From: Algibacter pectinivorans
GTDB lineage: Bacteria; Bacteroidota; Bacteroidia; Flavobacteriales; Flavobacteriaceae
Length of the DNA stretch: 64,000 bases
Direction of reading: 5' to 3'
Assembly: GCF_900112595.1 (NCBI RefSeq)
Contig: NZ_FOMI01000001.1
Coordinates: 1-64,000 of the forward strand
Notes under the pieces: model-generated
Told to the model about the DNA's origin: nothing
Databases searched by the model: none
The model's input: the letters and a program-made list of their open reading frames with translations, nothing else
Position numbers and translations under genes: made by a program
Shown: in pieces, positions 1-64,000 of the stretch
How positions within the stretch are numbered: position 1 is the stretch's first letter
Layout of the letters: each line of letters begins with the position of its first letter

Positions 1-536
1 GTAGCATCGATAGCTAATTTAACTTGCCCCCCGGCTCTTGCTACCACATTAAAATCTGGATTGGTAGACGCTCCATTCATGTAACGTGGATTAGAAAAAC
101 AGTTTGCTGTTCCCCATAATAACTTAACACCACTTTCAGCTTGCTTGCCTTTTATATAATCGGTAATGGTTTCTAAACGTGCTTCTGATTCTGAAAAAGT
201 TGCACCTTCTTGAATTAAATCGAAATCGTGGAAACAGAAATAATCGAAGCCCATTTTACCAATAAATTCGAATGCTGCATCAGCTTTATCTTTTGCGGCT
301 TGAATTGGATCTGATGATTGGTCCCAAGCAAATTTCTGTGTTCCTGGACCGAAGGGATCTGAGCCTTGACCACAGAAGGTATGCCAATATGCAATAGAGA
401 ATTTAAACCATTCTTTCATGGTTTTTCCTGCTACAACTTGGTCTGGGTTATAATATTTGAATGCTAAGGGATTGTCTGATTCTTTACCCTCGAATTTAAT
501 GTTTCCTATGCCTTTAAAATACTCTGTATTTGCCAT
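1..536 (-). CDS. xylA: D-xylose isomerase, N-terminal part (cut by window edge)
   Basis: Converts D-xylose to D-xylulose in the cytoplasm, the first step of the isomerase pathway. The start codon is the complement of positions 534-536, and 178 codons are visible before the window ends; full-length enzymes have about 440 residues. The translation begins MANTEYFKGIGNIKFEGKES and contains family-typical blocks HTFCGQGSDPFGPGT, FCFHDFDLIQEG (active-site His in FHD) and LLWGTANCFSNPRYMNGA. It lies downstream of xylB on the same strand, separated by a GC-rich repeat, so the two are probably a xylose unit. Identification is firm; the C-terminal metal-binding half is outside the window. Confidence 0.95.
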   Translation of the reverse strand, partial: MANTEYFKGIGNIKFEGKESDNPLAFKYYNPDQVVAGKTMKEWFKFSIAYWHTFCGQGSDPFGPGTQKFAWDQSSDPIQAAKDKADAAFEFIGKMGFDYFCFHDFDLIQEGATFSESEARLETITDYIKGKQAESGVKLLWGTANCFSNPRYMNGASTNPDFNVVARAGGQVKLAIDA

Positions 537-600
537 TCTGAAAATGTGTTTAATGGTTTAATTTTTTATTTGTTTGTGTGTTTTTATTTTTAGTCCTCTG

Positions 601-730
601 TTTCCGTTAGGGGTTGCAGTGGAATCCCCACAGCGACCTTTTTGGAGCGAGGACCTGCAACCTTTCGACTTTGCCTAAGACAGGCTACAAGCCCGACCCT
701 TTTTGGGTAACCTGCCTGCCGGCAGGCGCC
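601..730. repeat. GC-rich palindromic intergenic repeat (REP-like), between xylB and xylA
   Basis: This stretch is much richer in G+C than its surroundings and contains nested inverted repeats: GGTTGCAG at 612-619 with CTGCAACC at 655-662, and a perfect 14-bp palindrome GCCTGCCGGCAGGC at 714-727. It shares the strings GCGAGGAC(C/T)TG(C/T)AAC and AGCCCGACC with the element at 53435-53570. Such elements are scattered between flavobacterial genes. No ORF is present. It may act as an mRNA-stabilising or terminating structure between xylB and xylA. Confidence 0.6.
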
Positions 731-2218
731 CTAATTATTATGTAAGGCTAACTCTAATTCTTTTTTCCATGTATTATAGGCTTTTACATACGGTGTTTTA
801 TCCTTTAATGGCTTAAATGTCATTACATGATCGTTATCCATAATGACTTTTCCGAAGGCTTTAAAATCGCCTTTATGTAAGTTAGCTGCTCGTGCAGCTC
901 CTATAGCTCCTGTGGTATTGTAAATTTCTATTTCTTGACCAATGAGTGTGGCTACAGTATTTGCAAAAATTTCTGAGCGGAATAAATTATCGTTTCCAGC
1001 ACGAATAACGCTTGCTTTAATGCCATCGGACTTTAGGATTTCCATACCATAAAAGAATGAAAATGCAATACCCTCGAGTGCTGCGCGACATAAATGGCCT
1101 TTGTTATGGTTGTTTAAATTAACATGTACCAATCGTGTACCTATTTCTTTGTTGTTTAGCATACGTTCGGCACCATTACCAAAGGGCAACAAACAGACAC
1201 CGTCTGACCCAACTGGAATCTCTGAGGCCAAAGTATTCATATCTTCGTATGAGCCTACATCTAAATTATTTAGTAACCATCGGTATTGAATTCCGGCACC
1301 ATTAATATTTAAAAGTTTACCAATTTTAGGGTTAGATTTTGTGTAATTAACGTGTGCAAAATTATTTACTCGTGTGCTTTCTTTACCTGATAAATTATCG
1401 GTTACCGCATATACCACGCCAGATGTACCACCTGTAGCAGCAACCTCGCCGGGATTAAACACGTTTAATGATAAGGCATTGTTAGGTTGATCGCCTGCTC
1501 TATAATATATAGGGGTTCCTGCTGCTACTCCGCTTTCGGCTTCACCTTTTTTATCGACTATAGATTGGATACCAAACGTTGGTACAATATCTGGCACTAA
1601 AGCCTGATTAATACCGTAATGCTCTAACAAAAAATTAGCGACCGTATCGTTTTTAAAATCCCAAAACATCCCTTCGGATAATCCTGAAATGGTAGTATTT
1701 ATAGTATCTGAAAATTTATAAGCTATATAATCGCCAGGAAGCATGAATTTATGAATCTTGCTATAAACATCCGGCTCATTATCCTTTACCCATTTTAATT
1801 TTGATGCCGTAAAATTTGCTGGAGAATTTAGAAGATGGGCAGCACATTTATCTTCGCCAATAGCTTTAAAGGCATCGTTACCAATAGTTACCGCTCTACT
1901 ATCGCACCAAATGATGCTTTTACGCAATGGATTTCCTGCTTTATCTACTACCACCAAGCCATGCATTTGATACGAAATACCAATTCCATCTATTTGAGTA
2001 CTGGTTACATTAAATTCCTTTTTTAATTCCTTAATAGCATTGCAAATATGCAACCACCAATCATTTGGATCTTGCTCTGCCCATCCGTTTTTTACGGCTT
2101 GCATACTCATTTCTGTTTTAGGCTCTTGGACTACGCCTAAACTTTTTCCTGTTTCCGAATCGACCAAAGCCGCTTTAATGGAAGAACTTCCTATATCTAT
2201 TCCTAAATGATAACTCAT
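731..2218 (-). CDS. xylB: Xylulokinase (FGGY carbohydrate kinase)
   Basis: Phosphorylates D-xylulose to xylulose-5-phosphate, feeding the pentose phosphate pathway. The 495-residue length matches the FGGY family. Visible signatures are the N-terminal phosphate-binding loop GIDIGSSSIKAALVD (about residues 6-20), the ISYQMHGLVVVD block with Gln-Met-His typical of xylulokinases (about 82-93), and the ATP-site motifs ATGGTSGVVYAV and INGAGIQYRWLL. It is the upstream gene of a pair with xylA. There is no xylose transporter or XylR-type regulator in the window. The nearby inositol oxygenase raises the alternative that xylulose from a glucuronate route also enters here, but adjacency to xylA favours ordinary xylose use. 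Confidence 0.93.
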   Translation of the reverse strand: MSYHLGIDIGSSSIKAALVDSETGKSLGVVQEPKTEMSMQAVKNGWAEQDPNDWWLHICNAIKELKKEFNVTSTQIDGIGISYQMHGLVVVDKAGNPLRKSIIWCDSRAVTIGNDAFKAIGEDKCAAHLLNSPANFTASKLKWVKDNEPDVYSKIHKFMLPGDYIAYKFSDTINTTISGLSEGMFWDFKNDTVANFLLEHYGINQALVPDIVPTFGIQSIVDKKGEAESGVAAGTPIYYRAGDQPNNALSLNVFNPGEVAATGGTSGVVYAVTDNLSGKESTRVNNFAHVNYTKSNPKIGKLLNINGAGIQYRWLLNNLDVGSYEDMNTLASEIPVGSDGVCLLPFGNGAERMLNNKEIGTRLVHVNLNNHNKGHLCRAALEGIAFSFFYGMEILKSDGIKASVIRAGNDNLFRSEIFANTVATLIGQEIEIYNTTGAIGAARAANLHKGDFKAFGKVIMDNDHVMTFKPLKDKTPYVKAYNTWKKELELALHNN

Positions 2219-3054
2219 TTTTAGCTTCTATAATTTAGTTTGGTTATTAGTTTTTATAATTTGAATACAATAGTAAAAAAAATATCACTTTTACTACTAA
2301 AATTAAACTTAAATTGATATTAATTTTGCGCTAAAGCTACAAAAAGACTTTAAAACCACAAGCAATAAATTATTTCTTATTTCACTTTAAATATCCTAAC
2401 CTCTTTTTTTTCATTATTAAACTAAAATATTTATTAGAGTTAGTGATATTATGAAGATTTATTTATTAACGTTTAGATTTTTGCGTTATTATTCACTTTT
2501 AAATAGAAATTATTTAAACTAAAATACTGCTTAGGTTAGGTAGCATGAAATGCGATTAAATTAGTTACTTACCTTAAAATTAAACTAGTGAGGGGGAGAG
2601 ATGAATAAAAAAGACACGTTTATCTATTAGATATTTTTATCAGTGAAACTAAACTGTAGGCTACTTGTAATAAAATCCTATCTTTTTCATCTTTTAGAAC
2701 CATCCCAAATTTAAATGCCTTCGTTTATTGTTAATACTTATAAACTAATTGCCGTCTTTTAATAAAATACTAGAATGAATGCAAACTAGTTAAAATGTTA
2801 TTGTAGTACGTCTAATTTAGAAACTTGAAGCGTTTACAGCAATAATTAACATTGGCATAGACTAAAGTAACTATACTATTATTTTAGTAAAACTATTTGG
2901 AAAGCTATTTAGGCAGATACACTAGTGGTTAATAGTAGTATATATAAAACAAATTTTATGTTGTTTTTATATGTACTCGTTTTCTCGACTATTATAACCA
3001 TAGTAGCTTATAACAAAATTAAAAGGTATTTCGTGTATACTTATAAATAATCTA
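2219..3054. other. Long AT-rich intergenic region, no gene recognised
   Basis: There are 836 bases between xylB and the first mannose-6-phosphate isomerase without a credible ORF. The sequence is very AT-rich. A hairpin-capable inverted repeat with arms close to ATATAAAACAA and TTGTTTTTATAT lies at about 2942-2971. No tRNA-like or riboswitch-like fold was recognised. The promoter of xylB must lie in the first part, but no clear TAnnTTTG box could be assigned on the minus strand. Confidence 0.5.
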
Positions 3055-4026
3055 CTAATAGTATATTTCTAAAAAATCTGCTTTATTCGAAAAAACTCTA
3101 ACATTAATAGTAGTTGCTGGAAACAATATTGTCTCTCCCATTTGTAATGAGTACTTCTTATTATTACACTCAATTTCAAAATCTCCACTAACACACATAT
3201 AAATAACGAAAGAGTCTAGTTTAGAATAATCTTTTATAAATTCTCCTTGAACTTTAATAAAATTAGTTTTAAAGTAAGGAGAATGCACTAAGGTATTCGT
3301 TGTATTTATATCCTTTTTATAATTAGTTTTAAAATTATTATAGTATGTAAAATCAATAGCATCTATAGCCAAATCGTTATGTAATTCGCGCTCTTTACCT
3401 GTAGTAGCATCTACTCTATTATAATCGTAAATTCTATATGTAACATCGGAAGTTTGCTGAATTTCGGCTAGTAAAACACCAGCACCAATAGCATGAATAC
3501 GCCCTGTAGGAATATAAAAAGTATCGCCTTTTGCAACGGTTTCATGATGCATAACGTTTAATATGGTATCCTCTTCCAATTGCTTAAGATATTCTTCTTT
3601 GCTAATTTCAGACTCGAAACCTACAATTAATTCAGCATCTTTATCTGCTTGCATAACATACCACATTTCGTTTTTTCCGAATGAATTATGACGCTCTTTT
3701 GCTAGTTCATTACTAGGATGCACCTGGATTGACAAAGGCGTTTTAGCGTCGATAAATTTTATTAGTAAAGGAAAGTCTTCCCCAAAAATTTTATAAACAG
3801 ATTCTCCTAAAAAAGCACCTTTATATGTTTGAATGAGTTGTTTAAGGGTTTGCCCTTTTAAAGTACCACTTAAAACTTGGGTTTCATCGCCTTTTACATC
3901 AGATATCTCCCATGATTCGCCAATACTCTCTTTGTTATATTCCTTATTAAGGTGTGTTTTTAATTTTTCACCTCCCCAAAGGCGGTATTTATAAAGTGGC
4001 TCAAATTTTATAGGGTATAATTCCAT
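3055..4026 (-). CDS. manA: Mannose-6-phosphate isomerase, class I (copy 1)
   Basis: Interconverts mannose-6-phosphate and fructose-6-phosphate, taking mannose released by the neighbouring mannosidases into glycolysis. The 323-residue protein is the short form of the type I cupin isomerases. The zinc-site region contains IQVHPSNELA (about residues 103-112, Gln and His ligands) followed by GKNEMWYVM (Glu ligand), then the GDTFYIPTGRIHAIGAG block with its His. It is strikingly similar to the second copy at 12148-13122, so the pair comes from duplication or parallel gain. It lies 435 bases downstream of the GH38 gene on the same strand. No mannose kinase is in the window. Confidence 0.93.
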   Translation of the reverse strand: MELYPIKFEPLYKYRLWGGEKLKTHLNKEYNKESIGESWEISDVKGDETQVLSGTLKGQTLKQLIQTYKGAFLGESVYKIFGEDFPLLIKFIDAKTPLSIQVHPSNELAKERHNSFGKNEMWYVMQADKDAELIVGFESEISKEEYLKQLEEDTILNVMHHETVAKGDTFYIPTGRIHAIGAGVLLAEIQQTSDVTYRIYDYNRVDATTGKERELHNDLAIDAIDFTYYNNFKTNYKKDINTTNTLVHSPYFKTNFIKVQGEFIKDYSKLDSFVIYMCVSGDFEIECNNKKYSLQMGETILFPATTINVRVFSNKADFLEIYY

Positions 4027-4461
4027 GAATATATTTTATTAATTTTTATAGTCCATAATTAAGATTTGCAATTTAGCACATTTTTTAAATTTTATCATTT
4101 TTCAACTTAACTATATAATACCTTTTATAAATTATACCTTATTTAAATATTTTACTCATTATAGAGATTTAAATGTTATAATTTCAAATAATTAATGGTT
4201 TTTAATTGTAGTTTTTTTGCTAAACTAAACAGACTCTTCAAAAACATCGGCCTAAATAACTAGTCTGGCTCTACCAATAACTACAAGATTAGGGTTTACT
4301 AATTTTATATTAGGAATCAAGAGTTAGTGTTGATACCCTAGTGTATCTAAAATATCAACCACTAACGCAACAAATAGTTCTACTTTTACTATAATACATA
4401 GCTATGTATAATTATTCTATAACGGTTTTACATTAGACTTTTGTTTAACTTTATTAATTAG
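4027..4461. other. Intergenic region between GH38 and manA copy 1 with a long inverted repeat
   Basis: No ORF is supported here. An imperfect inverted repeat is present: GTTAGTGTTGATA at 4323-4335 and TATCAACCACTAAC at 4353-4366 pair over 13 bases with one bulge around a 17-base loop. No T-run follows on either strand, so it is not an obvious intrinsic terminator. It could stabilise the 3' end of the GH38 message or be a regulator site for manA copy 1. Confidence 0.5.
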
Positions 4462-7341
4462 TTAGTTTTTAAATGTTAGCTTATAAGTATCTATAGCGTT
4501 ATGGCCAATATCTATTTTTAAAGCGCTTTCAGGAACTTTCAATTGGCCTTCCTCCTCTTCAATTAAGTTTGTTTTAATAATAGTTGAAACTGGTTTTGAG
4601 AACTCAAGAATAGGCTGTTTGTTCTTACCTTCCATTTCTACCAACCTTAAAATAACATCATTACTCTGTTCACTCTTCTTAATAGTACTAATACGAACCA
4701 TTGGGTCTGAAACGTTAACAAAACTCATGCTTTCAGGTAACTTAGCTCGCTTACTCTTTTCTTTCTTTACTATGTACCTTAATGGATGATTTGAAGCCGT
4801 ACCAAACTTATAAGCGAATGATGAACTTGGAGAGCTAGTTCCTAAAGAAAACTTGAACTGATGATCTCCTGTTTGATGGTACCAATTACCTTCTCCGTGG
4901 CAACTTTTATGAGACGCCAACAAAAGCCCTTGAAGCACAGCGTATTGTACTGCTTCTCTTGTAGGATCAATCCAATCTGCAACGGCGACGTCAGTTGACA
5001 TAGCTACTACTAAATCATCATTTTCCGCAGATATAAAATTGAGCACTTCACGAGGATGTACTGTTTCTGGTTTGCTGTCATAGGTACCTCCCCATGCCCA
5101 ACCACCTGGAGCATTTTTCATTTCTGATGTACCTACCTCGGCAATAGCCATTGGTTGCTCAAACTTAATTTTAGAGTTCTCCATATTTAAAGGTATTGCA
5201 AACCTAAACTCTCTATTATGTGTACCGTCCCAATTTAATAAATCTATTAAAAAATCTATTTTCTTTTCTTGATGAAATACTCTAATTTTCTGAACAACTT
5301 CCGAATGTTTAAACTTAGTTTTAGCTACATAATCTGTAAATACAGCTCCATTATTAGTAATTTGCCATAAACTACTTTGGTTACTAGTTTTATTAAATCC
5401 ATCCATATCTGGCTCCGTCATTTGAGTAAACTCTCCTGCGCCATTTCCTTTGTAGCCTAAGGTAAGTACGTCCCCACCAGAAAATTTTGTAGTATTTAGT
5501 ATTTCTTTATTTAAAACCTTATCATACAAATACGTTATTCCTCCATTACCTAGGTGAATATTGTAAAAAGCATTTGAAACAACATTTGGTAACACCGATT
5601 TTTCAACTTTTAAGCTCTTTTTACCTCTTTTTAGATACAATGTTTTATAGCCCAACGAAGGAATACTTGGTGCATGTATATACAGGCTATTTTTATTTGT
5701 AGCACTCACTTGAGATGGTACTACTTTGTTGTTCTCATCCATCACGTAATATGTACCTGCATCATCAATATTAATCGTTACTAAGCCATTTCTTTCCCAT
5801 GATAAATCATTAAATATAATGACAGCATTATCTTTTTCTGTTTGTATTTTTTTAGAAATTGATTTTAGTGAATTTTCAAGTAAACTATTGGCTTCGTTTG
5901 CTGCAAACTCCAACTTACTTTTAAAAATACTATCAGTTACATGACCATTTTTACCTCCCCATCCATGGTCTGGATAAATGGATTCTTCGAAGGCTTTAGA
6001 TAAGCGTTCTGTTGGGTAGTTTTCAAAACTGTTATTTACCAGGGCATCAACGGTATTAAAAATCTCGGCAGACGGAAGAATCCTTCCTGCTTCTCTAGAT
6101 GCCGATATAGCTTTATGGTGCCCTGGGCCATGAATATATGCCCAAATGTTTGGTCTGTCTCCTTCCAAGTATTCAAACTTAGCTCCTGGCTGTTTCATTT
6201 CAGATAGAAAACCAGTAACCGTTGAATGCCTTAGACTAGGTATTTTAACATCTGCCAAATCTACGATCTTATTCCATTCCTTGATAATTGGACCTACATG
6301 CGACGGCCCTGAAGCATCATTACTTAAAACTATAGCAAAATGAGGTGGTAAATTATGTTTTTTATAATAATCTCCCCACATTTTAACCCTTGTTTGTAAT
6401 TTTCTAAGAGCCTCAATAGCGTCTTCTTCAAAAAACTTATAAAACATAATTGCCCAACCATAATTACCAGGAGAATAAGTTGCTACAGCAGAGCCATCTG
6501 GCGAATGCCAATTATAAAAACCTTCTCTCATTCTAGACACAAAAAGATTTTCTACACCAGACTTTGCAAGAATTTGTGGAAATTGAAGGGACCTACCTGG
6601 AACATCTGTGTTATATGCTGTTTTTTCGTTTACATTATCAAAATTATTTTTTATCCAAAGTTTACCCAAATACATTTCCCTTATCAATTGTTCTCCCATC
6701 TGCATACCTTCATAAGGTTGGTTATAGGTTGCTCCCCATGTAAAACGCCCCTCTTTATAACGTTCTAGTACTTCCGGTTTACGTTCTGGTTGTTCTTCTA
6801 TAAATTCTTTAAGATTTAATGTTTGCTCCATACCAAAATGATAGTCACCATCTGTCTTCATGATATCCAATGCTGGTGCAATAATTTCGTTAATACGCTC
6901 ATGTCTACAAACCTCCGGGGTGTCCATCCAGGCAATATCTTGATGAGAAGAAGAAATAACATGAAATGTTCCTTCTGAGAAATATCCCCAATCTGGTGTT
7001 ACAAGTGGTGTAAACAGTTGTTTTTGATTATTAGAAGGTTTTGAATCTATAAACTCAATGGTTTCTGGATTTCCAAAAATTGGAAACCAAGCGAAAGTAT
7101 TTTTAGCGTTGTATTGAATATTCGTAGTGTTTCCATTTTCAAAACGAACCTTTTTAAAAGTAGATTTAATACTCGTTTTTATATGAGCTTTTACTGCTAA
7201 TTTACCTTCTATTTGCTTATATTCATAAGGCTTTGGGTAAGTAATACTTATTATTGATTTTTCTTGACAAAGGCCGTTAAAAAACACGAAAAGAGCCAAA
7301 ACACTTATAGCTTTTACTTTTAGTCTACTATTCTTTTTCAT
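4462..7341 (-). CDS. GH38 alpha-mannosidase, exported
   Basis: Retaining, zinc-dependent alpha-mannosidase that removes terminal alpha-mannose. The 959-residue protein starts with a Sec signal (hydrophobic stretch about 10-24, ending near FNGLCQEKS). The N-terminal catalytic domain has SSHQDIAWM (about residue 130; His and Asp zinc ligands, Gln in place of the usual Leu), YNTDVPGRSLQFPQIL (about 243-258; Asp as probable nucleophile and zinc ligand), and DHGWGGKNGH with a further zinc His. The C-terminal beta-rich half (after about 500) fits the GH38 central and C-terminal domains. It is separated from the GxGYxYP gene by 544 bases containing two operator-like palindromes, so it probably has its own regulated promoter. 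Confidence 0.9.
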   Translation of the reverse strand: MKKNSRLKVKAISVLALFVFFNGLCQEKSIISITYPKPYEYKQIEGKLAVKAHIKTSIKSTFKKVRFENGNTTNIQYNAKNTFAWFPIFGNPETIEFIDSKPSNNQKQLFTPLVTPDWGYFSEGTFHVISSSHQDIAWMDTPEVCRHERINEIIAPALDIMKTDGDYHFGMEQTLNLKEFIEEQPERKPEVLERYKEGRFTWGATYNQPYEGMQMGEQLIREMYLGKLWIKNNFDNVNEKTAYNTDVPGRSLQFPQILAKSGVENLFVSRMREGFYNWHSPDGSAVATYSPGNYGWAIMFYKFFEEDAIEALRKLQTRVKMWGDYYKKHNLPPHFAIVLSNDASGPSHVGPIIKEWNKIVDLADVKIPSLRHSTVTGFLSEMKQPGAKFEYLEGDRPNIWAYIHGPGHHKAISASREAGRILPSAEIFNTVDALVNNSFENYPTERLSKAFEESIYPDHGWGGKNGHVTDSIFKSKLEFAANEANSLLENSLKSISKKIQTEKDNAVIIFNDLSWERNGLVTINIDDAGTYYVMDENNKVVPSQVSATNKNSLYIHAPSIPSLGYKTLYLKRGKKSLKVEKSVLPNVVSNAFYNIHLGNGGITYLYDKVLNKEILNTTKFSGGDVLTLGYKGNGAGEFTQMTEPDMDGFNKTSNQSSLWQITNNGAVFTDYVAKTKFKHSEVVQKIRVFHQEKKIDFLIDLLNWDGTHNREFRFAIPLNMENSKIKFEQPMAIAEVGTSEMKNAPGGWAWGGTYDSKPETVHPREVLNFISAENDDLVVAMSTDVAVADWIDPTREAVQYAVLQGLLLASHKSCHGEGNWYHQTGDHQFKFSLGTSSPSSSFAYKFGTASNHPLRYIVKKEKSKRAKLPESMSFVNVSDPMVRISTIKKSEQSNDVILRLVEMEGKNKQPILEFSKPVSTIIKTNLIEEEEGQLKVPESALKIDIGHNAIDTYKLTFKN

Positions 7342-7364
7342 TATTTTAAAGTTTATGTTATAAC

Positions 7365-7390
7365 AAATTACTAAACCGGTTTAGTAATTT
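7365..7390. promoter_or_regulatory. Perfect 26-bp palindrome, LacI-type operator candidate, GH38-proximal
   Basis: The left half AAATTACTAAACC (7365-7377) is followed immediately by its exact reverse complement (7378-7390). A central CG dinucleotide in an even palindrome is characteristic of LacI/GalR-family operators. It sits 24 bases upstream of the GH38 start codon, in the promoter/leader zone where a bound repressor would block transcription. No LacI-family gene is in the window, so the regulator would be encoded elsewhere. Confidence 0.65.
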
Positions 7391-7856
7391 ATTAAATAAA
7401 GTTATTATATTTATTTCTGAATTTTATTTCTTCTAATTTTAAATCTAAAATTAGGTCTTCATGCTTTGTAATATTTTGAGACATTTTATTTTCATTTTTT
7501 TTAGTAATGTTTATAAGGTTACACTTCCAATATAGTTCTTAGGCTGTATAACAGCTGTAAATGGTGTACTTAACAAATTACGCATCTTTATCTATTTTAA
7601 ATTTATGAAATGTAGACTGGTAACCTTTGTAAATCTTTGGATTAGAAACTCTAGAAGCCTGAATTAAACCTAAAGCCTACATAAAATTTTACCCGAATTT
7701 TGTTTTTGTTACCCTTCATCCTTATAAAGTAATTTACAACCACATAATCTGTTTTTTTATTAGAACAATGTATATCCACTAATGCAAATAGTTTTATTTG
7801 ATATGTTTAAATCATTTTTTATTAGGTATTCTTTTAACTATTTATTTTAACAACCT

Positions 7857-7876
7857 AAACTAAACCGATTTAGTTT
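7857..7876. promoter_or_regulatory. Second LacI-type operator candidate, GH38-distal
   Basis: AAACTAAACC at 7857-7866 abuts GATTTAGTTT at 7867-7876, a 20-bp palindrome with one mismatch. The core matches the proximal palindrome. It lies 9 bases beyond the stop codon of the GxGYxYP gene and about 490 bp from the proximal site, a layout that would permit looping by a tetrameric regulator, though this is inference. Confidence 0.55.
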
Positions 7877-7885
7877 ACTAAAATA

Positions 7886-9796
7886 TTACTTTCTATTTAA
7901 TAATACTAATCTTTTTTCAGTTTGTTTTGGTTTATAATGCATCCTTATACGCCAAATTAATTCCTCGACATTTACTAGTTTAAAATTACTGCTTAACTTC
8001 GCTGCGTTTAATTTAGCCACTCCTGGTCCTATAATTGGTCCTAGTTTATTTTCAACAAGCTCACTATTACCCACTCTAGCCTTAGAGAACCTACTCCAAG
8101 CATGGATAGAAATTAAATTAAATAGGTTACTTGTATCTGTACTAACTTGCGAATTTAGTTTGTTAGCTATATACGTTGGAGTACCTTCATAGTCTTTATT
8201 TACGTTTCCAAAATTCCAAAGGGAATATTTAACTGTTACAATTGGAATATCATAACCGTCAGTGTTGGTTACCCAATATATTTCTCCTTTTCCACCTGCA
8301 TATGGCGAATATTGTACAGCTATTATTCCTTCTAGTTGATTATTAGCTTTAATATAGGCCTTGTATGCTTCTTTTGCTTTTGCAGAACCTACATCTTTTG
8401 CCATTAACGATAAAACTTTAACACGGTGTTGCCTCATGTGCATAGCTGTGCTACTAGCCAATTTCTTTAAACTTTCGGTTCTGTTACGGTTTAAGCCAAA
8501 GCTATCGGCGTAATTATACCCTCCTCCAAAAGTCTGCACTATAGAAGTGTTTTTAGCTTGTTTCTCAAATAAATAGTTTAACACGTCTGGAGCCATCATC
8601 GATAAATTATCTACCGGGAGACCAAAAGCTACTTTCATGGTATTAGCTTCTGGATGAGTATAATATTGTTTACCACCAAATGCATTCATCATCCATTGTA
8701 CATTGTCGCCGTCGGATAAATGATAGGACACATAGTTTTTATCTATTTCTTTAAAATCTATTGTCCTTGGATCTAATATTTTGGCTAGTCCTTTTTGGCG
8801 ATTTTTATACAATATTGATGTTAAATTTAAATTATACATCCAATCTGCAGGTATCATAATATTTCCAGCTTCCGAAATCTTGTCTACAAACAAATGCTCT
8901 CCAACTCCTTGTTCCCAGCCATATACAGGGGCTCCAGGTTCTAGCCATTGTAATACCTCTTCAAATAAAGCTATATTTTGTCCCGCCGAAGCATCATTAT
9001 ATTGTTTATTTAAATTAATTACAAATAAATTGTTTTTTATGGCAAATTCCCTTTGCTCTGCAGTTTGAAGGGGCATAACAACCAAAGCATTATTATTGCA
9101 TTTATCTTTGAACTCGTTCCATGCATCTTGGGTATGTTTTTTCGACGCATCGTACTTCATTTTAAAACCTAAAGAATCAAAATAGTCTTTATCCCTAATA
9201 TCTACTATGATAGCGTTATGCACATGCGATGCTACCGTAGCCACCGTGTTGCTTTCCGGGTTATTTTCAACATCTGTTAATACATAACCATTAAATAAAT
9301 CTTTCACTTGTACTTTTACACCATCAACATTAGTATACGTTTCGCTAACAAGTTCTATGGCAGTAGTTTGAGCGTATTCTTGAACACCCATTTTTGCCAG
9401 CCCTTGTTTGGCTGCTATATAAGTTTCTTTTTCGCTATGGTCATATAACCATATACCAATATCACTTTTTCCTTGGTCTACAGATCTATTTACTAAGCCT
9501 GATATAGATTGGCATAAAAGGTGATACTGGATACCTTTGGTTAATTCTAGATGGCCCAATTCATTTTTATGAAGTTTAGGTACTAAACCCGTAATACTCC
9601 AGTATTTCTTTGGCTTTATTTGCATTGCTAGATGCCAATATTGCCCTACATCTTTAAAGGAATCGTATTCGTTATTATAGGCTTTATCCACCTCAGAATT
9701 ACTATGTTCTTTTTTTGAATTATTTATACATGCATTTGTTAAAAACGATAAAACCAAGACTGTTAATATTCTTTGCACTTTTAAGATTTTAATCAT
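7886..9796 (-). CDS. GxGYxYP-family putative glycoside hydrolase lipoprotein
   Basis: Probable surface or periplasmic lipoprotein of a family first named for a GxGYxYP motif and predicted to be glycoside hydrolases; no activity is known to me for it. The signal ends in a lipobox with Cys23 (FLTNAC). The C-terminal part has the family-typical YVSYHLSDGDNVQWMM block (about residues 355-370), with several acidic residues, and FGGGYNYADSFG, which matches GxGYxY but with Ala where Pro is expected. The 636-residue length fits. It starts 7 bases after the GH92 stop codon and forms a unit with that gene and manA copy 2, which ties it to mannose-containing glycans. Catalytic role is unproven. Confidence 0.75.
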   Translation of the reverse strand: MIKILKVQRILTVLVLSFLTNACINNSKKEHSNSEVDKAYNNEYDSFKDVGQYWHLAMQIKPKKYWSITGLVPKLHKNELGHLELTKGIQYHLLCQSISGLVNRSVDQGKSDIGIWLYDHSEKETYIAAKQGLAKMGVQEYAQTTAIELVSETYTNVDGVKVQVKDLFNGYVLTDVENNPESNTVATVASHVHNAIIVDIRDKDYFDSLGFKMKYDASKKHTQDAWNEFKDKCNNNALVVMPLQTAEQREFAIKNNLFVINLNKQYNDASAGQNIALFEEVLQWLEPGAPVYGWEQGVGEHLFVDKISEAGNIMIPADWMYNLNLTSILYKNRQKGLAKILDPRTIDFKEIDKNYVSYHLSDGDNVQWMMNAFGGKQYYTHPEANTMKVAFGLPVDNLSMMAPDVLNYLFEKQAKNTSIVQTFGGGYNYADSFGLNRNRTESLKKLASSTAMHMRQHRVKVLSLMAKDVGSAKAKEAYKAYIKANNQLEGIIAVQYSPYAGGKGEIYWVTNTDGYDIPIVTVKYSLWNFGNVNKDYEGTPTYIANKLNSQVSTDTSNLFNLISIHAWSRFSKARVGNSELVENKLGPIIGPGVAKLNAAKLSSNFKLVNVEELIWRIRMHYKPKQTEKRLVLLNRK

Positions 9797-9803
9797 GTAC
9801 TTT

Positions 9804-12137
9804 TTAGTTCTTAAGACTTAATGAATAAGGAACGGCATCTTCGGTACTTGCCCAATTTTTATTGGGAGTAGTGCTCATTTCAAAATTTAAGGTTCCGCCG
9901 GCCATTACATCATTATAATCTAAATACGATTTATTGTAGTCTTTACCATTTAGGCTTGCAGAATTTATATAAACATGAGCTTTGCTGTTTTGAGGTGCTA
10001 AAATTTTGAAAGTTTTTCCATTTCCCAAATGAATAGTTGCCTTTTTAAATAATGGGCTACCAATAACATATTGGTCTACGCCTGGTGTTACTGGATAAAA
10101 TCCTAACGAACTAAATACATACCACGCAGAAGTTTGACCGTTATCTTCATCGCCACAATACCCATCGGGTGTTGGTGCATATAATTTAGTTAATACTTTT
10201 CTTATTTTTTCTTGCGCTTTATAAGATGTATTGGCATAATTGTATAAATATATCATGTGCTGTATGGGTTGATTACCATGTGCGTAATTACCCATGTTCA
10301 TGATTTGCATTTCACGAATTTCGTGTATGGTAAAGCCGTAGTAAGAATGGTCAAAAACTGGTGGCATTTCAAACACTTCGTCCAATTTATTCTCAAATTC
10401 CTTTTTACCTCCCATTAATTCTATTAGCCCATTTACATCATGAAAAACAGACCATGTATAGTGAATACTATTCCCTTCTGTAAAGGCATCGCCCCATTTA
10501 AGCGGATTGAAAGGACTTTGAAAAGTACCATCTTCGTTTTTTCCCCGCATCCATTTGGTTTCTGGGTCGAATAGATTTTTATAGTTTAAAGATTGCTTAT
10601 AGAAACGCTCTGCAACATCTTTCTTTCCTAATTTATCTGCCATTTGGGCTATGGTAAAGTCGGCATAGGCGTACTCTAATGTTCTTGCAGCATTTTCGTT
10701 GATACCGACATTGTACGGTACGTAGCCTAATTTATTATAATACTCCACACCTTCTCTTCCAACTGATTTTAGAGTATTTCCACCTTTTGAAATTGGACGC
10801 CCTTTAGACGTTTCCGCATTTTTTAAAATCGCTTCCAATAAAATCTCTTGGTCTTTAATTGTAATACCTTTTAAAAAGGCATCGGCTATAATTGGAGCAG
10901 AGTTAGAGCCTATCATACAATCTCTATGCCCAGGGCTAGCCCACTCTGGCAACCACCCCGATTCTTTATAGGTGTTGGCCAACCCTTCTATGATTTTTGA
11001 GTTTAATTCAGGATACATCATGTTAAAAAATGGAAATACGGCTCTAAAGGTATCCCAAAAGCCATTATCGGTAAACATATATCCAGGTAGAACTTCTCCG
11101 TTGTATGGGCTATAATGTACAATAGCATTGTTTTTATCAATTTCGTGAAATTGTCTTGGAAATAACAATACACGGTACAGGCAAGAATAAAAGGTTCTTA
11201 AGTTATCAATATTATCATCTTCAACCACTATTCTTCCTAATTCTTTCTCCCATGAAGCTTTTGCCTTTTTTAAAGTGGCTTTAAAATTGTCATCTCCTAT
11301 TTCTCTATTTAAGTTAAGTTGTGCTTGCTCTGGGCTTATAAAAGAAGAGGCTACTTTTACGTGTACTTCTTCGCCTTTTTTGGTTTTAAAACCTATAATA
11401 GCACCTACGTGTTCGCCTTCATTTTCTGTACTATTTTCTATTAAGGTCCAATTATCTCCCCAGGTATGGGTTAACTCAAAATCTTTATCAAATTCAGCTA
11501 CAAAATAATTATGAAAATTCTCTGGCACACCACCGCTATTGTTTCTGCAATACCCGATTATTTTACGTTCTTCTGGTAGTATTTTCACCATTGAACCTTT
11601 AAAAAAGGCATCTAACAAAATATAGGATTGATTTTCTGGAAAGGTAAATTTAAAATGTGCAGCACGTTCTGTTGGTGTTACCTCTGCAATAACATCGTAA
11701 TCTGCTAAATAGGTCTTATAATAATGTGGTTTTACCGTTTCTGCTTTATGCGAAAACCACGATGCGCGCTCGTCTTCTTTAAACTTTAAATCTCCTGTCA
11801 CGGCCATTAATGAAAACGCAGCATAATCATTTATCCAAGGACTTGGTTGGTGTGTTTGTTTTATCCCTCTAATTTTATGGTCATCATATTTATATGTCCA
11901 TCCATCTCCCATTTTAGAGGTCATGGGGGTCCAAAAATTCATACCCCAAGGCATTGCTATAGCGGGATATGTGTTTCCGTTTGATAATTCAAAAGAAGAG
12001 TCTGTTCCCATTAAGGGATTTACGAAATCTACTAAACTTTCTTCTTTTATTGTTGTGTTGGTTTCTCCATGTCCGGCTTCTGTGTTAACACAAGAGACAA
12101 CGAATAATGATAATATTAAATAAAATAACTTCTTCAT
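9804..12137 (-). CDS. GH92 family exo-alpha-mannosidase-like lipoprotein (GNQP variant, A)
   Basis: GH92 enzymes are Ca2+-dependent inverting exo-alpha-mannosidases. The 777-residue protein has a lipobox at Cys16 (LFVVSC). The N-terminal beta-domain begins VDFVNPLMGTDSSFELSNGN, typical of the family. The C-terminal (alpha/alpha)6 domain has HGNQPIQHMIYLYNYA, with Gln623 in place of the usual catalytic acid Glu of GNEP, and GDEDNGQTSAWYVFSSLGF with the Asp pair used as catalytic base. It is cotranscribed with manA copy 2 upstream (10-base gap) and the GxGYxYP gene downstream (7-base gap). The missing acid suggests a substrate with a good leaving group such as a mannosyl phosphate, or loss of activity. 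Confidence 0.9.
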   Translation of the reverse strand: MKKLFYLILSLFVVSCVNTEAGHGETNTTIKEESLVDFVNPLMGTDSSFELSNGNTYPAIAMPWGMNFWTPMTSKMGDGWTYKYDDHKIRGIKQTHQPSPWINDYAAFSLMAVTGDLKFKEDERASWFSHKAETVKPHYYKTYLADYDVIAEVTPTERAAHFKFTFPENQSYILLDAFFKGSMVKILPEERKIIGYCRNNSGGVPENFHNYFVAEFDKDFELTHTWGDNWTLIENSTENEGEHVGAIIGFKTKKGEEVHVKVASSFISPEQAQLNLNREIGDDNFKATLKKAKASWEKELGRIVVEDDNIDNLRTFYSCLYRVLLFPRQFHEIDKNNAIVHYSPYNGEVLPGYMFTDNGFWDTFRAVFPFFNMMYPELNSKIIEGLANTYKESGWLPEWASPGHRDCMIGSNSAPIIADAFLKGITIKDQEILLEAILKNAETSKGRPISKGGNTLKSVGREGVEYYNKLGYVPYNVGINENAARTLEYAYADFTIAQMADKLGKKDVAERFYKQSLNYKNLFDPETKWMRGKNEDGTFQSPFNPLKWGDAFTEGNSIHYTWSVFHDVNGLIELMGGKKEFENKLDEVFEMPPVFDHSYYGFTIHEIREMQIMNMGNYAHGNQPIQHMIYLYNYANTSYKAQEKIRKVLTKLYAPTPDGYCGDEDNGQTSAWYVFSSLGFYPVTPGVDQYVIGSPLFKKATIHLGNGKTFKILAPQNSKAHVYINSASLNGKDYNKSYLDYNDVMAGGTLNFEMSTTPNKNWASTEDAVPYSLSLKN

Positions 12138-12147
12138 AAATAATGTT

Positions 12148-13122
12148 TTATTGATAATAAACTTCTAAAAGTTTAGCCTTTGTTGCTTTTAATTGCAGCT
12201 CATTTAAACTTGCAGGAATTAATAATGTTTCTCCTTGTTTTAACTGATAATTTTCGCCGTTACAGGTAACAATAACCTCGCCTTCTACACAGATATAAAT
12301 TACAAATGAATCTATTACTGAATAATCTTTTTTTACCTCTTGATTTAAATCTATAATATTAGTTTTAAAATAAGGAGAATGCACTAAGGTATTTGAGGTG
12401 TTTTCTTCTAAACTATACGTTGTTTTATAACTGTTACGCACTTGGTAGTCTATAACATCTATAGCTAACTCATTGTGCAATTCACGTTTATTACCGATTT
12501 TGGCATCAACCCTATCGTAATCGTAAATCCTATAAGTTACATCTGATGTTTGTTGTATTTCAGCTAATAAAACGCCTGCACCTATAGCGTGTACACGCCC
12601 TGTTGGAATATAAAACGTATCACCCGCTTTAACATTTTCATGGTGCATTACATCTAAAATGGTATTATCCTCTATATGTGTTTTGTATTGACTCTGTGAT
12701 ATTTCTTTATCGAAACCAACAATTAATTCAGCATTATCATCGGCTTGAATAACATACCACATTTCGTTTTTACCAAAAGCATTATGGCGTTTTTTAGCTA
12801 CCTCATTACTGGGGTGTACTTGAATGGATAATGGTGTTTTTGCATCAATAAATTTAATTAATAACGGAAAAGTGCTACCAAATTTATTATACACTTCTTC
12901 GCCTACTAAATCTTGTTTATAATCTGTAATTAATGCTCTTAGTGTTTTGCCTTTTAGTGTGCCTTGAGCCACTAAAGTTTCGTCGTTTTCTACACCAGAA
13001 ATTTCCCAAGATTCTCCTATATTTTCTTCTGTATAGTTTTTATGTAAAAGTGTTTTTAATTTTTCGCCACCCCAAATTCTATATTTATAAAGTGGGATAA
13101 ATTTTAAAGGGTATAATTTCAT
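12148..13122 (-). CDS. manA: Mannose-6-phosphate isomerase, class I (copy 2)
   Basis: Same reaction as copy 1 (mannose-6-phosphate to fructose-6-phosphate). It has 324 residues and identical key blocks: IQVHPSNEVA with Gln/His zinc ligands, GKNEMWYVI with the Glu ligand, and GDTFYIPTGRVHAIGAG. Long identical stretches with copy 1 (such as FPLLIKFIDAKTPLSIQVHP and LLAEIQQTSDVTYRIYDY) show close paralogy. It is the first gene of the unit manA-GH92-GxGYxYP, so it is probably induced with those mannosidase genes. The upstream 684 bases contain its promoter, which I could not pin down. Confidence 0.93.
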   Translation of the reverse strand: MKLYPLKFIPLYKYRIWGGEKLKTLLHKNYTEENIGESWEISGVENDETLVAQGTLKGKTLRALITDYKQDLVGEEVYNKFGSTFPLLIKFIDAKTPLSIQVHPSNEVAKKRHNAFGKNEMWYVIQADDNAELIVGFDKEISQSQYKTHIEDNTILDVMHHENVKAGDTFYIPTGRVHAIGAGVLLAEIQQTSDVTYRIYDYDRVDAKIGNKRELHNELAIDVIDYQVRNSYKTTYSLEENTSNTLVHSPYFKTNIIDLNQEVKKDYSVIDSFVIYICVEGEVIVTCNGENYQLKQGETLLIPASLNELQLKATKAKLLEVYYQ

Positions 13123-13806
13123 TTTTATATCTATCTAGTATTTTTTTTCTTGTTTACTTATGCCAAATCAACATAATTTTCAATTTATTTACCTAGAATT
13201 TCCATGCATTTTAATGTAAAAAGTTTCTTTATGTCTACTTTAACAAAAACACAAGTATTTAAATTATAGGTTCTTATTTTTTTTGCAAACCATTTATTTA
13301 AAGACCGTAATTGAATAATTTCAAAATATCTTTATTTTTTTATCCTATTTTTAAACTATATTGAAAAAAATTGGATTTACATATTGAAGTTTTATTTCCC
13401 TAAAACCTTTTAAAGACATTGCAATATATTTGATGTAAAATCTATTTGTTTTTGATTAAAATCACGACAAGTACTTTGCCTATTTGTTTCTTAATTGTTT
13501 TGCTTAGTTAAAAACAAGGGGCCGTTATTGATGCTAAGCCAATAACTAACAGGATATTAAAAAAGTTAAACACCATCCGCGGCCTGTTGTTATAAGAACA
13601 TACTAGACTATTTCTCGAATTACTTATTAATATATCTTTTAGGCTGAGGTTAAATTTATTTCTATTTCTTACTGGCCCATGCAAAAAATATAGCAACCAA
13701 CAACAATGAACAATAATACTTAGAATTTTAAATGTAAATACTTCATTCTATTCCCTTACTATTTTGTTATTAACATTTTATTGAAAATCTTAAAGCATAC
13801 AGTATG
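13123..13806. other. Intergenic region between the FucP-type transporter and manA copy 2
   Basis: 684 AT-rich bases. The only ORF, 13508-13696 on the minus strand (62 codons), has no recognisable protein features and is not supported. A short inverted repeat GTTATTG (13524-13530) / CAATAAC (13540-13546) lies near the middle. No T-run terminator was seen behind the transporter gene. The promoter for manA copy 2 should lie near 13123-13200. Confidence 0.5.
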
Positions 13807-15126
13807 TTAACTTGAACTTGTCTCATTTAGTTTTTCCTGATTGCCGACAAAAAATCCATACCACATAATGTACAAAAAACACAGTAGAGGCAATATAAAT
13901 GAAAAATTAATTTCTGATACACCTAAGATTTCTATATCAGAAACTCCAGCACCTCCAAAGTCTATAATATTACCCTGTAACTTAGGCATTAAAGCCCCGC
14001 CAACAATAGCCATGACTAAGCCGGCAGACCCTACTTTAGATTGCTCTTCGGTGAGCCCTCCTAAGGCTATCCCATAAATAGTTGGAAACATTAAAGACAT
14101 GCAAAAAGACACCCCCACTAACATATATAAACCTAAGATTCCTTGAACAAAAATAGTACCTGAAACAAATATTATTGCTAAAAAAGCAAATAGCATTAAT
14201 AATTTTCCTGAGCCAATAAATCTTAACATGTAGGTACCTAAGGCTCTACCTATAGTAAACAAAATAAATGCGACCATTTGGTAATACCCTGCTGTTACAC
14301 TATCTACACCAATACCTTCTGCATACTGGTAAATATATGTCCAACACATAATTTGAGCTCCAACATATAAAACTTGAGCTAGTACACCAAGTATGTAGTT
14401 ATTATTTTTAGCTAAGTTTTTAAATGTTTCTTTAATACTTGGCAAATTACCATCTTCTTTAGATTGGGGCATTTGGCACACTAAAAATAGCACAAACACA
14501 CCTATAAGAACTAGTCCTAAAATTACGTACGGGTTTCTAATTACAAGTAAATCTGAAGTTTTAATTAGAATTTTAGAAGCCTCATCGAGCGATGAGAAGT
14601 TTTCAATATCATCAGATTTCAAGTTTTTAAGCACAAATTGTTGAGCAACAAACAACCCTAAGATTAATCCAACAGGGTTAAATGCTTGAGCCAAATTTAA
14701 CCGTTGAGTAGCTGTTTCTTTTGCTCCCATAGCTAGTGCATACGGGTTTGCTGCTGTTTCTAAGAAGGCCAGCCCAAAAGTTAAAACATACAAGCCTAAA
14801 CAGAAAAACCAAAACTTCTCTGTAGTAGCGGCCGGATAAAACAAAAGGGCACCTACAGCATACAGTGCTAATCCAATTAAAATTCCTGTTTTATAAGAAT
14901 ATTTTCGCATAAATATTGAAGCAGGTAACGCCATACAGAAGTAGCCTCCATAAAAAGCCATTTGTACCCATGCGGCTTGTGAATTAGAAAGTTCTAAAAC
15001 TTTTTTAAAAGCCTGTACCATAGGATCTGTTACCGCATTAGCAAACCCCCAAAGAGCAAAAAGGGAAGTAACTAATATAAAAGGGAGCAACATTTTATTA
15101 GGAACCACTGGAATATTCGATTTCAT
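13807..15126 (-). CDS. FucP/GluP-type sugar:proton symporter (MFS)
   Basis: Inner-membrane major facilitator permease of 439 residues with about 12 hydrophobic segments. It belongs to the FucP/GluP group, whose members import L-fucose, glucose, galactose or mannose. The start FILVTSLFALWGFANAVTDP, the conserved FLETAANPYA (about residues 121-130) and the following TATQRLNLAQAFNPVG block are hallmarks of that group. It is the only MFS permease of the mannosidase region, so mannose is the most likely cargo; glucuronate or inositol cannot be excluded. It stands alone, with more than 600 bases on each side, and would have its own promoter. Confidence 0.85.
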   Translation of the reverse strand: MKSNIPVVPNKMLLPFILVTSLFALWGFANAVTDPMVQAFKKVLELSNSQAAWVQMAFYGGYFCMALPASIFMRKYSYKTGILIGLALYAVGALLFYPAATTEKFWFFCLGLYVLTFGLAFLETAANPYALAMGAKETATQRLNLAQAFNPVGLILGLFVAQQFVLKNLKSDDIENFSSLDEASKILIKTSDLLVIRNPYVILGLVLIGVFVLFLVCQMPQSKEDGNLPSIKETFKNLAKNNNYILGVLAQVLYVGAQIMCWTYIYQYAEGIGVDSVTAGYYQMVAFILFTIGRALGTYMLRFIGSGKLLMLFAFLAIIFVSGTIFVQGILGLYMLVGVSFCMSLMFPTIYGIALGGLTEEQSKVGSAGLVMAIVGGALMPKLQGNIIDFGGAGVSDIEILGVSEINFSFILPLLCFLYIMWYGFFVGNQEKLNETSSS

Positions 15127-15754
15127 CTTTTAGTCTATTGAAAATTATATCCTGCAAAATCCTATATTTTATTTGCATTGGGCTGTAAAATATATTCAAA
15201 AGCATGTAATTAACATTTAGGACAAATGACATACTGCTCTTAAAAAAAGCAATAACAATTTAAAAATGAATACATTAAACTCTATAACTTTACTTTACTT
15301 AAATCTAAAATATATTATATAATAGTTAAGCTTTAGAAGCTCAAATTAGAAGAGTCTACTGTTTTTATTACCCAATTTTGTAACCATTTTCAGTTTAAGT
15401 CCATACTTTAGTCTGCACAATAATATTAGTTTAATTTATAAATTAAGCACTACTAAGCGATATTTAGCCAATGGATTGTGCAAAAACGCCATAAATATTT
15501 CTTTTTGGGGAAAAGAGGTGTTAGACCATTTTAAAATGGTTTAAGAAATTAGTTTCTAAACTCTAAAACTATTTCATTTTCAGGATTGTTTTAGTTGGTT
15601 ACCTCAGATATGGTGTTAAATTATATGTTTTACAAAACTAAACTCCTAAAATTTACCTTTATCTTAAAAAAAATAGAGTAGTATTTTAATACAATTTTTA
15701 AAGTTTATTTGTTTTTGAGTTACTTAAAGGTAAAAAAAGGGGTAAATAATTAAT
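15127..15754. other. Intergenic region downstream of the hybrid regulator and upstream of the FucP-type transporter
   Basis: 628 AT-rich bases with no supported ORF. The notable element is a perfect 16-bp palindrome at 15525-15540, listed separately. No clear intrinsic terminator for the regulator gene was found, although T-rich runs are present on the minus strand just past its stop codon. Confidence 0.5.
15525..15540. promoter_or_regulatory. Perfect 16-bp palindrome upstream of the FucP-type transporter
   Basis: ACCATTTT is followed directly by AAAATGGT. It is about 400 bases upstream of the transporter start and 215 bases past the regulator stop codon. It could be a dimeric regulator site or a chance AT-rich palindrome; no second copy was noticed. 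Confidence 0.3.
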
Positions 15755-18700
15755 TTACTTTAATAATTTGCTTGGGCTATAACCAAATTGCTTTTTAAAA
15801 ACTTTACTAAAATAGAAGGGGTCATTAAACCCTATCATATCAGAAACTTCAGAAACATTATAGCGCTTAGTTTTTAAAAGTTGTGCAGACTTCTTTAACT
15901 GAATGGTCCTAATAAACTCATAAGGTGTTAAATCGGTAAGTTGCTTAATTTTTCTATATAATTTTGATGTACTCATCCCAACTTCTTCGGCAATAAAATT
16001 TGGCGACAACTTGGTAGAACTAATATTGTCTTCAATTATTTCTTTTATTTTAGACACCAAATCTATGTCTAATTGCGAGTGTGCTAATGTTAAAATATCG
16101 CCATCTACTTCTCCCAAAAAACGTTGCTTTAAACCAAAATGTAGTTTTATTATATTATCAATACGGGTTTTTAACAATGCGGGATCAAAAGGTTTTGTAA
16201 GATATCCATCTACGCCAATAGAGTAGCCTTTTATTCTGTTTTCATTTTCGGCCAATGCTGTGAGGAGTATTACAGCAATATGGCTTATATCATCGTCCGA
16301 TTTTAAGGATTCAACAAACTCAAACCCATCCATAACAGGCATCATTACATCAACAACACATAATACCGGCTTCTCTTTTTTACATATCTCAAGGCCTTCT
16401 TGCCCATTTTTAGCTTCTAAAACCTTATAGTAAGTAGATAAATATTGTACTACATAATCTCTTAATTCGGTGTTATCTTCAATTACAAGAATCTTTTGTT
16501 TTACACTGGTTTCTGGTAAGGTACTTTCTACTACTAAAGACTCTCTAATTTCAAGTTGGTTATTAGTTTTACGCTCTTTAGGCTCTTTGTCTATGAGTTT
16601 AGAGTTAATAGCTTTAAAAAGTTCATCGTTGTTGTATGCGCTTTTATTTACTGGTATTTCCACGGTAAATACACTTCCACTTCCTAGCTTACTTTTAACT
16701 TTAATTTCTCCTTTATGAATGTCTACTAATGCTTTAACTAAAGATAGGCCTATTCCAGTTCCTGTATTCTCTATGGTCGTTCTAGCTTGATAAAACCTCT
16801 TAAATATTTTTTCATGGCTTTCATCTGAAATTCCAATACCATTATCACTTACTTCTAATATCAACATATTGGAATCATTATCTTTAAGTCCCAAAAACAA
16901 ATCTACATTTCCATTTCTTTCCGTAAATTTTATAGCATTAGAAAGTAAGTTATACAGAATCTTACTAAACTTATCTATATCTATCCAACAAATAAATGCA
17001 TCTTCACTTTCAATATTTAAACTTAAACTAATGTTTTTTTCTAGTGTCAATTCTTTAAAAGAATTGAATATACTTTTAACATGTTCGCTCACATCAGTTT
17101 TGGCTACTTTTAAATTTAGTTCACCCGTTTCGGCTCTTCTAAAATCTAAAATTTGATTTACTAACCTTAACAAACGGTTAGCGTTTTGATAAACCAAATT
17201 AGCTCTACTAAGTATATAATCGTCATTTTGATTATTTATTAACTGTTTAGCCGGCCCCAAAATAAGTGTTAAAGGTGTTCTTAATTCGTGCGAAATATTT
17301 GTAAAAAAACGGAGTTTATCGTTGTTTAATTTTTCGTCGCGCTCTCGCCTTACTTTTTCAAAGAGCAATTCTTGTTTTAAACGTCTTCGGTTTTTTAATT
17401 GACTATGCAAAAAATATGCCCCTATAGAGATAAGTATAAAGATAAAAATAAAAAAGAATGGAGAAAGCCAAAAAGGAGGCTGTACTTTAATTGCATAACT
17501 TGATATCTCACTTTCATACCCATTATTATTAGTTGCCTTTAATTTTAAATTATAGTCTCCTGGTGGTAAATTTGCATATTGTATAGAACGTGAACCACTG
17601 CTTGTTTTGTTCCAGTGCTTATCTAAACCGTCTAATTTATAATAAAACGTATTTTGGCGCTGGCTAACGTAAGAAGGCATAGAGAATTTAACCGTAAAAT
17701 TTCTATTTTTATAATTTAATCGTATTTTTTTAGCGTAATTTATATCTTTATTTAACACAACAATATCCTCAAGTGTTTCTCCTGGCTTAATTTCGTTGTT
17801 ACTAACCTTGAGTTCTGAAATTACTGGAGTTGGTGAATTGTTGTTCTCGTTAATATCTAAGGGATTAAATAGTATTATTTCTTTGTTGCCTCCAACGTAA
17901 ATTTTGGTTCTATTAAAATGTAAAAACCCACGTTTATTGAACAAGTTTGAACGCACCCCATTTTTCACGTAAAATGTTTTATAATCGTTATTTCTTGGGT
18001 TGTATTTTACAATTTTGTTATAATTTAAGTTTAACCACATAATACCTAAACTATCCACCGCTATATCTGTTATCCAGTTATCTGCTAATTCTTTGGGCTC
18101 TGTTTGTAGTTTAAAATTATTGGTTACAGGGTCGTAATAGTTTAAACCTTCTCGAGTTCCTGCCCATAAACGACCACTATCATCAAAAAAAAGTTCTTTT
18201 ACTTTGTTGTTGGATAAGCCATTTTCACCATCTTGGTGTACATACTGCTCTAAATTGTTGTCTTTCCTATTATACCTAAAAACACCCTCTTCTGTGGCTA
18301 TCCAAAACAACTTTTGGTGTTCTAAATAGAGTATTTTATTAATATCCTTAAATTTTGGATTATTATTTTTTATAAAATCCTTTTCTCCCGTAATTAAATC
18401 AAACTTTACCAATCCTTCTCCTTGAGATCCCACTAAAAGTTCGTTGTTCGATATTTTATAAAAAGCAAATACAGGAGAGTTTACAAAACCTACATTAAAT
18501 TTTCTTTCTTTATTATTCTTATAATCATATTCTACTACACCGCCGTCCCATAACCCAATATAAAAAACAATATTGTCTTTTGTATAAATACTACTAATTT
18601 CGCTGTAACTATCTAATAACTTTATAAAATCATCATGTTTCTTCAAAAACACACCTTGGGCTTGAGTTCCTATTAGAAGGTTATTATCAAATGTTTTAGC

Positions 18701-19798
18701 AAAAGAACTTATTATTGGGATTTGATTGTTTCCCGTAAAATTTAGTCCCAAAGATTTAAATTGGTTTTCGAAAGGATTCAGGCTTTCTAAACCATTTTCT
18801 GTACCTACCCAAAGCACTCCCGAAAAGTCAAAATATAAAGAAATAATGTAATTATTAACAAGCGAATTTGGATTGTTTAAGTCTGTTGTATATTGCCTAA
18901 AGTTACCTTTTACAAATTCTTCCATTGAAGGACATTCAATTATTCCGTTAGAAGTACCAAACCAATAACTACCATCCGGAGCTTTTGTAAAACACCTAAA
19001 ATAGCTACTCATGGAGTTTGCTTCAGTGTCTTTAAATGTATTATCTATCTTATCTAATTTAAACAAACCTTCTCGGGTTCCTACAAAAACATTATACGCT
19101 TTATCTTCAAATATAAAATAGGCATTGGCATTTTTTTTAGTCTCATTATTGGGGTATAGGGTGTAATTTTGTAAATCTACTATTTTCCCGAAATCATCTA
19201 TAAAAAAGCTATAAACTCCTTTTGTGAAACTTGTTACCCACATTCTACCGTCATGCGACTGGGTTATACCTCTTATATTATCAATTTCACCTAAATCGAT
19301 ATTGTAAAATTTATTAGTATTGGTATCTAAATAACATAATCCATTATTTAATGTTCCCACCCAAACCCTATGAGCTTCATCAATATATACAGATCGAACT
19401 CGATCATCCACCAACGCATGCTTATCTTTAGGGTTTGCACGAAACGTTTTAAAGCTGGATGTAGGAAGGTGATATGCAGTTAACCCATTATCTGTTGCAA
19501 TCCACAAATTAGATTTTGCATCTGATACTATTTGTAAAATATCATTACTATTAAGTTGATCTGAAGCTTGCTCCTTGGCTGTAAACACTTTAAAATCGTA
19601 ACCATCAAAACGGTTTACACCTCCAAACGTACCTAACCATAAAAAGCCTTTATCATCTTGAACAATACTTCTAACCGAATTATGAGATAAACCTTTGGTT
19701 TCATTAAAATGCTCAAAATACAACTCTTGTGCAATGCCATTTATGTAAAACATTGAAAGTAAAAAGTATAATATCTTATTTTTACACATAAAAAACAA
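15755..19798 (-). CDS. Hybrid two-component system regulator (HTCS)
   Basis: One-protein sensor and transcription activator typical of Bacteroidota polysaccharide loci. Its 1347 residues hold an N-terminal signal, a periplasmic two-bladed propeller sensor built from repeats like DDKGFLWLGTFGGVNRF (about 25-690), a Y_Y_Y domain (to about 770), one membrane segment (about 776-800), HisKA with NISHELRTPLTLI (phospho-His near 836), an ATPase domain with NLLSNAIKF and GTGIGLSLVK, a receiver with VVDVMMPVMDGFEFV (Asp near 1151) and LLTALAEN, and a C-terminal AraC-type DNA-binding domain ending GFNDPFYFSKVFKKQFGYSP. It starts 6 bases after the phosphoesterase gene, as the last gene of the susC-led run. 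It probably senses an oligosaccharide from that substrate. MCKNK, three codons later, is an alternative start. Confidence 0.95.
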   Translation of the reverse strand: MFFMCKNKILYFLLSMFYINGIAQELYFEHFNETKGLSHNSVRSIVQDDKGFLWLGTFGGVNRFDGYDFKVFTAKEQASDQLNSNDILQIVSDAKSNLWIATDNGLTAYHLPTSSFKTFRANPKDKHALVDDRVRSVYIDEAHRVWVGTLNNGLCYLDTNTNKFYNIDLGEIDNIRGITQSHDGRMWVTSFTKGVYSFFIDDFGKIVDLQNYTLYPNNETKKNANAYFIFEDKAYNVFVGTREGLFKLDKIDNTFKDTEANSMSSYFRCFTKAPDGSYWFGTSNGIIECPSMEEFVKGNFRQYTTDLNNPNSLVNNYIISLYFDFSGVLWVGTENGLESLNPFENQFKSLGLNFTGNNQIPIISSFAKTFDNNLLIGTQAQGVFLKKHDDFIKLLDSYSEISSIYTKDNIVFYIGLWDGGVVEYDYKNNKERKFNVGFVNSPVFAFYKISNNELLVGSQGEGLVKFDLITGEKDFIKNNNPKFKDINKILYLEHQKLFWIATEEGVFRYNRKDNNLEQYVHQDGENGLSNNKVKELFFDDSGRLWAGTREGLNYYDPVTNNFKLQTEPKELADNWITDIAVDSLGIMWLNLNYNKIVKYNPRNNDYKTFYVKNGVRSNLFNKRGFLHFNRTKIYVGGNKEIILFNPLDINENNNSPTPVISELKVSNNEIKPGETLEDIVVLNKDINYAKKIRLNYKNRNFTVKFSMPSYVSQRQNTFYYKLDGLDKHWNKTSSGSRSIQYANLPPGDYNLKLKATNNNGYESEISSYAIKVQPPFWLSPFFFIFIFILISIGAYFLHSQLKNRRRLKQELLFEKVRRERDEKLNNDKLRFFTNISHELRTPLTLILGPAKQLINNQNDDYILSRANLVYQNANRLLRLVNQILDFRRAETGELNLKVAKTDVSEHVKSIFNSFKELTLEKNISLSLNIESEDAFICWIDIDKFSKILYNLLSNAIKFTERNGNVDLFLGLKDNDSNMLILEVSDNGIGISDESHEKIFKRFYQARTTIENTGTGIGLSLVKALVDIHKGEIKVKSKLGSGSVFTVEIPVNKSAYNNDELFKAINSKLIDKEPKERKTNNQLEIRESLVVESTLPETSVKQKILVIEDNTELRDYVVQYLSTYYKVLEAKNGQEGLEICKKEKPVLCVVDVMMPVMDGFEFVESLKSDDDISHIAVILLTALAENENRIKGYSIGVDGYLTKPFDPALLKTRIDNIIKLHFGLKQRFLGEVDGDILTLAHSQLDIDLVSKIKEIIEDNISSTKLSPNFIAEEVGMSTSKLYRKIKQLTDLTPYEFIRTIQLKKSAQLLKTKRYNVSEVSDMIGFNDPFYFSKVFKKQFGYSPSKLLK

Positions 19799-19804
19799 CT
19801 TTTA

Positions 19805-21598
19805 TTAGTACAATATAGTTTTATTTTTATCTAAACGAATAACAAAACAATTGCTAGGTGCTCCATTTAAAAACTTACTAAATATAACACAAAATTGATA
19901 GAAGTCTTTTTGTCTATTAGAAGGTGTTTTTAAATGTTGGAATTTATCCTGAAACAGTTCAATGATTTGTTTGTAATTATCTAATCTTTTTTCTCCAATA
20001 TCACTAAAAGCAAGCGCATCGGCAGAACGCAGTCGATATAAATCAAAAAGCATATCAAAACCTGTCCAAGTTTTAAATTCAGTATTATTTTTAGTATCCC
20101 CTGAAGCAAATTTCAGTAAATCCTCCCCTGTTGCTTCTACTAGAAAATCGGTAAAAGAAATATTCCAATCTTCTTTTAAAAACCGTAATCGCACCAATTC
20201 TTTTAAATGAAATTGCGTAAAATCTTTATAACTTTTAGCTTCTAAAATAGCGGAATCCCATACTGTTTTTGAATTACTTTTTTTCAGATGTTCATACTCT
20301 TGCTTGTATAGCGGAAATAACTCCCTAAATCTAAGAACACTATCTACTACAACAGTTTCTATTTTAAATGCTTTCGCTGTTACTGTTGCTATTTTATAGG
20401 CGGGAATATATGCTGCTAATGATGGAATTTGAACGTTTACCAAACTACCATTTTTAAAGGTTGCTATGCCCGTATCGTTAATATGCATGTGACCGCCAAA
20501 ATGCACTTTTACACCAGCATTTATAAAAGCTTTTGCAACAACTTCTTTAGGTACTCTGTGCAATTGCATTTTAGTTTCTCCTAATAAATTTTGAATATGT
20601 TCTGAGGCACCATCGTTAAAATCTACAGTTGGATAATGACTAAAAACAATTAGTTTTTTATTTAACTTTTCTGCACGTTGTGTAACAGTTTTAATCCAAT
20701 TTAACAAGTGTTTTTTATGCGTTAAAACATTATTATAACCAATACTAGCACTACTGTAATTTTTTGAATTCTTTGGCACATAAACATTCGCATCAATAGC
20801 TAAAAACCAAAGGCCATCCGTGGGTTCTACTAAATAACTTACATCTGGAATTTTGTTGCCAAAAGGCGGAATTTCATAATTTCTGTTCAATAAATCGGCC
20901 TGTTGTATTGCCTCATTAAATTGATAATTTGAATACGTATAATCTGAAAACGGTGTTTCCCAATACACATCTTTTTCCTTTGGAAAAAACCCAAAATCCT
21001 TTAATTCGGAAAGTATTTCTTTATACCCCAACTTAGCAATATCTTTGGTGAAAATGGGGTTTAATTCTTGATTTTCTTCAGCTTTAAACGCTTTTTCGGA
21101 ACTAAAAATAGGTTGTTGTTTTCCGGCTTCTCCAAGAAAATCGTGTTTACCCGACTCTTGGTAAAAGGGGCGCACAGGGTCATGATTTCCTGTTGTAAGT
21201 ATAAACTCGATATCATGCGCTTCTGAATACTTTTTTAATATCCGTTTTAATCCTTTTATGTTTAGCATTTGTCCGTCGTCACTAAAGTCTCCTGGTAGTA
21301 CCACGTATTTTATGTTTCGAGATGCTACATCATCTAAAGCAGCTAAAAAAGCAAAATAGTTTTCGTTGAATAATCGCGTAGATTGCAGTTGCGATTGCAT
21401 GGTTCTTGCCAAGGTATATTTGCCTGTTGCTGAATTTAAAACACCTTTATACTCATTATCTGAAAACGTGCCGTAAATATCTTGCAAATGCACATCTGCC
21501 ATAAAAGCCACTTTAAAACTCTTATCTGTTTTTCCTTGCTTCTCATTACAAGAAAACAATAGCAAACCAATAAAAATGACACTAAGTCTTTTGAACAT
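19805..21598 (-). CDS. Calcineurin-like metallophosphoesterase lipoprotein
   Basis: Dinuclear-metal phosphoesterase probably anchored by lipid at Cys17 (LLLFSC). The motif series is complete: ADVHLQD (Asp35, His37), LPGDFSDDGQ (Asp104), TTGNHDP (Asn138, His139), IVFSHYPT and FGGHMHIND. At 597 residues it is longer than the bare domain; the last third (after about 400) has no recognised domain and is mostly helical in appearance. It lies 7 bases downstream of GH115 and 6 bases upstream of the regulator gene. In this setting the natural role would be removing phosphate from inositol phosphate or a phosphorylated sugar freed by the phospholipase C and glycosidases; that substrate is inferred. 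Confidence 0.85.
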   Translation of the reverse strand: MFKRLSVIFIGLLLFSCNEKQGKTDKSFKVAFMADVHLQDIYGTFSDNEYKGVLNSATGKYTLARTMQSQLQSTRLFNENYFAFLAALDDVASRNIKYVVLPGDFSDDGQMLNIKGLKRILKKYSEAHDIEFILTTGNHDPVRPFYQESGKHDFLGEAGKQQPIFSSEKAFKAEENQELNPIFTKDIAKLGYKEILSELKDFGFFPKEKDVYWETPFSDYTYSNYQFNEAIQQADLLNRNYEIPPFGNKIPDVSYLVEPTDGLWFLAIDANVYVPKNSKNYSSASIGYNNVLTHKKHLLNWIKTVTQRAEKLNKKLIVFSHYPTVDFNDGASEHIQNLLGETKMQLHRVPKEVVAKAFINAGVKVHFGGHMHINDTGIATFKNGSLVNVQIPSLAAYIPAYKIATVTAKAFKIETVVVDSVLRFRELFPLYKQEYEHLKKSNSKTVWDSAILEAKSYKDFTQFHLKELVRLRFLKEDWNISFTDFLVEATGEDLLKFASGDTKNNTEFKTWTGFDMLFDLYRLRSADALAFSDIGEKRLDNYKQIIELFQDKFQHLKTPSNRQKDFYQFCVIFSKFLNGAPSNCFVIRLDKNKTILY

Positions 21599-21605
21599 TT
21601 AGGTA

Positions 21606-24551
21606 CTACATTTTAGTTTCTGGAGGAAATAAATACGATTTTTTCCATCCTCCAAAGTCGATTAAAATTTGGTCTATCATTACGCCAGCATCTACCATCC
21701 AAATTTTTAATTTGTGTTTTCCTGCTGTATTTACAATTTGCTTTACAGATTGTACGGATGCATTTTTTAATACATTTTGTTTCCAAGCATCACTTCTCCC
21801 AAAAGTTTGAAAATCGACTATAACAGGTTCTGCATCATCAATAGCTATGGCACAACGCACACCTGTTTTATTATTGGGTGCATGTGTTGGAATGGCTTGT
21901 AAAAACACATCAACCTCTCCAAAATTAAACGCATAAAAATCGTATTCTAAAATAGGGCTATTTTGTTTTATAGCTTCCAATTCTGTTTCAGAATTTGCTT
22001 TTCGTGGTAAAGCCACACTTACATTTCCGGTGTAACCTACACCATTAAAAGTAGTCCATTTTGCTTCTTTCCCATCAACTTTACGAGAAAAATTTTCTGC
22101 ATTTATAGAAACAAATCCTTTGTCTTCAACAAAGCCCTTGTAATCTTCCAACTCCTTTAATTTTGGATTAAAAACAGACACCCCAATATGCGTTTTCTTT
22201 TCTTTTGAAATAAAATCTATTCCAGAATTTACTTTAAAACTTGGTGGAATAAGTTGATAATCGTGCCCCAAAGGTGCTTCTTTTTTGTTTTCTCCTTTCG
22301 GGACTTTATCCCAATCTATAGTTACCCAAATACGCTCTTCTAAATGGTTTTTATTCAGTATTCCTGATGTTTTCGAGATTATAATCCAATTTGCCTTAGG
22401 CACTGCTTCCCATTCCAATTCATCTTTTCCTTTTAAAAATAAATCGATGTAATACTTGTTTTTGGTGTATGCATTAAAAACGGGTAAAACATCGGCATAG
22501 GAGTTTATAACCGCATCATTTACTTCCATTTGATAGCTTTCTAAAGCCATACCCAAAGTACTCGTTTTTTCTTTTAAAGCTATTGTTGCCGTTGGTTCAG
22601 CAAACACAGGCAAGTGCCTTGGTGCCATTGTTATAATATGCTTCCACTTTCCATTTTGAAGCGTATTATTAAAATAGTCCGTTTCTTTTTGAATCGCTTT
22701 AAATGCATCAAAAGATTTTGTAGCAAAATCGCTAGCACTTTGTCTTCCTTGAGCTGCAACAAATTTATTTTTATAACTGTAAAGCCACTTAAGATTTAAA
22801 TTTGATGCGCCTGTAATGGGATAATGAATTAGTTGGTAAAAGGCATCTTTTCTGTGTGTTGAAATATTCTTTTGAATTTTATTTACATCACTAATTAAAT
22901 TTTGATGTGCTTGAATGCGCTTACCAACTTCATCTCCATAATGATATTGTGTCAACTCCGTTTCTCCTGATTTGGTAACCGGTTCTACACTACTCCAAGC
23001 CATAAATTCTGGCCTACGCTGAAAGGCCAATTGGTTATATTTAAACATCAAATTGGTAATAGCCTTTGCGTTTTCCTTTCCAAATGCATTAGCACTCCAA
23101 TTTAGATGATGATTTTTAACTGAATCGTCATTTTTAAAAGTATCAATATTCCAAGCCATATCTAAAAACAACTCGATATTATATTCATGTGGTTTGATAT
23201 CGCCACAATTCAGAATCCAAATATTTTGAGATCCAAACTCATAGGCTTTCGTCATTTCTTCCCACATTAAAACAGGATTTGTAGAATTTAACCATAGGTA
23301 ATCGTGGGGTCTTCCCCAATACGAGGTATGGTAATAAACTCCTGCCCCTCCACTTCTTTTTTGTTCATCTTCATTACTCAATTGGCGCATGTATCCGTAA
23401 TTATCATCGGTCCAAACCAAACTAACATCTTCGGGCAAGTCTAAACCACTTTGGTAATAATGCAACACCTCTTTATAAGGTACAAATGCCTGTGGTTTTG
23501 CGATTCCTCGCTTTGTATTGGCTCTAAGAATCTGGCGTTGATCGGCTATCACTTTTTCTAGAAGTTTTACTTGGGCATCGGTATCATCTTCGCCAACTAT
23601 CATAGGTGAATCGTGTTCTCCACGCATTCCAACGGTATAAATACCTTCAAAATTTGCCGTTTCTTTTGCTCGTTTTTTAAATAGCGATTTTATGGATTCT
23701 GAATTCGTATCGTATCTATAATCGCCCATAGTTTCATGATGCCATTCTGCATTTATATTACACAGCATGGGTTCTGCATGCGAACTTCCAATAACTATGG
23801 CATAATTATCGGCAACTATTTTATTTTCTGGATAATGATAAAATGCCTTTGTACATTTATGCATTGCAGGCCAAATGGTATTGGCTCTTAAACGCAATAA
23901 AAGCTCAAATACTTTTGCATACGTTTTGGGGCCAATATCTCCCGTTTCTGGTTCGTAATTTAATGCGGCCCAACGTTGTAAGCCCCAATCTTCATCATTT
24001 AAAAAAATGCCTCGATATTTTACTGATGGCGCACCATAAATCTTGTTTTCTATGTTTAAAACTAATTCTTGTTGCTTTTCTGGATTAACATCTGCCCACC
24101 ATTCCCACGGAGATACACCAATCATTCGAGATATTTCTAACAGTCCGTAGGCAGTTCCTCTTCGGTCTGAACCGATAATTACTAATGCTTTTTTTATTCC
24201 TTTTGAAGGGTTATTTATAACTTGAATGTTATATGTTTCCCATTTGCCTTTAATTTGAGAAACATCAATGTTATGTTTTGTAACCAATTGATTGATGCGT
24301 TTACTTTTCCCTAATGTACCTGCAATAATTTGATAGGATGCCTTATTTTGATGGATTGCAACTGTTTTTCCTGAAACTTTTTTTACATCGTTTGCTAAAA
24401 TTTTAGAAGCAATTCTAACCACTTCTGCTTCTTTTTTATCAATGTGTATTGAAGCTATTTCTCCATTTTTTACCAGTGGGAATTGAATCGTATTTTGCCC
24501 CCATGAGGAAAGGCAAAACATTAAAAATAAGAGTTTAAAGAGTTTAGTCAT
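21606..24551 (-). CDS. GH115 alpha-glucuronidase, exported
   Basis: GH115 enzymes are inverting alpha-1,2-glucuronidases, known mostly from glucuronoxylan. The 981 residues begin with a Sec signal (LFLMFCLSSWGQ). Family blocks are visible: GSDRRGTAYGLLEISRMIGV (about 128-147), YRGIFLNDEDWGLQRWA (about 179-195), LRANTIWPAMHK, GSSHAEPML and GMRGEHDSPM, followed by a C-terminal domain. It overlaps the phospholipase gene by 8 bases. No xylanase or xylosidase is in the locus, so xylan is an unlikely target. The alpha-1,2 link between glucuronic acid and inositol in plant-type GIPC lipids would fit the neighbouring genes, as would a glucuronomannan. Family assignment is firm; substrate is inference. 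Confidence 0.9.
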   Translation of the reverse strand: MTKLFKLLFLMFCLSSWGQNTIQFPLVKNGEIASIHIDKKEAEVVRIASKILANDVKKVSGKTVAIHQNKASYQIIAGTLGKSKRINQLVTKHNIDVSQIKGKWETYNIQVINNPSKGIKKALVIIGSDRRGTAYGLLEISRMIGVSPWEWWADVNPEKQQELVLNIENKIYGAPSVKYRGIFLNDEDWGLQRWAALNYEPETGDIGPKTYAKVFELLLRLRANTIWPAMHKCTKAFYHYPENKIVADNYAIVIGSSHAEPMLCNINAEWHHETMGDYRYDTNSESIKSLFKKRAKETANFEGIYTVGMRGEHDSPMIVGEDDTDAQVKLLEKVIADQRQILRANTKRGIAKPQAFVPYKEVLHYYQSGLDLPEDVSLVWTDDNYGYMRQLSNEDEQKRSGGAGVYYHTSYWGRPHDYLWLNSTNPVLMWEEMTKAYEFGSQNIWILNCGDIKPHEYNIELFLDMAWNIDTFKNDDSVKNHHLNWSANAFGKENAKAITNLMFKYNQLAFQRRPEFMAWSSVEPVTKSGETELTQYHYGDEVGKRIQAHQNLISDVNKIQKNISTHRKDAFYQLIHYPITGASNLNLKWLYSYKNKFVAAQGRQSASDFATKSFDAFKAIQKETDYFNNTLQNGKWKHIITMAPRHLPVFAEPTATIALKEKTSTLGMALESYQMEVNDAVINSYADVLPVFNAYTKNKYYIDLFLKGKDELEWEAVPKANWIIISKTSGILNKNHLEERIWVTIDWDKVPKGENKKEAPLGHDYQLIPPSFKVNSGIDFISKEKKTHIGVSVFNPKLKELEDYKGFVEDKGFVSINAENFSRKVDGKEAKWTTFNGVGYTGNVSVALPRKANSETELEAIKQNSPILEYDFYAFNFGEVDVFLQAIPTHAPNNKTGVRCAIAIDDAEPVIVDFQTFGRSDAWKQNVLKNASVQSVKQIVNTAGKHKLKIWMVDAGVMIDQILIDFGGWKKSYLFPPETKM

Positions 24552-25620
24552 TGTATTCTGTTACTTTTTTAATCCTTTCATAAGTGCCATCATCAAACTT
24601 CACTTCAAAATCAGATTCAAATAATGTTGATGGTTTATAATAATCGGTAGATATTACTTGCGCTCCCGATGCTTTTGCTTTTTCAAATTTGGTGTAATCG
24701 TTTGTTCTAGCTTCTTTAGTTCCTGCGTCGGCGCGCGTGCGCACCATATACCCTTTTGCAACTAACTGCTTTATATATTCAAAATCGGTAATGGGGTTAT
24801 TTACAATTCTAAACGCAGCTTCAGGATTTCCTTCTTTACTATTCACAAAAAATACGCGGTTTTTTAGTGTGGTATCACCATTAATGTAAAGCTTGTTTTT
24901 TTGTTCTTTTTCATCTAAAACAAAAAGGAATTTTCCTTTACAGTCTTCTAATTTTGGCCAGCCGTTTTTTAAGACTGCTTCTTCCAAATTATTAAAATCT
25001 TTCCGCACGTCATCTGGCACTATCAAATCGTCTTTTGAAAAAACCGAACGTATTTCAGCATCTAATTCTTGATAGGCTTTGACTGAAAATGGCAGTGGTT
25101 TTGTTAACTGTGGTAGTGCTTTATCTTTCGTATTCATTAAGATGATAATTGGTGTATGTGTTGGGTTTTGATCCGACCATTGCTTCATCACGCTTAAACA
25201 ATCTTTGAATAGCAAATGATGACTTCTAAAGTCGATATCTTGAATATGAAATAATTTAAATCCAGATGCTTCTAAAGTATTATCTTCATCATAAGGCATT
25301 GGAGTAACTCCAGATTGTTTTATAATTTCTAAACCTTTCGGATTCGAAAAACGACCACCTTTTGGGTCATAAAACACATCTAATTCTAAATGTCGTAAAC
25401 CTAGATTTAGCTGTTCTTTAATACTAATATGCTCATATTCTAAAGATTTTGCTTTGCTAGAATCAATAGTTCCAATATAATTTAATAACGGTTTCTCTAT
25501 TCCTATTTTATATGAATTATGACTTCCAATAACCTGAACATCATTCAGTTTTAAATGTGCTTGATTTGCACACCCAAAACAGATAACAATAATTAGACAT
25601 AAAAGAGCCCGTTGTTTCAT
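24544..25620 (-). CDS. Ca2+-dependent phosphoinositide-specific phospholipase C, lipoprotein
   Basis: Resembles the bacterial Ca2+-dependent PI-PLC family (PI-PLC-C1, Streptomyces type), which cleaves the phosphodiester between inositol and the lipid. The 358-residue protein has a lipobox at Cys17 (VICFGC). The TIM-barrel signature residues are VIGSHNSYK (His34), LRHLELDVFYD (His77, Glu79, Asp81, probable catalytic and Ca2+ residues), FKLFHIQDIDF (His125, Asp128) and PIIILMNTKD. It starts directly after the GH125 stop codon and overlaps GH115, so it is translationally linked to alpha-mannosidase and alpha-glucuronidase genes. That context suggests a glycosylated inositol phospholipid as substrate. 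Other glycerophosphodiester-type substrates remain possible. Confidence 0.82.
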   Translation of the reverse strand: MKQRALLCLIIVICFGCANQAHLKLNDVQVIGSHNSYKIGIEKPLLNYIGTIDSSKAKSLEYEHISIKEQLNLGLRHLELDVFYDPKGGRFSNPKGLEIIKQSGVTPMPYDEDNTLEASGFKLFHIQDIDFRSHHLLFKDCLSVMKQWSDQNPTHTPIIILMNTKDKALPQLTKPLPFSVKAYQELDAEIRSVFSKDDLIVPDDVRKDFNNLEEAVLKNGWPKLEDCKGKFLFVLDEKEQKNKLYINGDTTLKNRVFFVNSKEGNPEAAFRIVNNPITDFEYIKQLVAKGYMVRTRADAGTKEARTNDYTKFEKAKASGAQVISTDYYKPSTLFESDFEVKFDDGTYERIKKVTEYND

Positions 25621-27060
25621 TTAAATAGATTTTAAAAGTTTCGGTTTTTCGTTGTATAGCTTTAAAATTAGCTCTCCAAATAAGGTATTCGCCCAAGCAA
25701 ACCAAGACCTAGAGAATTTAGAAGCATCATCTTTATGAAAGGTTTCATGCATAAACCCTGAACCATTATGTGTATTCATCAATTGTTTGATACACCAAAC
25801 TATTTCCTCATCATTATCACTTGTCATGGCTCTTAAAATAATGCCCATAGGCCAAATGGTATCTAAACCTGCATGTGGACCACCTTGCCCCTCGCCTGCT
25901 TTCCCTTTAAAATAATAAGGGTTATCATCACTTAACAAATAGGCTCTTGTATTTTTATAGACTTCGGAATCGTAAAACGCTTCATTCATCAAATATTTCA
26001 TGGCGATTAATGACGGAATATTAGGGTCGTCTATACATACTTTATTCCCAAAACCATCTATTTCGTAGGCATATATTTTGCCATAGTGTAAATGCTCTGA
26101 AATGGCATATTTATTTACTGCTTGCAATACTTCGTTAGAAAATGAAGCACATTCTTTAGAAAACAAATCGTCTTTAAAAACTGTTTTATAAACCTCACTT
26201 AATTGTGCTAAAGACTCTACTGCAAACAGGTTTGATGGAATTAAAAAGGGGTACATCGTACCGTCATCAGATGGTCTAAATGCAGAACAAATGAGTCCTA
26301 CTGGTTTTATTGGTCTGCCTTTTCCACTAAAAGGTGCTGTAACGTTTTTATTTCTTCTAACGCGTTCAAAATAATAGGGTGTTGTTCCGTTTTTGCGTTG
26401 TTCTGTTCTTAAGGTTTCTACTGCTAATCGCATGGCCTTATCCCAATCTGCATCAAAAACAGAAGTATCTCCAGTTTCTTTATAATATCCGTAAGCCAAA
26501 CGAACGGCATAACATAAAGAATCTATTTCCCATTTACGTTCGTGAATACCTGACTGTGGCGTTGGTTTATCGTCTTTCCATTTTGTTGGTCTTGTAGTGT
26601 CTTTATAAAATGCATTGGCATAAGGGTCTAGCAACACGCATTTGGTTTGCCTATTTATTAAGCCTTTAAATAAATTTTTTAGTTTTTTATCTTTATGAAC
26701 CAAAGGTAAATATGGCCAAACTTGAGCTGTAGAATCTCGTAACCACATGGCATCAATATCGCCTGTTATAACAAATGTATCTGGTTTACCATAAATAATT
26801 TCATAATCTACTGTGGTGTCTAAAGTGTTTGGAAAACAGTTTTCAAACATCCACGCCAATTCTTTATTATTGATACCTTTTTTTACATTTTTTATAGTTT
26901 TTTCAACAGCATCACTAACAAATGTTCTTTTAGAAGGAATGGGTCTGTTGGAAGGATACGCTTGAAAATTACGAGCTACTCCTAAAGCAGAACAGTTTAA
27001 TGCTGTAAGTCCAGCAACACCCAAAGCACTTTGTTTTATAAATTTTCTTCTTGTTGTCAT
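25621..27060 (-). CDS. GH125 exo-alpha-1,6-mannosidase, Tat-exported
   Basis: GH125 enzymes are metal-independent inverting exo-alpha-1,6-mannosidases. The protein has 479 residues. The N terminus MTTRRKFIKQSALGVAGLTA is a twin-arginine signal, unlike the Sec lipoprotein signals of most neighbours. Family blocks include TFVITGDIDAMWLRDSTAQV (about 93-112), LINRQTKCVLLDPYANAFY, HERKWEIDSLCYAVRLAYGY and the C-terminal GPHAGLDTIWPMGI and SGFMHETFH. It is followed without a gap by the phospholipase C gene and preceded by 83 bases and a GH92 gene. Alpha-1,6-mannose occurs in mannans, N-glycans and GPI-type cores. Confidence 0.92.
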   Translation of the reverse strand: MTTRRKFIKQSALGVAGLTALNCSALGVARNFQAYPSNRPIPSKRTFVSDAVEKTIKNVKKGINNKELAWMFENCFPNTLDTTVDYEIIYGKPDTFVITGDIDAMWLRDSTAQVWPYLPLVHKDKKLKNLFKGLINRQTKCVLLDPYANAFYKDTTRPTKWKDDKPTPQSGIHERKWEIDSLCYAVRLAYGYYKETGDTSVFDADWDKAMRLAVETLRTEQRKNGTTPYYFERVRRNKNVTAPFSGKGRPIKPVGLICSAFRPSDDGTMYPFLIPSNLFAVESLAQLSEVYKTVFKDDLFSKECASFSNEVLQAVNKYAISEHLHYGKIYAYEIDGFGNKVCIDDPNIPSLIAMKYLMNEAFYDSEVYKNTRAYLLSDDNPYYFKGKAGEGQGGPHAGLDTIWPMGIILRAMTSDNDEEIVWCIKQLMNTHNGSGFMHETFHKDDASKFSRSWFAWANTLFGELILKLYNEKPKLLKSI

Positions 27061-27143
27061 TTATTTAAGAATTAGCATCTAAAAATGGTACGAATAAAAT
27101 TAAGGATTAGTTTCTAAGAAAATAGATATCATCCTACTACACT

Positions 27144-29450
27144 TTAATTATCTCTAGCTTCCATTTTCATGTTAAGCACACCACCACTTGTTATGTCTTT
27201 ATGAAACAAGGTAAATTCTTTTAATGACTTACCATTAAAGGTCGCTTCTTTTACAAATACATTGGCTTCATTATTATCAGTGGCTAGAATTTCTAAGGTT
27301 TTTCCTGAATAATAATCGGGATGCAATTGAATGGAAATTTTATCGAAAATAGGGCTTCCAATTTGATATTCTGCATCTGCATCTGTTCCGCCATTTATTT
27401 GGAATAAACCAATTTTCATTAACACAGCAAGACTTCCCATTAAACCTTGGTCTTCGTCTCCATTATAACCTGTTGATGGTGCTAAACCTCCAAAAACGGT
27501 AGATGCTACTTTTCGAGACCAATACTGTGTTAAGTCTGGTCTGCCCAGTTTATGAAAAGCAAAAGCTGTTTGTATAGAGGGTTGATTACCATAGTTTATT
27601 GGAATCTTTCTATATTCTGGATGTAATTCTGATGCATGTGATGTCCCAGAGGTAAAGTTTAAAGTTTCTGCTTCTTCAAATTGAGTCTTCAATTTATCGG
27701 CAGCCACATCTTTTCCTCCCATTAATTCTCCTAATTCTGGAATATTATGAGGTACAAACCACGTGGATTGTGCGCCATTGGCTTCTATAAAACCTTCCTC
27801 ATAATTGTAAGGACTATAGTCGGCTTGCCATTGTCCCTTTATATTTTTGGGTTGCATCCACCCTATTTTTTTATTGAATAGGTTCTGATAGTTTTTAGAA
27901 CGCTTCATAAAATAATTGTAATCTGCTTTCTTGCCTAACTTTAATGCCAATTGGGCTAACGTCCAATCTTGATACGCATATTCTAAAGTTAAACCTGCAC
28001 CATCTTGATGCCCTCCAAATTTACCTTCTGGATTTGGATGCGGCACAAAACCATTTTTTAAATAATATTTAAGACCACCTCCTTTTTGTGTTTTATGCTC
28101 ATAGCCCGCCTTTTCCATAATACCATTTGGCATATGGTTTTTCTTTAGAGCTTCGTATACATATTCTAAATTATTTTTAAGAATACCTTTTTGAATGGCA
28201 CTCACAAAAAATGGTGTGGACGAACTTCCCGTCATAACATAAGTGTAATTTCCTCCTGATGGACCTCTAGCAACTAAACCACCATCTTTATAATATTGTA
28301 ATAAAGACCATGTAAATTCTTCATAAATTTCTGGATATACTAAGCCCCATAAAGTATTTATTGTCCATTGCGCGCCCCAAAAAGCATCTGAGTTATAGTG
28401 ATTAAACTTAGGCGTACCATCTTCTTTTAAAGGCAATTCACCTATTCTAAAGCTTTTTCCTGTATTATCTGGATACGCACCATTTACATCGCTTATGGTT
28501 CGTCTTCCTTGAAGCGCATGCCACAAGTCTGTATAAAATCTCTTTTGTTGCTTTTCAGTATTCCCTTCAACTTTTATTCTACCTAAAAGGCTATTCCATT
28601 CGTCTTTTGAATCTGAAACTACAGCATTAAAATCCCAATGTTGTAATTCTGTTTTCATATTTAAACTGGCATTTTCTTCTGAGGTATATGAAATAGCAAC
28701 TTTCATTAAAAGCGGCGTATTCAAATCCTTAAAATGCAACATGTAATTCCCTGTTTCTTCATCTTTTTGAAGATGATTTACAGACTGATTTAAAGCTATT
28801 TTAAAAAATACTTTTAAATCTTTTGGTCTCCTATGCGTTGGCGTAGCTACTACAGAGCCAACAAATTCTTTATCGTTAATTTGTTTTAACACGCCATTTG
28901 CATTATCGCTAGGCCCTAAAACGGTATTTAAATTTAATAGGATTCCTGATTCAGATTTTTCAGGAAATGTATATTTATGAAAACCGACACGTTTGGTACT
29001 TGTTAATTCTGTTTTAATATTAAAACGTTGAAGTTCTAAGCTATGATAACCTGGTTTTACCACTTCATTATCATGACTAAATTTTGAATAGAAATCGGTA
29101 AAAATGCTATTTTTATTTTCTTCGGAAAAGGTAACTGGCATTACAGAAACACCAGATATTTGCCAACCATGAATATGACTAAATCCCTTTATGGTATCTG
29201 TTTTATAACGATAACCACTACCCCAAGCACCTTCTATTTGGTTATCTGGACTTAAATTTACCATTCCAAAAGGACGGCATGCCGACGAAAAGAAAAACCA
29301 TCTAGAATTTTCTGTATCTAGTTGAGGATAGACCATACTTGAAAAATCGACATCTTTATCAACTTCATCTGCGACTATTTGTTTACTATCATTTTTACAA
29401 GCAAAAACTGATAATAGTATAAACAATATAAAAAATTTATAATATCTCAT
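27144..29450 (-). CDS. GH92 family protein, divergent lipoprotein (GNQP variant, B)
   Basis: GH92-fold lipoprotein of 768 residues, lipobox at Cys18 (LLSVFAC). The N-terminal part has WFFFSSACRPFGMVNLSPDN and the GFSHIHGWQISG block of the family. In the C-terminal domain the usual YLYNYA and SAWYV motifs are replaced: it reads INYGNQPSIQTAFAFHKLG (Gln623 instead of the acid Glu) and YNGDEDQGLMGSLAVLMKIG, keeping the Asp pair of the catalytic base. It is the most divergent of the three GH92 proteins here, so its sugar specificity may differ from mannose. Its first codon overlaps the end of the GH28 gene by 4 bases, so the two are translationally coupled. Confidence 0.85.
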   Translation of the reverse strand: MRYYKFFILFILLSVFACKNDSKQIVADEVDKDVDFSSMVYPQLDTENSRWFFFSSACRPFGMVNLSPDNQIEGAWGSGYRYKTDTIKGFSHIHGWQISGVSVMPVTFSEENKNSIFTDFYSKFSHDNEVVKPGYHSLELQRFNIKTELTSTKRVGFHKYTFPEKSESGILLNLNTVLGPSDNANGVLKQINDKEFVGSVVATPTHRRPKDLKVFFKIALNQSVNHLQKDEETGNYMLHFKDLNTPLLMKVAISYTSEENASLNMKTELQHWDFNAVVSDSKDEWNSLLGRIKVEGNTEKQQKRFYTDLWHALQGRRTISDVNGAYPDNTGKSFRIGELPLKEDGTPKFNHYNSDAFWGAQWTINTLWGLVYPEIYEEFTWSLLQYYKDGGLVARGPSGGNYTYVMTGSSSTPFFVSAIQKGILKNNLEYVYEALKKNHMPNGIMEKAGYEHKTQKGGGLKYYLKNGFVPHPNPEGKFGGHQDGAGLTLEYAYQDWTLAQLALKLGKKADYNYFMKRSKNYQNLFNKKIGWMQPKNIKGQWQADYSPYNYEEGFIEANGAQSTWFVPHNIPELGELMGGKDVAADKLKTQFEEAETLNFTSGTSHASELHPEYRKIPINYGNQPSIQTAFAFHKLGRPDLTQYWSRKVASTVFGGLAPSTGYNGDEDQGLMGSLAVLMKIGLFQINGGTDADAEYQIGSPIFDKISIQLHPDYYSGKTLEILATDNNEANVFVKEATFNGKSLKEFTLFHKDITSGGVLNMKMEARDN

Positions 29451-31084
29451 TGGGTTTGTTTAATAATGGCAGTAGCCGGTTTCAATTCATCATCTTTTGT
29501 TACCTCATACGTTCCTTTTAATGCAAATTGTTTGTGATTAGTTTCTGGTAAAACCACATTTTCTATATTTAAAACGTTTACTTCATCAAATACAAATGCT
29601 GGTCTAAAATCTTTGTTTTCCAGTTTTAAATTTACATTTTTAAAAGTAATATCTTTTGCATAGCGAACATAGAACCCCCAAGCTGGAAGTTCTCCAAACA
29701 TTGAAAACTCTGGATAATCCTTTATTTTATGAGGTACTTGTTCTAATCTACTTAAAGGCACATAAGCCATTCCTTTTGATGCTCTACCAGGATATGTAAT
29801 ATCTATATTTTCTATAATTACATTTTCTATATTGTGCCCAGGAATACCTACAATTGAAGAAGGAAAAGGGTTGTGGAAAAAATCGACCTCTGGTCCTCTT
29901 AAATCGTAATTTATATCTGGCCTTCCAAAAGGTATTTCAACCTTTATATCTTTTATATGTACATTTTTTATAATTCCCGGTTGCTCGCCACCTCTGTGAC
30001 CTAAGCGAATAAAAATACCATTCCCTGTATTTTTAGCAACAATATTAGACACACTAATGTTTTCTATAGCACCACCGTCTACACTTTCAATAGCTATTGC
30101 AGAACGAAATGTATCAAAAACATTAATATTTTCGATAGTCACATTTTTAAATCCACCGTAAGAAGCTGTTCCAAACTTTAATGCACTTGCACTACTTTTA
30201 ATTGTACAATTTGCAATATATATACTATCGTTATAATATTTTGGAAAGTACGATTTTAAACAAATGCCATCGTCAGCAGAATCTACATCGCAATTGGTTA
30301 TTTGTACATTTTTACAATCGGTAATATCTATACCATCATTATTCCAAAAGGCTCTATTAACTATTTTAAGGTTATCCAATTTTAATTTTTCACATAACTC
30401 AAAAGAAAGTCCCCAACATGCTCCATTTTGCAGGTTTAAATCCAAGACATCTACATTTTTGCACATTGAAAATCTAAATAATTTAGGTCTTGCCGTTTCA
30501 TTTGGACGCATACGCCGGTAATTATACTTTGGATCGATACGGTCTCCTGAATGGTGTAAACTATCTATCCTTAACGCCAAAGCTCTACCTTGTCCATCTA
30601 TTTTACCTTTGCCGTAAATTTTAAAATTATTGGCTTTATAGGCTACTAAAAATGCCATATTTGAATAATCATCTCTCTTTGGAGATTCTGGTCGTTCTGG
30701 CATTGGTACATCTTTATAATCGTAAGGATTTGTGCTCCCTAATAAAACAGCACCTTCTTTTAAATACAAGCTTACATTAGATTTCATTACAAGACTACCA
30801 GAAAGGTATTCTCCTGTAGGAAATACTAAAGTACCACCATGGGCTTGATGAACTTTATCTATTAATTCTTGTAAAGCAACTGTATTTAATATTTTACTGT
30901 TACCAACTATACCATAATCTGTAACCAAATACTCTTTATTATTAGTCTTTTTTAGATACTCTTTTTTAACTTCACTTTGAGAGACATTTACAGGTGTTTC
31001 AGGAGCTTCTTTACATGACCAAAAAAATAAAATCAGTAAAAAAGCATATAAAACAGAAGTACTATATTTTGTCTTGTATGCCAT
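29447..31084 (-). CDS. GH28 family glycoside hydrolase lipoprotein
   Basis: Right-handed parallel beta-helix hydrolase of the polygalacturonase family, inverting on alpha-linked uronic acid or rhamnose units. It has 545 residues with a lipobox at Cys24 (LILFFWSC). The entry motif YLVTDYGIVGNSKILNTVAL and LVFPTGEYLSGSL are typical. Catalytic blocks are FWNNDGIDITDC (Asp near 250) and SADDGICLKS (Asp-Asp near 270), followed by the GTASYGGFKNVTIEN turn, which lacks the GHG seen in classical pectinases. It sits between two GH92 genes, with no pectate lyase, esterase or unsaturated-uronide hydrolase nearby, so pectin is unlikely. A glucuronate- or galacturonate-bearing side chain is a reasonable guess. 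Confidence 0.87.
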   Translation of the reverse strand: MAYKTKYSTSVLYAFLLILFFWSCKEAPETPVNVSQSEVKKEYLKKTNNKEYLVTDYGIVGNSKILNTVALQELIDKVHQAHGGTLVFPTGEYLSGSLVMKSNVSLYLKEGAVLLGSTNPYDYKDVPMPERPESPKRDDYSNMAFLVAYKANNFKIYGKGKIDGQGRALALRIDSLHHSGDRIDPKYNYRRMRPNETARPKLFRFSMCKNVDVLDLNLQNGACWGLSFELCEKLKLDNLKIVNRAFWNNDGIDITDCKNVQITNCDVDSADDGICLKSYFPKYYNDSIYIANCTIKSSASALKFGTASYGGFKNVTIENINVFDTFRSAIAIESVDGGAIENISVSNIVAKNTGNGIFIRLGHRGGEQPGIIKNVHIKDIKVEIPFGRPDINYDLRGPEVDFFHNPFPSSIVGIPGHNIENVIIENIDITYPGRASKGMAYVPLSRLEQVPHKIKDYPEFSMFGELPAWGFYVRYAKDITFKNVNLKLENKDFRPAFVFDEVNVLNIENVVLPETNHKQFALKGTYEVTKDDELKPATAIIKQTQ

Positions 31085-31086
31085 GT

Positions 31087-33171
31087 TTAATTTTGTTTAC
31101 CCCAGCCTTTATTGGGCGTATCTGTTAATTCAAATTGCAAAATGCCGCCTTTAGAAATTAAATTAAAGTCTATAATACTTGAGTTAATTTCTTCTCCATT
31201 CCATGTTACTTTTTGAATGTAAATATTTTTTGATGTTCTGCCGTTTGCAATTATTTGTAACGGTTTATCATTTGTTTTTATAGTAATTTTATCAAATTGT
31301 GGTGTAGTTAATGCCAACTGAGTACTTCCTGGGAAAACAGGATATAAACCCATTGTAGACCATACGTACCACGACGACATGGTGCCTGCATCATCATCCA
31401 TCTCTTTAATATAACCATCGGGCGTATTACTAAAAATTTTACGCGTAATGGGTTGTTCTAATTTATGGTGTGTTCCGTACCAATTATTCGTTTCTTTGTT
31501 TAATAACTGGTCGACTAACCTTTGTGTTTTCCATGGCGAATTTGTGTAATTATACAAATACGGCACTTGAATATCGGGTTGATTACCTATGTTAAATAAT
31601 TCGTTTTCAAAGAAATAATCTAATTGATTTTCAAATTCATCTTTACCACCTATCATGGTTTGAATTCCATTTATATCAAAAGGTACAAACCATCGGTATT
31701 GCCACAACGTGCCTTCGTATAATCCGTCTCCATGCATGATATCTGAATTTTCATCCATAGTTAAAAACTTGTCTTTCCAAAGGGTTTTATATTCAAAAGC
31801 TTTATCTCTATAAAATTTAGCATCTGCATTTTCTCCTAAAGCCTTAGAAATTTCTGAAAGTGCCCATAAATCATAACTCGATTCTAGTACATTATCTGGC
31901 GATTTAAACGGTAAATGTTCAGCTTCTGCTTTCATTTCTTCATAAATATCAGATAATGGAAATGGCAAAATTCCTTTTTGATATGCATCTAGCACAATAG
32001 CTATGGTATGCTCTGTTCTAATGGTTAAAAAAGGTTCTGTTTCTGTTGCCCAATCAGGTTTTCCTTGTTTGTACAATGCTTTTAAAGACGTTAACATGTC
32101 TTTATATCTATTTGGATATAAAAATGAAAATAAAGGAAGTTTTGTTCTAAACGTATCCCATACAGACCAACCGTGATAATGCGATGAATTAGATTTGTAT
32201 GGATTACCATCACTACCTCTAAACACTCCATTTTTATCATTTATAATAAATGGCGATTGTGTTGCGTGGTACAAATGTGTATAGAATAATTCCTTTAGTG
32301 TATCATTTTCTGTCTCTACATGAACAACATCCATAAGATTGTTCCATGATGTAAATGCTTGCTCTTTAACTTCAGAAAAACTTAATTTTTCTGATAATTT
32401 TAAATTTTGAATGGCACTGTTTTCATCAACAACCGACAAAGCACATCGTAATAAAACTTCTTGATTCTTATTAGTTGAAAACTTAAAAATTAATTTAGAA
32501 TTATCTTCAGTTACTTCTGACACTTCATGATTAAAATTAATGGCATAGTAAAATGTGTATTTACCTTTTCTGCAAACATTAACGCTTGTTATTTTACCAC
32601 TAATGATACCGTTTTCTATATGATAACTATGAGATACGTGACCTGCATAACTACTTGCTAAATCTATAATAAGTCCAGCATTTTTAGATTCTGGAAATGT
32701 ATATTGATGAAATGCGACTTGCCTATTTGCAGTAAGTTGCGTTTTTACACCGTTGCTTAAGTTCACTGAATAATATCCAGCTTTAGCTTTTTCACTTTCT
32801 TTTGAATATGCTAGACCTTTAGGAATTGAATCTCCTTTTGCAATAACAAAAGGTAATACTCTTAAATTTCCTCCTACACCTCTACATCCAACACCAGAAA
32901 ATCTGGTATTTGAAAAACCAATGATTTCTTCTGCACTGTAATCGTACCCAGAATGTGCTATTGGATTTGTATCTGGACTTGGTTTTACCATTCCGAAAGG
33001 AACACTGGCAGCAACATCTGTTTGTCCGTGGTCGTTAGCGGTAGAAATAAATGGATTAATATAACTAGTTACAGGTATTTCAACAAATTCTTTAGATTGC
33101 TTATTGCAGCCTAAAAGTGATAATACTAAACTAATAATTATACATAAACAGAGAAACTTTCTCATAAACAA
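31087..33171 (-). CDS. GH92 family exo-alpha-mannosidase-like lipoprotein (GNQP variant, C)
   Basis: Third GH92 protein, 694 residues, lipobox at Cys22 (LVLSLLGC). Canonical N-terminal features are VTSYINPFISTANDHGQTDVA and IGFSNTRFSGVGCRGVGGN. The helical domain retains HGWSVWDTFRTKLPLFS, GNQPDIQVPYLYNYTNSPWK and DDDAGTMSSWYVWSTMGLYP. Gln531 replaces the catalytic acid Glu, while the base Asp residues are kept. It is the first enzyme gene after susC-susD, following a 69-base gap that contains a strong hairpin, and precedes GH28 by 2 bases. Apart from the Gln it looks like an intact classical GH92, which argues against simple decay and for a special substrate. Confidence 0.92.
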   Translation of the reverse strand: MFMRKFLCLCIIISLVLSLLGCNKQSKEFVEIPVTSYINPFISTANDHGQTDVAASVPFGMVKPSPDTNPIAHSGYDYSAEEIIGFSNTRFSGVGCRGVGGNLRVLPFVIAKGDSIPKGLAYSKESEKAKAGYYSVNLSNGVKTQLTANRQVAFHQYTFPESKNAGLIIDLASSYAGHVSHSYHIENGIISGKITSVNVCRKGKYTFYYAINFNHEVSEVTEDNSKLIFKFSTNKNQEVLLRCALSVVDENSAIQNLKLSEKLSFSEVKEQAFTSWNNLMDVVHVETENDTLKELFYTHLYHATQSPFIINDKNGVFRGSDGNPYKSNSSHYHGWSVWDTFRTKLPLFSFLYPNRYKDMLTSLKALYKQGKPDWATETEPFLTIRTEHTIAIVLDAYQKGILPFPLSDIYEEMKAEAEHLPFKSPDNVLESSYDLWALSEISKALGENADAKFYRDKAFEYKTLWKDKFLTMDENSDIMHGDGLYEGTLWQYRWFVPFDINGIQTMIGGKDEFENQLDYFFENELFNIGNQPDIQVPYLYNYTNSPWKTQRLVDQLLNKETNNWYGTHHKLEQPITRKIFSNTPDGYIKEMDDDAGTMSSWYVWSTMGLYPVFPGSTQLALTTPQFDKITIKTNDKPLQIIANGRTSKNIYIQKVTWNGEEINSSIIDFNLISKGGILQFELTDTPNKGWGKQN

Positions 33172-33181
33172 GAATTAAAAT

Positions 33182-33211
33182 AAAGGCAGGAGGGCTATGC
33201 AACCTGCCTTT
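33182..33211 (-). terminator. Hairpin between susD and the GH92 gene (possible attenuator)
   Basis: AAAGGCAGG and CCTGCCTTT form a perfect 9-bp stem around a 12-base loop, in an otherwise AT-rich gap just after the susD stop codon. On the minus strand it is followed by a weak T-rich run. Partial termination or mRNA protection here would give more SusC/SusD than downstream enzymes, as is common for susCD operons. Confidence 0.65.
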
Positions 33212-33240
33212 TAACTAAATGGTTTGAACTAGTCTAAAAA

Positions 33241-34893
33241 CTAGTACTTAGGATTTTGCTCTAAACTTCCGTCTGAAAGCTCTATTTCCTGGGAAGGAAT
33301 TGGCCTAACAGTGTGCTTTTCTGGATCGAATGATCCATGATCGATAAAATGTGGATTATACATTAAAACACGTTCTTGAAGTTTACCTGTACGTTTTAAA
33401 ACATTCCATCTGTTGGATTCACCTGCCAGTTCTAAGGCTCTTTCGTTTAATATATCATCAATAGTTAAATTTGTATAATGATTTTGTACTCCAGTTGCAC
33501 GTTCCCTAACCCTATTAATATGTGGTAAAGCAGCAGTAACGTTATCTGCTCCTAAATAGGCCTCGGCCGCAATTAAATGTGTTTCGGCTAAACGAAATAC
33601 AAAAACGTCTCTGTAGCCATTTCCGTCTTGAGCACGTTCATCAAACTTGGCGAATATTGGAAAGTTAACATTATTTAAATTGTTTGAATATTGATATAAC
33701 GCACCTGACACATTATCTGCAACATCAAAACCATAATCAGAGGGTTGGAAAACCCAGTAACGATTTAACTTATCTTGCAACTCTGTCTGTGGTAAAGCAG
33801 TTTTAGGATAATATACTACAGTATCACCAACAGTTATATTTTCTACACCATTTTCGGATATTGATGAATTAACAGTTGCATAAAGTACTCTGTGCAGTGT
33901 AACTTCATCTCGCGAATCATTATCTTCAAATAAACTATAGAAAAAATCTGTTGGCATTCCTAAAAATGAAGGTTCTCCATAAGGATTAGCTGTACGGGAA
34001 ATCCCTGCGTAATTATGAGCCACATTCATAAAAATACCGTTTTTATCATTACTTCTATTATTAACACCTTCAGATCCATACTGTATAGAGAATAACACTT
34101 CAGGATTTATTTGGTTATCAAAATCGAATACCTGAGCGTAGCTTTGGCTTCTTATATCATAACTTCCTATTGCTGTTTCTGCTAGTTGCGCCGCTGTTTC
34201 AAAATCTTGAGTTGTTCCAAAATTTGTATAACCCTTTGTTAAATAAACATCTGCCAACAAATGCTGAGCTGCACGCCTTGAAAACCGTCCAAACTCCGCT
34301 GGCGTAGTTTCTAAAACAGGTATAGCGTCTTCTAAGTCTTTTATAATTTGATTAAAAGTTTCTTCTTCTGAAGAACGAGCATAATCATACCTAATTTCCG
34401 AAACCTCATCTAAATAAATCACCACTCCTCCGTACTGTTGTACGAGATTAAAGTATGCTAAAGCTCTAAGGGCTTTGGCTTGGGCTATACCCAAATCTCT
34501 TTGTCCAACTAAGGCTGGCTCCCATGAAATTTGATTTTCATACCTATTGATAGCGATATTAGCGGCACTAACCACGGAATAGTTACTATACCAAGGTCCG
34601 GCTCCATCTGCAGATGCAATATTAGTATACTCATTTAAATTATTTATACTAAAAAGCTGGCCGTTTTGCGTGAAAATGTCGGTACCAAAAAAAGCTTCAC
34701 TATAAAACGTATATGGTTCTCGTACTGCTGTATATACGGCATTAACTAATTCTATCGCATTATCGGATGTGTAATAATTTTCGGCTGTTACTGCCGACTT
34801 ATTTTCTTCTTCAAGATAACTATCGCAAGCTACAAAGCTGGTTGATAAACCTATAGCGATAACTATATATTTTAACTTATTTTGAATTTTCAT
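33241..34893 (-). CDS. susD: SusD/RagB-family outer-membrane glycan-binding lipoprotein
   Basis: Surface lipoprotein that caps the SusC channel and binds the glycan. It has 550 residues, with a lipobox at Cys23 (LSTSFVAC) followed by acidic residues DSYLEEE, compatible with export to the cell surface. TPR-type helices of the SusD fold are visible (QAKALRALAYFNLVQQYGG at about 137-155, RRAAQHLLADVYLTKGY). The C-terminal block RLAETHLIAAEAYLGADN and ERALELAGESNRWNVLKRTG are signatures of the family. It starts 12 bases downstream of susC. The residues that contact sugar are not predictable from sequence alone, so substrate cannot be read from this gene. Confidence 0.96.
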   Translation of the reverse strand: MKIQNKLKYIVIAIGLSTSFVACDSYLEEENKSAVTAENYYTSDNAIELVNAVYTAVREPYTFYSEAFFGTDIFTQNGQLFSINNLNEYTNIASADGAGPWYSNYSVVSAANIAINRYENQISWEPALVGQRDLGIAQAKALRALAYFNLVQQYGGVVIYLDEVSEIRYDYARSSEEETFNQIIKDLEDAIPVLETTPAEFGRFSRRAAQHLLADVYLTKGYTNFGTTQDFETAAQLAETAIGSYDIRSQSYAQVFDFDNQINPEVLFSIQYGSEGVNNRSNDKNGIFMNVAHNYAGISRTANPYGEPSFLGMPTDFFYSLFEDNDSRDEVTLHRVLYATVNSSISENGVENITVGDTVVYYPKTALPQTELQDKLNRYWVFQPSDYGFDVADNVSGALYQYSNNLNNVNFPIFAKFDERAQDGNGYRDVFVFRLAETHLIAAEAYLGADNVTAALPHINRVRERATGVQNHYTNLTIDDILNERALELAGESNRWNVLKRTGKLQERVLMYNPHFIDHGSFDPEKHTVRPIPSQEIELSDGSLEQNPKY

Positions 34894-34905
34894 TTTTTTA
34901 CTTTT

Positions 34906-37900
34906 TTAGAATCTAACTTTTATACCAAAAATTGCTGTTTGAACAGAATAAGCCATTCCGTAAGAGTTTTGTAGTCCTGTTTCAGGATCGGGCCCTTGGT
35001 AATCCGTAAATATGAACGGGTTCTTTATATCTAGCGATAATTTCAAATAACTTAAGTGTAATTTGTTAGCTAATAACGAAGGAAATGAATAGCCTAAACC
35101 TATGTTTCCAACTTTTACGAAAGACATATCTTCAAAAAACCACTCGTTAGCTTGACCGTTGGAAAGTGCTGCACCTGGTAATGGATATTTACCGTTTTGG
35201 TTATTTGGTGTCCAGTAATCTAAATCTATTTTATTAAATGTCGCATTATCTGGATTATGAGTCGCAAAGTTTTGATAAAATTCTGAGTGACCAAACACAC
35301 CTTGCCTTGTATAAATCATTACATTTAAATCCCAATTTTTATAACTAAAATTATTAGTCATACCTCCAATCCAATCTGGCGCATGATTACCAATTACCAC
35401 CCGATCTTGCTCATTAATAAGGTTATCTTCATTTTGGTCTTTAAACTTATACATACCAGGAACTGCGTTATAAACAGCAGCTTCTGCAGCTTCATTTATT
35501 TGCCATATACCTAATTTCTCGAAAGAGTACATAGCATCTATAGGTTGACCGACCTCTAACACACCATGTCTTCCATAGGGCTGCTTTTCAATATCACCAT
35601 CTAATGCTAACAATTCGTTTTCATTACGTGCATAATTTAAACTTGTCTGCCATTTAAAATTTCCTGTATCTACATTTACCGTTGTTAAAGATAGCTCTAT
35701 ACCTTTGTTTCTTACCGAACCAAAATTACCTACAGTACCAGAAAACGAGGTTAACCCCATAAGGTTTCTATTTAAAATAGCATCTACGGTTTTCTTATTG
35801 TAATACTCTGCCTCTGCTCTTATTCGCCCTTTAAAAAAGCTAGCGTTAATACCTATATTAAGCTCCTTTGAGCGTTCCCAAGTTAACTCATCATTTACTA
35901 AATTACCTAGAGTATTACCTAAAGCATAAGCATCTCCAAATTGATAATCTACTTGACGAAGTGTTGCTTGAGAAGCATAGGCACCAACAGAGTTATAATT
36001 TCCAGACTCTCCATAACTAACTCTAAACTTTAGATTAGAAATCCAGCTAACATCTTTCATGAAATTTTCTTCAGAAACTTTCCAAGCTAAGGCTGCAGAA
36101 GGGAAAAAAGCCCATTTATGGCCATCGGCTAATTTTGAAGCCCCATCATATCTTCCTGTAAAAGTTATTAGGTATTTATCAAAAAGACTATAATTAACTC
36201 TAGCCGCAAAAGAAGAAACGGTTTCTTTACTAAACCTAGTGCCGTAGTTCCTCACATCAGAACCTGCTTCAGTATTATAGAATCCAAATAAATCTGAACT
36301 TACATTTCTAGATTGGATTGCAGACCCTTCAAAATCTTCATAACTTATAGCTGCAATTAATGTGGTATTTAAACTATGATTCTCATTAAAATCAAAATTA
36401 ATATCGGCAGTATTATCCCAGTTATAACTTCTACCAAATCCGGAATTATAAACTGCTCTAGTTCTAGATTGATCATTTCTAGCTGCTTTAGTTAACAACC
36501 CTCTGTACTCGCCCCCACGTCCATTTGAAAACGAAGGTGCAAAGTTAGTTTTAAGTTTTAACCATTCTATTGGTTGGTATTCCAAAAATGCGTTAGCAAT
36601 AAAACTAGTGTTTCGTTGGTTAGTTGTCCAAGATCCATCAACTTCATACAACGGGTTTATAAAACGCACATCCTGTCCATCGGGTATAAGTTTTATAGTC
36701 CCATCTTCATTAAATGGTTTTACCGTTGGTGCCAACCTCATAGAACTTCTAAAAAGTTCTAAAGACCCCCCTTCTCTTTCTGTAGAAGTAAAATATCCTT
36801 TTACTCCTAAAGTAAATTTATTTTTAAACTTTTTAGTTAAGGACAACGACACGTTAGAGCGCTCAAAATCTTCAATCCCCATTAATCCTTTATCACTCGT
36901 GTAACCTAAAGTAGCGTTATAAATCAATCCATCCGATCCACCAGAAAAACCAAGTGTATGCGACGTTTGGAGTTGCATTTCTTGCCTAAGTAGCTTTCTC
37001 CAATTGGTATAATCTCTATTTGCTACATTTTCTCGTTCACTAATACCAATAAATTCATTGTCGGTATCAATAGATAAATTATTAAAATCTTCAACTGTAG
37101 CTGTTCCATCAGTCCATTCCCCAACCCATTGTTCACCTCTTAAAACATCACTAACAAAAGCTACATACTCGTCCCCATTAAACATATCGGGTTCATTTAC
37201 AACATTATTAACTCCAAAAGTAGCATCGTATGTTACTTGTGTTTTACCTTCAATACCAGATTTTGTAGTAACTATAACAACACCATTGGCACCTCGCGAA
37301 CCATAAATTGCCGTTGCAGAGGCATCTTTTAATACATCTATTTTTTCAATATCAGCTGGGTTAAGAAAACTAAGATCTCCAACAAAAATACCATCAACAA
37401 CATATAAAGGTCTAGATAAATCTGCTCCTAAATCGTCGCTTACACCATCATTTCCTACATTAGCATTTCTAATAACTGTATTTCCACGAATTTTGATAGA
37501 CAACGGTGACCCTGGTTTAGAGTTTACACGTCTTACATCCACACCTGCCATTCGTCCTTGCACGGCTTCTGCAACATCGGTTTTTTTCGCCTCAGTTATA
37601 GCTTCAGAATCCAAAGAAACTACTGCTCCTGTTGCATCACTCTTTTTCACCGAGCCGTACCCAACAACTACAACTTCTTCTAAACTCTGAGTATCTTCGC
37701 TTAGTCTAATTGTATATTGACGGGCTCCGTTTAAACTAACATCTTTGGTTACAAAACCAATATACGATACAGTAATTGTACCATTAATATTGGACACATT
37801 AAGGTTAAAATTGCCATCAAAATCTGTAACGACCCCATTACTTGTCCCTTTATCAAGTACATTTGCTCCCGGAAGTGGTATGCCTTGGCTATCTACAACC

Positions 37901-37986
37901 ACTCCTGAAATTTGATTTGATTGAGCTCTTGATGTAAAAGAAAAACCTAAGAGCAAAACCAACAATAGTAATTTAGTTTGTTTCAT
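34906..37986 (-). CDS. susC: SusC/RagA-family TonB-dependent transporter
   Basis: Outer-membrane TonB-dependent channel that imports the oligosaccharide or glycoconjugate captured with SusD. It has 1026 residues: signal peptide (to about AQSNQ), carboxypeptidase-like regulatory domain (about 25-105, GVVVDSQGIPLPGANV), the linker SLEEVVVVGYGSVKKSDATG that marks SusC proteins, the plug domain (about 110-235, ending DVLKDASATAIYGSRGANGV) and a beta-barrel to the C-terminal aromatic residue Phe (FGIKVRF). It is the first gene of the long minus-strand run ending with the hybrid regulator, and is transcribed away from inositol oxygenase. Its promoter must lie in 37987-38225. Confidence 0.96.
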   Translation of the reverse strand: MKQTKLLLLVLLLGFSFTSRAQSNQISGVVVDSQGIPLPGANVLDKGTSNGVVTDFDGNFNLNVSNINGTITVSYIGFVTKDVSLNGARQYTIRLSEDTQSLEEVVVVGYGSVKKSDATGAVVSLDSEAITEAKKTDVAEAVQGRMAGVDVRRVNSKPGSPLSIKIRGNTVIRNANVGNDGVSDDLGADLSRPLYVVDGIFVGDLSFLNPADIEKIDVLKDASATAIYGSRGANGVVIVTTKSGIEGKTQVTYDATFGVNNVVNEPDMFNGDEYVAFVSDVLRGEQWVGEWTDGTATVEDFNNLSIDTDNEFIGISERENVANRDYTNWRKLLRQEMQLQTSHTLGFSGGSDGLIYNATLGYTSDKGLMGIEDFERSNVSLSLTKKFKNKFTLGVKGYFTSTEREGGSLELFRSSMRLAPTVKPFNEDGTIKLIPDGQDVRFINPLYEVDGSWTTNQRNTSFIANAFLEYQPIEWLKLKTNFAPSFSNGRGGEYRGLLTKAARNDQSRTRAVYNSGFGRSYNWDNTADINFDFNENHSLNTTLIAAISYEDFEGSAIQSRNVSSDLFGFYNTEAGSDVRNYGTRFSKETVSSFAARVNYSLFDKYLITFTGRYDGASKLADGHKWAFFPSAALAWKVSEENFMKDVSWISNLKFRVSYGESGNYNSVGAYASQATLRQVDYQFGDAYALGNTLGNLVNDELTWERSKELNIGINASFFKGRIRAEAEYYNKKTVDAILNRNLMGLTSFSGTVGNFGSVRNKGIELSLTTVNVDTGNFKWQTSLNYARNENELLALDGDIEKQPYGRHGVLEVGQPIDAMYSFEKLGIWQINEAAEAAVYNAVPGMYKFKDQNEDNLINEQDRVVIGNHAPDWIGGMTNNFSYKNWDLNVMIYTRQGVFGHSEFYQNFATHNPDNATFNKIDLDYWTPNNQNGKYPLPGAALSNGQANEWFFEDMSFVKVGNIGLGYSFPSLLANKLHLSYLKLSLDIKNPFIFTDYQGPDPETGLQNSYGMAYSVQTAIFGIKVRF

Positions 37987-38256
37987 TATTTTAAAAGTTT
38001 GGTTAATAAAATTTTGTTAAAATTACATTTTTAATATCCGAATGACCTAGAAAATCGTCTCAACCTCATGTAATTTTCATGCTATAACACTTAAATTAAA
38101 TACAATAAATTAAGACAATTAACTTTTTAATTTATTTTAGAAACAAGAAAGTTAATTCTCTTTTTTACCACCTATTTTACAGACAATTGAACAGATTTTA
38201 CATGCTAACTTTCTATTTACAGATTAACTTTGGATTTACCACTAAAGCAAAAAAAA
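37987..38256. promoter_or_regulatory. Divergent control region of susC and inositol oxygenase, with repeated TTAACTTT boxes
   Basis: AATTAACTTT at 38117-38126 and its exact complement AAAGTTAATT at 38148-38157 form an inverted repeat with a 21-base spacer. Related boxes occur at about 38206 (CTAACTTT) and 38224-38231 (TTAACTTT, overlapping the -7 box of the oxygenase gene). Four copies in about 115 bases between two divergent genes suggest binding sites for the hybrid regulator or another dimeric factor. The AT-rich background weakens the case. Confidence 0.45.
38225..38232 (+). promoter_or_regulatory. Bacteroidota -7 promoter box of the inositol oxygenase gene
   Basis: TAACTTTG matches the TAnnTTTG consensus. 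Its 3' end is 25 bases before the ATG at 38257, which places the transcript start near 38239. It overlaps an upstream in-frame TTG at 38230, so that TTG cannot be the start codon if this promoter is used. No convincing -33 box was assigned. Confidence 0.55.
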
Positions 38257-39129
38257 ATGGACATTCGAGAAAACTATAAAAACCCATTAAAGGATATTGA
38301 TGATTGGGAAGAAAACCTAAAAGAAAGGTATCCAGAACACAATATCTCTAAAAAAGAAAAAGAAGAATTTAGAAACTACATTGACTCAGACCGTGCTAAA
38401 ACGGTTCGAGAATTTTACAGATTAAATCACATAAATCAAACGTATGATTTTGTTAGTAAAAAAGAGACGGAGTTTTTAAAATTCAACAAAAAAGAAATGT
38501 CGCTTTGGGAAGCAGTTGATTTTTTAAACACATTAGTAGATGATAGCGACCCAGACATCGATTTAGACCAATTACAACATCTTTTACAGACCTCAGAAGC
38601 TATTCGTGCCGATGGACACCCCGATTGGTTTGTTCTTACTGGTTTTTTACACGACATAGGTAAAGTCTTATGTCTGTTTGGCGAACCTCAATGGGCCGTA
38701 GTTGGAGATACATTTCCTGTTGGCTGCAAGTTTTCAGACAAAATAGTTTATCCTGATTTTTTTGCAGAAAACCCAGATAATTCAAACCCAAAATACAACA
38801 CAAAATATGGAGTGTATAGCCCAAACTGTGGATTAAAAAATGTTAAAATGAGTTGGGGACACGACGAATATTTATACCAAATACTTAAGGACTACCTTCC
38901 TGAGCCTGCTCTTTATATAATTAGGTACCACTCGTTTTATGCCCAACATCGAGAAGACGCATATACTCATTTAATGGATAGCAAAGACATTGAAATGTTT
39001 GAATGGGTTAAAAAATTCAACCCATACGATTTATATACAAAGGCCCCCGTAAAACCAGATGTTAAAGCTTTAAAACCTTATTACAAAGCCTTGGTAAAAA
39101 AGTACCTACCAGAGTTATTAAAATTTTAA
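38257..39129 (+). CDS. myo-Inositol oxygenase (MIOX)
   Basis: Cytoplasmic di-iron oxygenase that uses O2 to turn myo-inositol into D-glucuronate. I chose the ATG at 38257 (290 residues, MDIRENYKN); an in-frame TTG 27 bases upstream lies inside the likely promoter. All six iron ligands of the mammalian enzyme can be matched: His121 (RADGHPDW), His132-Asp133 (GFLHDIGK), His202 (SWGHDEYLY), His225 ([10 protein letters not shown]) and Asp258 (FNPYDLYTK). The GDTFPVGC loop is also conserved. MIOX is uncommon in bacteria. It is followed 30 bases later by a sodium:solute symporter and is divergent from susC, which links inositol use to the glycan locus next door. Confidence 0.93.
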
Positions 39130-39159
39130 TATCTTTTTATTTAGCCAACCTTTTTTGAT

Positions 39160-40734
39160 ATGCTGTACACTTACATAGGCTTTTTTGGATTTACGTTATT
39201 TGTTATTTTATATACAACTTATAAGTTAAGAAACGACAAATTTACCACATCTAAAGGATATTTTTTAGCTGGAAAAACCTTAACCGGACCTATTATTGCT
39301 GGATCTATGATATTGACAAATATATCTACAGAACACCTAATAGGAATGAATGGAAGCTCATATAAAAACGGTATCATTATCATTGCTTGGGAAGTTACCT
39401 CTGCAATTGCTCTAGTAATAGCAGCCATATATTTTGTTCCTAAATTTATAAAAATGGGACTAACTACTATTCCCGAATTTCTAGAAAGGCGATTTGACAG
39501 CTCAATTAGGTCCATAGTAGCTTTTTTACTAATGTCATCTTTCGTTATAACTCTACTCCCTATAGTACTTTATTCAGGAGCCATAAACATAGAAAGTGTA
39601 TTTGACTTTTCGAAAATTTTCAACATATCTAAAAATATGTCTTTAATTTGCACTGTATTGATAATTGGTATTATTGGTTCTTTATATGCTATATTTGGTG
39701 GATTAAAAGCAGTAGCTTATTCCGATTCTTTAAACGGCGTAGGACTTATGTTAGGTGGTCTACTAATTCCTGCAATAGCATTATATCAAATAGGCAATGG
39801 AAACCTAATAAACGGCTTAACTACTGTTTACAATTTTGCTCCAAATAAATTCAATATTGTAGGCGAACCCGATTCTGTACTTCCTTTCTCTGTATTATTC
39901 ACGGGCTTAATGATAAACCAATTATACTTTTGGGGAATGAATCAATCCATAATTCAACGTGCATTTGGTGCAAAAAACTTAATTGAAGCTCAAAAAGGCC
40001 TTATATATACTGGTGTATTAAAGCTATTTGTACCTGCCATAATTGTATTGCCTGGACTAATTTCATATTACTATTTTAAAGACGCCTACTATAGCACACC
40101 CGATTTAATTTACCCCTTGCTTGTTAAAAAAGTACTCCCTTCTTACTTATATGGCTTTTTTGCGGCTGTTATTTTGGGAGCCGTTTTAAGTACCTTTAAC
40201 AGTGTTTTAAATTCGGCAAGCACCATATTTTGTTTGGATATCTATAAAAAACTAATTAACAAAAACGTCGCAGACTACACGCTTGTTAAATATGGAAAGA
40301 TTTCATCCGTTATATTAGCAGTTGTAGCTATCTCTATTGCACCATTGGTAGCATATGCTCCAGATGGTCTTTACCAATTATTACAACAATTAAACGGCAT
40401 ATTTTTTATCCCTATTTCATCAATAATTATAGCGGGAATATTTTTTAAACAAATAAATACTCAGGGTGCCAAAGCAGGCTTGTTTTTTGGGCTTACCTTT
40501 TATATCTTAACAACTTTTGTATTAAATTTAAACATCCATTTTGTACATTTATGGGGTATTGAATTTGTTTTAAATTTTTTAATTATGTTTTTAGTTTCAA
40601 AAAATTTTACTTCTAAGCAAAAACACACTTTTTATAAAGACATTAGTACGAATGAAAAACAATGGTCTTATGTTCACATATATGGCGCCACACTAGTACT
40701 TATTACTATTTCCTTTTACGTTTTGCTATCTTAA
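39160..40734 (+). CDS. Sodium:solute symporter (SSS/SLC5 family), probable inositol importer
   Basis: Inner-membrane Na+-coupled symporter of 524 residues with 13-14 hydrophobic segments. The N-terminal KGYFLAGKTLTGPIIAGSMI, ILTNISTEHLIGMNGSSYK and the following YFVPKFIKMGLTTIPEFLER are typical of the SSS family, as are the middle block NQLYFWGMNQSIIQRAFGAK (about 245-264) and AAVILGAVLSTFNSVLNSAS. The YWGxNQ-type motif is shared with mammalian glucose and myo-inositol transporters. It directly follows the inositol oxygenase gene in the same direction, so myo-inositol is the most likely cargo; glucuronate is an alternative. Confidence 0.88.
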   Translation: MLYTYIGFFGFTLFVILYTTYKLRNDKFTTSKGYFLAGKTLTGPIIAGSMILTNISTEHLIGMNGSSYKNGIIIIAWEVTSAIALVIAAIYFVPKFIKMGLTTIPEFLERRFDSSIRSIVAFLLMSSFVITLLPIVLYSGAINIESVFDFSKIFNISKNMSLICTVLIIGIIGSLYAIFGGLKAVAYSDSLNGVGLMLGGLLIPAIALYQIGNGNLINGLTTVYNFAPNKFNIVGEPDSVLPFSVLFTGLMINQLYFWGMNQSIIQRAFGAKNLIEAQKGLIYTGVLKLFVPAIIVLPGLISYYYFKDAYYSTPDLIYPLLVKKVLPSYLYGFFAAVILGAVLSTFNSVLNSASTIFCLDIYKKLINKNVADYTLVKYGKISSVILAVVAISIAPLVAYAPDGLYQLLQQLNGIFFIPISSIIIAGIFFKQINTQGAKAGLFFGLTFYILTTFVLNLNIHFVHLWGIEFVLNFLIMFLVSKNFTSKQKHTFYKDISTNEKQWSYVHIYGATLVLITISFYVLLS

Positions 40735-41061
40735 CAAAAAAAAATCAAAATTAGAGTTAAATAAATTTCCCTTTTTTTTACACTTATTCATTATAACACC
40801 TCTTTCTATTTTAACAGTTTTAAGAACACCAATAATTTGCAATTAATTAACTAAAATCTAGCACAAATAAGAATATAAATTCCTACTACCCCCCTTACTT
40901 TTAAACAGTTAATACATACGTACTAAAAACAATTACATTAACTTTCTAATTAACAAATAAAAGGACCACTTTGAAATTTCAGATAACTATTTCTGCGTTT
41001 GAATTTTTAATCTAAAACACGATACCCACTAAAATCTTACAAAAATTTCTTAAATAAACAA
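40735..41061. other. AT-rich spacer between the symporter gene and the tRNA-Pro terminator
   Basis: About 330 bases with no ORF, hairpin terminator or recognised RNA. A TTAACTTTCTAATTAAC stretch near 40938-40954 resembles the TTAACTTT boxes in the susC/oxygenase control region, but no gene start is nearby. Confidence 0.4.
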
Positions 41062-41098
41062 TAAAAAAACACCGTTAATCATGGATTAACGGTGTTTT
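41062..41098 (-). terminator. Intrinsic terminator of tRNA-Pro
   Basis: AAAACACCGTTAATC (41066-41080) and GATTAACGGTGTTTT (41084-41098) form a 15-bp stem with a 3-base loop. On the minus strand a run of T follows (complement of the A-run 41063-41069), 24 bases past the tRNA 3' end. Confidence 0.85.
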
Positions 41099-41122
41099 AA
41101 ATAATTCCTATTTCTAGGTTAG

Positions 41123-41197
41123 TCGGGGTGGCAGGATTCGAACCTGCGACCTCCGCGTCCCAAACGCGGCGCGATAACCGGGCTACGCTACACCCCG
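41123..41197 (-). tRNA. tRNA-Pro (anticodon UGG)
   Basis: The minus strand folds into a full cloverleaf: acceptor arms CGGGGTG (41197-41191) and CACCCCG (41130-41124) pair completely, the discriminator is A at 41123, the anticodon stem CCGCG/CGCGG encloses the loop TTTGGGA with anticodon TGG, and the T arm contains GGTTCGAATCC. CCA is not encoded. It is followed by its own terminator. Confidence 0.97.
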
Positions 41198-41280
41198 AAT
41201 TTAAATAGAATTGAATATATTTTGGGAATTCAAATTCTACATTTACCTTTATTTTCTGAGCGTAGTTTATGCCGCACTTC

Positions 41281-41301
41281 TGCGATACTACACCCCGAAT
41301 T
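41281..41301 (-). pseudogene. Fragment resembling the tRNA-Pro 5' end
   Basis: The minus-strand string AATTCGGGGTGTAG is repeated exactly 100 bases upstream of the tRNA-Pro 5' end, covering the acceptor strand and the first D-arm positions. What follows does not continue as a tRNA, so this is a remnant or duplicated flank, not a second gene. Confidence 0.4.
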
Positions 41302-41422
41302 GGTATCCTATTTTTAAGGACTGCAAATATATAGTTTTCTTTTAGATATAAAATCTTTTTTTAGTTCTTTTTTACTTTTTAAAAATAATTTTCTCGATAA
41401 ATTTTTTACAAAGAATTAATCT

Positions 41423-41430
41423 TAAATTTG
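41423..41430 (+). promoter_or_regulatory. Bacteroidota -7 promoter box of udk
   Basis: TAAATTTG matches TAnnTTTG, with its end 27 bases before the udk ATG. This fits a single start for the udk-divIC-mutA-mutB series. Confidence 0.5.
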
Positions 41431-41457
41431 TTTCATTAAAAAAGTAAAATAATCTTT

Positions 41458-42063
41458 ATGCTAATTATTGGAATTGCAGGTGGTACAGGCTGCGGAAAAA
41501 CAACTGTAGTAAATCAAATATTAAACGAACTTCCAGAAGGCGAAGTGGGTATACTATGGCAAGATTCGTACTATAAAGACACCTCACATTTGTCCTACGA
41601 CGAGCGTATAAAAATTAATTTTGACCACCCCAGATCTATAGATTTCGATTTAATTGTAGCTCATTTAAAAGATTTAAAAAACAACAAACCCATAGAGCAA
41701 CCCGTCTATTCGTTTGTAAAACACAACAGAACCGGCGATGCTATATTAACGCATCCTAGAAAGGTAATGATTGTAGAGGGCATTTTAATACTTGCCAACC
41801 CAGAGTTAAGAGATATGTTCGATATTAAAATATTTGTTCATGCCGATAGTGATGAGCGCTTAATAAGACGACTAAAACGAGACATAAAAGAAAGAGGACG
41901 CGATTTAGACGAGGTTTTAAACCGCTACCAAACCACCTTAAAACCAATGCACAATCAGTTTATTGAGCCTACTAAGGAATATGCAGATATTATTATCCCA
42001 ACCAATAAACACAATACAGTAGCTATAGATATAGTTAGAACCATAATAAACGATAAACTATAA
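41458..42063 (+). CDS. udk: Uridine kinase
   Basis: Phosphorylates uridine and cytidine to their monophosphates in pyrimidine salvage. The 201-residue cytoplasmic protein begins with the P-loop GIAGGTGCGKTTVVNQIL (about 5-22). The DSYYKD block and the FDHPRSIDFDLIVAHL stretch are nucleoside-binding signatures of the family, and RLIRRLKRDIKERGRD is the lid region. The next gene, for a septum protein, begins 1 base after its stop codon, so the two are cotranscribed. Confidence 0.95.
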   Translation: MLIIGIAGGTGCGKTTVVNQILNELPEGEVGILWQDSYYKDTSHLSYDERIKINFDHPRSIDFDLIVAHLKDLKNNKPIEQPVYSFVKHNRTGDAILTHPRKVMIVEGILILANPELRDMFDIKIFVHADSDERLIRRLKRDIKERGRDLDEVLNRYQTTLKPMHNQFIEPTKEYADIIIPTNKHNTVAIDIVRTIINDKL

Positions 42064-42064
42064 C

Positions 42065-42388
42065 ATGGCACTTCCAAAAAGCAAATATTTAAAACCTTTT
42101 AAAAATATATTCCTACTTATATTAGTTGTATTTGTAGTTTGGATGTTGTTTTTTGATGCCAACTCATGGCTAATTCATCATGAATTAAATACAGAAATTG
42201 AAGATTTAGAAAACGAAAAAAGTTACTATAAAAAAGAAATAGAAAAAGACAAGAAAGATTTAAAAAAGATAAGCACCGATGAAGGTTTAGAAAAATTTGC
42301 TAGAGAAGCATACTATATGAAGCGTGATAATGAAGAAATTTACATTATTGAGTACGAAGACAGCTTAAAAACTACAGATAATGACTAA
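42065..42388 (+). CDS. Septum formation initiator family protein (FtsB/DivIC type)
   Basis: Small bitopic cell-division protein of 107 residues. It has a short cytoplasmic N terminus, one membrane helix (about 15-33, NIFLLILVVFVVWMLFF) and an extracytoplasmic coiled coil rich in Glu and Lys (about 40-75), followed by the LEKFAREAYYMKRDNEEIYI block that defines the family. It would act in the divisome complex with FtsL- and FtsQ-type proteins. The end overlaps the start of mutA by 8 bases. Confidence 0.9.
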   Translation: MALPKSKYLKPFKNIFLLILVVFVVWMLFFDANSWLIHHELNTEIEDLENEKSYYKKEIEKDKKDLKKISTDEGLEKFAREAYYMKRDNEEIYIIEYEDSLKTTDND

Positions 42389-43742
42389 AAACTTGTTTGA
42401 TGGTTTCAATTCGGTTTCTGCTAAACAATGGAAACAAAAAATTCAGTTCGATTTAAAAGGAGCTGACTACAACGATACGCTTATTTGGAAAACCAATGAA
42501 GACATCGATTTAAAGCCTTTTTATCATGCCGATGATTTTGAAAAACTACCAAACATATCTAACACCAAAGCAACACAATGGAAAATTGGACAAAGTATTT
42601 TTGTTGCCGATGTCGAAAAATCTAATTTAAACGCTATTCGCAGTATTAAAGGTGGTGCTGAACAAATTAATTTCATTATACCATCAGACGCTGTTTCCAT
42701 TAAAAATTTAATTCAGCACATTAATCTAGATGCCGTAACCCTTCAATTTGAATTACTATTCCTTTCTGAAGCCTACACAACACAATTACAAAGCCTAGTA
42801 CCAAAAGCCAAAATAAAACTAGATTGCATTGGCCAATTAGCTAAAACAGGAAATTGGTTTAAAAGTTTAAACGACGACTTAAAGACTTCTAAAAGCTTAA
42901 TTAACACCACCAAAGCACTTCATATAAATGCTTCGCTTTACCAAAATGCAGGTGCTACCATGGTGCAGGAACTGGCTTATACCCTAGCCCATACCAACGA
43001 GTATTTAAATAATCTAGAGGCCTTTAAAAGTGATTTATCTTCGCTTAGCGTAACATTTCATGTATCCGTTGGTACAAATTACTTTTTTGAAATTGCAAAA
43101 CTACGAGCACTAAGGGTATTATGTAAAACCTTAGCATCAGAATATCATATAGATGTAAATTGCGCTATTGAAGTAACTCCTACAAAGCGCAATAAAACCG
43201 TATACGATTACAACACAAACATGCTACGCACCACTACAGAATGTATGAGTGCTGTGTTGGGTGGCGCAAATGTTATTTGTAACTTACCCTATGATTATGT
43301 GTTCCATAAAAGCAATGAATTTGCCGAACGCATTGCAAGAAACCAACTATTAATTTTAAAAAACGAAAGTTATTTTGATAAAGTTAATAATCCTTCAGAC
43401 GGATCATATTACATTGAAAGTTTAACCCAACAACTCGCTGAAAAAGCCTTGGAGTTATTTAAAAACATGGAATCTGCAGGTGGTTTTTTAAAACAATTAA
43501 AACTAGGCACAATTCAACGAAAAATAAAAGAAAGTGCAGCAAAAGAGCAAGAGCAATTTGATAACGGAGCTATTATTTTGTTGGGCACAAACAAACACCC
43601 AAATGCTATGGATAAAATGAAAAACGAGTTAGAAATTTATCCTTTTGTTAAAATAAAACCTAGAAAAACACTTATTGAACCCATTATAGAAAACAGATTA
43701 TCAGAACATTTAGAAAAAAACCGATTAAAAAATGAAAATTAA
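42381..43742 (+). CDS. mutA: Methylmalonyl-CoA mutase, small (beta) subunit
   Basis: Non-catalytic partner of the large mutase subunit, interconverting methylmalonyl-CoA and succinyl-CoA. The 453 residues form a mutase-like TIM barrel only, without the cobalamin-binding domain, as in other MutA proteins. Recognisable blocks are INASLYQNAGATMVQELAYT (about 174-193), YFFEIAKLRALRVL, RTTTECMSAVLGGANVI and NPSDGSYYIESLTQQLAEKA, each mirrored in MutB. It overlaps the downstream lipoprotein gene by 11 bases. No cobalamin riboswitch was seen upstream of it. Confidence 0.93.
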   Translation: MTKNLFDGFNSVSAKQWKQKIQFDLKGADYNDTLIWKTNEDIDLKPFYHADDFEKLPNISNTKATQWKIGQSIFVADVEKSNLNAIRSIKGGAEQINFIIPSDAVSIKNLIQHINLDAVTLQFELLFLSEAYTTQLQSLVPKAKIKLDCIGQLAKTGNWFKSLNDDLKTSKSLINTTKALHINASLYQNAGATMVQELAYTLAHTNEYLNNLEAFKSDLSSLSVTFHVSVGTNYFFEIAKLRALRVLCKTLASEYHIDVNCAIEVTPTKRNKTVYDYNTNMLRTTTECMSAVLGGANVICNLPYDYVFHKSNEFAERIARNQLLILKNESYFDKVNNPSDGSYYIESLTQQLAEKALELFKNMESAGGFLKQLKLGTIQRKIKESAAKEQEQFDNGAIILLGTNKHPNAMDKMKNELEIYPFVKIKPRKTLIEPIIENRLSEHLEKNRLKNEN

Positions 43743-44421
43743 AATGAAATCAAAAATCACAACACTTACATTTTTATTAGTTATAACTTTATTAAGCTGT
43801 AATCAAGAAAGTCAATTTAAAGACTTTAAATACGCCGACAAGCCAGAAACTATTACCTGCGATGGTGTAAATTTAAAATTATTAAACGAAGCGCTTTATA
43901 GTTTTGAAAATGATATCATTACGCACTATCATAAAGGAAATGGCACTCCTAGACTAGACCAAGCCTATTCGCAAATAATAAGAAACTCTATTTATGGCAG
44001 GTTAAAAATAGAGGATATCGCATCAAAACATACAGTTAATGTTTTTGAAGCATTAAAAAAGGAAGACAATCTTTGGGACGCTAACAACCCAAAAAGTCAC
44101 CTGAATTATAACAGCAAAGTACTAAACTGTATTGCCAATTCTCTTAAAGACACGAGTTTAAAAACAACTTTAAATGCACTAATATCTACAAATAGTATGG
44201 CACCAAAATTATTTGGTCCTGCTCTAGTTAGCAAATCTAGAAACGCATTAAACGACAAAAGTTTAGCAATGTACATCACCCTAGATTTGTTTTATGCTAA
44301 AATGTTCGATATCGATTTTAGCAAAGTGAATTTTGAAAGAACAGAGCAAAAGGTTGACTTTAACGCAGTACCTTCTATAAAAAACCCGGCAGAAGACCCA
44401 CACGCAGGACATAACCATTAA
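43732..44421 (+). CDS. Uncharacterised lipoprotein inside the methylmalonyl-CoA mutase operon
   Basis: I do not recognise a family with a known function. The 229-residue product has a signal and a lipobox ending at Cys (ITLLSC, about residue 23), so it should be anchored in an envelope membrane. The rest is mostly helical, with a cysteine pair (TCDG near 43, LNCI near 127) and a histidine-rich tail DPHAGHNH that could bind metal. The start overlaps mutA by 11 bases; an in-frame ATG at 43744 is an alternative that removes the overlap. It precedes mutB by 6 bases. An envelope lipoprotein between two subunits of a cytoplasmic enzyme is odd. Confidence 0.85.
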   Translation: MKIKMKSKITTLTFLLVITLLSCNQESQFKDFKYADKPETITCDGVNLKLLNEALYSFENDIITHYHKGNGTPRLDQAYSQIIRNSIYGRLKIEDIASKHTVNVFEALKKEDNLWDANNPKSHLNYNSKVLNCIANSLKDTSLKTTLNALISTNSMAPKLFGPALVSKSRNALNDKSLAMYITLDLFYAKMFDIDFSKVNFERTEQKVDFNAVPSIKNPAEDPHAGHNH

Positions 44422-44427
44422 ACTCTA

Positions 44428-46617
44428 ATGAGCAGAAAAAATCTTCAACATATCAAAATTAATTCGGACTTTGAAAACTTAGAAACTACACCTTCTTGTT
44501 TTCAAACGTCCGAAACTATTGATGTGAAATCAACTTACACTAAAGCTGACATTGAAGGTTTACAACACTTAAATTTTGTGGCAGGAATTGAACCGTATCT
44601 TCGAGGGCCTTACAGCACCATGTATGTTAAAAGGCCTTGGACGATACGCCAATATGCGGGATTTTCAACCGCCGAAGAAAGCAATGCCTTTTACAGAAGA
44701 AATTTAGCCGCAGGACAAAAAGGCTTATCTGTTGCTTTCGATTTGGCAACCCACAGAGGCTACGACTCAGACCACGAACGCGTTGTTGGCGATGTTGGTA
44801 AGGCAGGAGTAGCAATAGATTCGGTTGAAGACATGAAAATACTCTTCGACAAAATACCGTTAGATAAAATGTCGGTTTCCATGACCATGAATGGCGCCGT
44901 ACTACCCATTATGGCATTTTATATTGTGGCTGCCGAAGAGCAAGGTGTAAAACCAGAACAATTAGCAGGCACCATTCAAAATGATATATTAAAGGAGTTT
45001 ATGGTGCGCAATACCTACATCTACCCGCCTGCACCTTCCATGGAAATTATTTCGGATATATTTAAGTATACCAGCAAATTCATGCCTAAATTTAATAGCA
45101 TTAGTATTTCTGGCTACCATATGCAAGAAGCTGGAGCGACCTGCGATATTGAATTGGCATATACACTAGCCGATGGCTTAGAGTATATTCGTAAAGGATT
45201 AGCTGCCGGAATGGATATTGACACTTTTGCCCCTAGATTATCGTTTTTCTGGGCCATTGGGTTAAACCATTTTATGGAAATTGCAAAAATGCGCGCTGCA
45301 CGAATGCTTTGGGCTAAATTGCTAAAACAATTTAATCCTAAAAACCAAAAATCTTTAAAACTGCGTACCCATTGCCAAACGTCTGGATGGAGTTTAACCG
45401 AACAAGACCCGTTTAACAATGTGGCACGTACAACTATAGAGGCTGCCGCAGCCGTATTTGGCGGCACACAATCGCTACATACCAATGCTTTAGATGAAGC
45501 CATTGCCTTACCCACCGATTTTTCGGCAAGAATAGCAAGAAACACACAACTGTTTTTGCTTGAAGAAACCCATATTACAAAAACCGTTGATCCTTGGGCT
45601 GGTAGTTATTTCGTTGAAAAACTAACACATGATATTGCACAGAAAGCTTGGACTTTAATTGAAGAAATTGAAGCCCTTGGTGGGATGACTAAGGCTATTG
45701 ATGCCGGTATTCCTAAAATTAGAATTGAAGAAGCTGCCGCTAGAAAGCAAGCCAGAATAGATTCTAATCAAGATATTATTGTTGGTGTAAACAAATATGT
45801 GCTTGAAGAAGAAGCACCAATTACAACACTTGAAGTCGATAACCAAACCGTAAGAAACGCGCAAATAGAGCGCTTAACTAAGATTAAAGCCGAAAGAAAT
45901 CCAGAAAAAGTTAAAGCAGCCTTATCAAAATTAAGCGAAGCTGCAAAATTTTCGTTAAATTCAGAACATAGAAAGTCCAATAAAAATCAGGAATCAGAAT
46001 CAATAGACGGCAATCTAGATGACGATTACAACTTATTAGCACTTGCTATTATAGCGGCCCGCGAACGTGCAACCTTAGGTGAAATTAGTGATGCCTTAGA
46101 GGTAGAATTCGGGCGACATAAAGCACAAATAAAATCATTTTCTGGTGTGTATAGTAAAGAAATAAAAGACGATAAATCCTTTAAAAAAGCTCAAGAACTA
46201 GCCGATGTTTTTGCTGAGCAAGATGGCAGACGCCCTCGTATTATGATAGCAAAAATGGGGCAAGATGGTCATGATCGTGGTGCAAAAGTGGTTGCCACAG
46301 GTTATGCCGATGTTGGTTTTGATGTGGACATTAGTCCTTTATTTCAAACACCAAAAGAAGTTGCAAAACAAGCCGTTGAAAACGATGTGCATATTTTAGG
46401 CATTTCATCGTTAGCTGCAGGACATAAAACACTTGTACCTCAAGTAATACAAGAACTTAAAAATTACGGTCGCGAAGATATTATGGTTATTGTTGGTGGC
46501 GTTGTGCCCAAACAAGATTATCAGTTTTTATTTGATGCCGGAACCGTAGCTATTTTTGGCCCAGGCACCAAAATTAGCGAGACTGCCATTCAGGTTTTAG
46601 AAATTTTGATAAATTAA
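44428..46617 (+). CDS. mutB: Methylmalonyl-CoA mutase, large (alpha) subunit
   Basis: Catalytic, adenosylcobalamin-dependent subunit; 729 residues, close to the usual length. The N-terminal TIM barrel has [20 protein letters not shown] (active-site Tyr region, about 58-77), [18 protein letters not shown] and [20 protein letters not shown]. The C-terminal cobalamin domain carries the base-off motif [20 protein letters not shown] (Asp-x-His-x-x-Gly) and the downstream GISSLAAGH and [11 protein letters not shown]. An insertion around residues 500-530 rich in Ser, Asn and Asp links the domains. It links propionate or branched-chain catabolism to the TCA cycle. Confidence 0.97.
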
Positions 46618-46729
46618 TAATTAAATATCAACCTCGTAAATGAGGTCGTCTATTTCAATTGTTAACAAATTCCGCTTTTATTCCTCGTAAATAATTGTAT
46701 TTTTACAGCTAATAAAACCAAATCATTTC

Positions 46730-47494
46730 ATGGGTAAAATCATAGCAATTGCTAATCAAAAAGGCGGTGTTGGAAAAACAACAACCTCAATAAACTTAGC
46801 AGCTTCACTAGGTGTTCTAGAGAAGAAAGTATTACTTATAGATGCTGACCCTCAAGCAAATGCAACTTCTGGAATTGGAATTGATGTAGAATCTGTAGAC
46901 GTTGGAACTTATCAACTTTTAGAGCATTCTCATTCTGCCAAAGAAGCTATTGTAAAAACAGAAACGCCAAATTTAGATATTATTCCTGCGCATATCGACC
47001 TTGTTGCAATTGAAATTGAACTTGTTGATAAAGATGAACGCGAATATATGCTTAAAAAAGCGTTACAAGAGATAAAGGATGATTATGATTATATCATTAT
47101 TGATTGTGCGCCATCATTAGGTTTGTTAACTTTAAACGCATTAACATCGGCCGATGCTGTTATTATTCCTATTCAATGTGAATATTTTGCATTAGAAGGT
47201 TTAGGAAAGTTATTAAACACTATAAAAAGTGTTCAAAAAATTCATAACCCCAACTTAGATATTGAGGGCTTATTGTTAACCATGTACGATTCGCGTTTAA
47301 GATTATCCAATCAAGTGGTTGAAGAAGTGCAAAAACACTTTAACGATATGGTGTTTAAAACCATCATTCAACGAAACGTAAGACTAAGTGAGGCACCAAG
47401 CTATGGCGAAAGTATAATTAATTACGATGCCAGTAGTAAAGGTGCTAACAATTACTTAAGTTTGGCAAAAGAAGTCATTAATAAAAACGCTTAA
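46730..47494 (+). CDS. parA: ParA-type chromosome partitioning ATPase
   Basis: Walker-type ATPase that segregates chromosome origins together with ParB. The 254 residues start MGKIIAIANQKGGVGKTTTS with the deviant Walker A motif, followed by LLIDADPQANATSG (A' motif) and YIIIDCAPSLGLLTLNAL (Walker B). Short length and lack of an N-terminal HTH place it with chromosomal ParA/Soj proteins. parB follows after 2 bases. Confidence 0.96.
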   Translation: MGKIIAIANQKGGVGKTTTSINLAASLGVLEKKVLLIDADPQANATSGIGIDVESVDVGTYQLLEHSHSAKEAIVKTETPNLDIIPAHIDLVAIEIELVDKDEREYMLKKALQEIKDDYDYIIIDCAPSLGLLTLNALTSADAVIIPIQCEYFALEGLGKLLNTIKSVQKIHNPNLDIEGLLLTMYDSRLRLSNQVVEEVQKHFNDMVFKTIIQRNVRLSEAPSYGESIINYDASSKGANNYLSLAKEVINKNA

Positions 47495-47496
47495 TT

Positions 47497-48411
47497 ATGG
47501 CTAAGGCAATTAAAAAACAGGCTTTAGGTAGAGGTTTATCGGCTCTATTGAAAGACCCTAGTAACGATATTCAATCTGCTCAAGATACCAACGCCGATAA
47601 GGTTATTGGTAACATTGTAGAGCTTGATTTAGATTTTATTGAAGTTAACCCGTTTCAGCCACGTACTAACTTTAGTGAAGAATCGCTTCGCGAACTAGCC
47701 TCTTCCATTAAGGAATTAGGCATTATACAGCCCATTACCGTTAGAAAATTAGGCTTAAACAAATACCAATTAGTTTCTGGAGAGCGTCGTTTTAGAGCGT
47801 CTAAATCATTAAACCTAGAAACTATTCCTGCCTATGTTAGGATTGCTAACGATCAAGAATCGTTGGAAATGGCATTGGTTGAAAACATTCAGCGTCAAGA
47901 TTTAGATCCTATTGAAATTGCTTTATCATACCAACGTTTAATTGACGAAATCAATTTAACTCAAGAGCAAATGAGCGAGCGTGTAGGTAAAAAACGATCT
48001 ACAATAGCCAACTATTTGCGTTTACTTAAACTAGACCCAATTATTCAAACCGGTATGCGCGATGGTTTTATTTCTATGGGTCACGGTCGTGCATTAATTG
48101 CCATTGAAGACCAAAGCGATCAATTAGATATTTACGAAAACATACTATCCAATAAACTTTCAGTTAGAGAAACCGAAAACTTTATTCGCGATTTTAATTC
48201 TGAAAGTCCAACAAAAAAAACCGAGAAAAAGACAGAAGAAGACGATATGCCAAAGTTTGTTAAAAAAGGCATGACGGCATTTTCTGAATACTTTGGACAT
48301 AAAATTGACGTTAAAGTTTCTAAGAATGGCAAAGGGAAAATTACAATTCCTTTTCATTCTGAAGAAGATTTTAATCGCATAAAAAAATTAGTTCAAGGTG
48401 ATTCCAAATAA
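47497..48411 (+). CDS. parB: ParB-type chromosome partitioning protein
   Basis: CTP-dependent DNA clamp that loads at parS sites. The 304 residues include LGRGLSALL at the N terminus, VNPFQPRTNFSEESLRELA, the CTPase motif SGERRFRASKSL and ALVENIQRQDLDPIEIALSY, a helix-turn-helix (about 150-175, EQMSERVGKKRSTIANYLRL) and a C-terminal dimerisation segment. I saw no parS consensus near the gene. The end overlaps the next gene by 14 bases. Confidence 0.96.
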   Translation: MAKAIKKQALGRGLSALLKDPSNDIQSAQDTNADKVIGNIVELDLDFIEVNPFQPRTNFSEESLRELASSIKELGIIQPITVRKLGLNKYQLVSGERRFRASKSLNLETIPAYVRIANDQESLEMALVENIQRQDLDPIEIALSYQRLIDEINLTQEQMSERVGKKRSTIANYLRLLKLDPIIQTGMRDGFISMGHGRALIAIEDQSDQLDIYENILSNKLSVRETENFIRDFNSESPTKKTEKKTEEDDMPKFVKKGMTAFSEYFGHKIDVKVSKNGKGKITIPFHSEEDFNRIKKLVQGDSK

Positions 48412-49021
48412 AATCCTAATAACAGGAATAGTATCATGCTTACTTTGTTTTGCCACTTTTGCACAAGACAAAAAAAAGGAGAAAGACGAAAAAGTACTTC
48501 CTAAAGAAGTGGTTGTAGACTCCATTGTAAAAGTTAGCGATCCTATTAATCCGCTTTCGCCTGCCAAAGCAGCATTCTATTCTGCAATTTTACCCGGTTT
48601 AGGTCAAGCTTACAATAAAAAATACTGGAAAATCCCAATTGTTTATGGTGCCATAGGTACGGGTGTATACTTTTACATTACTAACAACAAAGAATACAAC
48701 AGGTATAGAGATGCTTATAAAAGCAGACTCGCCGGCTTTACTAACGATGAGTTTTATTTGGACGCCGCTGGTAATCAATTAACAACTCCAAGACTATCTA
48801 CCGATAAACTTGAAGACGCTCAAGAATTTTATAGGCGTAACAAAGAAATTTCACTTTTAGTAACACTTGGGTTGTATGCCTTAAACATTATTGATGCCAA
48901 TGTAGATGCGCATTTACTGCAGTATAACATTGATGAAAACCTATCTTTAGCGCCCCATTATAAATTCAATGAATTTGATGCAAAAAGTAATTTCGGACTA
49001 ACTTTAAACTTTAATTTTTAA
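48398..49021 (+). CDS. DUF5683 domain protein
   Basis: Exported or membrane protein of unknown function found beside parAB and dapB in Bacteroidota. The 207 residues use a GTG start inside the end of parB; the next in-frame Met would remove the signal peptide (IVSCLLCFATFAQ), so GTG is preferred. After a charged Lys/Glu stretch come a hydrophobic AAFYSAILPGLGQAYNKKYW block typical of the domain, a membrane segment (PIVYGAIGTGVYFYI) and a C-terminal part ending in alternating hydrophobic residues (NFGLTLNFNF). Confidence 0.85.
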   Translation: MIPNKILITGIVSCLLCFATFAQDKKKEKDEKVLPKEVVVDSIVKVSDPINPLSPAKAAFYSAILPGLGQAYNKKYWKIPIVYGAIGTGVYFYITNNKEYNRYRDAYKSRLAGFTNDEFYLDAAGNQLTTPRLSTDKLEDAQEFYRRNKEISLLVTLGLYALNIIDANVDAHLLQYNIDENLSLAPHYKFNEFDAKSNFGLTLNFNF

Positions 49022-49057
49022 CCCTTAATTGGGATTTTATAAACAATACATTTTAAT

Positions 49058-49762
49058 ATGAATATAGCATTACTCGGATACGGAAAAATGGGAAAAACTA
49101 TTGAACAAATTGCCATTAAACGCGGACATAAAGTAGTTTTGACTATCGACAAAGGCGACACCAATTACGACATTACTAAAGCAGATGTAGCTATCGACTT
49201 TAGTATTCCAACAGTAGCTTATAGTAATATTGCAAATTGTATTGACAACAATGTACCAGTTATTTCTGGAACGACCGGATGGTTAGATAAATATGAAGAT
49301 GCTGTAGCCTTATGCCAAGAGAAAAAAGGTGCTTTTATTTATGCATCTAACTTTAGTTTAGGTGTAAACATCTTTTTTGAACTTAATAAAACACTAGCTA
49401 AAATGATGAGTGCCTTGAAACAATACAATGTTTCTATGGAAGAAATTCATCACACTCAAAAACTTGATGCGCCTAGTGGAACTGCTATTACTTTAGCCGA
49501 TGGCGTAATTGAAAACCACGATGGTTACAAAAACTGGAAATTAGAAGAAAGCGGAGAGCAAACCATTCCTATTGCAGCAAAACGTATTGCCGATGTACCT
49601 GGTACACATACCGTTACTTACGAAAGCGAAGTAGATACCATAAACATAGAGCATATTGCACATACTAGACAAGGTTTTGCTTTAGGTGCTGTTGTTGCAG
49701 CAGAGTGGATTGTTGGAAAATCTGGTGTTTTCAGCATGAACGATGTGTTAAATATTGGTTAA
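49058..49762 (+). CDS. dapB: 4-Hydroxy-tetrahydrodipicolinate reductase
   Basis: NAD(P)H-dependent reductase of the lysine and diaminopimelate pathway. The 234 residues begin with the Rossmann motif MNIALLGYGKMGKTIEQIA, then ADVAIDFSIP, SGTTGWLD, the catalytic EIHHTQKLDAPSGTAITLAD (about 128-147; paired His and Lys) and EIEHIAHTRQGFALGAV-like C-terminal block (here INIEHIAHTRQGFALGA). Slightly shorter than proteobacterial DapB (about 270), as usual for Bacteroidota. Confidence 0.96.
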   Translation: MNIALLGYGKMGKTIEQIAIKRGHKVVLTIDKGDTNYDITKADVAIDFSIPTVAYSNIANCIDNNVPVISGTTGWLDKYEDAVALCQEKKGAFIYASNFSLGVNIFFELNKTLAKMMSALKQYNVSMEEIHHTQKLDAPSGTAITLADGVIENHDGYKNWKLEESGEQTIPIAAKRIADVPGTHTVTYESEVDTINIEHIAHTRQGFALGAVVAAEWIVGKSGVFSMNDVLNIG

Positions 49763-49827
49763 CACAAAATAATACTGTAACAAATAGAACGCTGTTACAA
49801 CTAACAACAAATTAAAATTTTGAGATT

Positions 49828-51417
49828 ATGACTTGGACACAATGGTTTATATTCATCTTAATAATACAAATTATTCATGGTTTAGGCACCTGGAAACTAT
49901 ATATTAAAGCAGGAAGACAAGCCTGGGAAGCCTTTGTTCCTGTTTACAATGGTGTTGTATTAATGAAAATAATAAACCGTCCGTGGTGGTGGATTATCCT
50001 TTTGTTTCTGCCTATTGTAAATCTTATTATGCTACCCGTTATTTGGGTTGAAACTGCGAGAAGCTTTGGCAAAAACACCATAGTAGATACCATTTTAGCG
50101 GTTGTTACGCTAGGATTTTACAATTTTTACTTAAACTATGTTGCCGATGTTAGTTATATAGAAAACAGAAGCTTACAACCAAAATCTAGTTCTGGCGATT
50201 GGACAAGTTCTATTTTATTTGCTATTGTAGCGGCAACTATTGTACATACGTATTTTATGCAGCCGTTTACTATTCCTTCTTCTTCTTTAGAAAAATCGTT
50301 ATTGGTAGGCGATTTTTTATTTGTAAGTAAGTTTCATTACGGCGCAAGAGTACCAATGACAACGGTTGGCGCACCTATGGTACACGATACCATTCCTGGT
50401 TTAAACAAAAAATCATATGTATTTGACGATCATTTTGAAGACCGCAACACATCCTGGAAAAACAAACTACAACTACCCTATTTAAGAATTCCTGGATTTC
50501 AAAAAATAAAACGTAACGATATTGTGGTTTTCAATCAGCCGGCAGATACCTTGTTGGATATGAATGATTTTACGCCAGATAGAAATTATTACAAACCTAT
50601 AGATAAGAAAACAAACTTAGTAAAGCGTTGTGTTGGTGTTGCTGGCGATACTCTAGAGGTTAGAGATGGTTATGTTTATATAAACGGCAAGAAAAATGAG
50701 TTACCAGACCGTGCACATTTACAATTTAGTTACTTGGTGCAACCTAAAACAAATCAGTTTAACCCAAACTACATTAAGGAGCGTTATGATATTACTGATG
50801 GTTTTGGTATAATGAATGCTCAAAACACGTATTACTTTTCGGCGATTTCAGATGAAGCCCTAGCAACATTTAAAAATCATCCTAATGTAAAAAGTATATC
50901 ATCTAATATTCAAGAAAAAGGCGTTCGCGATGCCGATATTTTTCCACACGATCCTAACTATAATTGGAATGTAGATCAATTTGGACCTTTATATATCCCT
51001 GAAGAAGGCAAATCGATAGCAATTAACATAGAAAATTTACCGCTATACAAACGTGCTATTACCGAGTACGAAGGCAACACGTTACAAGTTAAAGGCAATC
51101 AAATTCTTATTAATGGCAAAGTAACCAATACTTACACCTTTAAACAAGACTATTATTGGATGATGGGTGATAACCGCCATAACTCTATTGATGCAAGACG
51201 TTGGGGCTTTGTACCTTTTAATCATGTTATTGGTAAACCTGTATTTATTTGGATGAGCCTTAAAGACATGAGTTTATTTAAACCACGTTGGGAGCGTTTC
51301 TTTACTACCGTTAGCGGAACAGGGAAAGCAACCTCATTTTTAATTCCGTTTTTAGTTTTATTATTTGGCTGGATAGGGTTTAATAAATGGAGAAAGCGTA
51401 AAGCAGAAAAGGAATAA
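49828..51417 (+). CDS. lepB: Signal peptidase I, extended form
   Basis: Membrane serine protease (S26) that removes Sec signal peptides. At 529 residues it is far longer than E. coli LepB (324). The first 110 residues form an extra multi-helix membrane domain (three or so segments, including RPWWWIILLFLPIVNLIMLP). The catalytic Ser is probably Ser153 in TIPSSSLEKSLLVGD, where Leu154 replaces the usual Met of SM. The Lys lies in NLVKRCVGVAGDTLEV, and box E is GDNRHNSIDARRWGFVP. A 100-residue insertion separates the Lys region from box E. A last membrane helix is at the C terminus. Confidence 0.93.
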   Translation: MTWTQWFIFILIIQIIHGLGTWKLYIKAGRQAWEAFVPVYNGVVLMKIINRPWWWIILLFLPIVNLIMLPVIWVETARSFGKNTIVDTILAVVTLGFYNFYLNYVADVSYIENRSLQPKSSSGDWTSSILFAIVAATIVHTYFMQPFTIPSSSLEKSLLVGDFLFVSKFHYGARVPMTTVGAPMVHDTIPGLNKKSYVFDDHFEDRNTSWKNKLQLPYLRIPGFQKIKRNDIVVFNQPADTLLDMNDFTPDRNYYKPIDKKTNLVKRCVGVAGDTLEVRDGYVYINGKKNELPDRAHLQFSYLVQPKTNQFNPNYIKERYDITDGFGIMNAQNTYYFSAISDEALATFKNHPNVKSISSNIQEKGVRDADIFPHDPNYNWNVDQFGPLYIPEEGKSIAINIENLPLYKRAITEYEGNTLQVKGNQILINGKVTNTYTFKQDYYWMMGDNRHNSIDARRWGFVPFNHVIGKPVFIWMSLKDMSLFKPRWERFFTTVSGTGKATSFLIPFLVLLFGWIGFNKWRKRKAEKE

Positions 51418-51464
51418 ACTAAAGTATATTTTACGGCCGACTTGTAACGTCACAAACCATATGT

Positions 51465-52193
51465 ATGTCTTTTAAAGCGGGTATCATAACTTTTTTTATA
51501 GGATTGATAGCTTTCGGTCAAAACCATAATGCTATAGAAGCACCTGCTATTACTAAAGATTTTGTTTTAGGGAAATTTGACTATAAAACGCATGCCCAAT
51601 TTACTAAAGTGGATATGGCTCATGCCTCTAAAACCATATTTTTAAACATAGACGTGTATTCGGCATTTCTTAAAATGCATAAACACGCCAAGGCAGATGG
51701 CGTTGATTTAATTATAAAATCTGGTACCAGAAATTTTAAAGAACAGAAAGCCATTTGGGAACGTAAATGGGCAAAATACAGCAGCCTAAACCCCATGGAC
51801 CGAGCTAATAAAATATTAGAATATAGTTCAATGCCCACAACATCTAGACACCATTGGGGCACCGATATGGATTTAAACAATTTTACCAATTCGTATTTTA
51901 ACCATGGTAAAGGCAAACTGGAATACCAATGGCTTTTAAAAAACGCTAATACCTATGGTTTTTACCAAGTTTACACGAACAAAACTAATGGTAGAACGGG
52001 TTATAATTTAGAGCGTTGGCATTGGTCCTACATGCCCTTAGCTAAAACTTACTTAGCGTTTTATAATAAGCACATAACGTACTTGGATATTACGGGTTTT
52101 AAAGGCTCAAAGCTTGCAAAAGAATTGAATACTATAGCTTTATATGTAAATGGTATTTCTAAAAAAGCCAAAACGGCATTTAATAAAGACTAA
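51465..52193 (+). CDS. M15-family D-alanyl-D-alanine carboxypeptidase-like peptidase
   Basis: Exported zinc peptidase of 242 residues acting on peptidoglycan peptides, by family. It has a Sec signal (GIITFFIGLIAFGQ). The zinc motif SRHHWGTDMDL (about 127-137; His and Asp) and the WHWS block in ERWHWSYMP near 184 are those of the VanY/M15B group. The serine-loop SGTRNFKEQKAIWERKW is also typical. Two ATGs in different frames occur (51461, 51465); only 51465 is in frame. Confidence 0.88.
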   Translation: MSFKAGIITFFIGLIAFGQNHNAIEAPAITKDFVLGKFDYKTHAQFTKVDMAHASKTIFLNIDVYSAFLKMHKHAKADGVDLIIKSGTRNFKEQKAIWERKWAKYSSLNPMDRANKILEYSSMPTTSRHHWGTDMDLNNFTNSYFNHGKGKLEYQWLLKNANTYGFYQVYTNKTNGRTGYNLERWHWSYMPLAKTYLAFYNKHITYLDITGFKGSKLAKELNTIALYVNGISKKAKTAFNKD

Positions 52194-52817
52194 ATGAATA
52201 TTGTTATACATCCAACATACTTCCCTAATATTGCACACTTTGTTGCTATGGCTAACGCGAAAACGGTTGCCTTTGAAATGGATGATAATTTCCTGAAACA
52301 AACCTACAGAAATCGCGCGTACATTTATGGCGCCAACGGTAAATTAGGTTTGAACATCCCCGTTATTCATTCGCAAAAAAACAGACAAAAATACAGGGAC
52401 GTTAAAATTTTTAATGAAGATAATTGGCAAAGTTTACATTGGAAATCTTTACTATCGGCCTACAGAACATCGCCATTTTTTGAATATTACGAAGATGAGC
52501 TCCAACATTTATTTACCGAAAAAGCGGAGTTTTTATTAGATTTTAATTTAAAATGTTTTGAAGTTATTACCGATTGTTTGCAGTTGGATTTAGAGTTAAC
52601 CAAAACCGAAACCTACCAAAAAACCTACTCTGATAAAACAGACTTTAGACCTCTAGTGCATGCTAAAAAAGAGCCGCTTTATCCTTTTGAAAGTTACACG
52701 CAGGTATTTAATAGTAAACACGGTTACATACCTAATTTAAGTATTTTAGACTTGCTTTTTAACGAGGGTCCAAATGCTTTAAATTATCTGGAAGCTCAAA
52801 ACATAAGCCTTTTATAA
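52194..52817 (+). CDS. WbqC-family protein
   Basis: 207-residue protein of the WbqC-like family, known from O-antigen clusters but with unproven biochemistry. The N-terminal VIHPTYFPNIAHFVAMANAK matches the family start (a shorter form of the QPNYFPWIGYF motif), followed by RNRAYIYGANGKLGLNIPV and the LHWKSLLSAYRTSPFFEYY block. It directly abuts the peptidase gene, and its stop codon overlaps the next ATG (TAATG). Confidence 0.85.
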   Translation: MNIVIHPTYFPNIAHFVAMANAKTVAFEMDDNFLKQTYRNRAYIYGANGKLGLNIPVIHSQKNRQKYRDVKIFNEDNWQSLHWKSLLSAYRTSPFFEYYEDELQHLFTEKAEFLLDFNLKCFEVITDCLQLDLELTKTETYQKTYSDKTDFRPLVHAKKEPLYPFESYTQVFNSKHGYIPNLSILDLLFNEGPNALNYLEAQNISLL

Positions 52818-53125
52818 TGCTACAAACTTTTGCACATTATGGTTGTCATTTTTTGTTACCACTTGTGGTGGCATTACTCTTTTATAAGTCGAATTGGAAA
52901 TACGCTTATTTAGTAATGATTGCAGGTATGTTAATTGATTTAGACCATGTATTGGCTACGCCTATTTTCGATCCTAACCGATGTAGTATTGGGTTTCATC
53001 CGTTACACTCTAGTTTTGCTATTTTGTTTTATATTTTTTTATGTGTGCCCAAAACATCCAGATTGGTAGGCTTAGGTTTAGTGATTCATATTATTGCTGA
53101 TACTGTTGATTGTGCTTTAATGTAG
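52817..53125 (+). CDS. DUF6122 small membrane protein
   Basis: 102-residue integral membrane protein with about three helices. Conserved polar residues inside the membrane segments (AHYGCHFLLP, MLIDLDHVLATPIFDPNRC, GFHPLHS, HIIADTVDC) recall metal-dependent membrane hydrolases of the YdjM type. Function is unknown. It is translationally coupled to the WbqC gene and ends the plus-strand series. Confidence 0.82.
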   Translation: MLQTFAHYGCHFLLPLVVALLFYKSNWKYAYLVMIAGMLIDLDHVLATPIFDPNRCSIGFHPLHSSFAILFYIFLCVPKTSRLVGLGLVIHIIADTVDCALM

Positions 53126-53586
53126 CATATTACACCACGGCGATTCGTAGAGCGTTTTAAGCCTAAATTGCTACTTTTAGATAGCAGTATAATAGAAGGT
53201 TTTAAATGACAAATAGGTAACCTGAAACATTACGCTATTAACTAAAAACTGAGACTGAATACTATGTTGTCGCGCAGTGTTGTTTGCTGGGAATGTTCTT
53301 ATTTCTGGAAATCTTTATGATATTTTTTACGATTGAGCAAGACTGAATACTGCCACTGAGACTGAAAACTTGTTTGTTGTATAAGGGTGAAAAGACACGA
53401 CCTATAGATTTGAAAAAAAATTAGCTTTTAGTAAACGACGCTGCGAACAGCTGCGCAAGGGATAGTAGAGGAAAGCCCACAGCCCGACGTAGGAGGTGCG
53501 AGGACTTGTAACGGATAGCCCGACCACCTGTCCTGAGCGGAGTCGAAGGGTGTGGTTGCGCCCAAATTAAAAAAACAGGGTGCTGC
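53126..53586. other. Convergent intergenic region with repeats
   Basis: 461 bases between two convergent operons. The middle has short direct repeats built on ACTGAGACTGAA(T/A)ACT (about 53246-53265 and 53354-53372, with a related GACTGAATACT at 53341). From 53435 it becomes GC-rich (see the REP-like element). An ORF running through it on the minus strand is only a shadow. No gene is supported. Confidence 0.6.
53435..53570. repeat. GC-rich REP-like intergenic repeat
   Basis: Contains GCTGCGAACAGCTGCG, AGCCCGAC twice, GCGAGGACTTGTAAC and CCTGAGCGGAGTCGAAGGG. The GCGAGGAC(C/T)TG(C/T)AAC and AGCCCGACC strings recur in the element at 601-730, and the last string is a common flavobacterial intergenic motif. 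It lies between convergent gene ends. Confidence 0.6.
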
Positions 53587-54609
53587 CTACTCGAGACTAA
53601 GTGTTGTTGTAATGGGATAATGATCGGAATAATGGGCGTTATAGGCTTTAAAACCATTGACGTTAAAGGCTTGGTCGGCAAAAATAAAATCGATACGAAC
53701 AGGGAAAAATTTAAAATCGTAAGTTCTGCCAAATCCGTTTCCAGCTTCCTTGAAGGTATCATTTAAATCGCCTCTAATTTGTCGGTATACATACGAAAAT
53801 GCGGTGTTATTAAAGTCGCCACAAATAACCATTTTGTATTTGCATTGCTTTTTATGCATTAAAAACAACTCGGTTTGAAATTGCTGCATTTTAAAGGTGG
53901 AACCAATACGTTTAAATAAGCGCTCGGAGTCTTCTTTTTTAAGACTTTCTACCTTGGTATCGATACGCAAAGACTCGAGGTGGATGTTATAAAACCTTAT
54001 GGTGTCTTTACCTTTTACAACATCGGCAAAAATGGCATTATTAGCCGTATCTGGAAACTCGATTGAGCCGGAATTTATTATTGGAAATTTTGAAAAAATA
54101 GCTTGTCCGTATTTCATTTTTTTTCCGGATAGCTTTTCGAATTTATATTTAAAAAACGATAAATCGATGTTTTTATGCGGATGGTATTCCTGTATGCTAA
54201 GTACATCGGGAGCTTCGGTTTTTATAAAGTCTACAATTTTAGTTTCTACACCCTTTTCTGGAATCCATTGATATAAATTAAACAACCTTACATTGTAGTT
54301 CATGACCTTTATATTACTGGGGCTTTCTACTTTTACAGATGATGAAAATTTATAAAGCGAACCAAAGGAAAAATAGCCAATTAATAAGGCCACCAACGAT
54401 AACATAAACTGCCTTTTTAAGCGAAACATCCAGTATAAAAAGAACACAACATTAATAATAATTAAGAAGGAAACACCTAGGTTTACAACCGCTAATATGG
54501 AGAATGTTTTAGGCGGTAAAAAAGGCAAAACAAAAGATAGCAAAAGCAGTACAGCCACAACAACATTTACTAGGTAAATGATTTTATTTATGAAGCTTAG
54601 TTTTTTCAT
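53587..54609 (-). CDS. Endonuclease/exonuclease/phosphatase-family membrane protein
   Basis: 340 residues with three N-terminal membrane helices (to about 100) and an EEP-fold catalytic domain facing the envelope. Catalytic motifs are VLSIQEYHPH (Glu), KMVICGDFNNTAFSYVYR (Asp, Asn), FFPVRIDFIFAD (Asp) and AHYSDHYPI (Asp, His). Substrate is unknown; such fusions are common in Bacteroidota and could act on phosphoesters or nucleic acids outside the cytoplasm. It is the last gene of the mutL-led minus-strand block. Confidence 0.88.
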   Translation of the reverse strand: MKKLSFINKIIYLVNVVVAVLLLLSFVLPFLPPKTFSILAVVNLGVSFLIIINVVFFLYWMFRLKRQFMLSLVALLIGYFSFGSLYKFSSSVKVESPSNIKVMNYNVRLFNLYQWIPEKGVETKIVDFIKTEAPDVLSIQEYHPHKNIDLSFFKYKFEKLSGKKMKYGQAIFSKFPIINSGSIEFPDTANNAIFADVVKGKDTIRFYNIHLESLRIDTKVESLKKEDSERLFKRIGSTFKMQQFQTELFLMHKKQCKYKMVICGDFNNTAFSYVYRQIRGDLNDTFKEAGNGFGRTYDFKFFPVRIDFIFADQAFNVNGFKAYNAHYSDHYPITTTLSLE

Positions 54610-54649
54610 GAAATTAACTGCTAGGAGACTTTTGACCGTTGACGGTTGA

Positions 54650-55006
54650 TTACTTTAGGTTTCTTTTGAATGCTATCATCATATTCATCAAATGAAAGGA
54701 TTCGTTATAATATTTATTAAATTGTTCTTCTGAAATATATTTTCTCCTAATTGCTTTATGTAAACAGGTTACAACTTCCGCTAAAGACCTAATTGAATAC
54801 CCCAAAAACTTGTTTTGTTCAGGGTTTGATTGCCCAATGGCGCCTTCTGAAATATTTAAAGCAACAGAATCTACTGCTCTTATTAATTGCGAGGATAAAT
54901 TATAATATTCTTTTTTAGGAAAATCATCAATCAATACATTGATTTCCTCTCCTAAATCCATTGCTTTTTGCCAAATAAGCAGTTTCTCGAACTTAAATTT
55001 ACTCAT
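54650..55006 (-). CDS. Four-helix-bundle protein (S23 / 23S rRNA intervening-sequence family)
   Basis: 118-residue cytoplasmic protein with the family pattern FEKLLIWQKAMDLGEEINVL, the Ser/Arg-rich LSSQLIRAVDSVALNISEG (about 57-75) and FLGYSIRSLAEVVTCLHKA. Members were first seen in intervening sequences of 23S rRNA genes, but many occur alone, often beside small repeats. The function is unknown. Here it stands between a rhomboid and the EEP protein. Confidence 0.9.
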   Translation of the reverse strand: MSKFKFEKLLIWQKAMDLGEEINVLIDDFPKKEYYNLSSQLIRAVDSVALNISEGAIGQSNPEQNKFLGYSIRSLAEVVTCLHKAIRRKYISEEQFNKYYNESFHLMNMMIAFKRNLK

Positions 55007-55059
55007 AACGCAATACGTTTTTTATCTTCTGTCTTCTACCTTCCGACTTCCGTCACTTT

Positions 55060-55938
55060 TCATTTCCCTGCTCTAAACAAAAATTCCTTTTCTTCTGAAG
55101 TTAAACTATCATAACCACTTTTACTGATTTTATCTAGAATGACATCAATTTTTTTCTGATTATTAAAGGCATTAAAATCGGCTTTAGTATAACCACCAAC
55201 TTTTCCTTTATTTTTATGAACCGTTTTTAACGGTCCTTTTTTTGATGGTTTAAACATGCTTACCACGCTATCTGCCATACGCTCGAAACCTTTCCCTATA
55301 TCGTTTCCACTAAGCAATTGTTTAGCATAAAAATAGCCTAATATCGCTCCTCCTAGATGCGCTAAGTTACCACCTGCATTTCCATATACCGGATCTTTAA
55401 TACCCGAAAAAACACCTATAACATCCAATGCTACAATAGCGGCTCCAACATACCATAGTTTTAAACTAAATGTAAAAAAACGCATTTCTTGATTTGGCAT
55501 GTAAGCGCACAAAAAAATCAGTAATGCTCTCACTGCTGCAGAAGCACCTAATAACCTTGAACTCCCACCAAATACGCCTGGAAATAAGCTGTAACAAAAC
55601 ATAAATAGCAACCCTCCAGAAATAGCACCAAGAAAATAAATATTTATAGCCATTTTAGCACTAAACAGGTTTAAAAACATGCGCCCTAAAAAGTACAACC
55701 ATAGCATATTGAATAGGATATGCCAAACATCGTAATGTAAAAAAGCATAACTAATAATGCTCCAAGGTTTCATGATAAAACTAGAAAAGCTACTTGGTAA
55801 CTCAAACCAAATTAAATCTGTTCTTAAAATAAGCGCCAATAGAAAAACCACCACATTAATGGCTATAATTTTTTCTAGCACGTTAAGGTTTGAAAGTTTG
55901 TCTTTTATGTCTTGTGTAAGTGTTGTCATTAATACCAA
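55060..55938 (-). CDS. Rhomboid family intramembrane serine protease (second of a pair)
   Basis: Membrane protease with about six helices in 292 residues. The catalytic Ser is in LLGASAAVRALLIF (GxSx), the His in NLAHLGGAILGYFYAKQ, and the conserved HILFNMLWLYFLGRMF precedes them. A cytoplasmic C-terminal tail (about 215-292) is rich in Lys and ends with a helix. The start overlaps the upstream rhomboid gene by 10 bases. Confidence 0.92.
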   Translation of the reverse strand: MVLMTTLTQDIKDKLSNLNVLEKIIAINVVVFLLALILRTDLIWFELPSSFSSFIMKPWSIISYAFLHYDVWHILFNMLWLYFLGRMFLNLFSAKMAINIYFLGAISGGLLFMFCYSLFPGVFGGSSRLLGASAAVRALLIFLCAYMPNQEMRFFTFSLKLWYVGAAIVALDVIGVFSGIKDPVYGNAGGNLAHLGGAILGYFYAKQLLSGNDIGKGFERMADSVVSMFKPSKKGPLKTVHKNKGKVGGYTKADFNAFNNQKKIDVILDKISKSGYDSLTSEEKEFLFRAGK

Positions 55939-56678
55939 CGGTTACTGTTAAACTGATTTTTTTTCCAATACCACATAATTAAAAAACCTGTTACCGCACC
56001 ACCCACGTGTGCCATATAAGCCGTATTACTTGGACTAAAGAAAGATTGCCCTGTAACACCAGAAATTAAATCTAAAATAATAATTCCAGGTATAAAGTAT
56101 TTAGCTTTTATTGGAATTGGTAAAAATATCATCATTAATTCGGCATTAGGGTTCATCATACCAAAAGCAGCCATAACACCCATGATACATCCTGATGCGC
56201 CTACCATACTTGCATTATAAGCAGGAAAAATATCTTTAAGCATAGCAACCTGCGCTTGCGAAACCCCGGAACTTACTTGATTACTCGTTAACATTTGCTT
56301 GATACTTTCTGAGGTTAAACCAGAATCTATTAAAGCATTATAATTAGGAAGATATTGAAAATAATAAAACCCAACTTGCAATAATACGGCGCCTAATCCT
56401 GCTGAAATATACAGAAACAAAAACCGCTTAGAACCTAATACTTGCTCGACAGGTGTACCAAACATCCATAAAGCAAACATGTTAAACAAAATATGCATAG
56501 CACCACCATGCATAAACATATGCGTTATAATTTGCCAAGGCTTAAAAGCATCATTCTGCGGAAAATACATGGCGAACCATTCGTAGAACGTATTCCCATT
56601 CCCTATAGTTAATGTACCAATAAACATAATCGCGTTAATGATTATTAAATGCTTAACGGTATCTGAAATTCTCATCAT
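55929..56678 (-). CDS. Rhomboid family intramembrane serine protease (first of a pair)
   Basis: 249 residues, six helices. The motifs are HILFNMFALWMFGTPVEQ, the catalytic VGASGCIMGVMAAFGMM (GASG) and the His in YMAHVGGAVTGFLIMWYW. A loop of about 35 residues between helices (NALIDSGLTSESIKQML) is specific to this group. It follows mutL after 1 base and overlaps the second rhomboid, so all three are probably on one message. Confidence 0.93.
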   Translation of the reverse strand: MMRISDTVKHLIIINAIMFIGTLTIGNGNTFYEWFAMYFPQNDAFKPWQIITHMFMHGGAMHILFNMFALWMFGTPVEQVLGSKRFLFLYISAGLGAVLLQVGFYYFQYLPNYNALIDSGLTSESIKQMLTSNQVSSGVSQAQVAMLKDIFPAYNASMVGASGCIMGVMAAFGMMNPNAELMMIFLPIPIKAKYFIPGIIILDLISGVTGQSFFSPSNTAYMAHVGGAVTGFLIMWYWKKNQFNSNRWY

Positions 56679-56679
56679 A

Positions 56680-58530
56680 TTATATAAATTTTTTATCTAA
56701 CTCATCAACACTCATGGTAATAAATGTTGTTCTATTAGTAGGCGATACATTGGGTTCTTTACATGCAAAAAGTTTATTTACCAAATGCTCTTGCTCATCC
56801 TTTTGTAAAGACTGTCCTGTTTTAATGGCTAAACTTTTTGCCATAGACTTTGCTAACAAATCGGAAGCACTAAAATGACTTTCGGGCACTTCGTTCTCTA
56901 CATCGCTTACTAATTGCTCTAAAATAATGGATACTTCGCTTTCTGGCACACCTACAGGAACTCCGGTAATCTCTACCAACTCTTCCATAACGCTAGAAAA
57001 CACAAAACCTGTATGTTCTAAATCTACTTTTAATTGATTTATAATAACGATATCCTGTGGCGAAAAATGCAGTTGAAGCGGAAAAAGTAATTGCTGACTA
57101 GCCGCTTCCTTTACCGTTAAATTTTTTAAAAAATCTTCATACAACACACGTTGATGTGCTCTATGCTGGTCGATAACCATCATACCAGATTTAATGGTAC
57201 TTACAATATATTTGTTATGTAACTGATACGTGGTATGCGTTTTTTCAACCTGCTTATCATCATCAAAAATAGATGCTGTGCGTTCTTCGCTTTCAAAGCT
57301 AATGGCACTAAATTCCTGTTTAGAATGATTTCCTTTAGATTCTAGACCTACATATAAACTTTCCCAACTTTCGGTAGGTTCTTTTTTATAGTTTGATACT
57401 CTTGGCTGTGAAGTTTTTTCTTCTTGAAAAGGGTTAAAACTTCTATCAACCTCAACTTTAGGAACGCTAGTTTCCGTTTTTTTATAGCTATACGGTGTGT
57501 CTAAATTAGGGTCGCGATCAAAATCTAAAACAGGCGCAATATTAAATTGCCCTAAGCTATGCTTTACGGCAGAACGCAATAAGGCATACAAGGTATGCTC
57601 ATCGTCAAACTTAATTTCTGTTTTTGTGGGATGTATATTAATATCTATAGTTTGCGGATCGACGGTTAAGTTTAAAAAGTAACTGGCATGTGTACCGGTT
57701 TTTAACAACCCTTCGAACGCCGAGGCAATAGCATGATTTAAATAGGCACTTTTAATAAAGCGATTATTAACAAAAAAGTACTGTTCGCCTCTGGTCTTTT
57801 TAGCAAATTCTGGTTTACCTACAAAGCCAGAAATATTTAAAACCTCGGTATCTTCCTCTACGGGAACCAATTTTTCGTTAGTTTTTGCTCCAAAAATATT
57901 AACAATACGTTGCCTGTAATTACTTATTGGTAAATTAAAACTTTCGCTTCCGTTATTATACAATGCAAAACTAATACCTGGGTGTGCTAAGGCCACACGA
58001 TGAAACTCATCGATAATATGGCGTAACTCTACCGTATCGGATTTTAAAAAATTGCGTCGCGCAGGAATATTAAAAAACAGATTTTTTACAGAAACGGAGG
58101 TTCCTGTAGGTGTAACTACAACATCTTGAGATGTAATATTACTACCCTCGATTACCAAAACATTACCAACATCGTCGGTTTCTTGTTTGGTTTTTAACTC
58201 CACATGCGCAATAGCGGCAATACTAGCCAAAGCCTCACCACGAAAGCCTTTAGTGTGCAACTGAAATAAATCTTCGGCACTTCTAATTTTTGAGGTAGCA
58301 TGACGCTCAAAACTCAATCTAGCATCGGTAGTACTCATGCCTTTACCATTGTCAATAACTTGCACAAGGGTTTTTCCGGCGTCTTTAATAATAAGTTTTA
58401 TCGTATCTGCTCCGGCATCAATAGCATTTTCTAAAAGCTCTTTAACTACTGACGCTGGGCGCTGTACAACTTCTCCTGCCGCAATTTGATTTGCCACATG
58501 ATCGGGTAAAAGCTGTATAATGTCTGCCAT
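56680..58530 (-). CDS. mutL: DNA mismatch repair protein MutL
   Basis: Links MutS mismatch recognition to strand removal. The 616 residues hold the GHKL ATPase (LPDHVANQIAAGEVVQRPAS, LLENAIDAGAD, DNGKGMS, TKGFRGEALASIA), the transducer region, a linker rich in Ser and Lys (about 340-430) and a C-terminal dimerisation domain. The segment that in nuclease-type MutL reads DQHAAHERVLYE is DQHRAHQRVLYE here, with a residue that helps bind metal changed. The small gene upstream ends 3 bases before its start. Confidence 0.96.
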   Translation of the reverse strand: MADIIQLLPDHVANQIAAGEVVQRPASVVKELLENAIDAGADTIKLIIKDAGKTLVQVIDNGKGMSTTDARLSFERHATSKIRSAEDLFQLHTKGFRGEALASIAAIAHVELKTKQETDDVGNVLVIEGSNITSQDVVVTPTGTSVSVKNLFFNIPARRNFLKSDTVELRHIIDEFHRVALAHPGISFALYNNGSESFNLPISNYRQRIVNIFGAKTNEKLVPVEEDTEVLNISGFVGKPEFAKKTRGEQYFFVNNRFIKSAYLNHAIASAFEGLLKTGTHASYFLNLTVDPQTIDINIHPTKTEIKFDDEHTLYALLRSAVKHSLGQFNIAPVLDFDRDPNLDTPYSYKKTETSVPKVEVDRSFNPFQEEKTSQPRVSNYKKEPTESWESLYVGLESKGNHSKQEFSAISFESEERTASIFDDDKQVEKTHTTYQLHNKYIVSTIKSGMMVIDQHRAHQRVLYEDFLKNLTVKEAASQQLLFPLQLHFSPQDIVIINQLKVDLEHTGFVFSSVMEELVEITGVPVGVPESEVSIILEQLVSDVENEVPESHFSASDLLAKSMAKSLAIKTGQSLQKDEQEHLVNKLFACKEPNVSPTNRTTFITMSVDELDKKFI

Positions 58531-58533
58531 AAA

Positions 58534-58821
58534 TTATTTGGGTAAAAATATAGATAAATCGAAATCGATGATGAATAAAAATACTAAAACAAGAATTCCA
58601 ATAATAATTAAAACACGCTTACTAGCTTGGTGGTCTGGGTTGTTTTTGTAGTCATCAAAAGCATCAATAAACTTACCTTTTATACCTTTATTAGGACCTA
58701 CGGTTTTTCTGTATTGGTCAAACTTATGTTTAATCTCAAAAGGATTTCCTTCGCCTTTATCATCATAAGTACGAGGTGTATAACTAAATTTTTTGTTTTT
58801 ACGCAGTTTTAAAATTCCCAT
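58534..58821 (-). CDS. Small conserved flavobacterial membrane protein (paralogue 1)
   Basis: 95 residues with no known function: a basic soluble N-terminal part and one C-terminal membrane helix (about 70-92, VLIIIGILVLVFLFIIDF). It starts with KLRKNKKFSYTPR, closely matching KQRKHKTFNYQPR of the next small gene, so the two are paralogues. Proteins of this type are sometimes labelled riboflavin synthase beta subunit, probably from proximity to ribH; nothing in the sequence supports that activity. Confidence 0.8.
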   Translation of the reverse strand: MGILKLRKNKKFSYTPRTYDDKGEGNPFEIKHKFDQYRKTVGPNKGIKGKFIDAFDDYKNNPDHQASKRVLIIIGILVLVFLFIIDFDLSIFLPK

Positions 58822-58874
58822 GATTTCTAAGTTTTTTTAGTACCAAATAAGGGTCAAGTTTATTTGGTAGCGTT

Positions 58875-59108
58875 TTACATGTATTTTTTTTCTAGTAAAT
58901 ACATACAAATCAATAATAATACCAAAACTAAGATTAACACCTTCATGGACATAGCACCTCCTGTTTTTACTTTGGTACTTTTTTCGCGTTTCCATTTGGA
59001 AACAAATTCTTTGGTATTAGAATTGTTTTCTAAACTAGAATCTGCTTGATTTTCCTTAGAAAACCTAGGTTGATAATTAAAAGTTTTATGCTTACGTTGC
59101 TTAAACAA
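58875..59108 (-). CDS. Small conserved flavobacterial membrane protein (paralogue 2)
   Basis: 77 residues, begins FKQRKHKTFNYQPRFS, has a polar middle and a C-terminal helix (about 52-72, MKVLILVLVLLLICMYLL). It shares the KxRKxKxFxYxPR start and single-helix design with the neighbour 53 bases downstream. Function is unknown; the layout suggests a peripheral, positively charged head tethered to the inner membrane. Confidence 0.75.
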   Translation of the reverse strand: MFKQRKHKTFNYQPRFSKENQADSSLENNSNTKEFVSKWKREKSTKVKTGGAMSMKVLILVLVLLLICMYLLEKKYM

Positions 59109-59241
59109 AATCTAGTTTTTTGCCAATAAAAATGTAAAATACATTGGCATTGCTCCTCTTTTCAAAAATACTTAAAAGTAGGCAGAAACAGAAGCTTTAA
59201 AAGCCAAAAAATGTTAACAAACCGCTAATTGAGATATTTCT

Positions 59242-59316
59242 AAAAAAAGAAAAACTAAATTCTAAATACTTAGAAGACGCTTCTGAGCATATATTAGAAT
59301 TTAGTTTTTTTTAATT
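59242..59316 (-). terminator. Intrinsic terminator downstream of ribH
   Basis: AAAAACTAAATTCTAA (59250-59265) pairs fully with TTAGAATTTAGTTTTT (59294-59309); an inner CTTAGAAG/CTTCTGAG stem extends the hairpin. A-rich sequence at 59242-59254 gives a T-run on the minus strand, and T-rich sequence on the other side makes it potentially bidirectional. Confidence 0.8.
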
Positions 59317-59335
59317 GATTTTTTTTAAAACCGCC

Positions 59336-59821
59336 TTAGTTGTTTTCTCTAAGTTCGGCCATTTTAATAGCAGCAATAGCAGCTTCTGTACCTTTATTAC
59401 CGTGTTTACCACCAGAGCGATCTATACTTTGCTGTATATTATTATCGGTAAGCACACAGAAAATTACTGGTGTTTCGCGCATAACATTAAGATCTTTAAT
59501 ACCTTGAGTTACCCCTTCGCAAACAAAATCGAAATGCTTGGTTTCACCTTGTATTACACTACCAATTGCAATAACCGCATTTACCATTTGTTCTTGCATT
59601 TTTTTACAACCGTAAATCAACTCAAAACTTCCTGGTACGTTCCAACGGATAATATTAGCAGGTAATGCGCCATTATCAATTAAGGCATTATAAGCGCCTT
59701 CGTATAATCCTTCTGTAATGGTGTCGTTCCATTCTGAAACAACAATCCCAAACCGATAATTACTCGCGTTTGGGATTGATGCTTTATCGTAATCCGATAA
59801 ATTTTTATTTGCCGTAGCCAT
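59336..59821 (-). CDS. ribH: 6,7-Dimethyl-8-ribityllumazine synthase
   Basis: Penultimate enzyme of riboflavin synthesis, forming icosahedral or pentameric shells. The 161 residues include FGIVVSEWNDTITEGLYEGA (substrate-binding Trp), WNVPGSFELIYGCKKM, AVIAIGSVIQGETKHFDFVC (about 85-104) and PVIFCVLTDNNIQQSIDR, followed by KHGNKGTEAAIAAIKMAEL. All are canonical. It follows the TPR protein gene by 17 bases and ends at a strong terminator. Confidence 0.97.
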   Translation of the reverse strand: MATANKNLSDYDKASIPNASNYRFGIVVSEWNDTITEGLYEGAYNALIDNGALPANIIRWNVPGSFELIYGCKKMQEQMVNAVIAIGSVIQGETKHFDFVCEGVTQGIKDLNVMRETPVIFCVLTDNNIQQSIDRSGGKHGNKGTEAAIAAIKMAELRENN

Positions 59822-59838
59822 ATTATGTTCTAGCTATA

Positions 59839-60609
59839 TTATTTATTTGCTAATACCGTAGCTTTACCAATAAACACATCTACTTGTGCCGCTTCGGTAG
59901 AGTTTGCATAATCATTTTTAATTCTTTCAAAGTAAGCTAATGCCTTATCTGCTTTTCCTAACTCTAAAGCAATTGTACCCGCTTTAAATAAATACATAGG
60001 TGTAGTAAATTCGTTATCACGCATTTCGGCAGCTTGCTCGTAGTATCCTAAAGCATCATCGTTTTGGTTAAGTTGCACAAAAGCATCACCAATATTTCCT
60101 TTAGCTAAAGGTGCTAAAATCTCGTCGTTACTTTTAAATTCACCTAAATACTTAACCGCATTTTTGTAATCTTTTAATCTTAAATACGCTGTACCAGCAT
60201 AGTAGTTTGCTAAGTTAGCAGAAGGCGTACCGCTGTACTCCTCAATAATATCTAACATACCAAATTTACCTTCACCTCCATTTAAGGCTAAGTTGTATAG
60301 TGAATCTTTAGAAGCTCCGTTTACAGCTTGATCAAAGTACTTTTGAGCTTGAAACATATCGTTCATAGCTGCTTGTTGTTTTGGCTTTGCAACATATTCT
60401 TTATATGCTAAAGACCCTAAAACAATAACAGCAACAAGACCAATAATAATAAAAATATACTTTTGGTTTTTTGCTACAAAATCTTCTGTTTTAGAAGCTG
60501 TTTCATCAAGTGTGTTAAAAACCTCGGCAGTTGTAGACTCTTCTTCAATATTAACTTGCTTTTCTACTTCTGTTTTTGGTTTGTAACCTCTTTTCTTATA
60601 AGTTGCCAT
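59839..60609 (-). CDS. Tetratricopeptide repeat membrane protein
   Basis: 256 residues: a charged cytoplasmic N terminus, one membrane helix (about 49-67, YIFIIIGLVAVIVLGSLAY) and a periplasmic part with several TPR motifs (LANYYAGTAYLRLKDYKNAV, PLAKGNIGDAFVQLNQNDDA, MYLFKAGTIALELGKADKAL). The topology resembles YfgM-type assembly factors, but that is only an analogy. Upstream of ribH on one message; divergent from recF. Confidence 0.88.
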   Translation of the reverse strand: MATYKKRGYKPKTEVEKQVNIEEESTTAEVFNTLDETASKTEDFVAKNQKYIFIIIGLVAVIVLGSLAYKEYVAKPKQQAAMNDMFQAQKYFDQAVNGASKDSLYNLALNGGEGKFGMLDIIEEYSGTPSANLANYYAGTAYLRLKDYKNAVKYLGEFKSNDEILAPLAKGNIGDAFVQLNQNDDALGYYEQAAEMRDNEFTTPMYLFKAGTIALELGKADKALAYFERIKNDYANSTEAAQVDVFIGKATVLANK

Positions 60610-60787
60610 GTATTTAGTCTATTGGATATGGTCCTAACAAAACTATATGCAGGACGCATTATTATTAATGTGGCGCAAAAATATAATTTTTCTTCATAAC
60701 TAAAAGCCTATTTATTTGATATTTTTCAATAATTTGCACTTCTTTTCGAGAGTTTAACCTCTAAAGGCCCTCAAAGTTGCTTTTTCT

Positions 60788-61867
60788 ATGATTTTAAAAT
60801 CGCTTTCTTTACTAAATTATAAAAACTTCGATAGTAAATCGTTCACTTTCAACGATAAAATAAACTGTATAGTTGGTAACAATGGCATTGGTAAAACCAA
60901 TGTACTAGATGCTATTTACCATTTATCTTTCGGGAAAAGTTATTTTAATCCTGTTGCTACGCAAAATATTAAGCATGATGAAGAGTTTTTTGTAATAAAT
61001 GGCGACTACAATAAGGATGAAAAAACCGAAAAAGTAGCAATAAGTTTAAAACGCGGGCAAAAAAAGGTAATTAAGCGCAACGGAAAGGCTTACGATAAAT
61101 TTAGCGAGCATATTGGCTTTTTGCCTTTAGTTATAATATCGCCTGCCGATAGAGATTTAATTATTGAAGGAAGCACTACCAGACGAAAGTTTATTGACTC
61201 GGTAATTTCACAAAGCGATAATAGCTATTTAAATCATTTAATTAACTACAACAAAATACTGGCACAACGTAATGCTTTATTAAAATATTTTGCACTAAAC
61301 CACACCTTTAACAAAGACACTTTAGAAGTTTACAACTCGCAGTTAACCGAATACGGAACGGTAATATTCGAAAAAAGAAATGCCTTTTTAAAAGCTTTTA
61401 TTCCCATTTTTAAATCGCGATACCAAGCCATTAGCAATGGCAACGAAACTGTAGATTTAATTTATGATAGCCATTTATTTGAAGATAACTTAAACACACT
61501 TTTAATGGCTGCTATTAATAAGGATAGAGCCTTACAATACACCAGTGTTGGCATTCATAAAGACGATTTACATTTTAATATAGCAGAACATCCTATTAAA
61601 AAATTTGGCAGCCAAGGGCAACAAAAATCGTTTTTAATAGCCTTAAAACTAGCACAATTCGATTTTATAAAAAACCAAAGTGGTGTGAATCCTATTTTAT
61701 TACTGGATGATATTTTTGATAAGTTAGATGAACAACGTGTAGCACAAATTATTAAATTGGTTGATGATGAAAATTTTGGACAACTTTTTATTAGCGACAC
61801 ACATGCAGAACGTACTGAAAATGCTGTAAAACAGGTGCATCAATCGTTTGAGATTTTTAAGTTGTGA
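60788..61867 (+). CDS. recF: DNA replication and repair protein RecF
   Basis: SMC-like ATPase that helps load RecA at gaps. The 359 residues contain Walker [21 protein letters not shown] (about 28-47), the ABC signature [17 protein letters not shown] (about 276-292) and Walker [34 protein letters not shown]-type block is also present (here [20 protein letters not shown]). The last bases overlap the following GTG start by 4. Confidence 0.96.
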
Positions 61868-62550
61868 ACCTGAAAGCCCATTACAATTTGCTTTACGAAA
61901 AGTCTCTTGAAAAAATAATAAGTGACAACTATACTATTGACAAACTTATTGATTCGTCTAAAGATAATAGGTTTGGTATAACACTTTTAATCAGGCCTCC
62001 TTTAGAAATCAAAAATGAAATTCAAAAATTTCTAAACGAACTAAGAATTTTAGATTCCAACCAATATTATTATGAAAATACAGATATTCACATTACCATA
62101 ATGTCTTTAATATCTTGCTATGCAGGTTTTAAACTTGAAGATATTGATGTGGCTAAATACAATAACCTAATTAAAAAGAGTTTATCAAATATTTCTGAGA
62201 TTGAAATTGAATTTAAAGGCGTTACAGCATCCCCGTCTTGCTTTATGATTCAAGGGTTTATGAAAAATGAATCATTAAACAACTTAAGAAACAATTTAAG
62301 AACGCATTTTAAAAGTTCTCATTTACAACAAAGTTTAGATAAGCGTTACACGATACAAACAGCACATACTACGGTGGTTCGTTTTAAAGAAAAATTAAAT
62401 AATAAAACAGATTTTTTAAAAATTATTGAGAAATACAGGACACATAATTTTGGATCTTTTAAAGTAAAAAATATAGAATTGGTATATAATGATTGGTACC
62501 AAAGAGTTAAATTTGTAAAGAAGCTATCGGAATTTAGTATTAAATATTAA
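61864..62550 (+). CDS. 2H phosphoesterase-like protein (2'-5' RNA ligase superfamily)
   Basis: 228 residues with two spaced His-x-Thr motifs, [12 protein letters not shown] (about 75) and TAHTTVVRF (about 166), the hallmark of the 2H phosphoesterase fold acting on 2',3'-cyclic or similar phosphodiesters. The GTG start overlaps the recF stop codon (GTGA), so it is translationally coupled to recF. Specific substrate is unknown. No role in RecF function is established to my knowledge. Confidence 0.78.
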
Positions 62551-62697
62551 AACCTAATTTGGGATAGTATTAAAAAGCCCAATCCATTCTCGGTAACCCG
62601 CTACATATAGGTAGCGCCAAAAAAAATCCAGCTTTAATTAGACTTAATTTTATACTTTTAAACAAAATTTAAATTACATATATAAGTTAACTGTAGC

Positions 62698-62994
62698 ATG
62701 GCAAAACGAAACAACGAAAACCTAAGTATTAGTGACGCTTTAAAAGAGTTTGTTGAAACTAACAGGCTCGAAAAAGGATTAAACAAAGTAAATGTTGCTG
62801 ATGCATGGGCTAACCTTATGGGTAACGGGGTTAATAATTACACCACATCAATAAATCTAGAGCGCGAAACACTTTATGTGCAATTGAGTTCTAGTGTGTT
62901 AAGAGAGGAGTTAAGCTACGGTAAGGCGAAAATAATAACCATGCTTAACGAGGAACTAGGCAAAGAGATTATTAAAAAACTGGTTTTAAGATAA
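62698..62994 (+). CDS. DUF721 domain protein
   Basis: 98-residue cytoplasmic protein of the DciA/DUF721-like family often found near recF in bacteria. Key features are NLSISDALKEFVETNRLEKG, VADAWANLMGNGVNNYT (about 38-54) and LYVQLSSSVLREELSYGKAK, ending in LNEELGKEIIKKLVLR. DciA-type members act in helicase loading; whether this short version does so is unknown. Confidence 0.88.
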   Translation: MAKRNNENLSISDALKEFVETNRLEKGLNKVNVADAWANLMGNGVNNYTTSINLERETLYVQLSSSVLREELSYGKAKIITMLNEELGKEIIKKLVLR

Positions 62995-63056
62995 TTATGC
63001 AACACGGCTTAGATAAAATATTTTAATAAAAACTAACGCGGTGTTATAATTTATAT

Positions 63057-63064
63057 TACCTTTG
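63057..63064 (+). promoter_or_regulatory. Bacteroidota -7 promoter box of the first csp gene
   Basis: TACCTTTG matches TAnnTTTG and ends 28 bases before the ATG. A related CCTTTG lies at the same distance before the third csp gene (63669-63674). Confidence 0.55.
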
Positions 63065-63092
63065 AGACTTAATTTATTATAATACAAATACA

Positions 63093-63284
63093 ATGAGTAA
63101 AGGTACAGTAAAATTTTTCAACGATTCTAAAGGATTTGGTTTCATAGTTGAAGAAGACAACAACAAAGAACATTTCGTACACATTTCAGGACTTATCGAT
63201 GAAATTCGTGAAGGTGATGTTGTAGAATTCGATCTACAAGAAGGTAGAAAAGGATTAAACGCCGTAAACGTAAAAGTAGTCTAA
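63093..63284 (+). CDS. Cold-shock domain protein, copy 1
   Basis: 63-residue RNA-binding cold-shock protein. MSKGTVKFFNDSKGFGF carries RNP1 (KGFGFI) and the following EHFVHISGL is RNP2. Copies 2 and 3 downstream are nearly identical. It is followed by its own terminator. Confidence 0.95.
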   Translation: MSKGTVKFFNDSKGFGFIVEEDNNKEHFVHISGLIDEIREGDVVEFDLQEGRKGLNAVNVKVV

Positions 63285-63312
63285 CGATATACTATTTAAC
63301 AATTACAAGTAG

Positions 63313-63343
63313 AGCCTATCATTTATTTTGATAGGCTTTTTTT
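63313..63343 (+). terminator. Intrinsic terminator after csp copy 1
   Basis: AGCCTATCA (63313-63321) pairs with TGATAGGCT (63329-63337) around a 7-base loop, followed by a T-run. Confidence 0.9.
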
Positions 63344-63407
63344 GTTTATAGTGTTTTATAACTTTATTGGGTGTACCTTCACCAAATATTAATTTAATAT
63401 TTTAATA

Positions 63408-63599
63408 ATGAATAAAGGTACCGTAAAATTTTTCAATGATTCTAAAGGATTTGGTTTCATAACTGAAGATGACAACAACAAAGAGCATTTTGTACACATT
63501 TCTGGATTAGTTGATGAAATTCGTGAAGGCGATGCAGTGGAATTCGATTTACAAGAAGGTAAAAAAGGATTAAACGCAGTAAACGTAAAAGTAATCTAA
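63408..63599 (+). CDS. Cold-shock domain protein, copy 2
   Basis: 63 residues, differing from copy 1 at only a handful of positions (for example Asn2, Thr and Asp in GFITEDDNNK). RNP1 and RNP2 are intact. The spacer downstream resembles the one after copy 1, showing that gene plus terminator were duplicated together. Confidence 0.95.
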   Translation: MNKGTVKFFNDSKGFGFITEDDNNKEHFVHISGLVDEIREGDAVEFDLQEGKKGLNAVNVKVI

Positions 63600-63627
63600 G
63601 GATATACTATATAACAATTACAACTTA

Positions 63628-63659
63628 AAGCTTATCATTTATTTGATAGGCTTTTTTTT
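63628..63659 (+). terminator. Intrinsic terminator after csp copy 2
   Basis: AAGCTTATCA (63628-63637) pairs with TGATAGGCTT (63644-63653) with one G-T wobble; a T-run follows. It is homologous to the terminator after copy 1. Confidence 0.85.
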
Positions 63660-63709
63660 GTGGCACGACCTTTGCCTTGTATATAGTATTAATAATTAAA
63701 ATTTATACA

Positions 63710-63901
63710 ATGAGTAAAGGAACAGTAAAATTCTTCAACGATTCTAAAGGATTCGGGTTTATAACTGAAGAAGGTTCAAACAAAGAACATTTTGTTCACA
63801 TTTCTGGATTAATTGACGAAATTCGCGAAGGCGATTTAGTGGAGTTTGATTTACAGGAAGGCAGAAAAGGTTTAAACGCCGTAAACGTAAAAGTAGTTTA
63901 G
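63710..63901 (+). CDS. Cold-shock domain protein, copy 3
   Basis: 63 residues starting at the ATG 63710; an upstream in-frame start would add an unrelated MYIVLIIKIYT stretch that overlaps the likely promoter, so MSKGTV is chosen to match the other copies. RNP motifs are intact (KGFGFI, EHFVHIS). It has a different terminator from copies 1 and 2. Confidence 0.95.
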   Translation: MSKGTVKFFNDSKGFGFITEEGSNKEHFVHISGLIDEIREGDLVEFDLQEGRKGLNAVNVKVV

Positions 63902-63927
63902 TACCACATACAGCACTTTTTTAAAAC

Positions 63928-63965
63928 AAAAAATCTCGCAACTAAGTTGCGAGATTTTTTTATGT
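63928..63965 (+). terminator. Intrinsic terminator after csp copy 3
   Basis: AAAAAATCTCGCAAC (63928-63942) pairs with GTTGCGAGATTTTTT (63946-63960) with a 3-base loop, running directly into T residues; the symmetry allows function in both directions. Confidence 0.9.
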
Positions 63966-64000
63966 TTTATTATGGTGTAATACCTAGAATTGGTCTCTTC

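Follow-up and report, generated by a model that had tools for sequence, protein, structure and literature searches.

The gene cluster described here, from the marine bacterium Algibacter pectinivorans, is probably a PUL-type system for the glycosyl inositol phosphorylceramides (GIPC) of plants and, in all likelihood, algae, with inositol catabolism attached. GIPC are a main sphingolipid class of plant membranes and make up a large share of plasma-membrane lipids; they contain inositol, phosphate, uronic acid and ceramide. The described structure is GlcNAc(alpha1-4)GlcA(alpha1-2)inositol-1-P-ceramide, together with Ara, Gal and Man (PMC8099651). Man-GlcA-IPC is the main GIPC of Arabidopsis, and hexosamine forms are those of tobacco and rice (PMC9113257). 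A nutritional role on glycosylated inositol lipids had been proposed in the preliminary description, and the genomic evidence supports it: genes for myo-inositol oxygenase (MIOX) and a symporter accompany the operon, the gene cluster is kept in at least 14 genera, and the enzymes match GIPC sugars and one GIPC linkage.

The window, a stretch of 64,000 nucleotides (contig NZ_FOMI01000001.1, positions 1 to 64,000), contains an operon that runs from SusC to a hybrid two-component regulator (HTCS) entirely on the - strand, with all genes co-directional and gene-to-gene gaps of -8 to 83 bases. Profile matches identified a SusC-like TonB-dependent transporter (34906..37986), a SusD-like surface glycan-binding lipoprotein (33241..34893) and two GH92 alpha-mannosidase lipoproteins (27144..29450 and 31087..33171). 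The two GH92 genes flank a rhamnogalacturonidase/galacturonidase-like GH28-family glycosidase lipoprotein (29447..31084), which has no obvious place in any known GIPC head group and is in this respect at odds with such a substrate. A GH125 exo-alpha-mannosidase (25621..27060; PF06824), a PI-PLC-type lipoprotein (24544..25620), a GH115 alpha-glucuronidase (21606..24551), a calcineurin-like (class III) metallophosphoesterase lipoprotein (19805..21598) and the HTCS with Reg_prop, HisKA, response regulator and AraC HTH domains (15755..19798) complete the operon. Its SusC/SusD pair, co-directional degradative enzymes and regulator together constitute the gene content by which a PUL is recognized. 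Divergent from susC, beyond an intergenic region (37987..38229) presumed to act as a common control region, lie on the + strand MIOX (38230..39129; listed start TTG, alternative ATG near 38257) and an SSS-family sodium:solute symporter (39160..40734), a proposed inositol importer. This pair (38230-40734) was absent from the preliminary description.

The 358-aa product of the gene at 24544..25620 (ATG start at 25620) had been described as a Ca2+-dependent PI-PLC-type lipoprotein with the motifs VIGSHNSYK and LRHLELDVFYD, and both motifs are present in the translation. It matched the PI-PLC-C1 profile PF16670 at 2e-127 (425 bits; cut-off 29.9 bits), with an alignment spanning the whole domain (profile positions 1-327 of 329). 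The N-terminus, MKQRALLCLIIVICFGC17, is lipoprotein-like, consisting of a hydrophobic stretch followed by Cys. The gene arrangement was likewise as described, with a gap of 0 to the GH125 stop codon (25621-25623) and an overlap of 8 bases with GH115. An AlphaFold model (pLDDT 93) resembled the Streptomyces Ca2+-dependent PI-PLC; the structural comparison gave Z 25.1 with Pseudomonas 5fyp (rmsd 2.7 over 248), Z 23.3 with Streptomyces 3h4w (rmsd 3.2 over 257) and Z about 17 with eukaryotic PLCs, below the bacterial Ca2+-dependent enzymes. The His pair H34/H125, presumably catalytic by analogy with H311/H356 of PLC-delta1, was invariant in 28/28 and 79/79 relatives with the region present, and the Ca2+ ligand positions N35, E79 and D81 were invariant as well. 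By profile, fold and His pair, the protein is thus a member of the Ca2+-dependent family, and lipid cleavage is its predicted activity. The assignment had been made to depend on a catalytic His pair and a Ca2+ site; the pair and three ligands are kept, but the fourth ligand position is Asn (N163) and not Glu, a departure that also counts somewhat against the GIPC assignment. This position is Glu in Streptomyces and Asp in Pseudomonas, and Glu in several distant relatives. Streptomyces antibioticus PLC1 (3h4w) and the Pseudomonas sp. enzyme (5fyo/5fyp/5fyr) share the fold, the His pair, the N/E/D ligands and PF16670 with the Algibacter protein, whereas identity in the structural alignment is 21-23% and, unlike both, the Algibacter enzyme is a lipoprotein in a SusCD operon. 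A virulence role was also considered and set aside: no toxin-like gene was noted in the operon, where PI-PLC has catabolic neighbors.

The GH115 protein carries the catalytic domain PF15979 (3.7e-130) and the C-terminal domain PF17829 (1.5e-44), as do BtGH115A (5by3; match 2e-174), 4zmh and 4c90 of the alpha-glucuronidase family, and release of alpha-linked glucuronic acid is its proposed activity from sequence. Some solved GH115 enzymes are named xylan alpha-1,2-glucuronidase, which is the linkage type of GlcA(alpha1-2)inositol. In contrast to the solved enzymes, the Algibacter protein belongs to a separate MIOX-linked subfamily, whose aglycone is proposed to be inositol and not a polysaccharide sugar. 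Members of this subfamily are 57-96% identical in 18 genomes, with a gap before the next homologs at 44%; 16 of them lie in MIOX loci and two in GH92/GH89/HGSNAT loci. A function as a xylan enzyme was rejected, given an operon without xylanase, the lack of a second GH115 in the genome and a closest match to BtGH115A instead of the xylan-named enzymes; a GH10/GH5 cluster adjoins only one related locus (G115).

For the metallophosphoesterase, the PF00149 match (4e-11) was accompanied by invariant residues D35, H37, D104, N138, H139, H321, H370 and H372. A search of PDB sequences gave no relevant match, and only fold comparison was informative: the nearest folds were Lmo2642 (Z 33.9), SMPDL3A (Z 19) and acid sphingomyelinase (Z 18), followed by GpdQ. 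The protein is proposed to be an inositol-phosphate phosphatase or phosphodiesterase. MIOX matched PF05153 at 2.7e-111 over profile positions 2-249 of 249. The genome has a single copy each of full-length MIOX, GH115 and PF16670-type PI-PLC, all at this locus, and it also encodes UxaC and UxuA. A ceramidase search gave no match in the genome; the control genomes were equally silent, so this absence says nothing about use of the full lipid.

Combining these assignments, SusC/D and the surface lipoproteins would capture GIPC or its head group, and mannose would be removed by the two GH92 enzymes and GH125, the location of each step being likewise putative. GH115 would take alpha-1,2-linked GlcA off inositol and leave the inositol 2-OH free, after which the Ca2+-dependent PI-PLC would cut off the ceramide and form inositol (cyclic) phosphate, from which the metallophosphoesterase would remove the phosphate. 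Inositol would be imported by the SSS symporter and converted by MIOX to glucuronate, entering the uronate pathway (UxaC/UxuA) that GH115-released GlcA would join. PI-PLC cleavage requires a free inositol 2-OH. Because GlcA occupies inositol O-2, GH115 should precede PI-PLC, and the chemistry thus suggests that the lipid is cleaved after the alpha-glucuronidase step. If true, the susCD paradigm would reach beyond polysaccharides to sphingolipid head groups, secreted bacterial PI-PLCs would gain a nutritional role, and the presence of MIOX in some of these bacteria would have a reason; the loci would also be an enzyme source for sequencing the GIPC glycans of plants and algae, which are poorly known. 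No bacterial GIPC-breakdown pathway or comparable locus was described in the literature searched (PI-PLC, MIOX, GH115 and SusD contexts). Bacteroides thetaiotaomicron synthesizes inositol lipids (PMC9246714); inositol sphingolipids are known in Bacteroidota, but as the products of own-lipid synthesis, whereas the Algibacter locus is predicted to break down eukaryotic ones.

Conservation was surveyed in 38 named loci (PI-PLC 59-96% identical, neighbors within about 10 kb). GH115 or a distant homolog was found in 34/38, GH92 in 35/38, and the metallophosphoesterase and the HTCS, adjoining genes in relatives too, in 36/38 each; among the 42 next loci, GH115 occurred in none and GH92 in two. Among the 19 family genomes that encode a close PI-PLC homolog, MIOX lies in the PI-PLC locus in 16, and a full-length MIOX is present somewhere in every one, versus 43/378 other genomes (Fisher 3e-17, phylogeny ignored). 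The recurrent core comprises SusC/D, GH92, GH115, PI-PLC, metallophosphoesterase, HTCS, MIOX and the symporter, and the variable cap enzymes are GH125, GH29, GH3, GH43, GH51, GH2, and GH89 with an HGSNAT-like acetyltransferase. Most caps correspond to plant GIPC head-group sugars (GH89 and HGSNAT-like, GlcNAc/GlcN; GH43/GH51, Ara; GH2, Gal; GH92/GH125, Man). The fucose-directed GH29 is present in many loci, although the literature consulted does not list fucose as a GIPC sugar, which runs counter to a GIPC target. Most relatives are marine and several are named after seaweeds or plants; algal GIPC head groups are poorly known, a further difficulty for this assignment. We lean towards the view that such GIPC loci are widespread in Bacteroidota: GH115, PI-PLC, the metallophosphoesterase, MIOX and an inositol symporter would form their fixed core, interchangeable caps would mirror the head group of the host plant or alga, and GH115 would license PI-PLC by clearing inositol O-2 of GlcA.

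The locus shares its SusCD pair, HTCS and exo-glycosidase lipoproteins with Bacteroidota PULs, especially GH92/GH125 alpha-mannan loci, but has in addition PI-PLC, metallophosphoesterase, MIOX and the symporter, and a membrane sphingolipid head group as presumed target. It is nevertheless conceivable, if unlikely, that the locus is directed mainly at an alpha-mannan that contains glucuronate, or at a comparable algal polysaccharide, with PI-PLC as a passenger that scavenges lipid or phosphate from the debris of algae, and MIOX serving free inositol. GH92, GH125, GH115 and SusCD are common in glycan loci, and the genes downstream of the operon include mannose-6-phosphate isomerases and, besides a GH38, a third GH92. 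Furthermore, one sister locus (G153) has the same operon without PI-PLC, a distant copy lying elsewhere in that genome, and three MIOX and GH115 loci (G308, G115, G164) showed no PF16670 match at all; PI-PLC is thus frequent but not obligatory, an observation that sits uneasily with GIPC breakdown. On the other hand, a profile search recognized no endo-mannanase among the operon genes, MIOX and the symporter are conserved together with the operon, and in many genera PI-PLC lies mid-operon, most often with GH115 or the metallophosphoesterase as its neighbor. PI-PLC and the metallophosphoesterase also recur as a pair, together with SusCD, in glycosidase-free clusters of Zobellia, Pricia and Algoriphagus, which points to an inositol-phosphate step and indicates that this PI-PLC class is not GIPC-specific.

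Quite unlikely are GPI anchors or other mannosylated PI glycans, which would be trimmed by the mannosidases and released by PI-PLC, with the metallophosphoesterase taking ethanolamine or inositol phosphate and the inositol being catabolized. GH92, GH125, PI-PLC and MIOX are all compatible with such a target, the inositol 2-OH needed by PI-PLC is usually free in GPI, and the HGSNAT and GH89 of some relatives could handle GlcN. However, glucuronic acid does not occur in GPI, whereas the loci are linked to a distinct GH115 subfamily; the GH43, GH51 and GH2 caps suit plant GIPC better, as do the seaweed- and plant-derived names. Judged by these gene assignments, GlcA-bearing GIPC is a better match than either GPI anchors or PI itself. 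It is very improbable that PI-PLC acts only on phosphatidylinositol or plain inositol phosphorylceramide while the glycosidases work in parallel on separate glycans, as the glycosidase-free clusters might suggest, since the GH115 and PI-PLC genes overlap and the PI-PLCs linked to glycosidases group together in the tree (7 label changes versus 27 in shuffles), suggesting a lasting functional tie. Downstream of the HTCS, a FucP-like sugar:H+ symporter (13807..15126, - strand) is a possible importer of released monosaccharide, and it is likewise found downstream in several relatives.

The ORF at 24544-25620 (minus strand, 358 codons) matched the whole PF16670 profile (PI-PLC-C1, Ca2+-dependent) at 2e-127 in a Pfam search and is the only gene of this type in the genome; in sequence comparison, it matched two solved Ca2+-dependent bacterial PI-PLCs weakly. 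Its product is almost certainly a PI-PLC-family phosphodiesterase. The ORF starts at the first base past the GH125 stop codon and overlaps the GH115 ORF by 8 bases, as the preliminary description had stated, within an operon ordered SusC, SusD, GH92, GH28, GH92, GH125, PI-PLC, GH115, metallophosphoesterase and hybrid two-component regulator, with intergenic gaps of -8 to 83 bases. An AlphaFold model built from 28 relatives (mean pLDDT 93) was closest among solved structures to 5fyp, an enzyme from Pseudomonas (Z 25.1; rmsd 2.7 across 248 residues), and also matched Streptomyces PLC1 (3h4w; Z 23.3, rmsd 3.2 over 257), with eukaryotic PLCs behind the bacterial ones (Z about 17). The profile and fold matches agree with the Ca2+-dependent type proposed earlier. 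Residues H34, N35, E79, D81 and H125 did not vary among all comparable relatives; by analogy with PLC-delta1, we take H34 and H125 to be the two catalytic histidines and N35, E79 and D81 to be three Ca2+ ligands. Because these residues are invariant, the histidine pair and Ca2+ site whose loss would have spoken against the assignment are retained, except that the fourth ligand position is Asn163 here and in 79/79 close relatives, whereas sequence alignment places Glu in the Streptomyces and Asp in the Pseudomonas enzyme; several distant relatives also carry Glu.

Two previously overlooked genes directly adjoin susC in divergent orientation; they encode a myo-inositol oxygenase (MIOX; PF05153, 2.7e-111) and a sodium:solute symporter. 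This MIOX is the only full-length one in the genome, a second match being a sub-threshold fragment, and GH115 is likewise single-copy and located here. Since PI-PLC, MIOX and GH115 each occur once in the genome, one locus holds three mutually fitting single-copy genes, as would suit an inositol-GlcA compound as target. The genome further encodes two glucuronate isomerases and a mannonate dehydratase, which would provide a route for glucuronate from MIOX or freed by GH115. On genomic grounds, the locus probably serves utilisation of glycosyl inositol phosphorylceramide (GIPC) with inositol catabolism, which supports and sharpens the nutritional role first suggested.

A PI-PLC homolog was found in 31 of 397 genomes sampled from the family. 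The 19 closest came from 17 genera, and 16 of these genomes (14 genera) carried MIOX inside the PI-PLC locus; full-length MIOX occurred anywhere in the genome in 19/19 versus 43/378 others (Fisher 3e-17, kinship ignored). A scan of named genomes yielded 80 PI-PLC loci, the nearest from Algibacter, Seonamhaeicola, Hyunsoonleella, Maribacter, Cellulophaga, Mariniflexile and Flavobacterium, with uncultured Algibacter closest (96% identity). Within about 10 kb of the 38 closest (59-96% identity) were GH115 or a distant homolog (34/38), GH92 (35/38), metallophosphoesterase (36/38) and the regulator (36/38). The 42 next loci, mostly SusCD and PI-PLC, often with metallophosphoesterase, had GH115 in 0/42 and GH92 in 2/42. 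When mapped onto the PI-PLC tree, glycosidase and other neighbourhoods formed groups, their labels changing 7 times versus 27 times after shuffling, a pattern that near-copies exaggerate. PI-PLC is a frequent but non-obligatory member, because genome G153 has the same operon without it (a distant PI-PLC lies elsewhere) and a profile search of genomes G308, G115 and G164 found no PF16670 match. A longer PI-PLC ORF of ~615 aa occurs in Mariniflexile, Algibacter miyuki and relatives (locus L010:649-2502; also L008, L012, L179, L180, L192). The L010 N-terminal extension is an alpha/beta-hydrolase domain resembling BD-FAE esterases, so this form may also remove a head-group acyl group. In L074 (G006), in-frame stops interrupt a MIOX gene near a distant PI-PLC, and the symporter, too, is split; this is apparently a decaying copy. 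A conserved secreted protein of 188-202 aa, without a Pfam match in two copies scanned, just precedes PI-PLC, GH115 or metallophosphoesterase in a number of sister loci (L043:18819-19385; G308, G127 and G317 loci).

In the PI-PLC mechanism, the inositol 2-OH attacks phosphorus. In the best-described GIPC, the inositol 2-oxygen bears GlcA (PMC8099651). Intact GIPC would therefore not be cut by the usual PI-PLC route, since GlcA occupies the attacking oxygen; the PI-PLC cut should come after GH115 removes GlcA from inositol, with a different order possible where head groups are branched or joined by other linkages. This order is a sharp prediction open to testing. Some solved GH115 members carry the name alpha-1,2-glucuronidase. 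In a family-wide search, GH115 at least 57% identical to the window copy occurred in 18 genomes, the next dropping to 44%; MIOX shared the locus in 16/18, and the other two (G117, G100) had SusCD/GH92/GH89/HGSNAT/GH115/GH43 loci with PI-PLC elsewhere. The subfamily appears bound to a single type of substrate. Many such loci also have, next to GH92, a member of a second and very distant GH115-like family (~685 aa, PF15979 at 1e-14 to 1e-20; L049:8930-10987, L058:4128-6191), sometimes without canonical GH115.

The metallophosphoesterase (model pLDDT 92) has a complete set of metal-binding residues. By fold it most resembles Lmo2642 (Z 33.9), followed by glycerophosphodiesterase, purple acid phosphatases and acid sphingomyelinase-like enzymes. 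Loci without glycosidases likewise combine it with PI-PLC. Its likeliest role is that of an inositol (cyclic) phosphate phosphoesterase; a sphingomyelinase-like stand-in role in PI-PLC-less loci (G308, G115, G153) is a guess.

The accessory enzymes of sister loci comprise a GH89 alpha-N-acetylglucosaminidase accompanied by an HGSNAT-like acetyltransferase, members of the arabinosidase families GH43 and GH51, the galactosidase family GH2 and the fucosidase family GH29, as well as GH3 and a fusion protein with a PIG-L-type deacetylase. GH89 and HGSNAT co-occur in 6/6 named Flavobacterium PI-PLC loci having either, including F. glycines and F. pokkalii. Acetylation followed by hydrolysis of GlcN is known from lysosomal heparan breakdown; here, free GlcN would be acetylated by HGSNAT and then hydrolysed by GH89. 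The GIPC reading leaves fucose (GH29) and GH28 without explanation. The GIPC of Arabidopsis is mainly Man-GlcA-IPC, and that of tobacco and rice is predominantly of the hexosamine type (PMC9113257); the three alpha-mannosidases of the window locus suit the Man-GlcA type. Descriptions of GIPC head groups from algae are poor, which leaves the natural substrate of the marine strains uncertain, with seagrass, green algae or plant debris as possibilities. At 7886-9796, a GxGYxYP putative glycoside hydrolase lies between a third GH92 and a GH38, near two mannose-6-phosphate isomerases, in a downstream mannose-related cluster whose link to the operon is uncertain. Loci L131, L132 and L127 place MIOX beside GH89, HGSNAT, GH2 or GH43, and GH95, with an unusual 719-aa SSF-domain protein and, over the sequence read, neither GH115 nor PI-PLC; they probably serve a related inositol glycan. 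Other Flavobacteriaceae have a second MIOX class, more distant at about 320 bits, that is paired with a symporter away from glycan loci (L136-L139).
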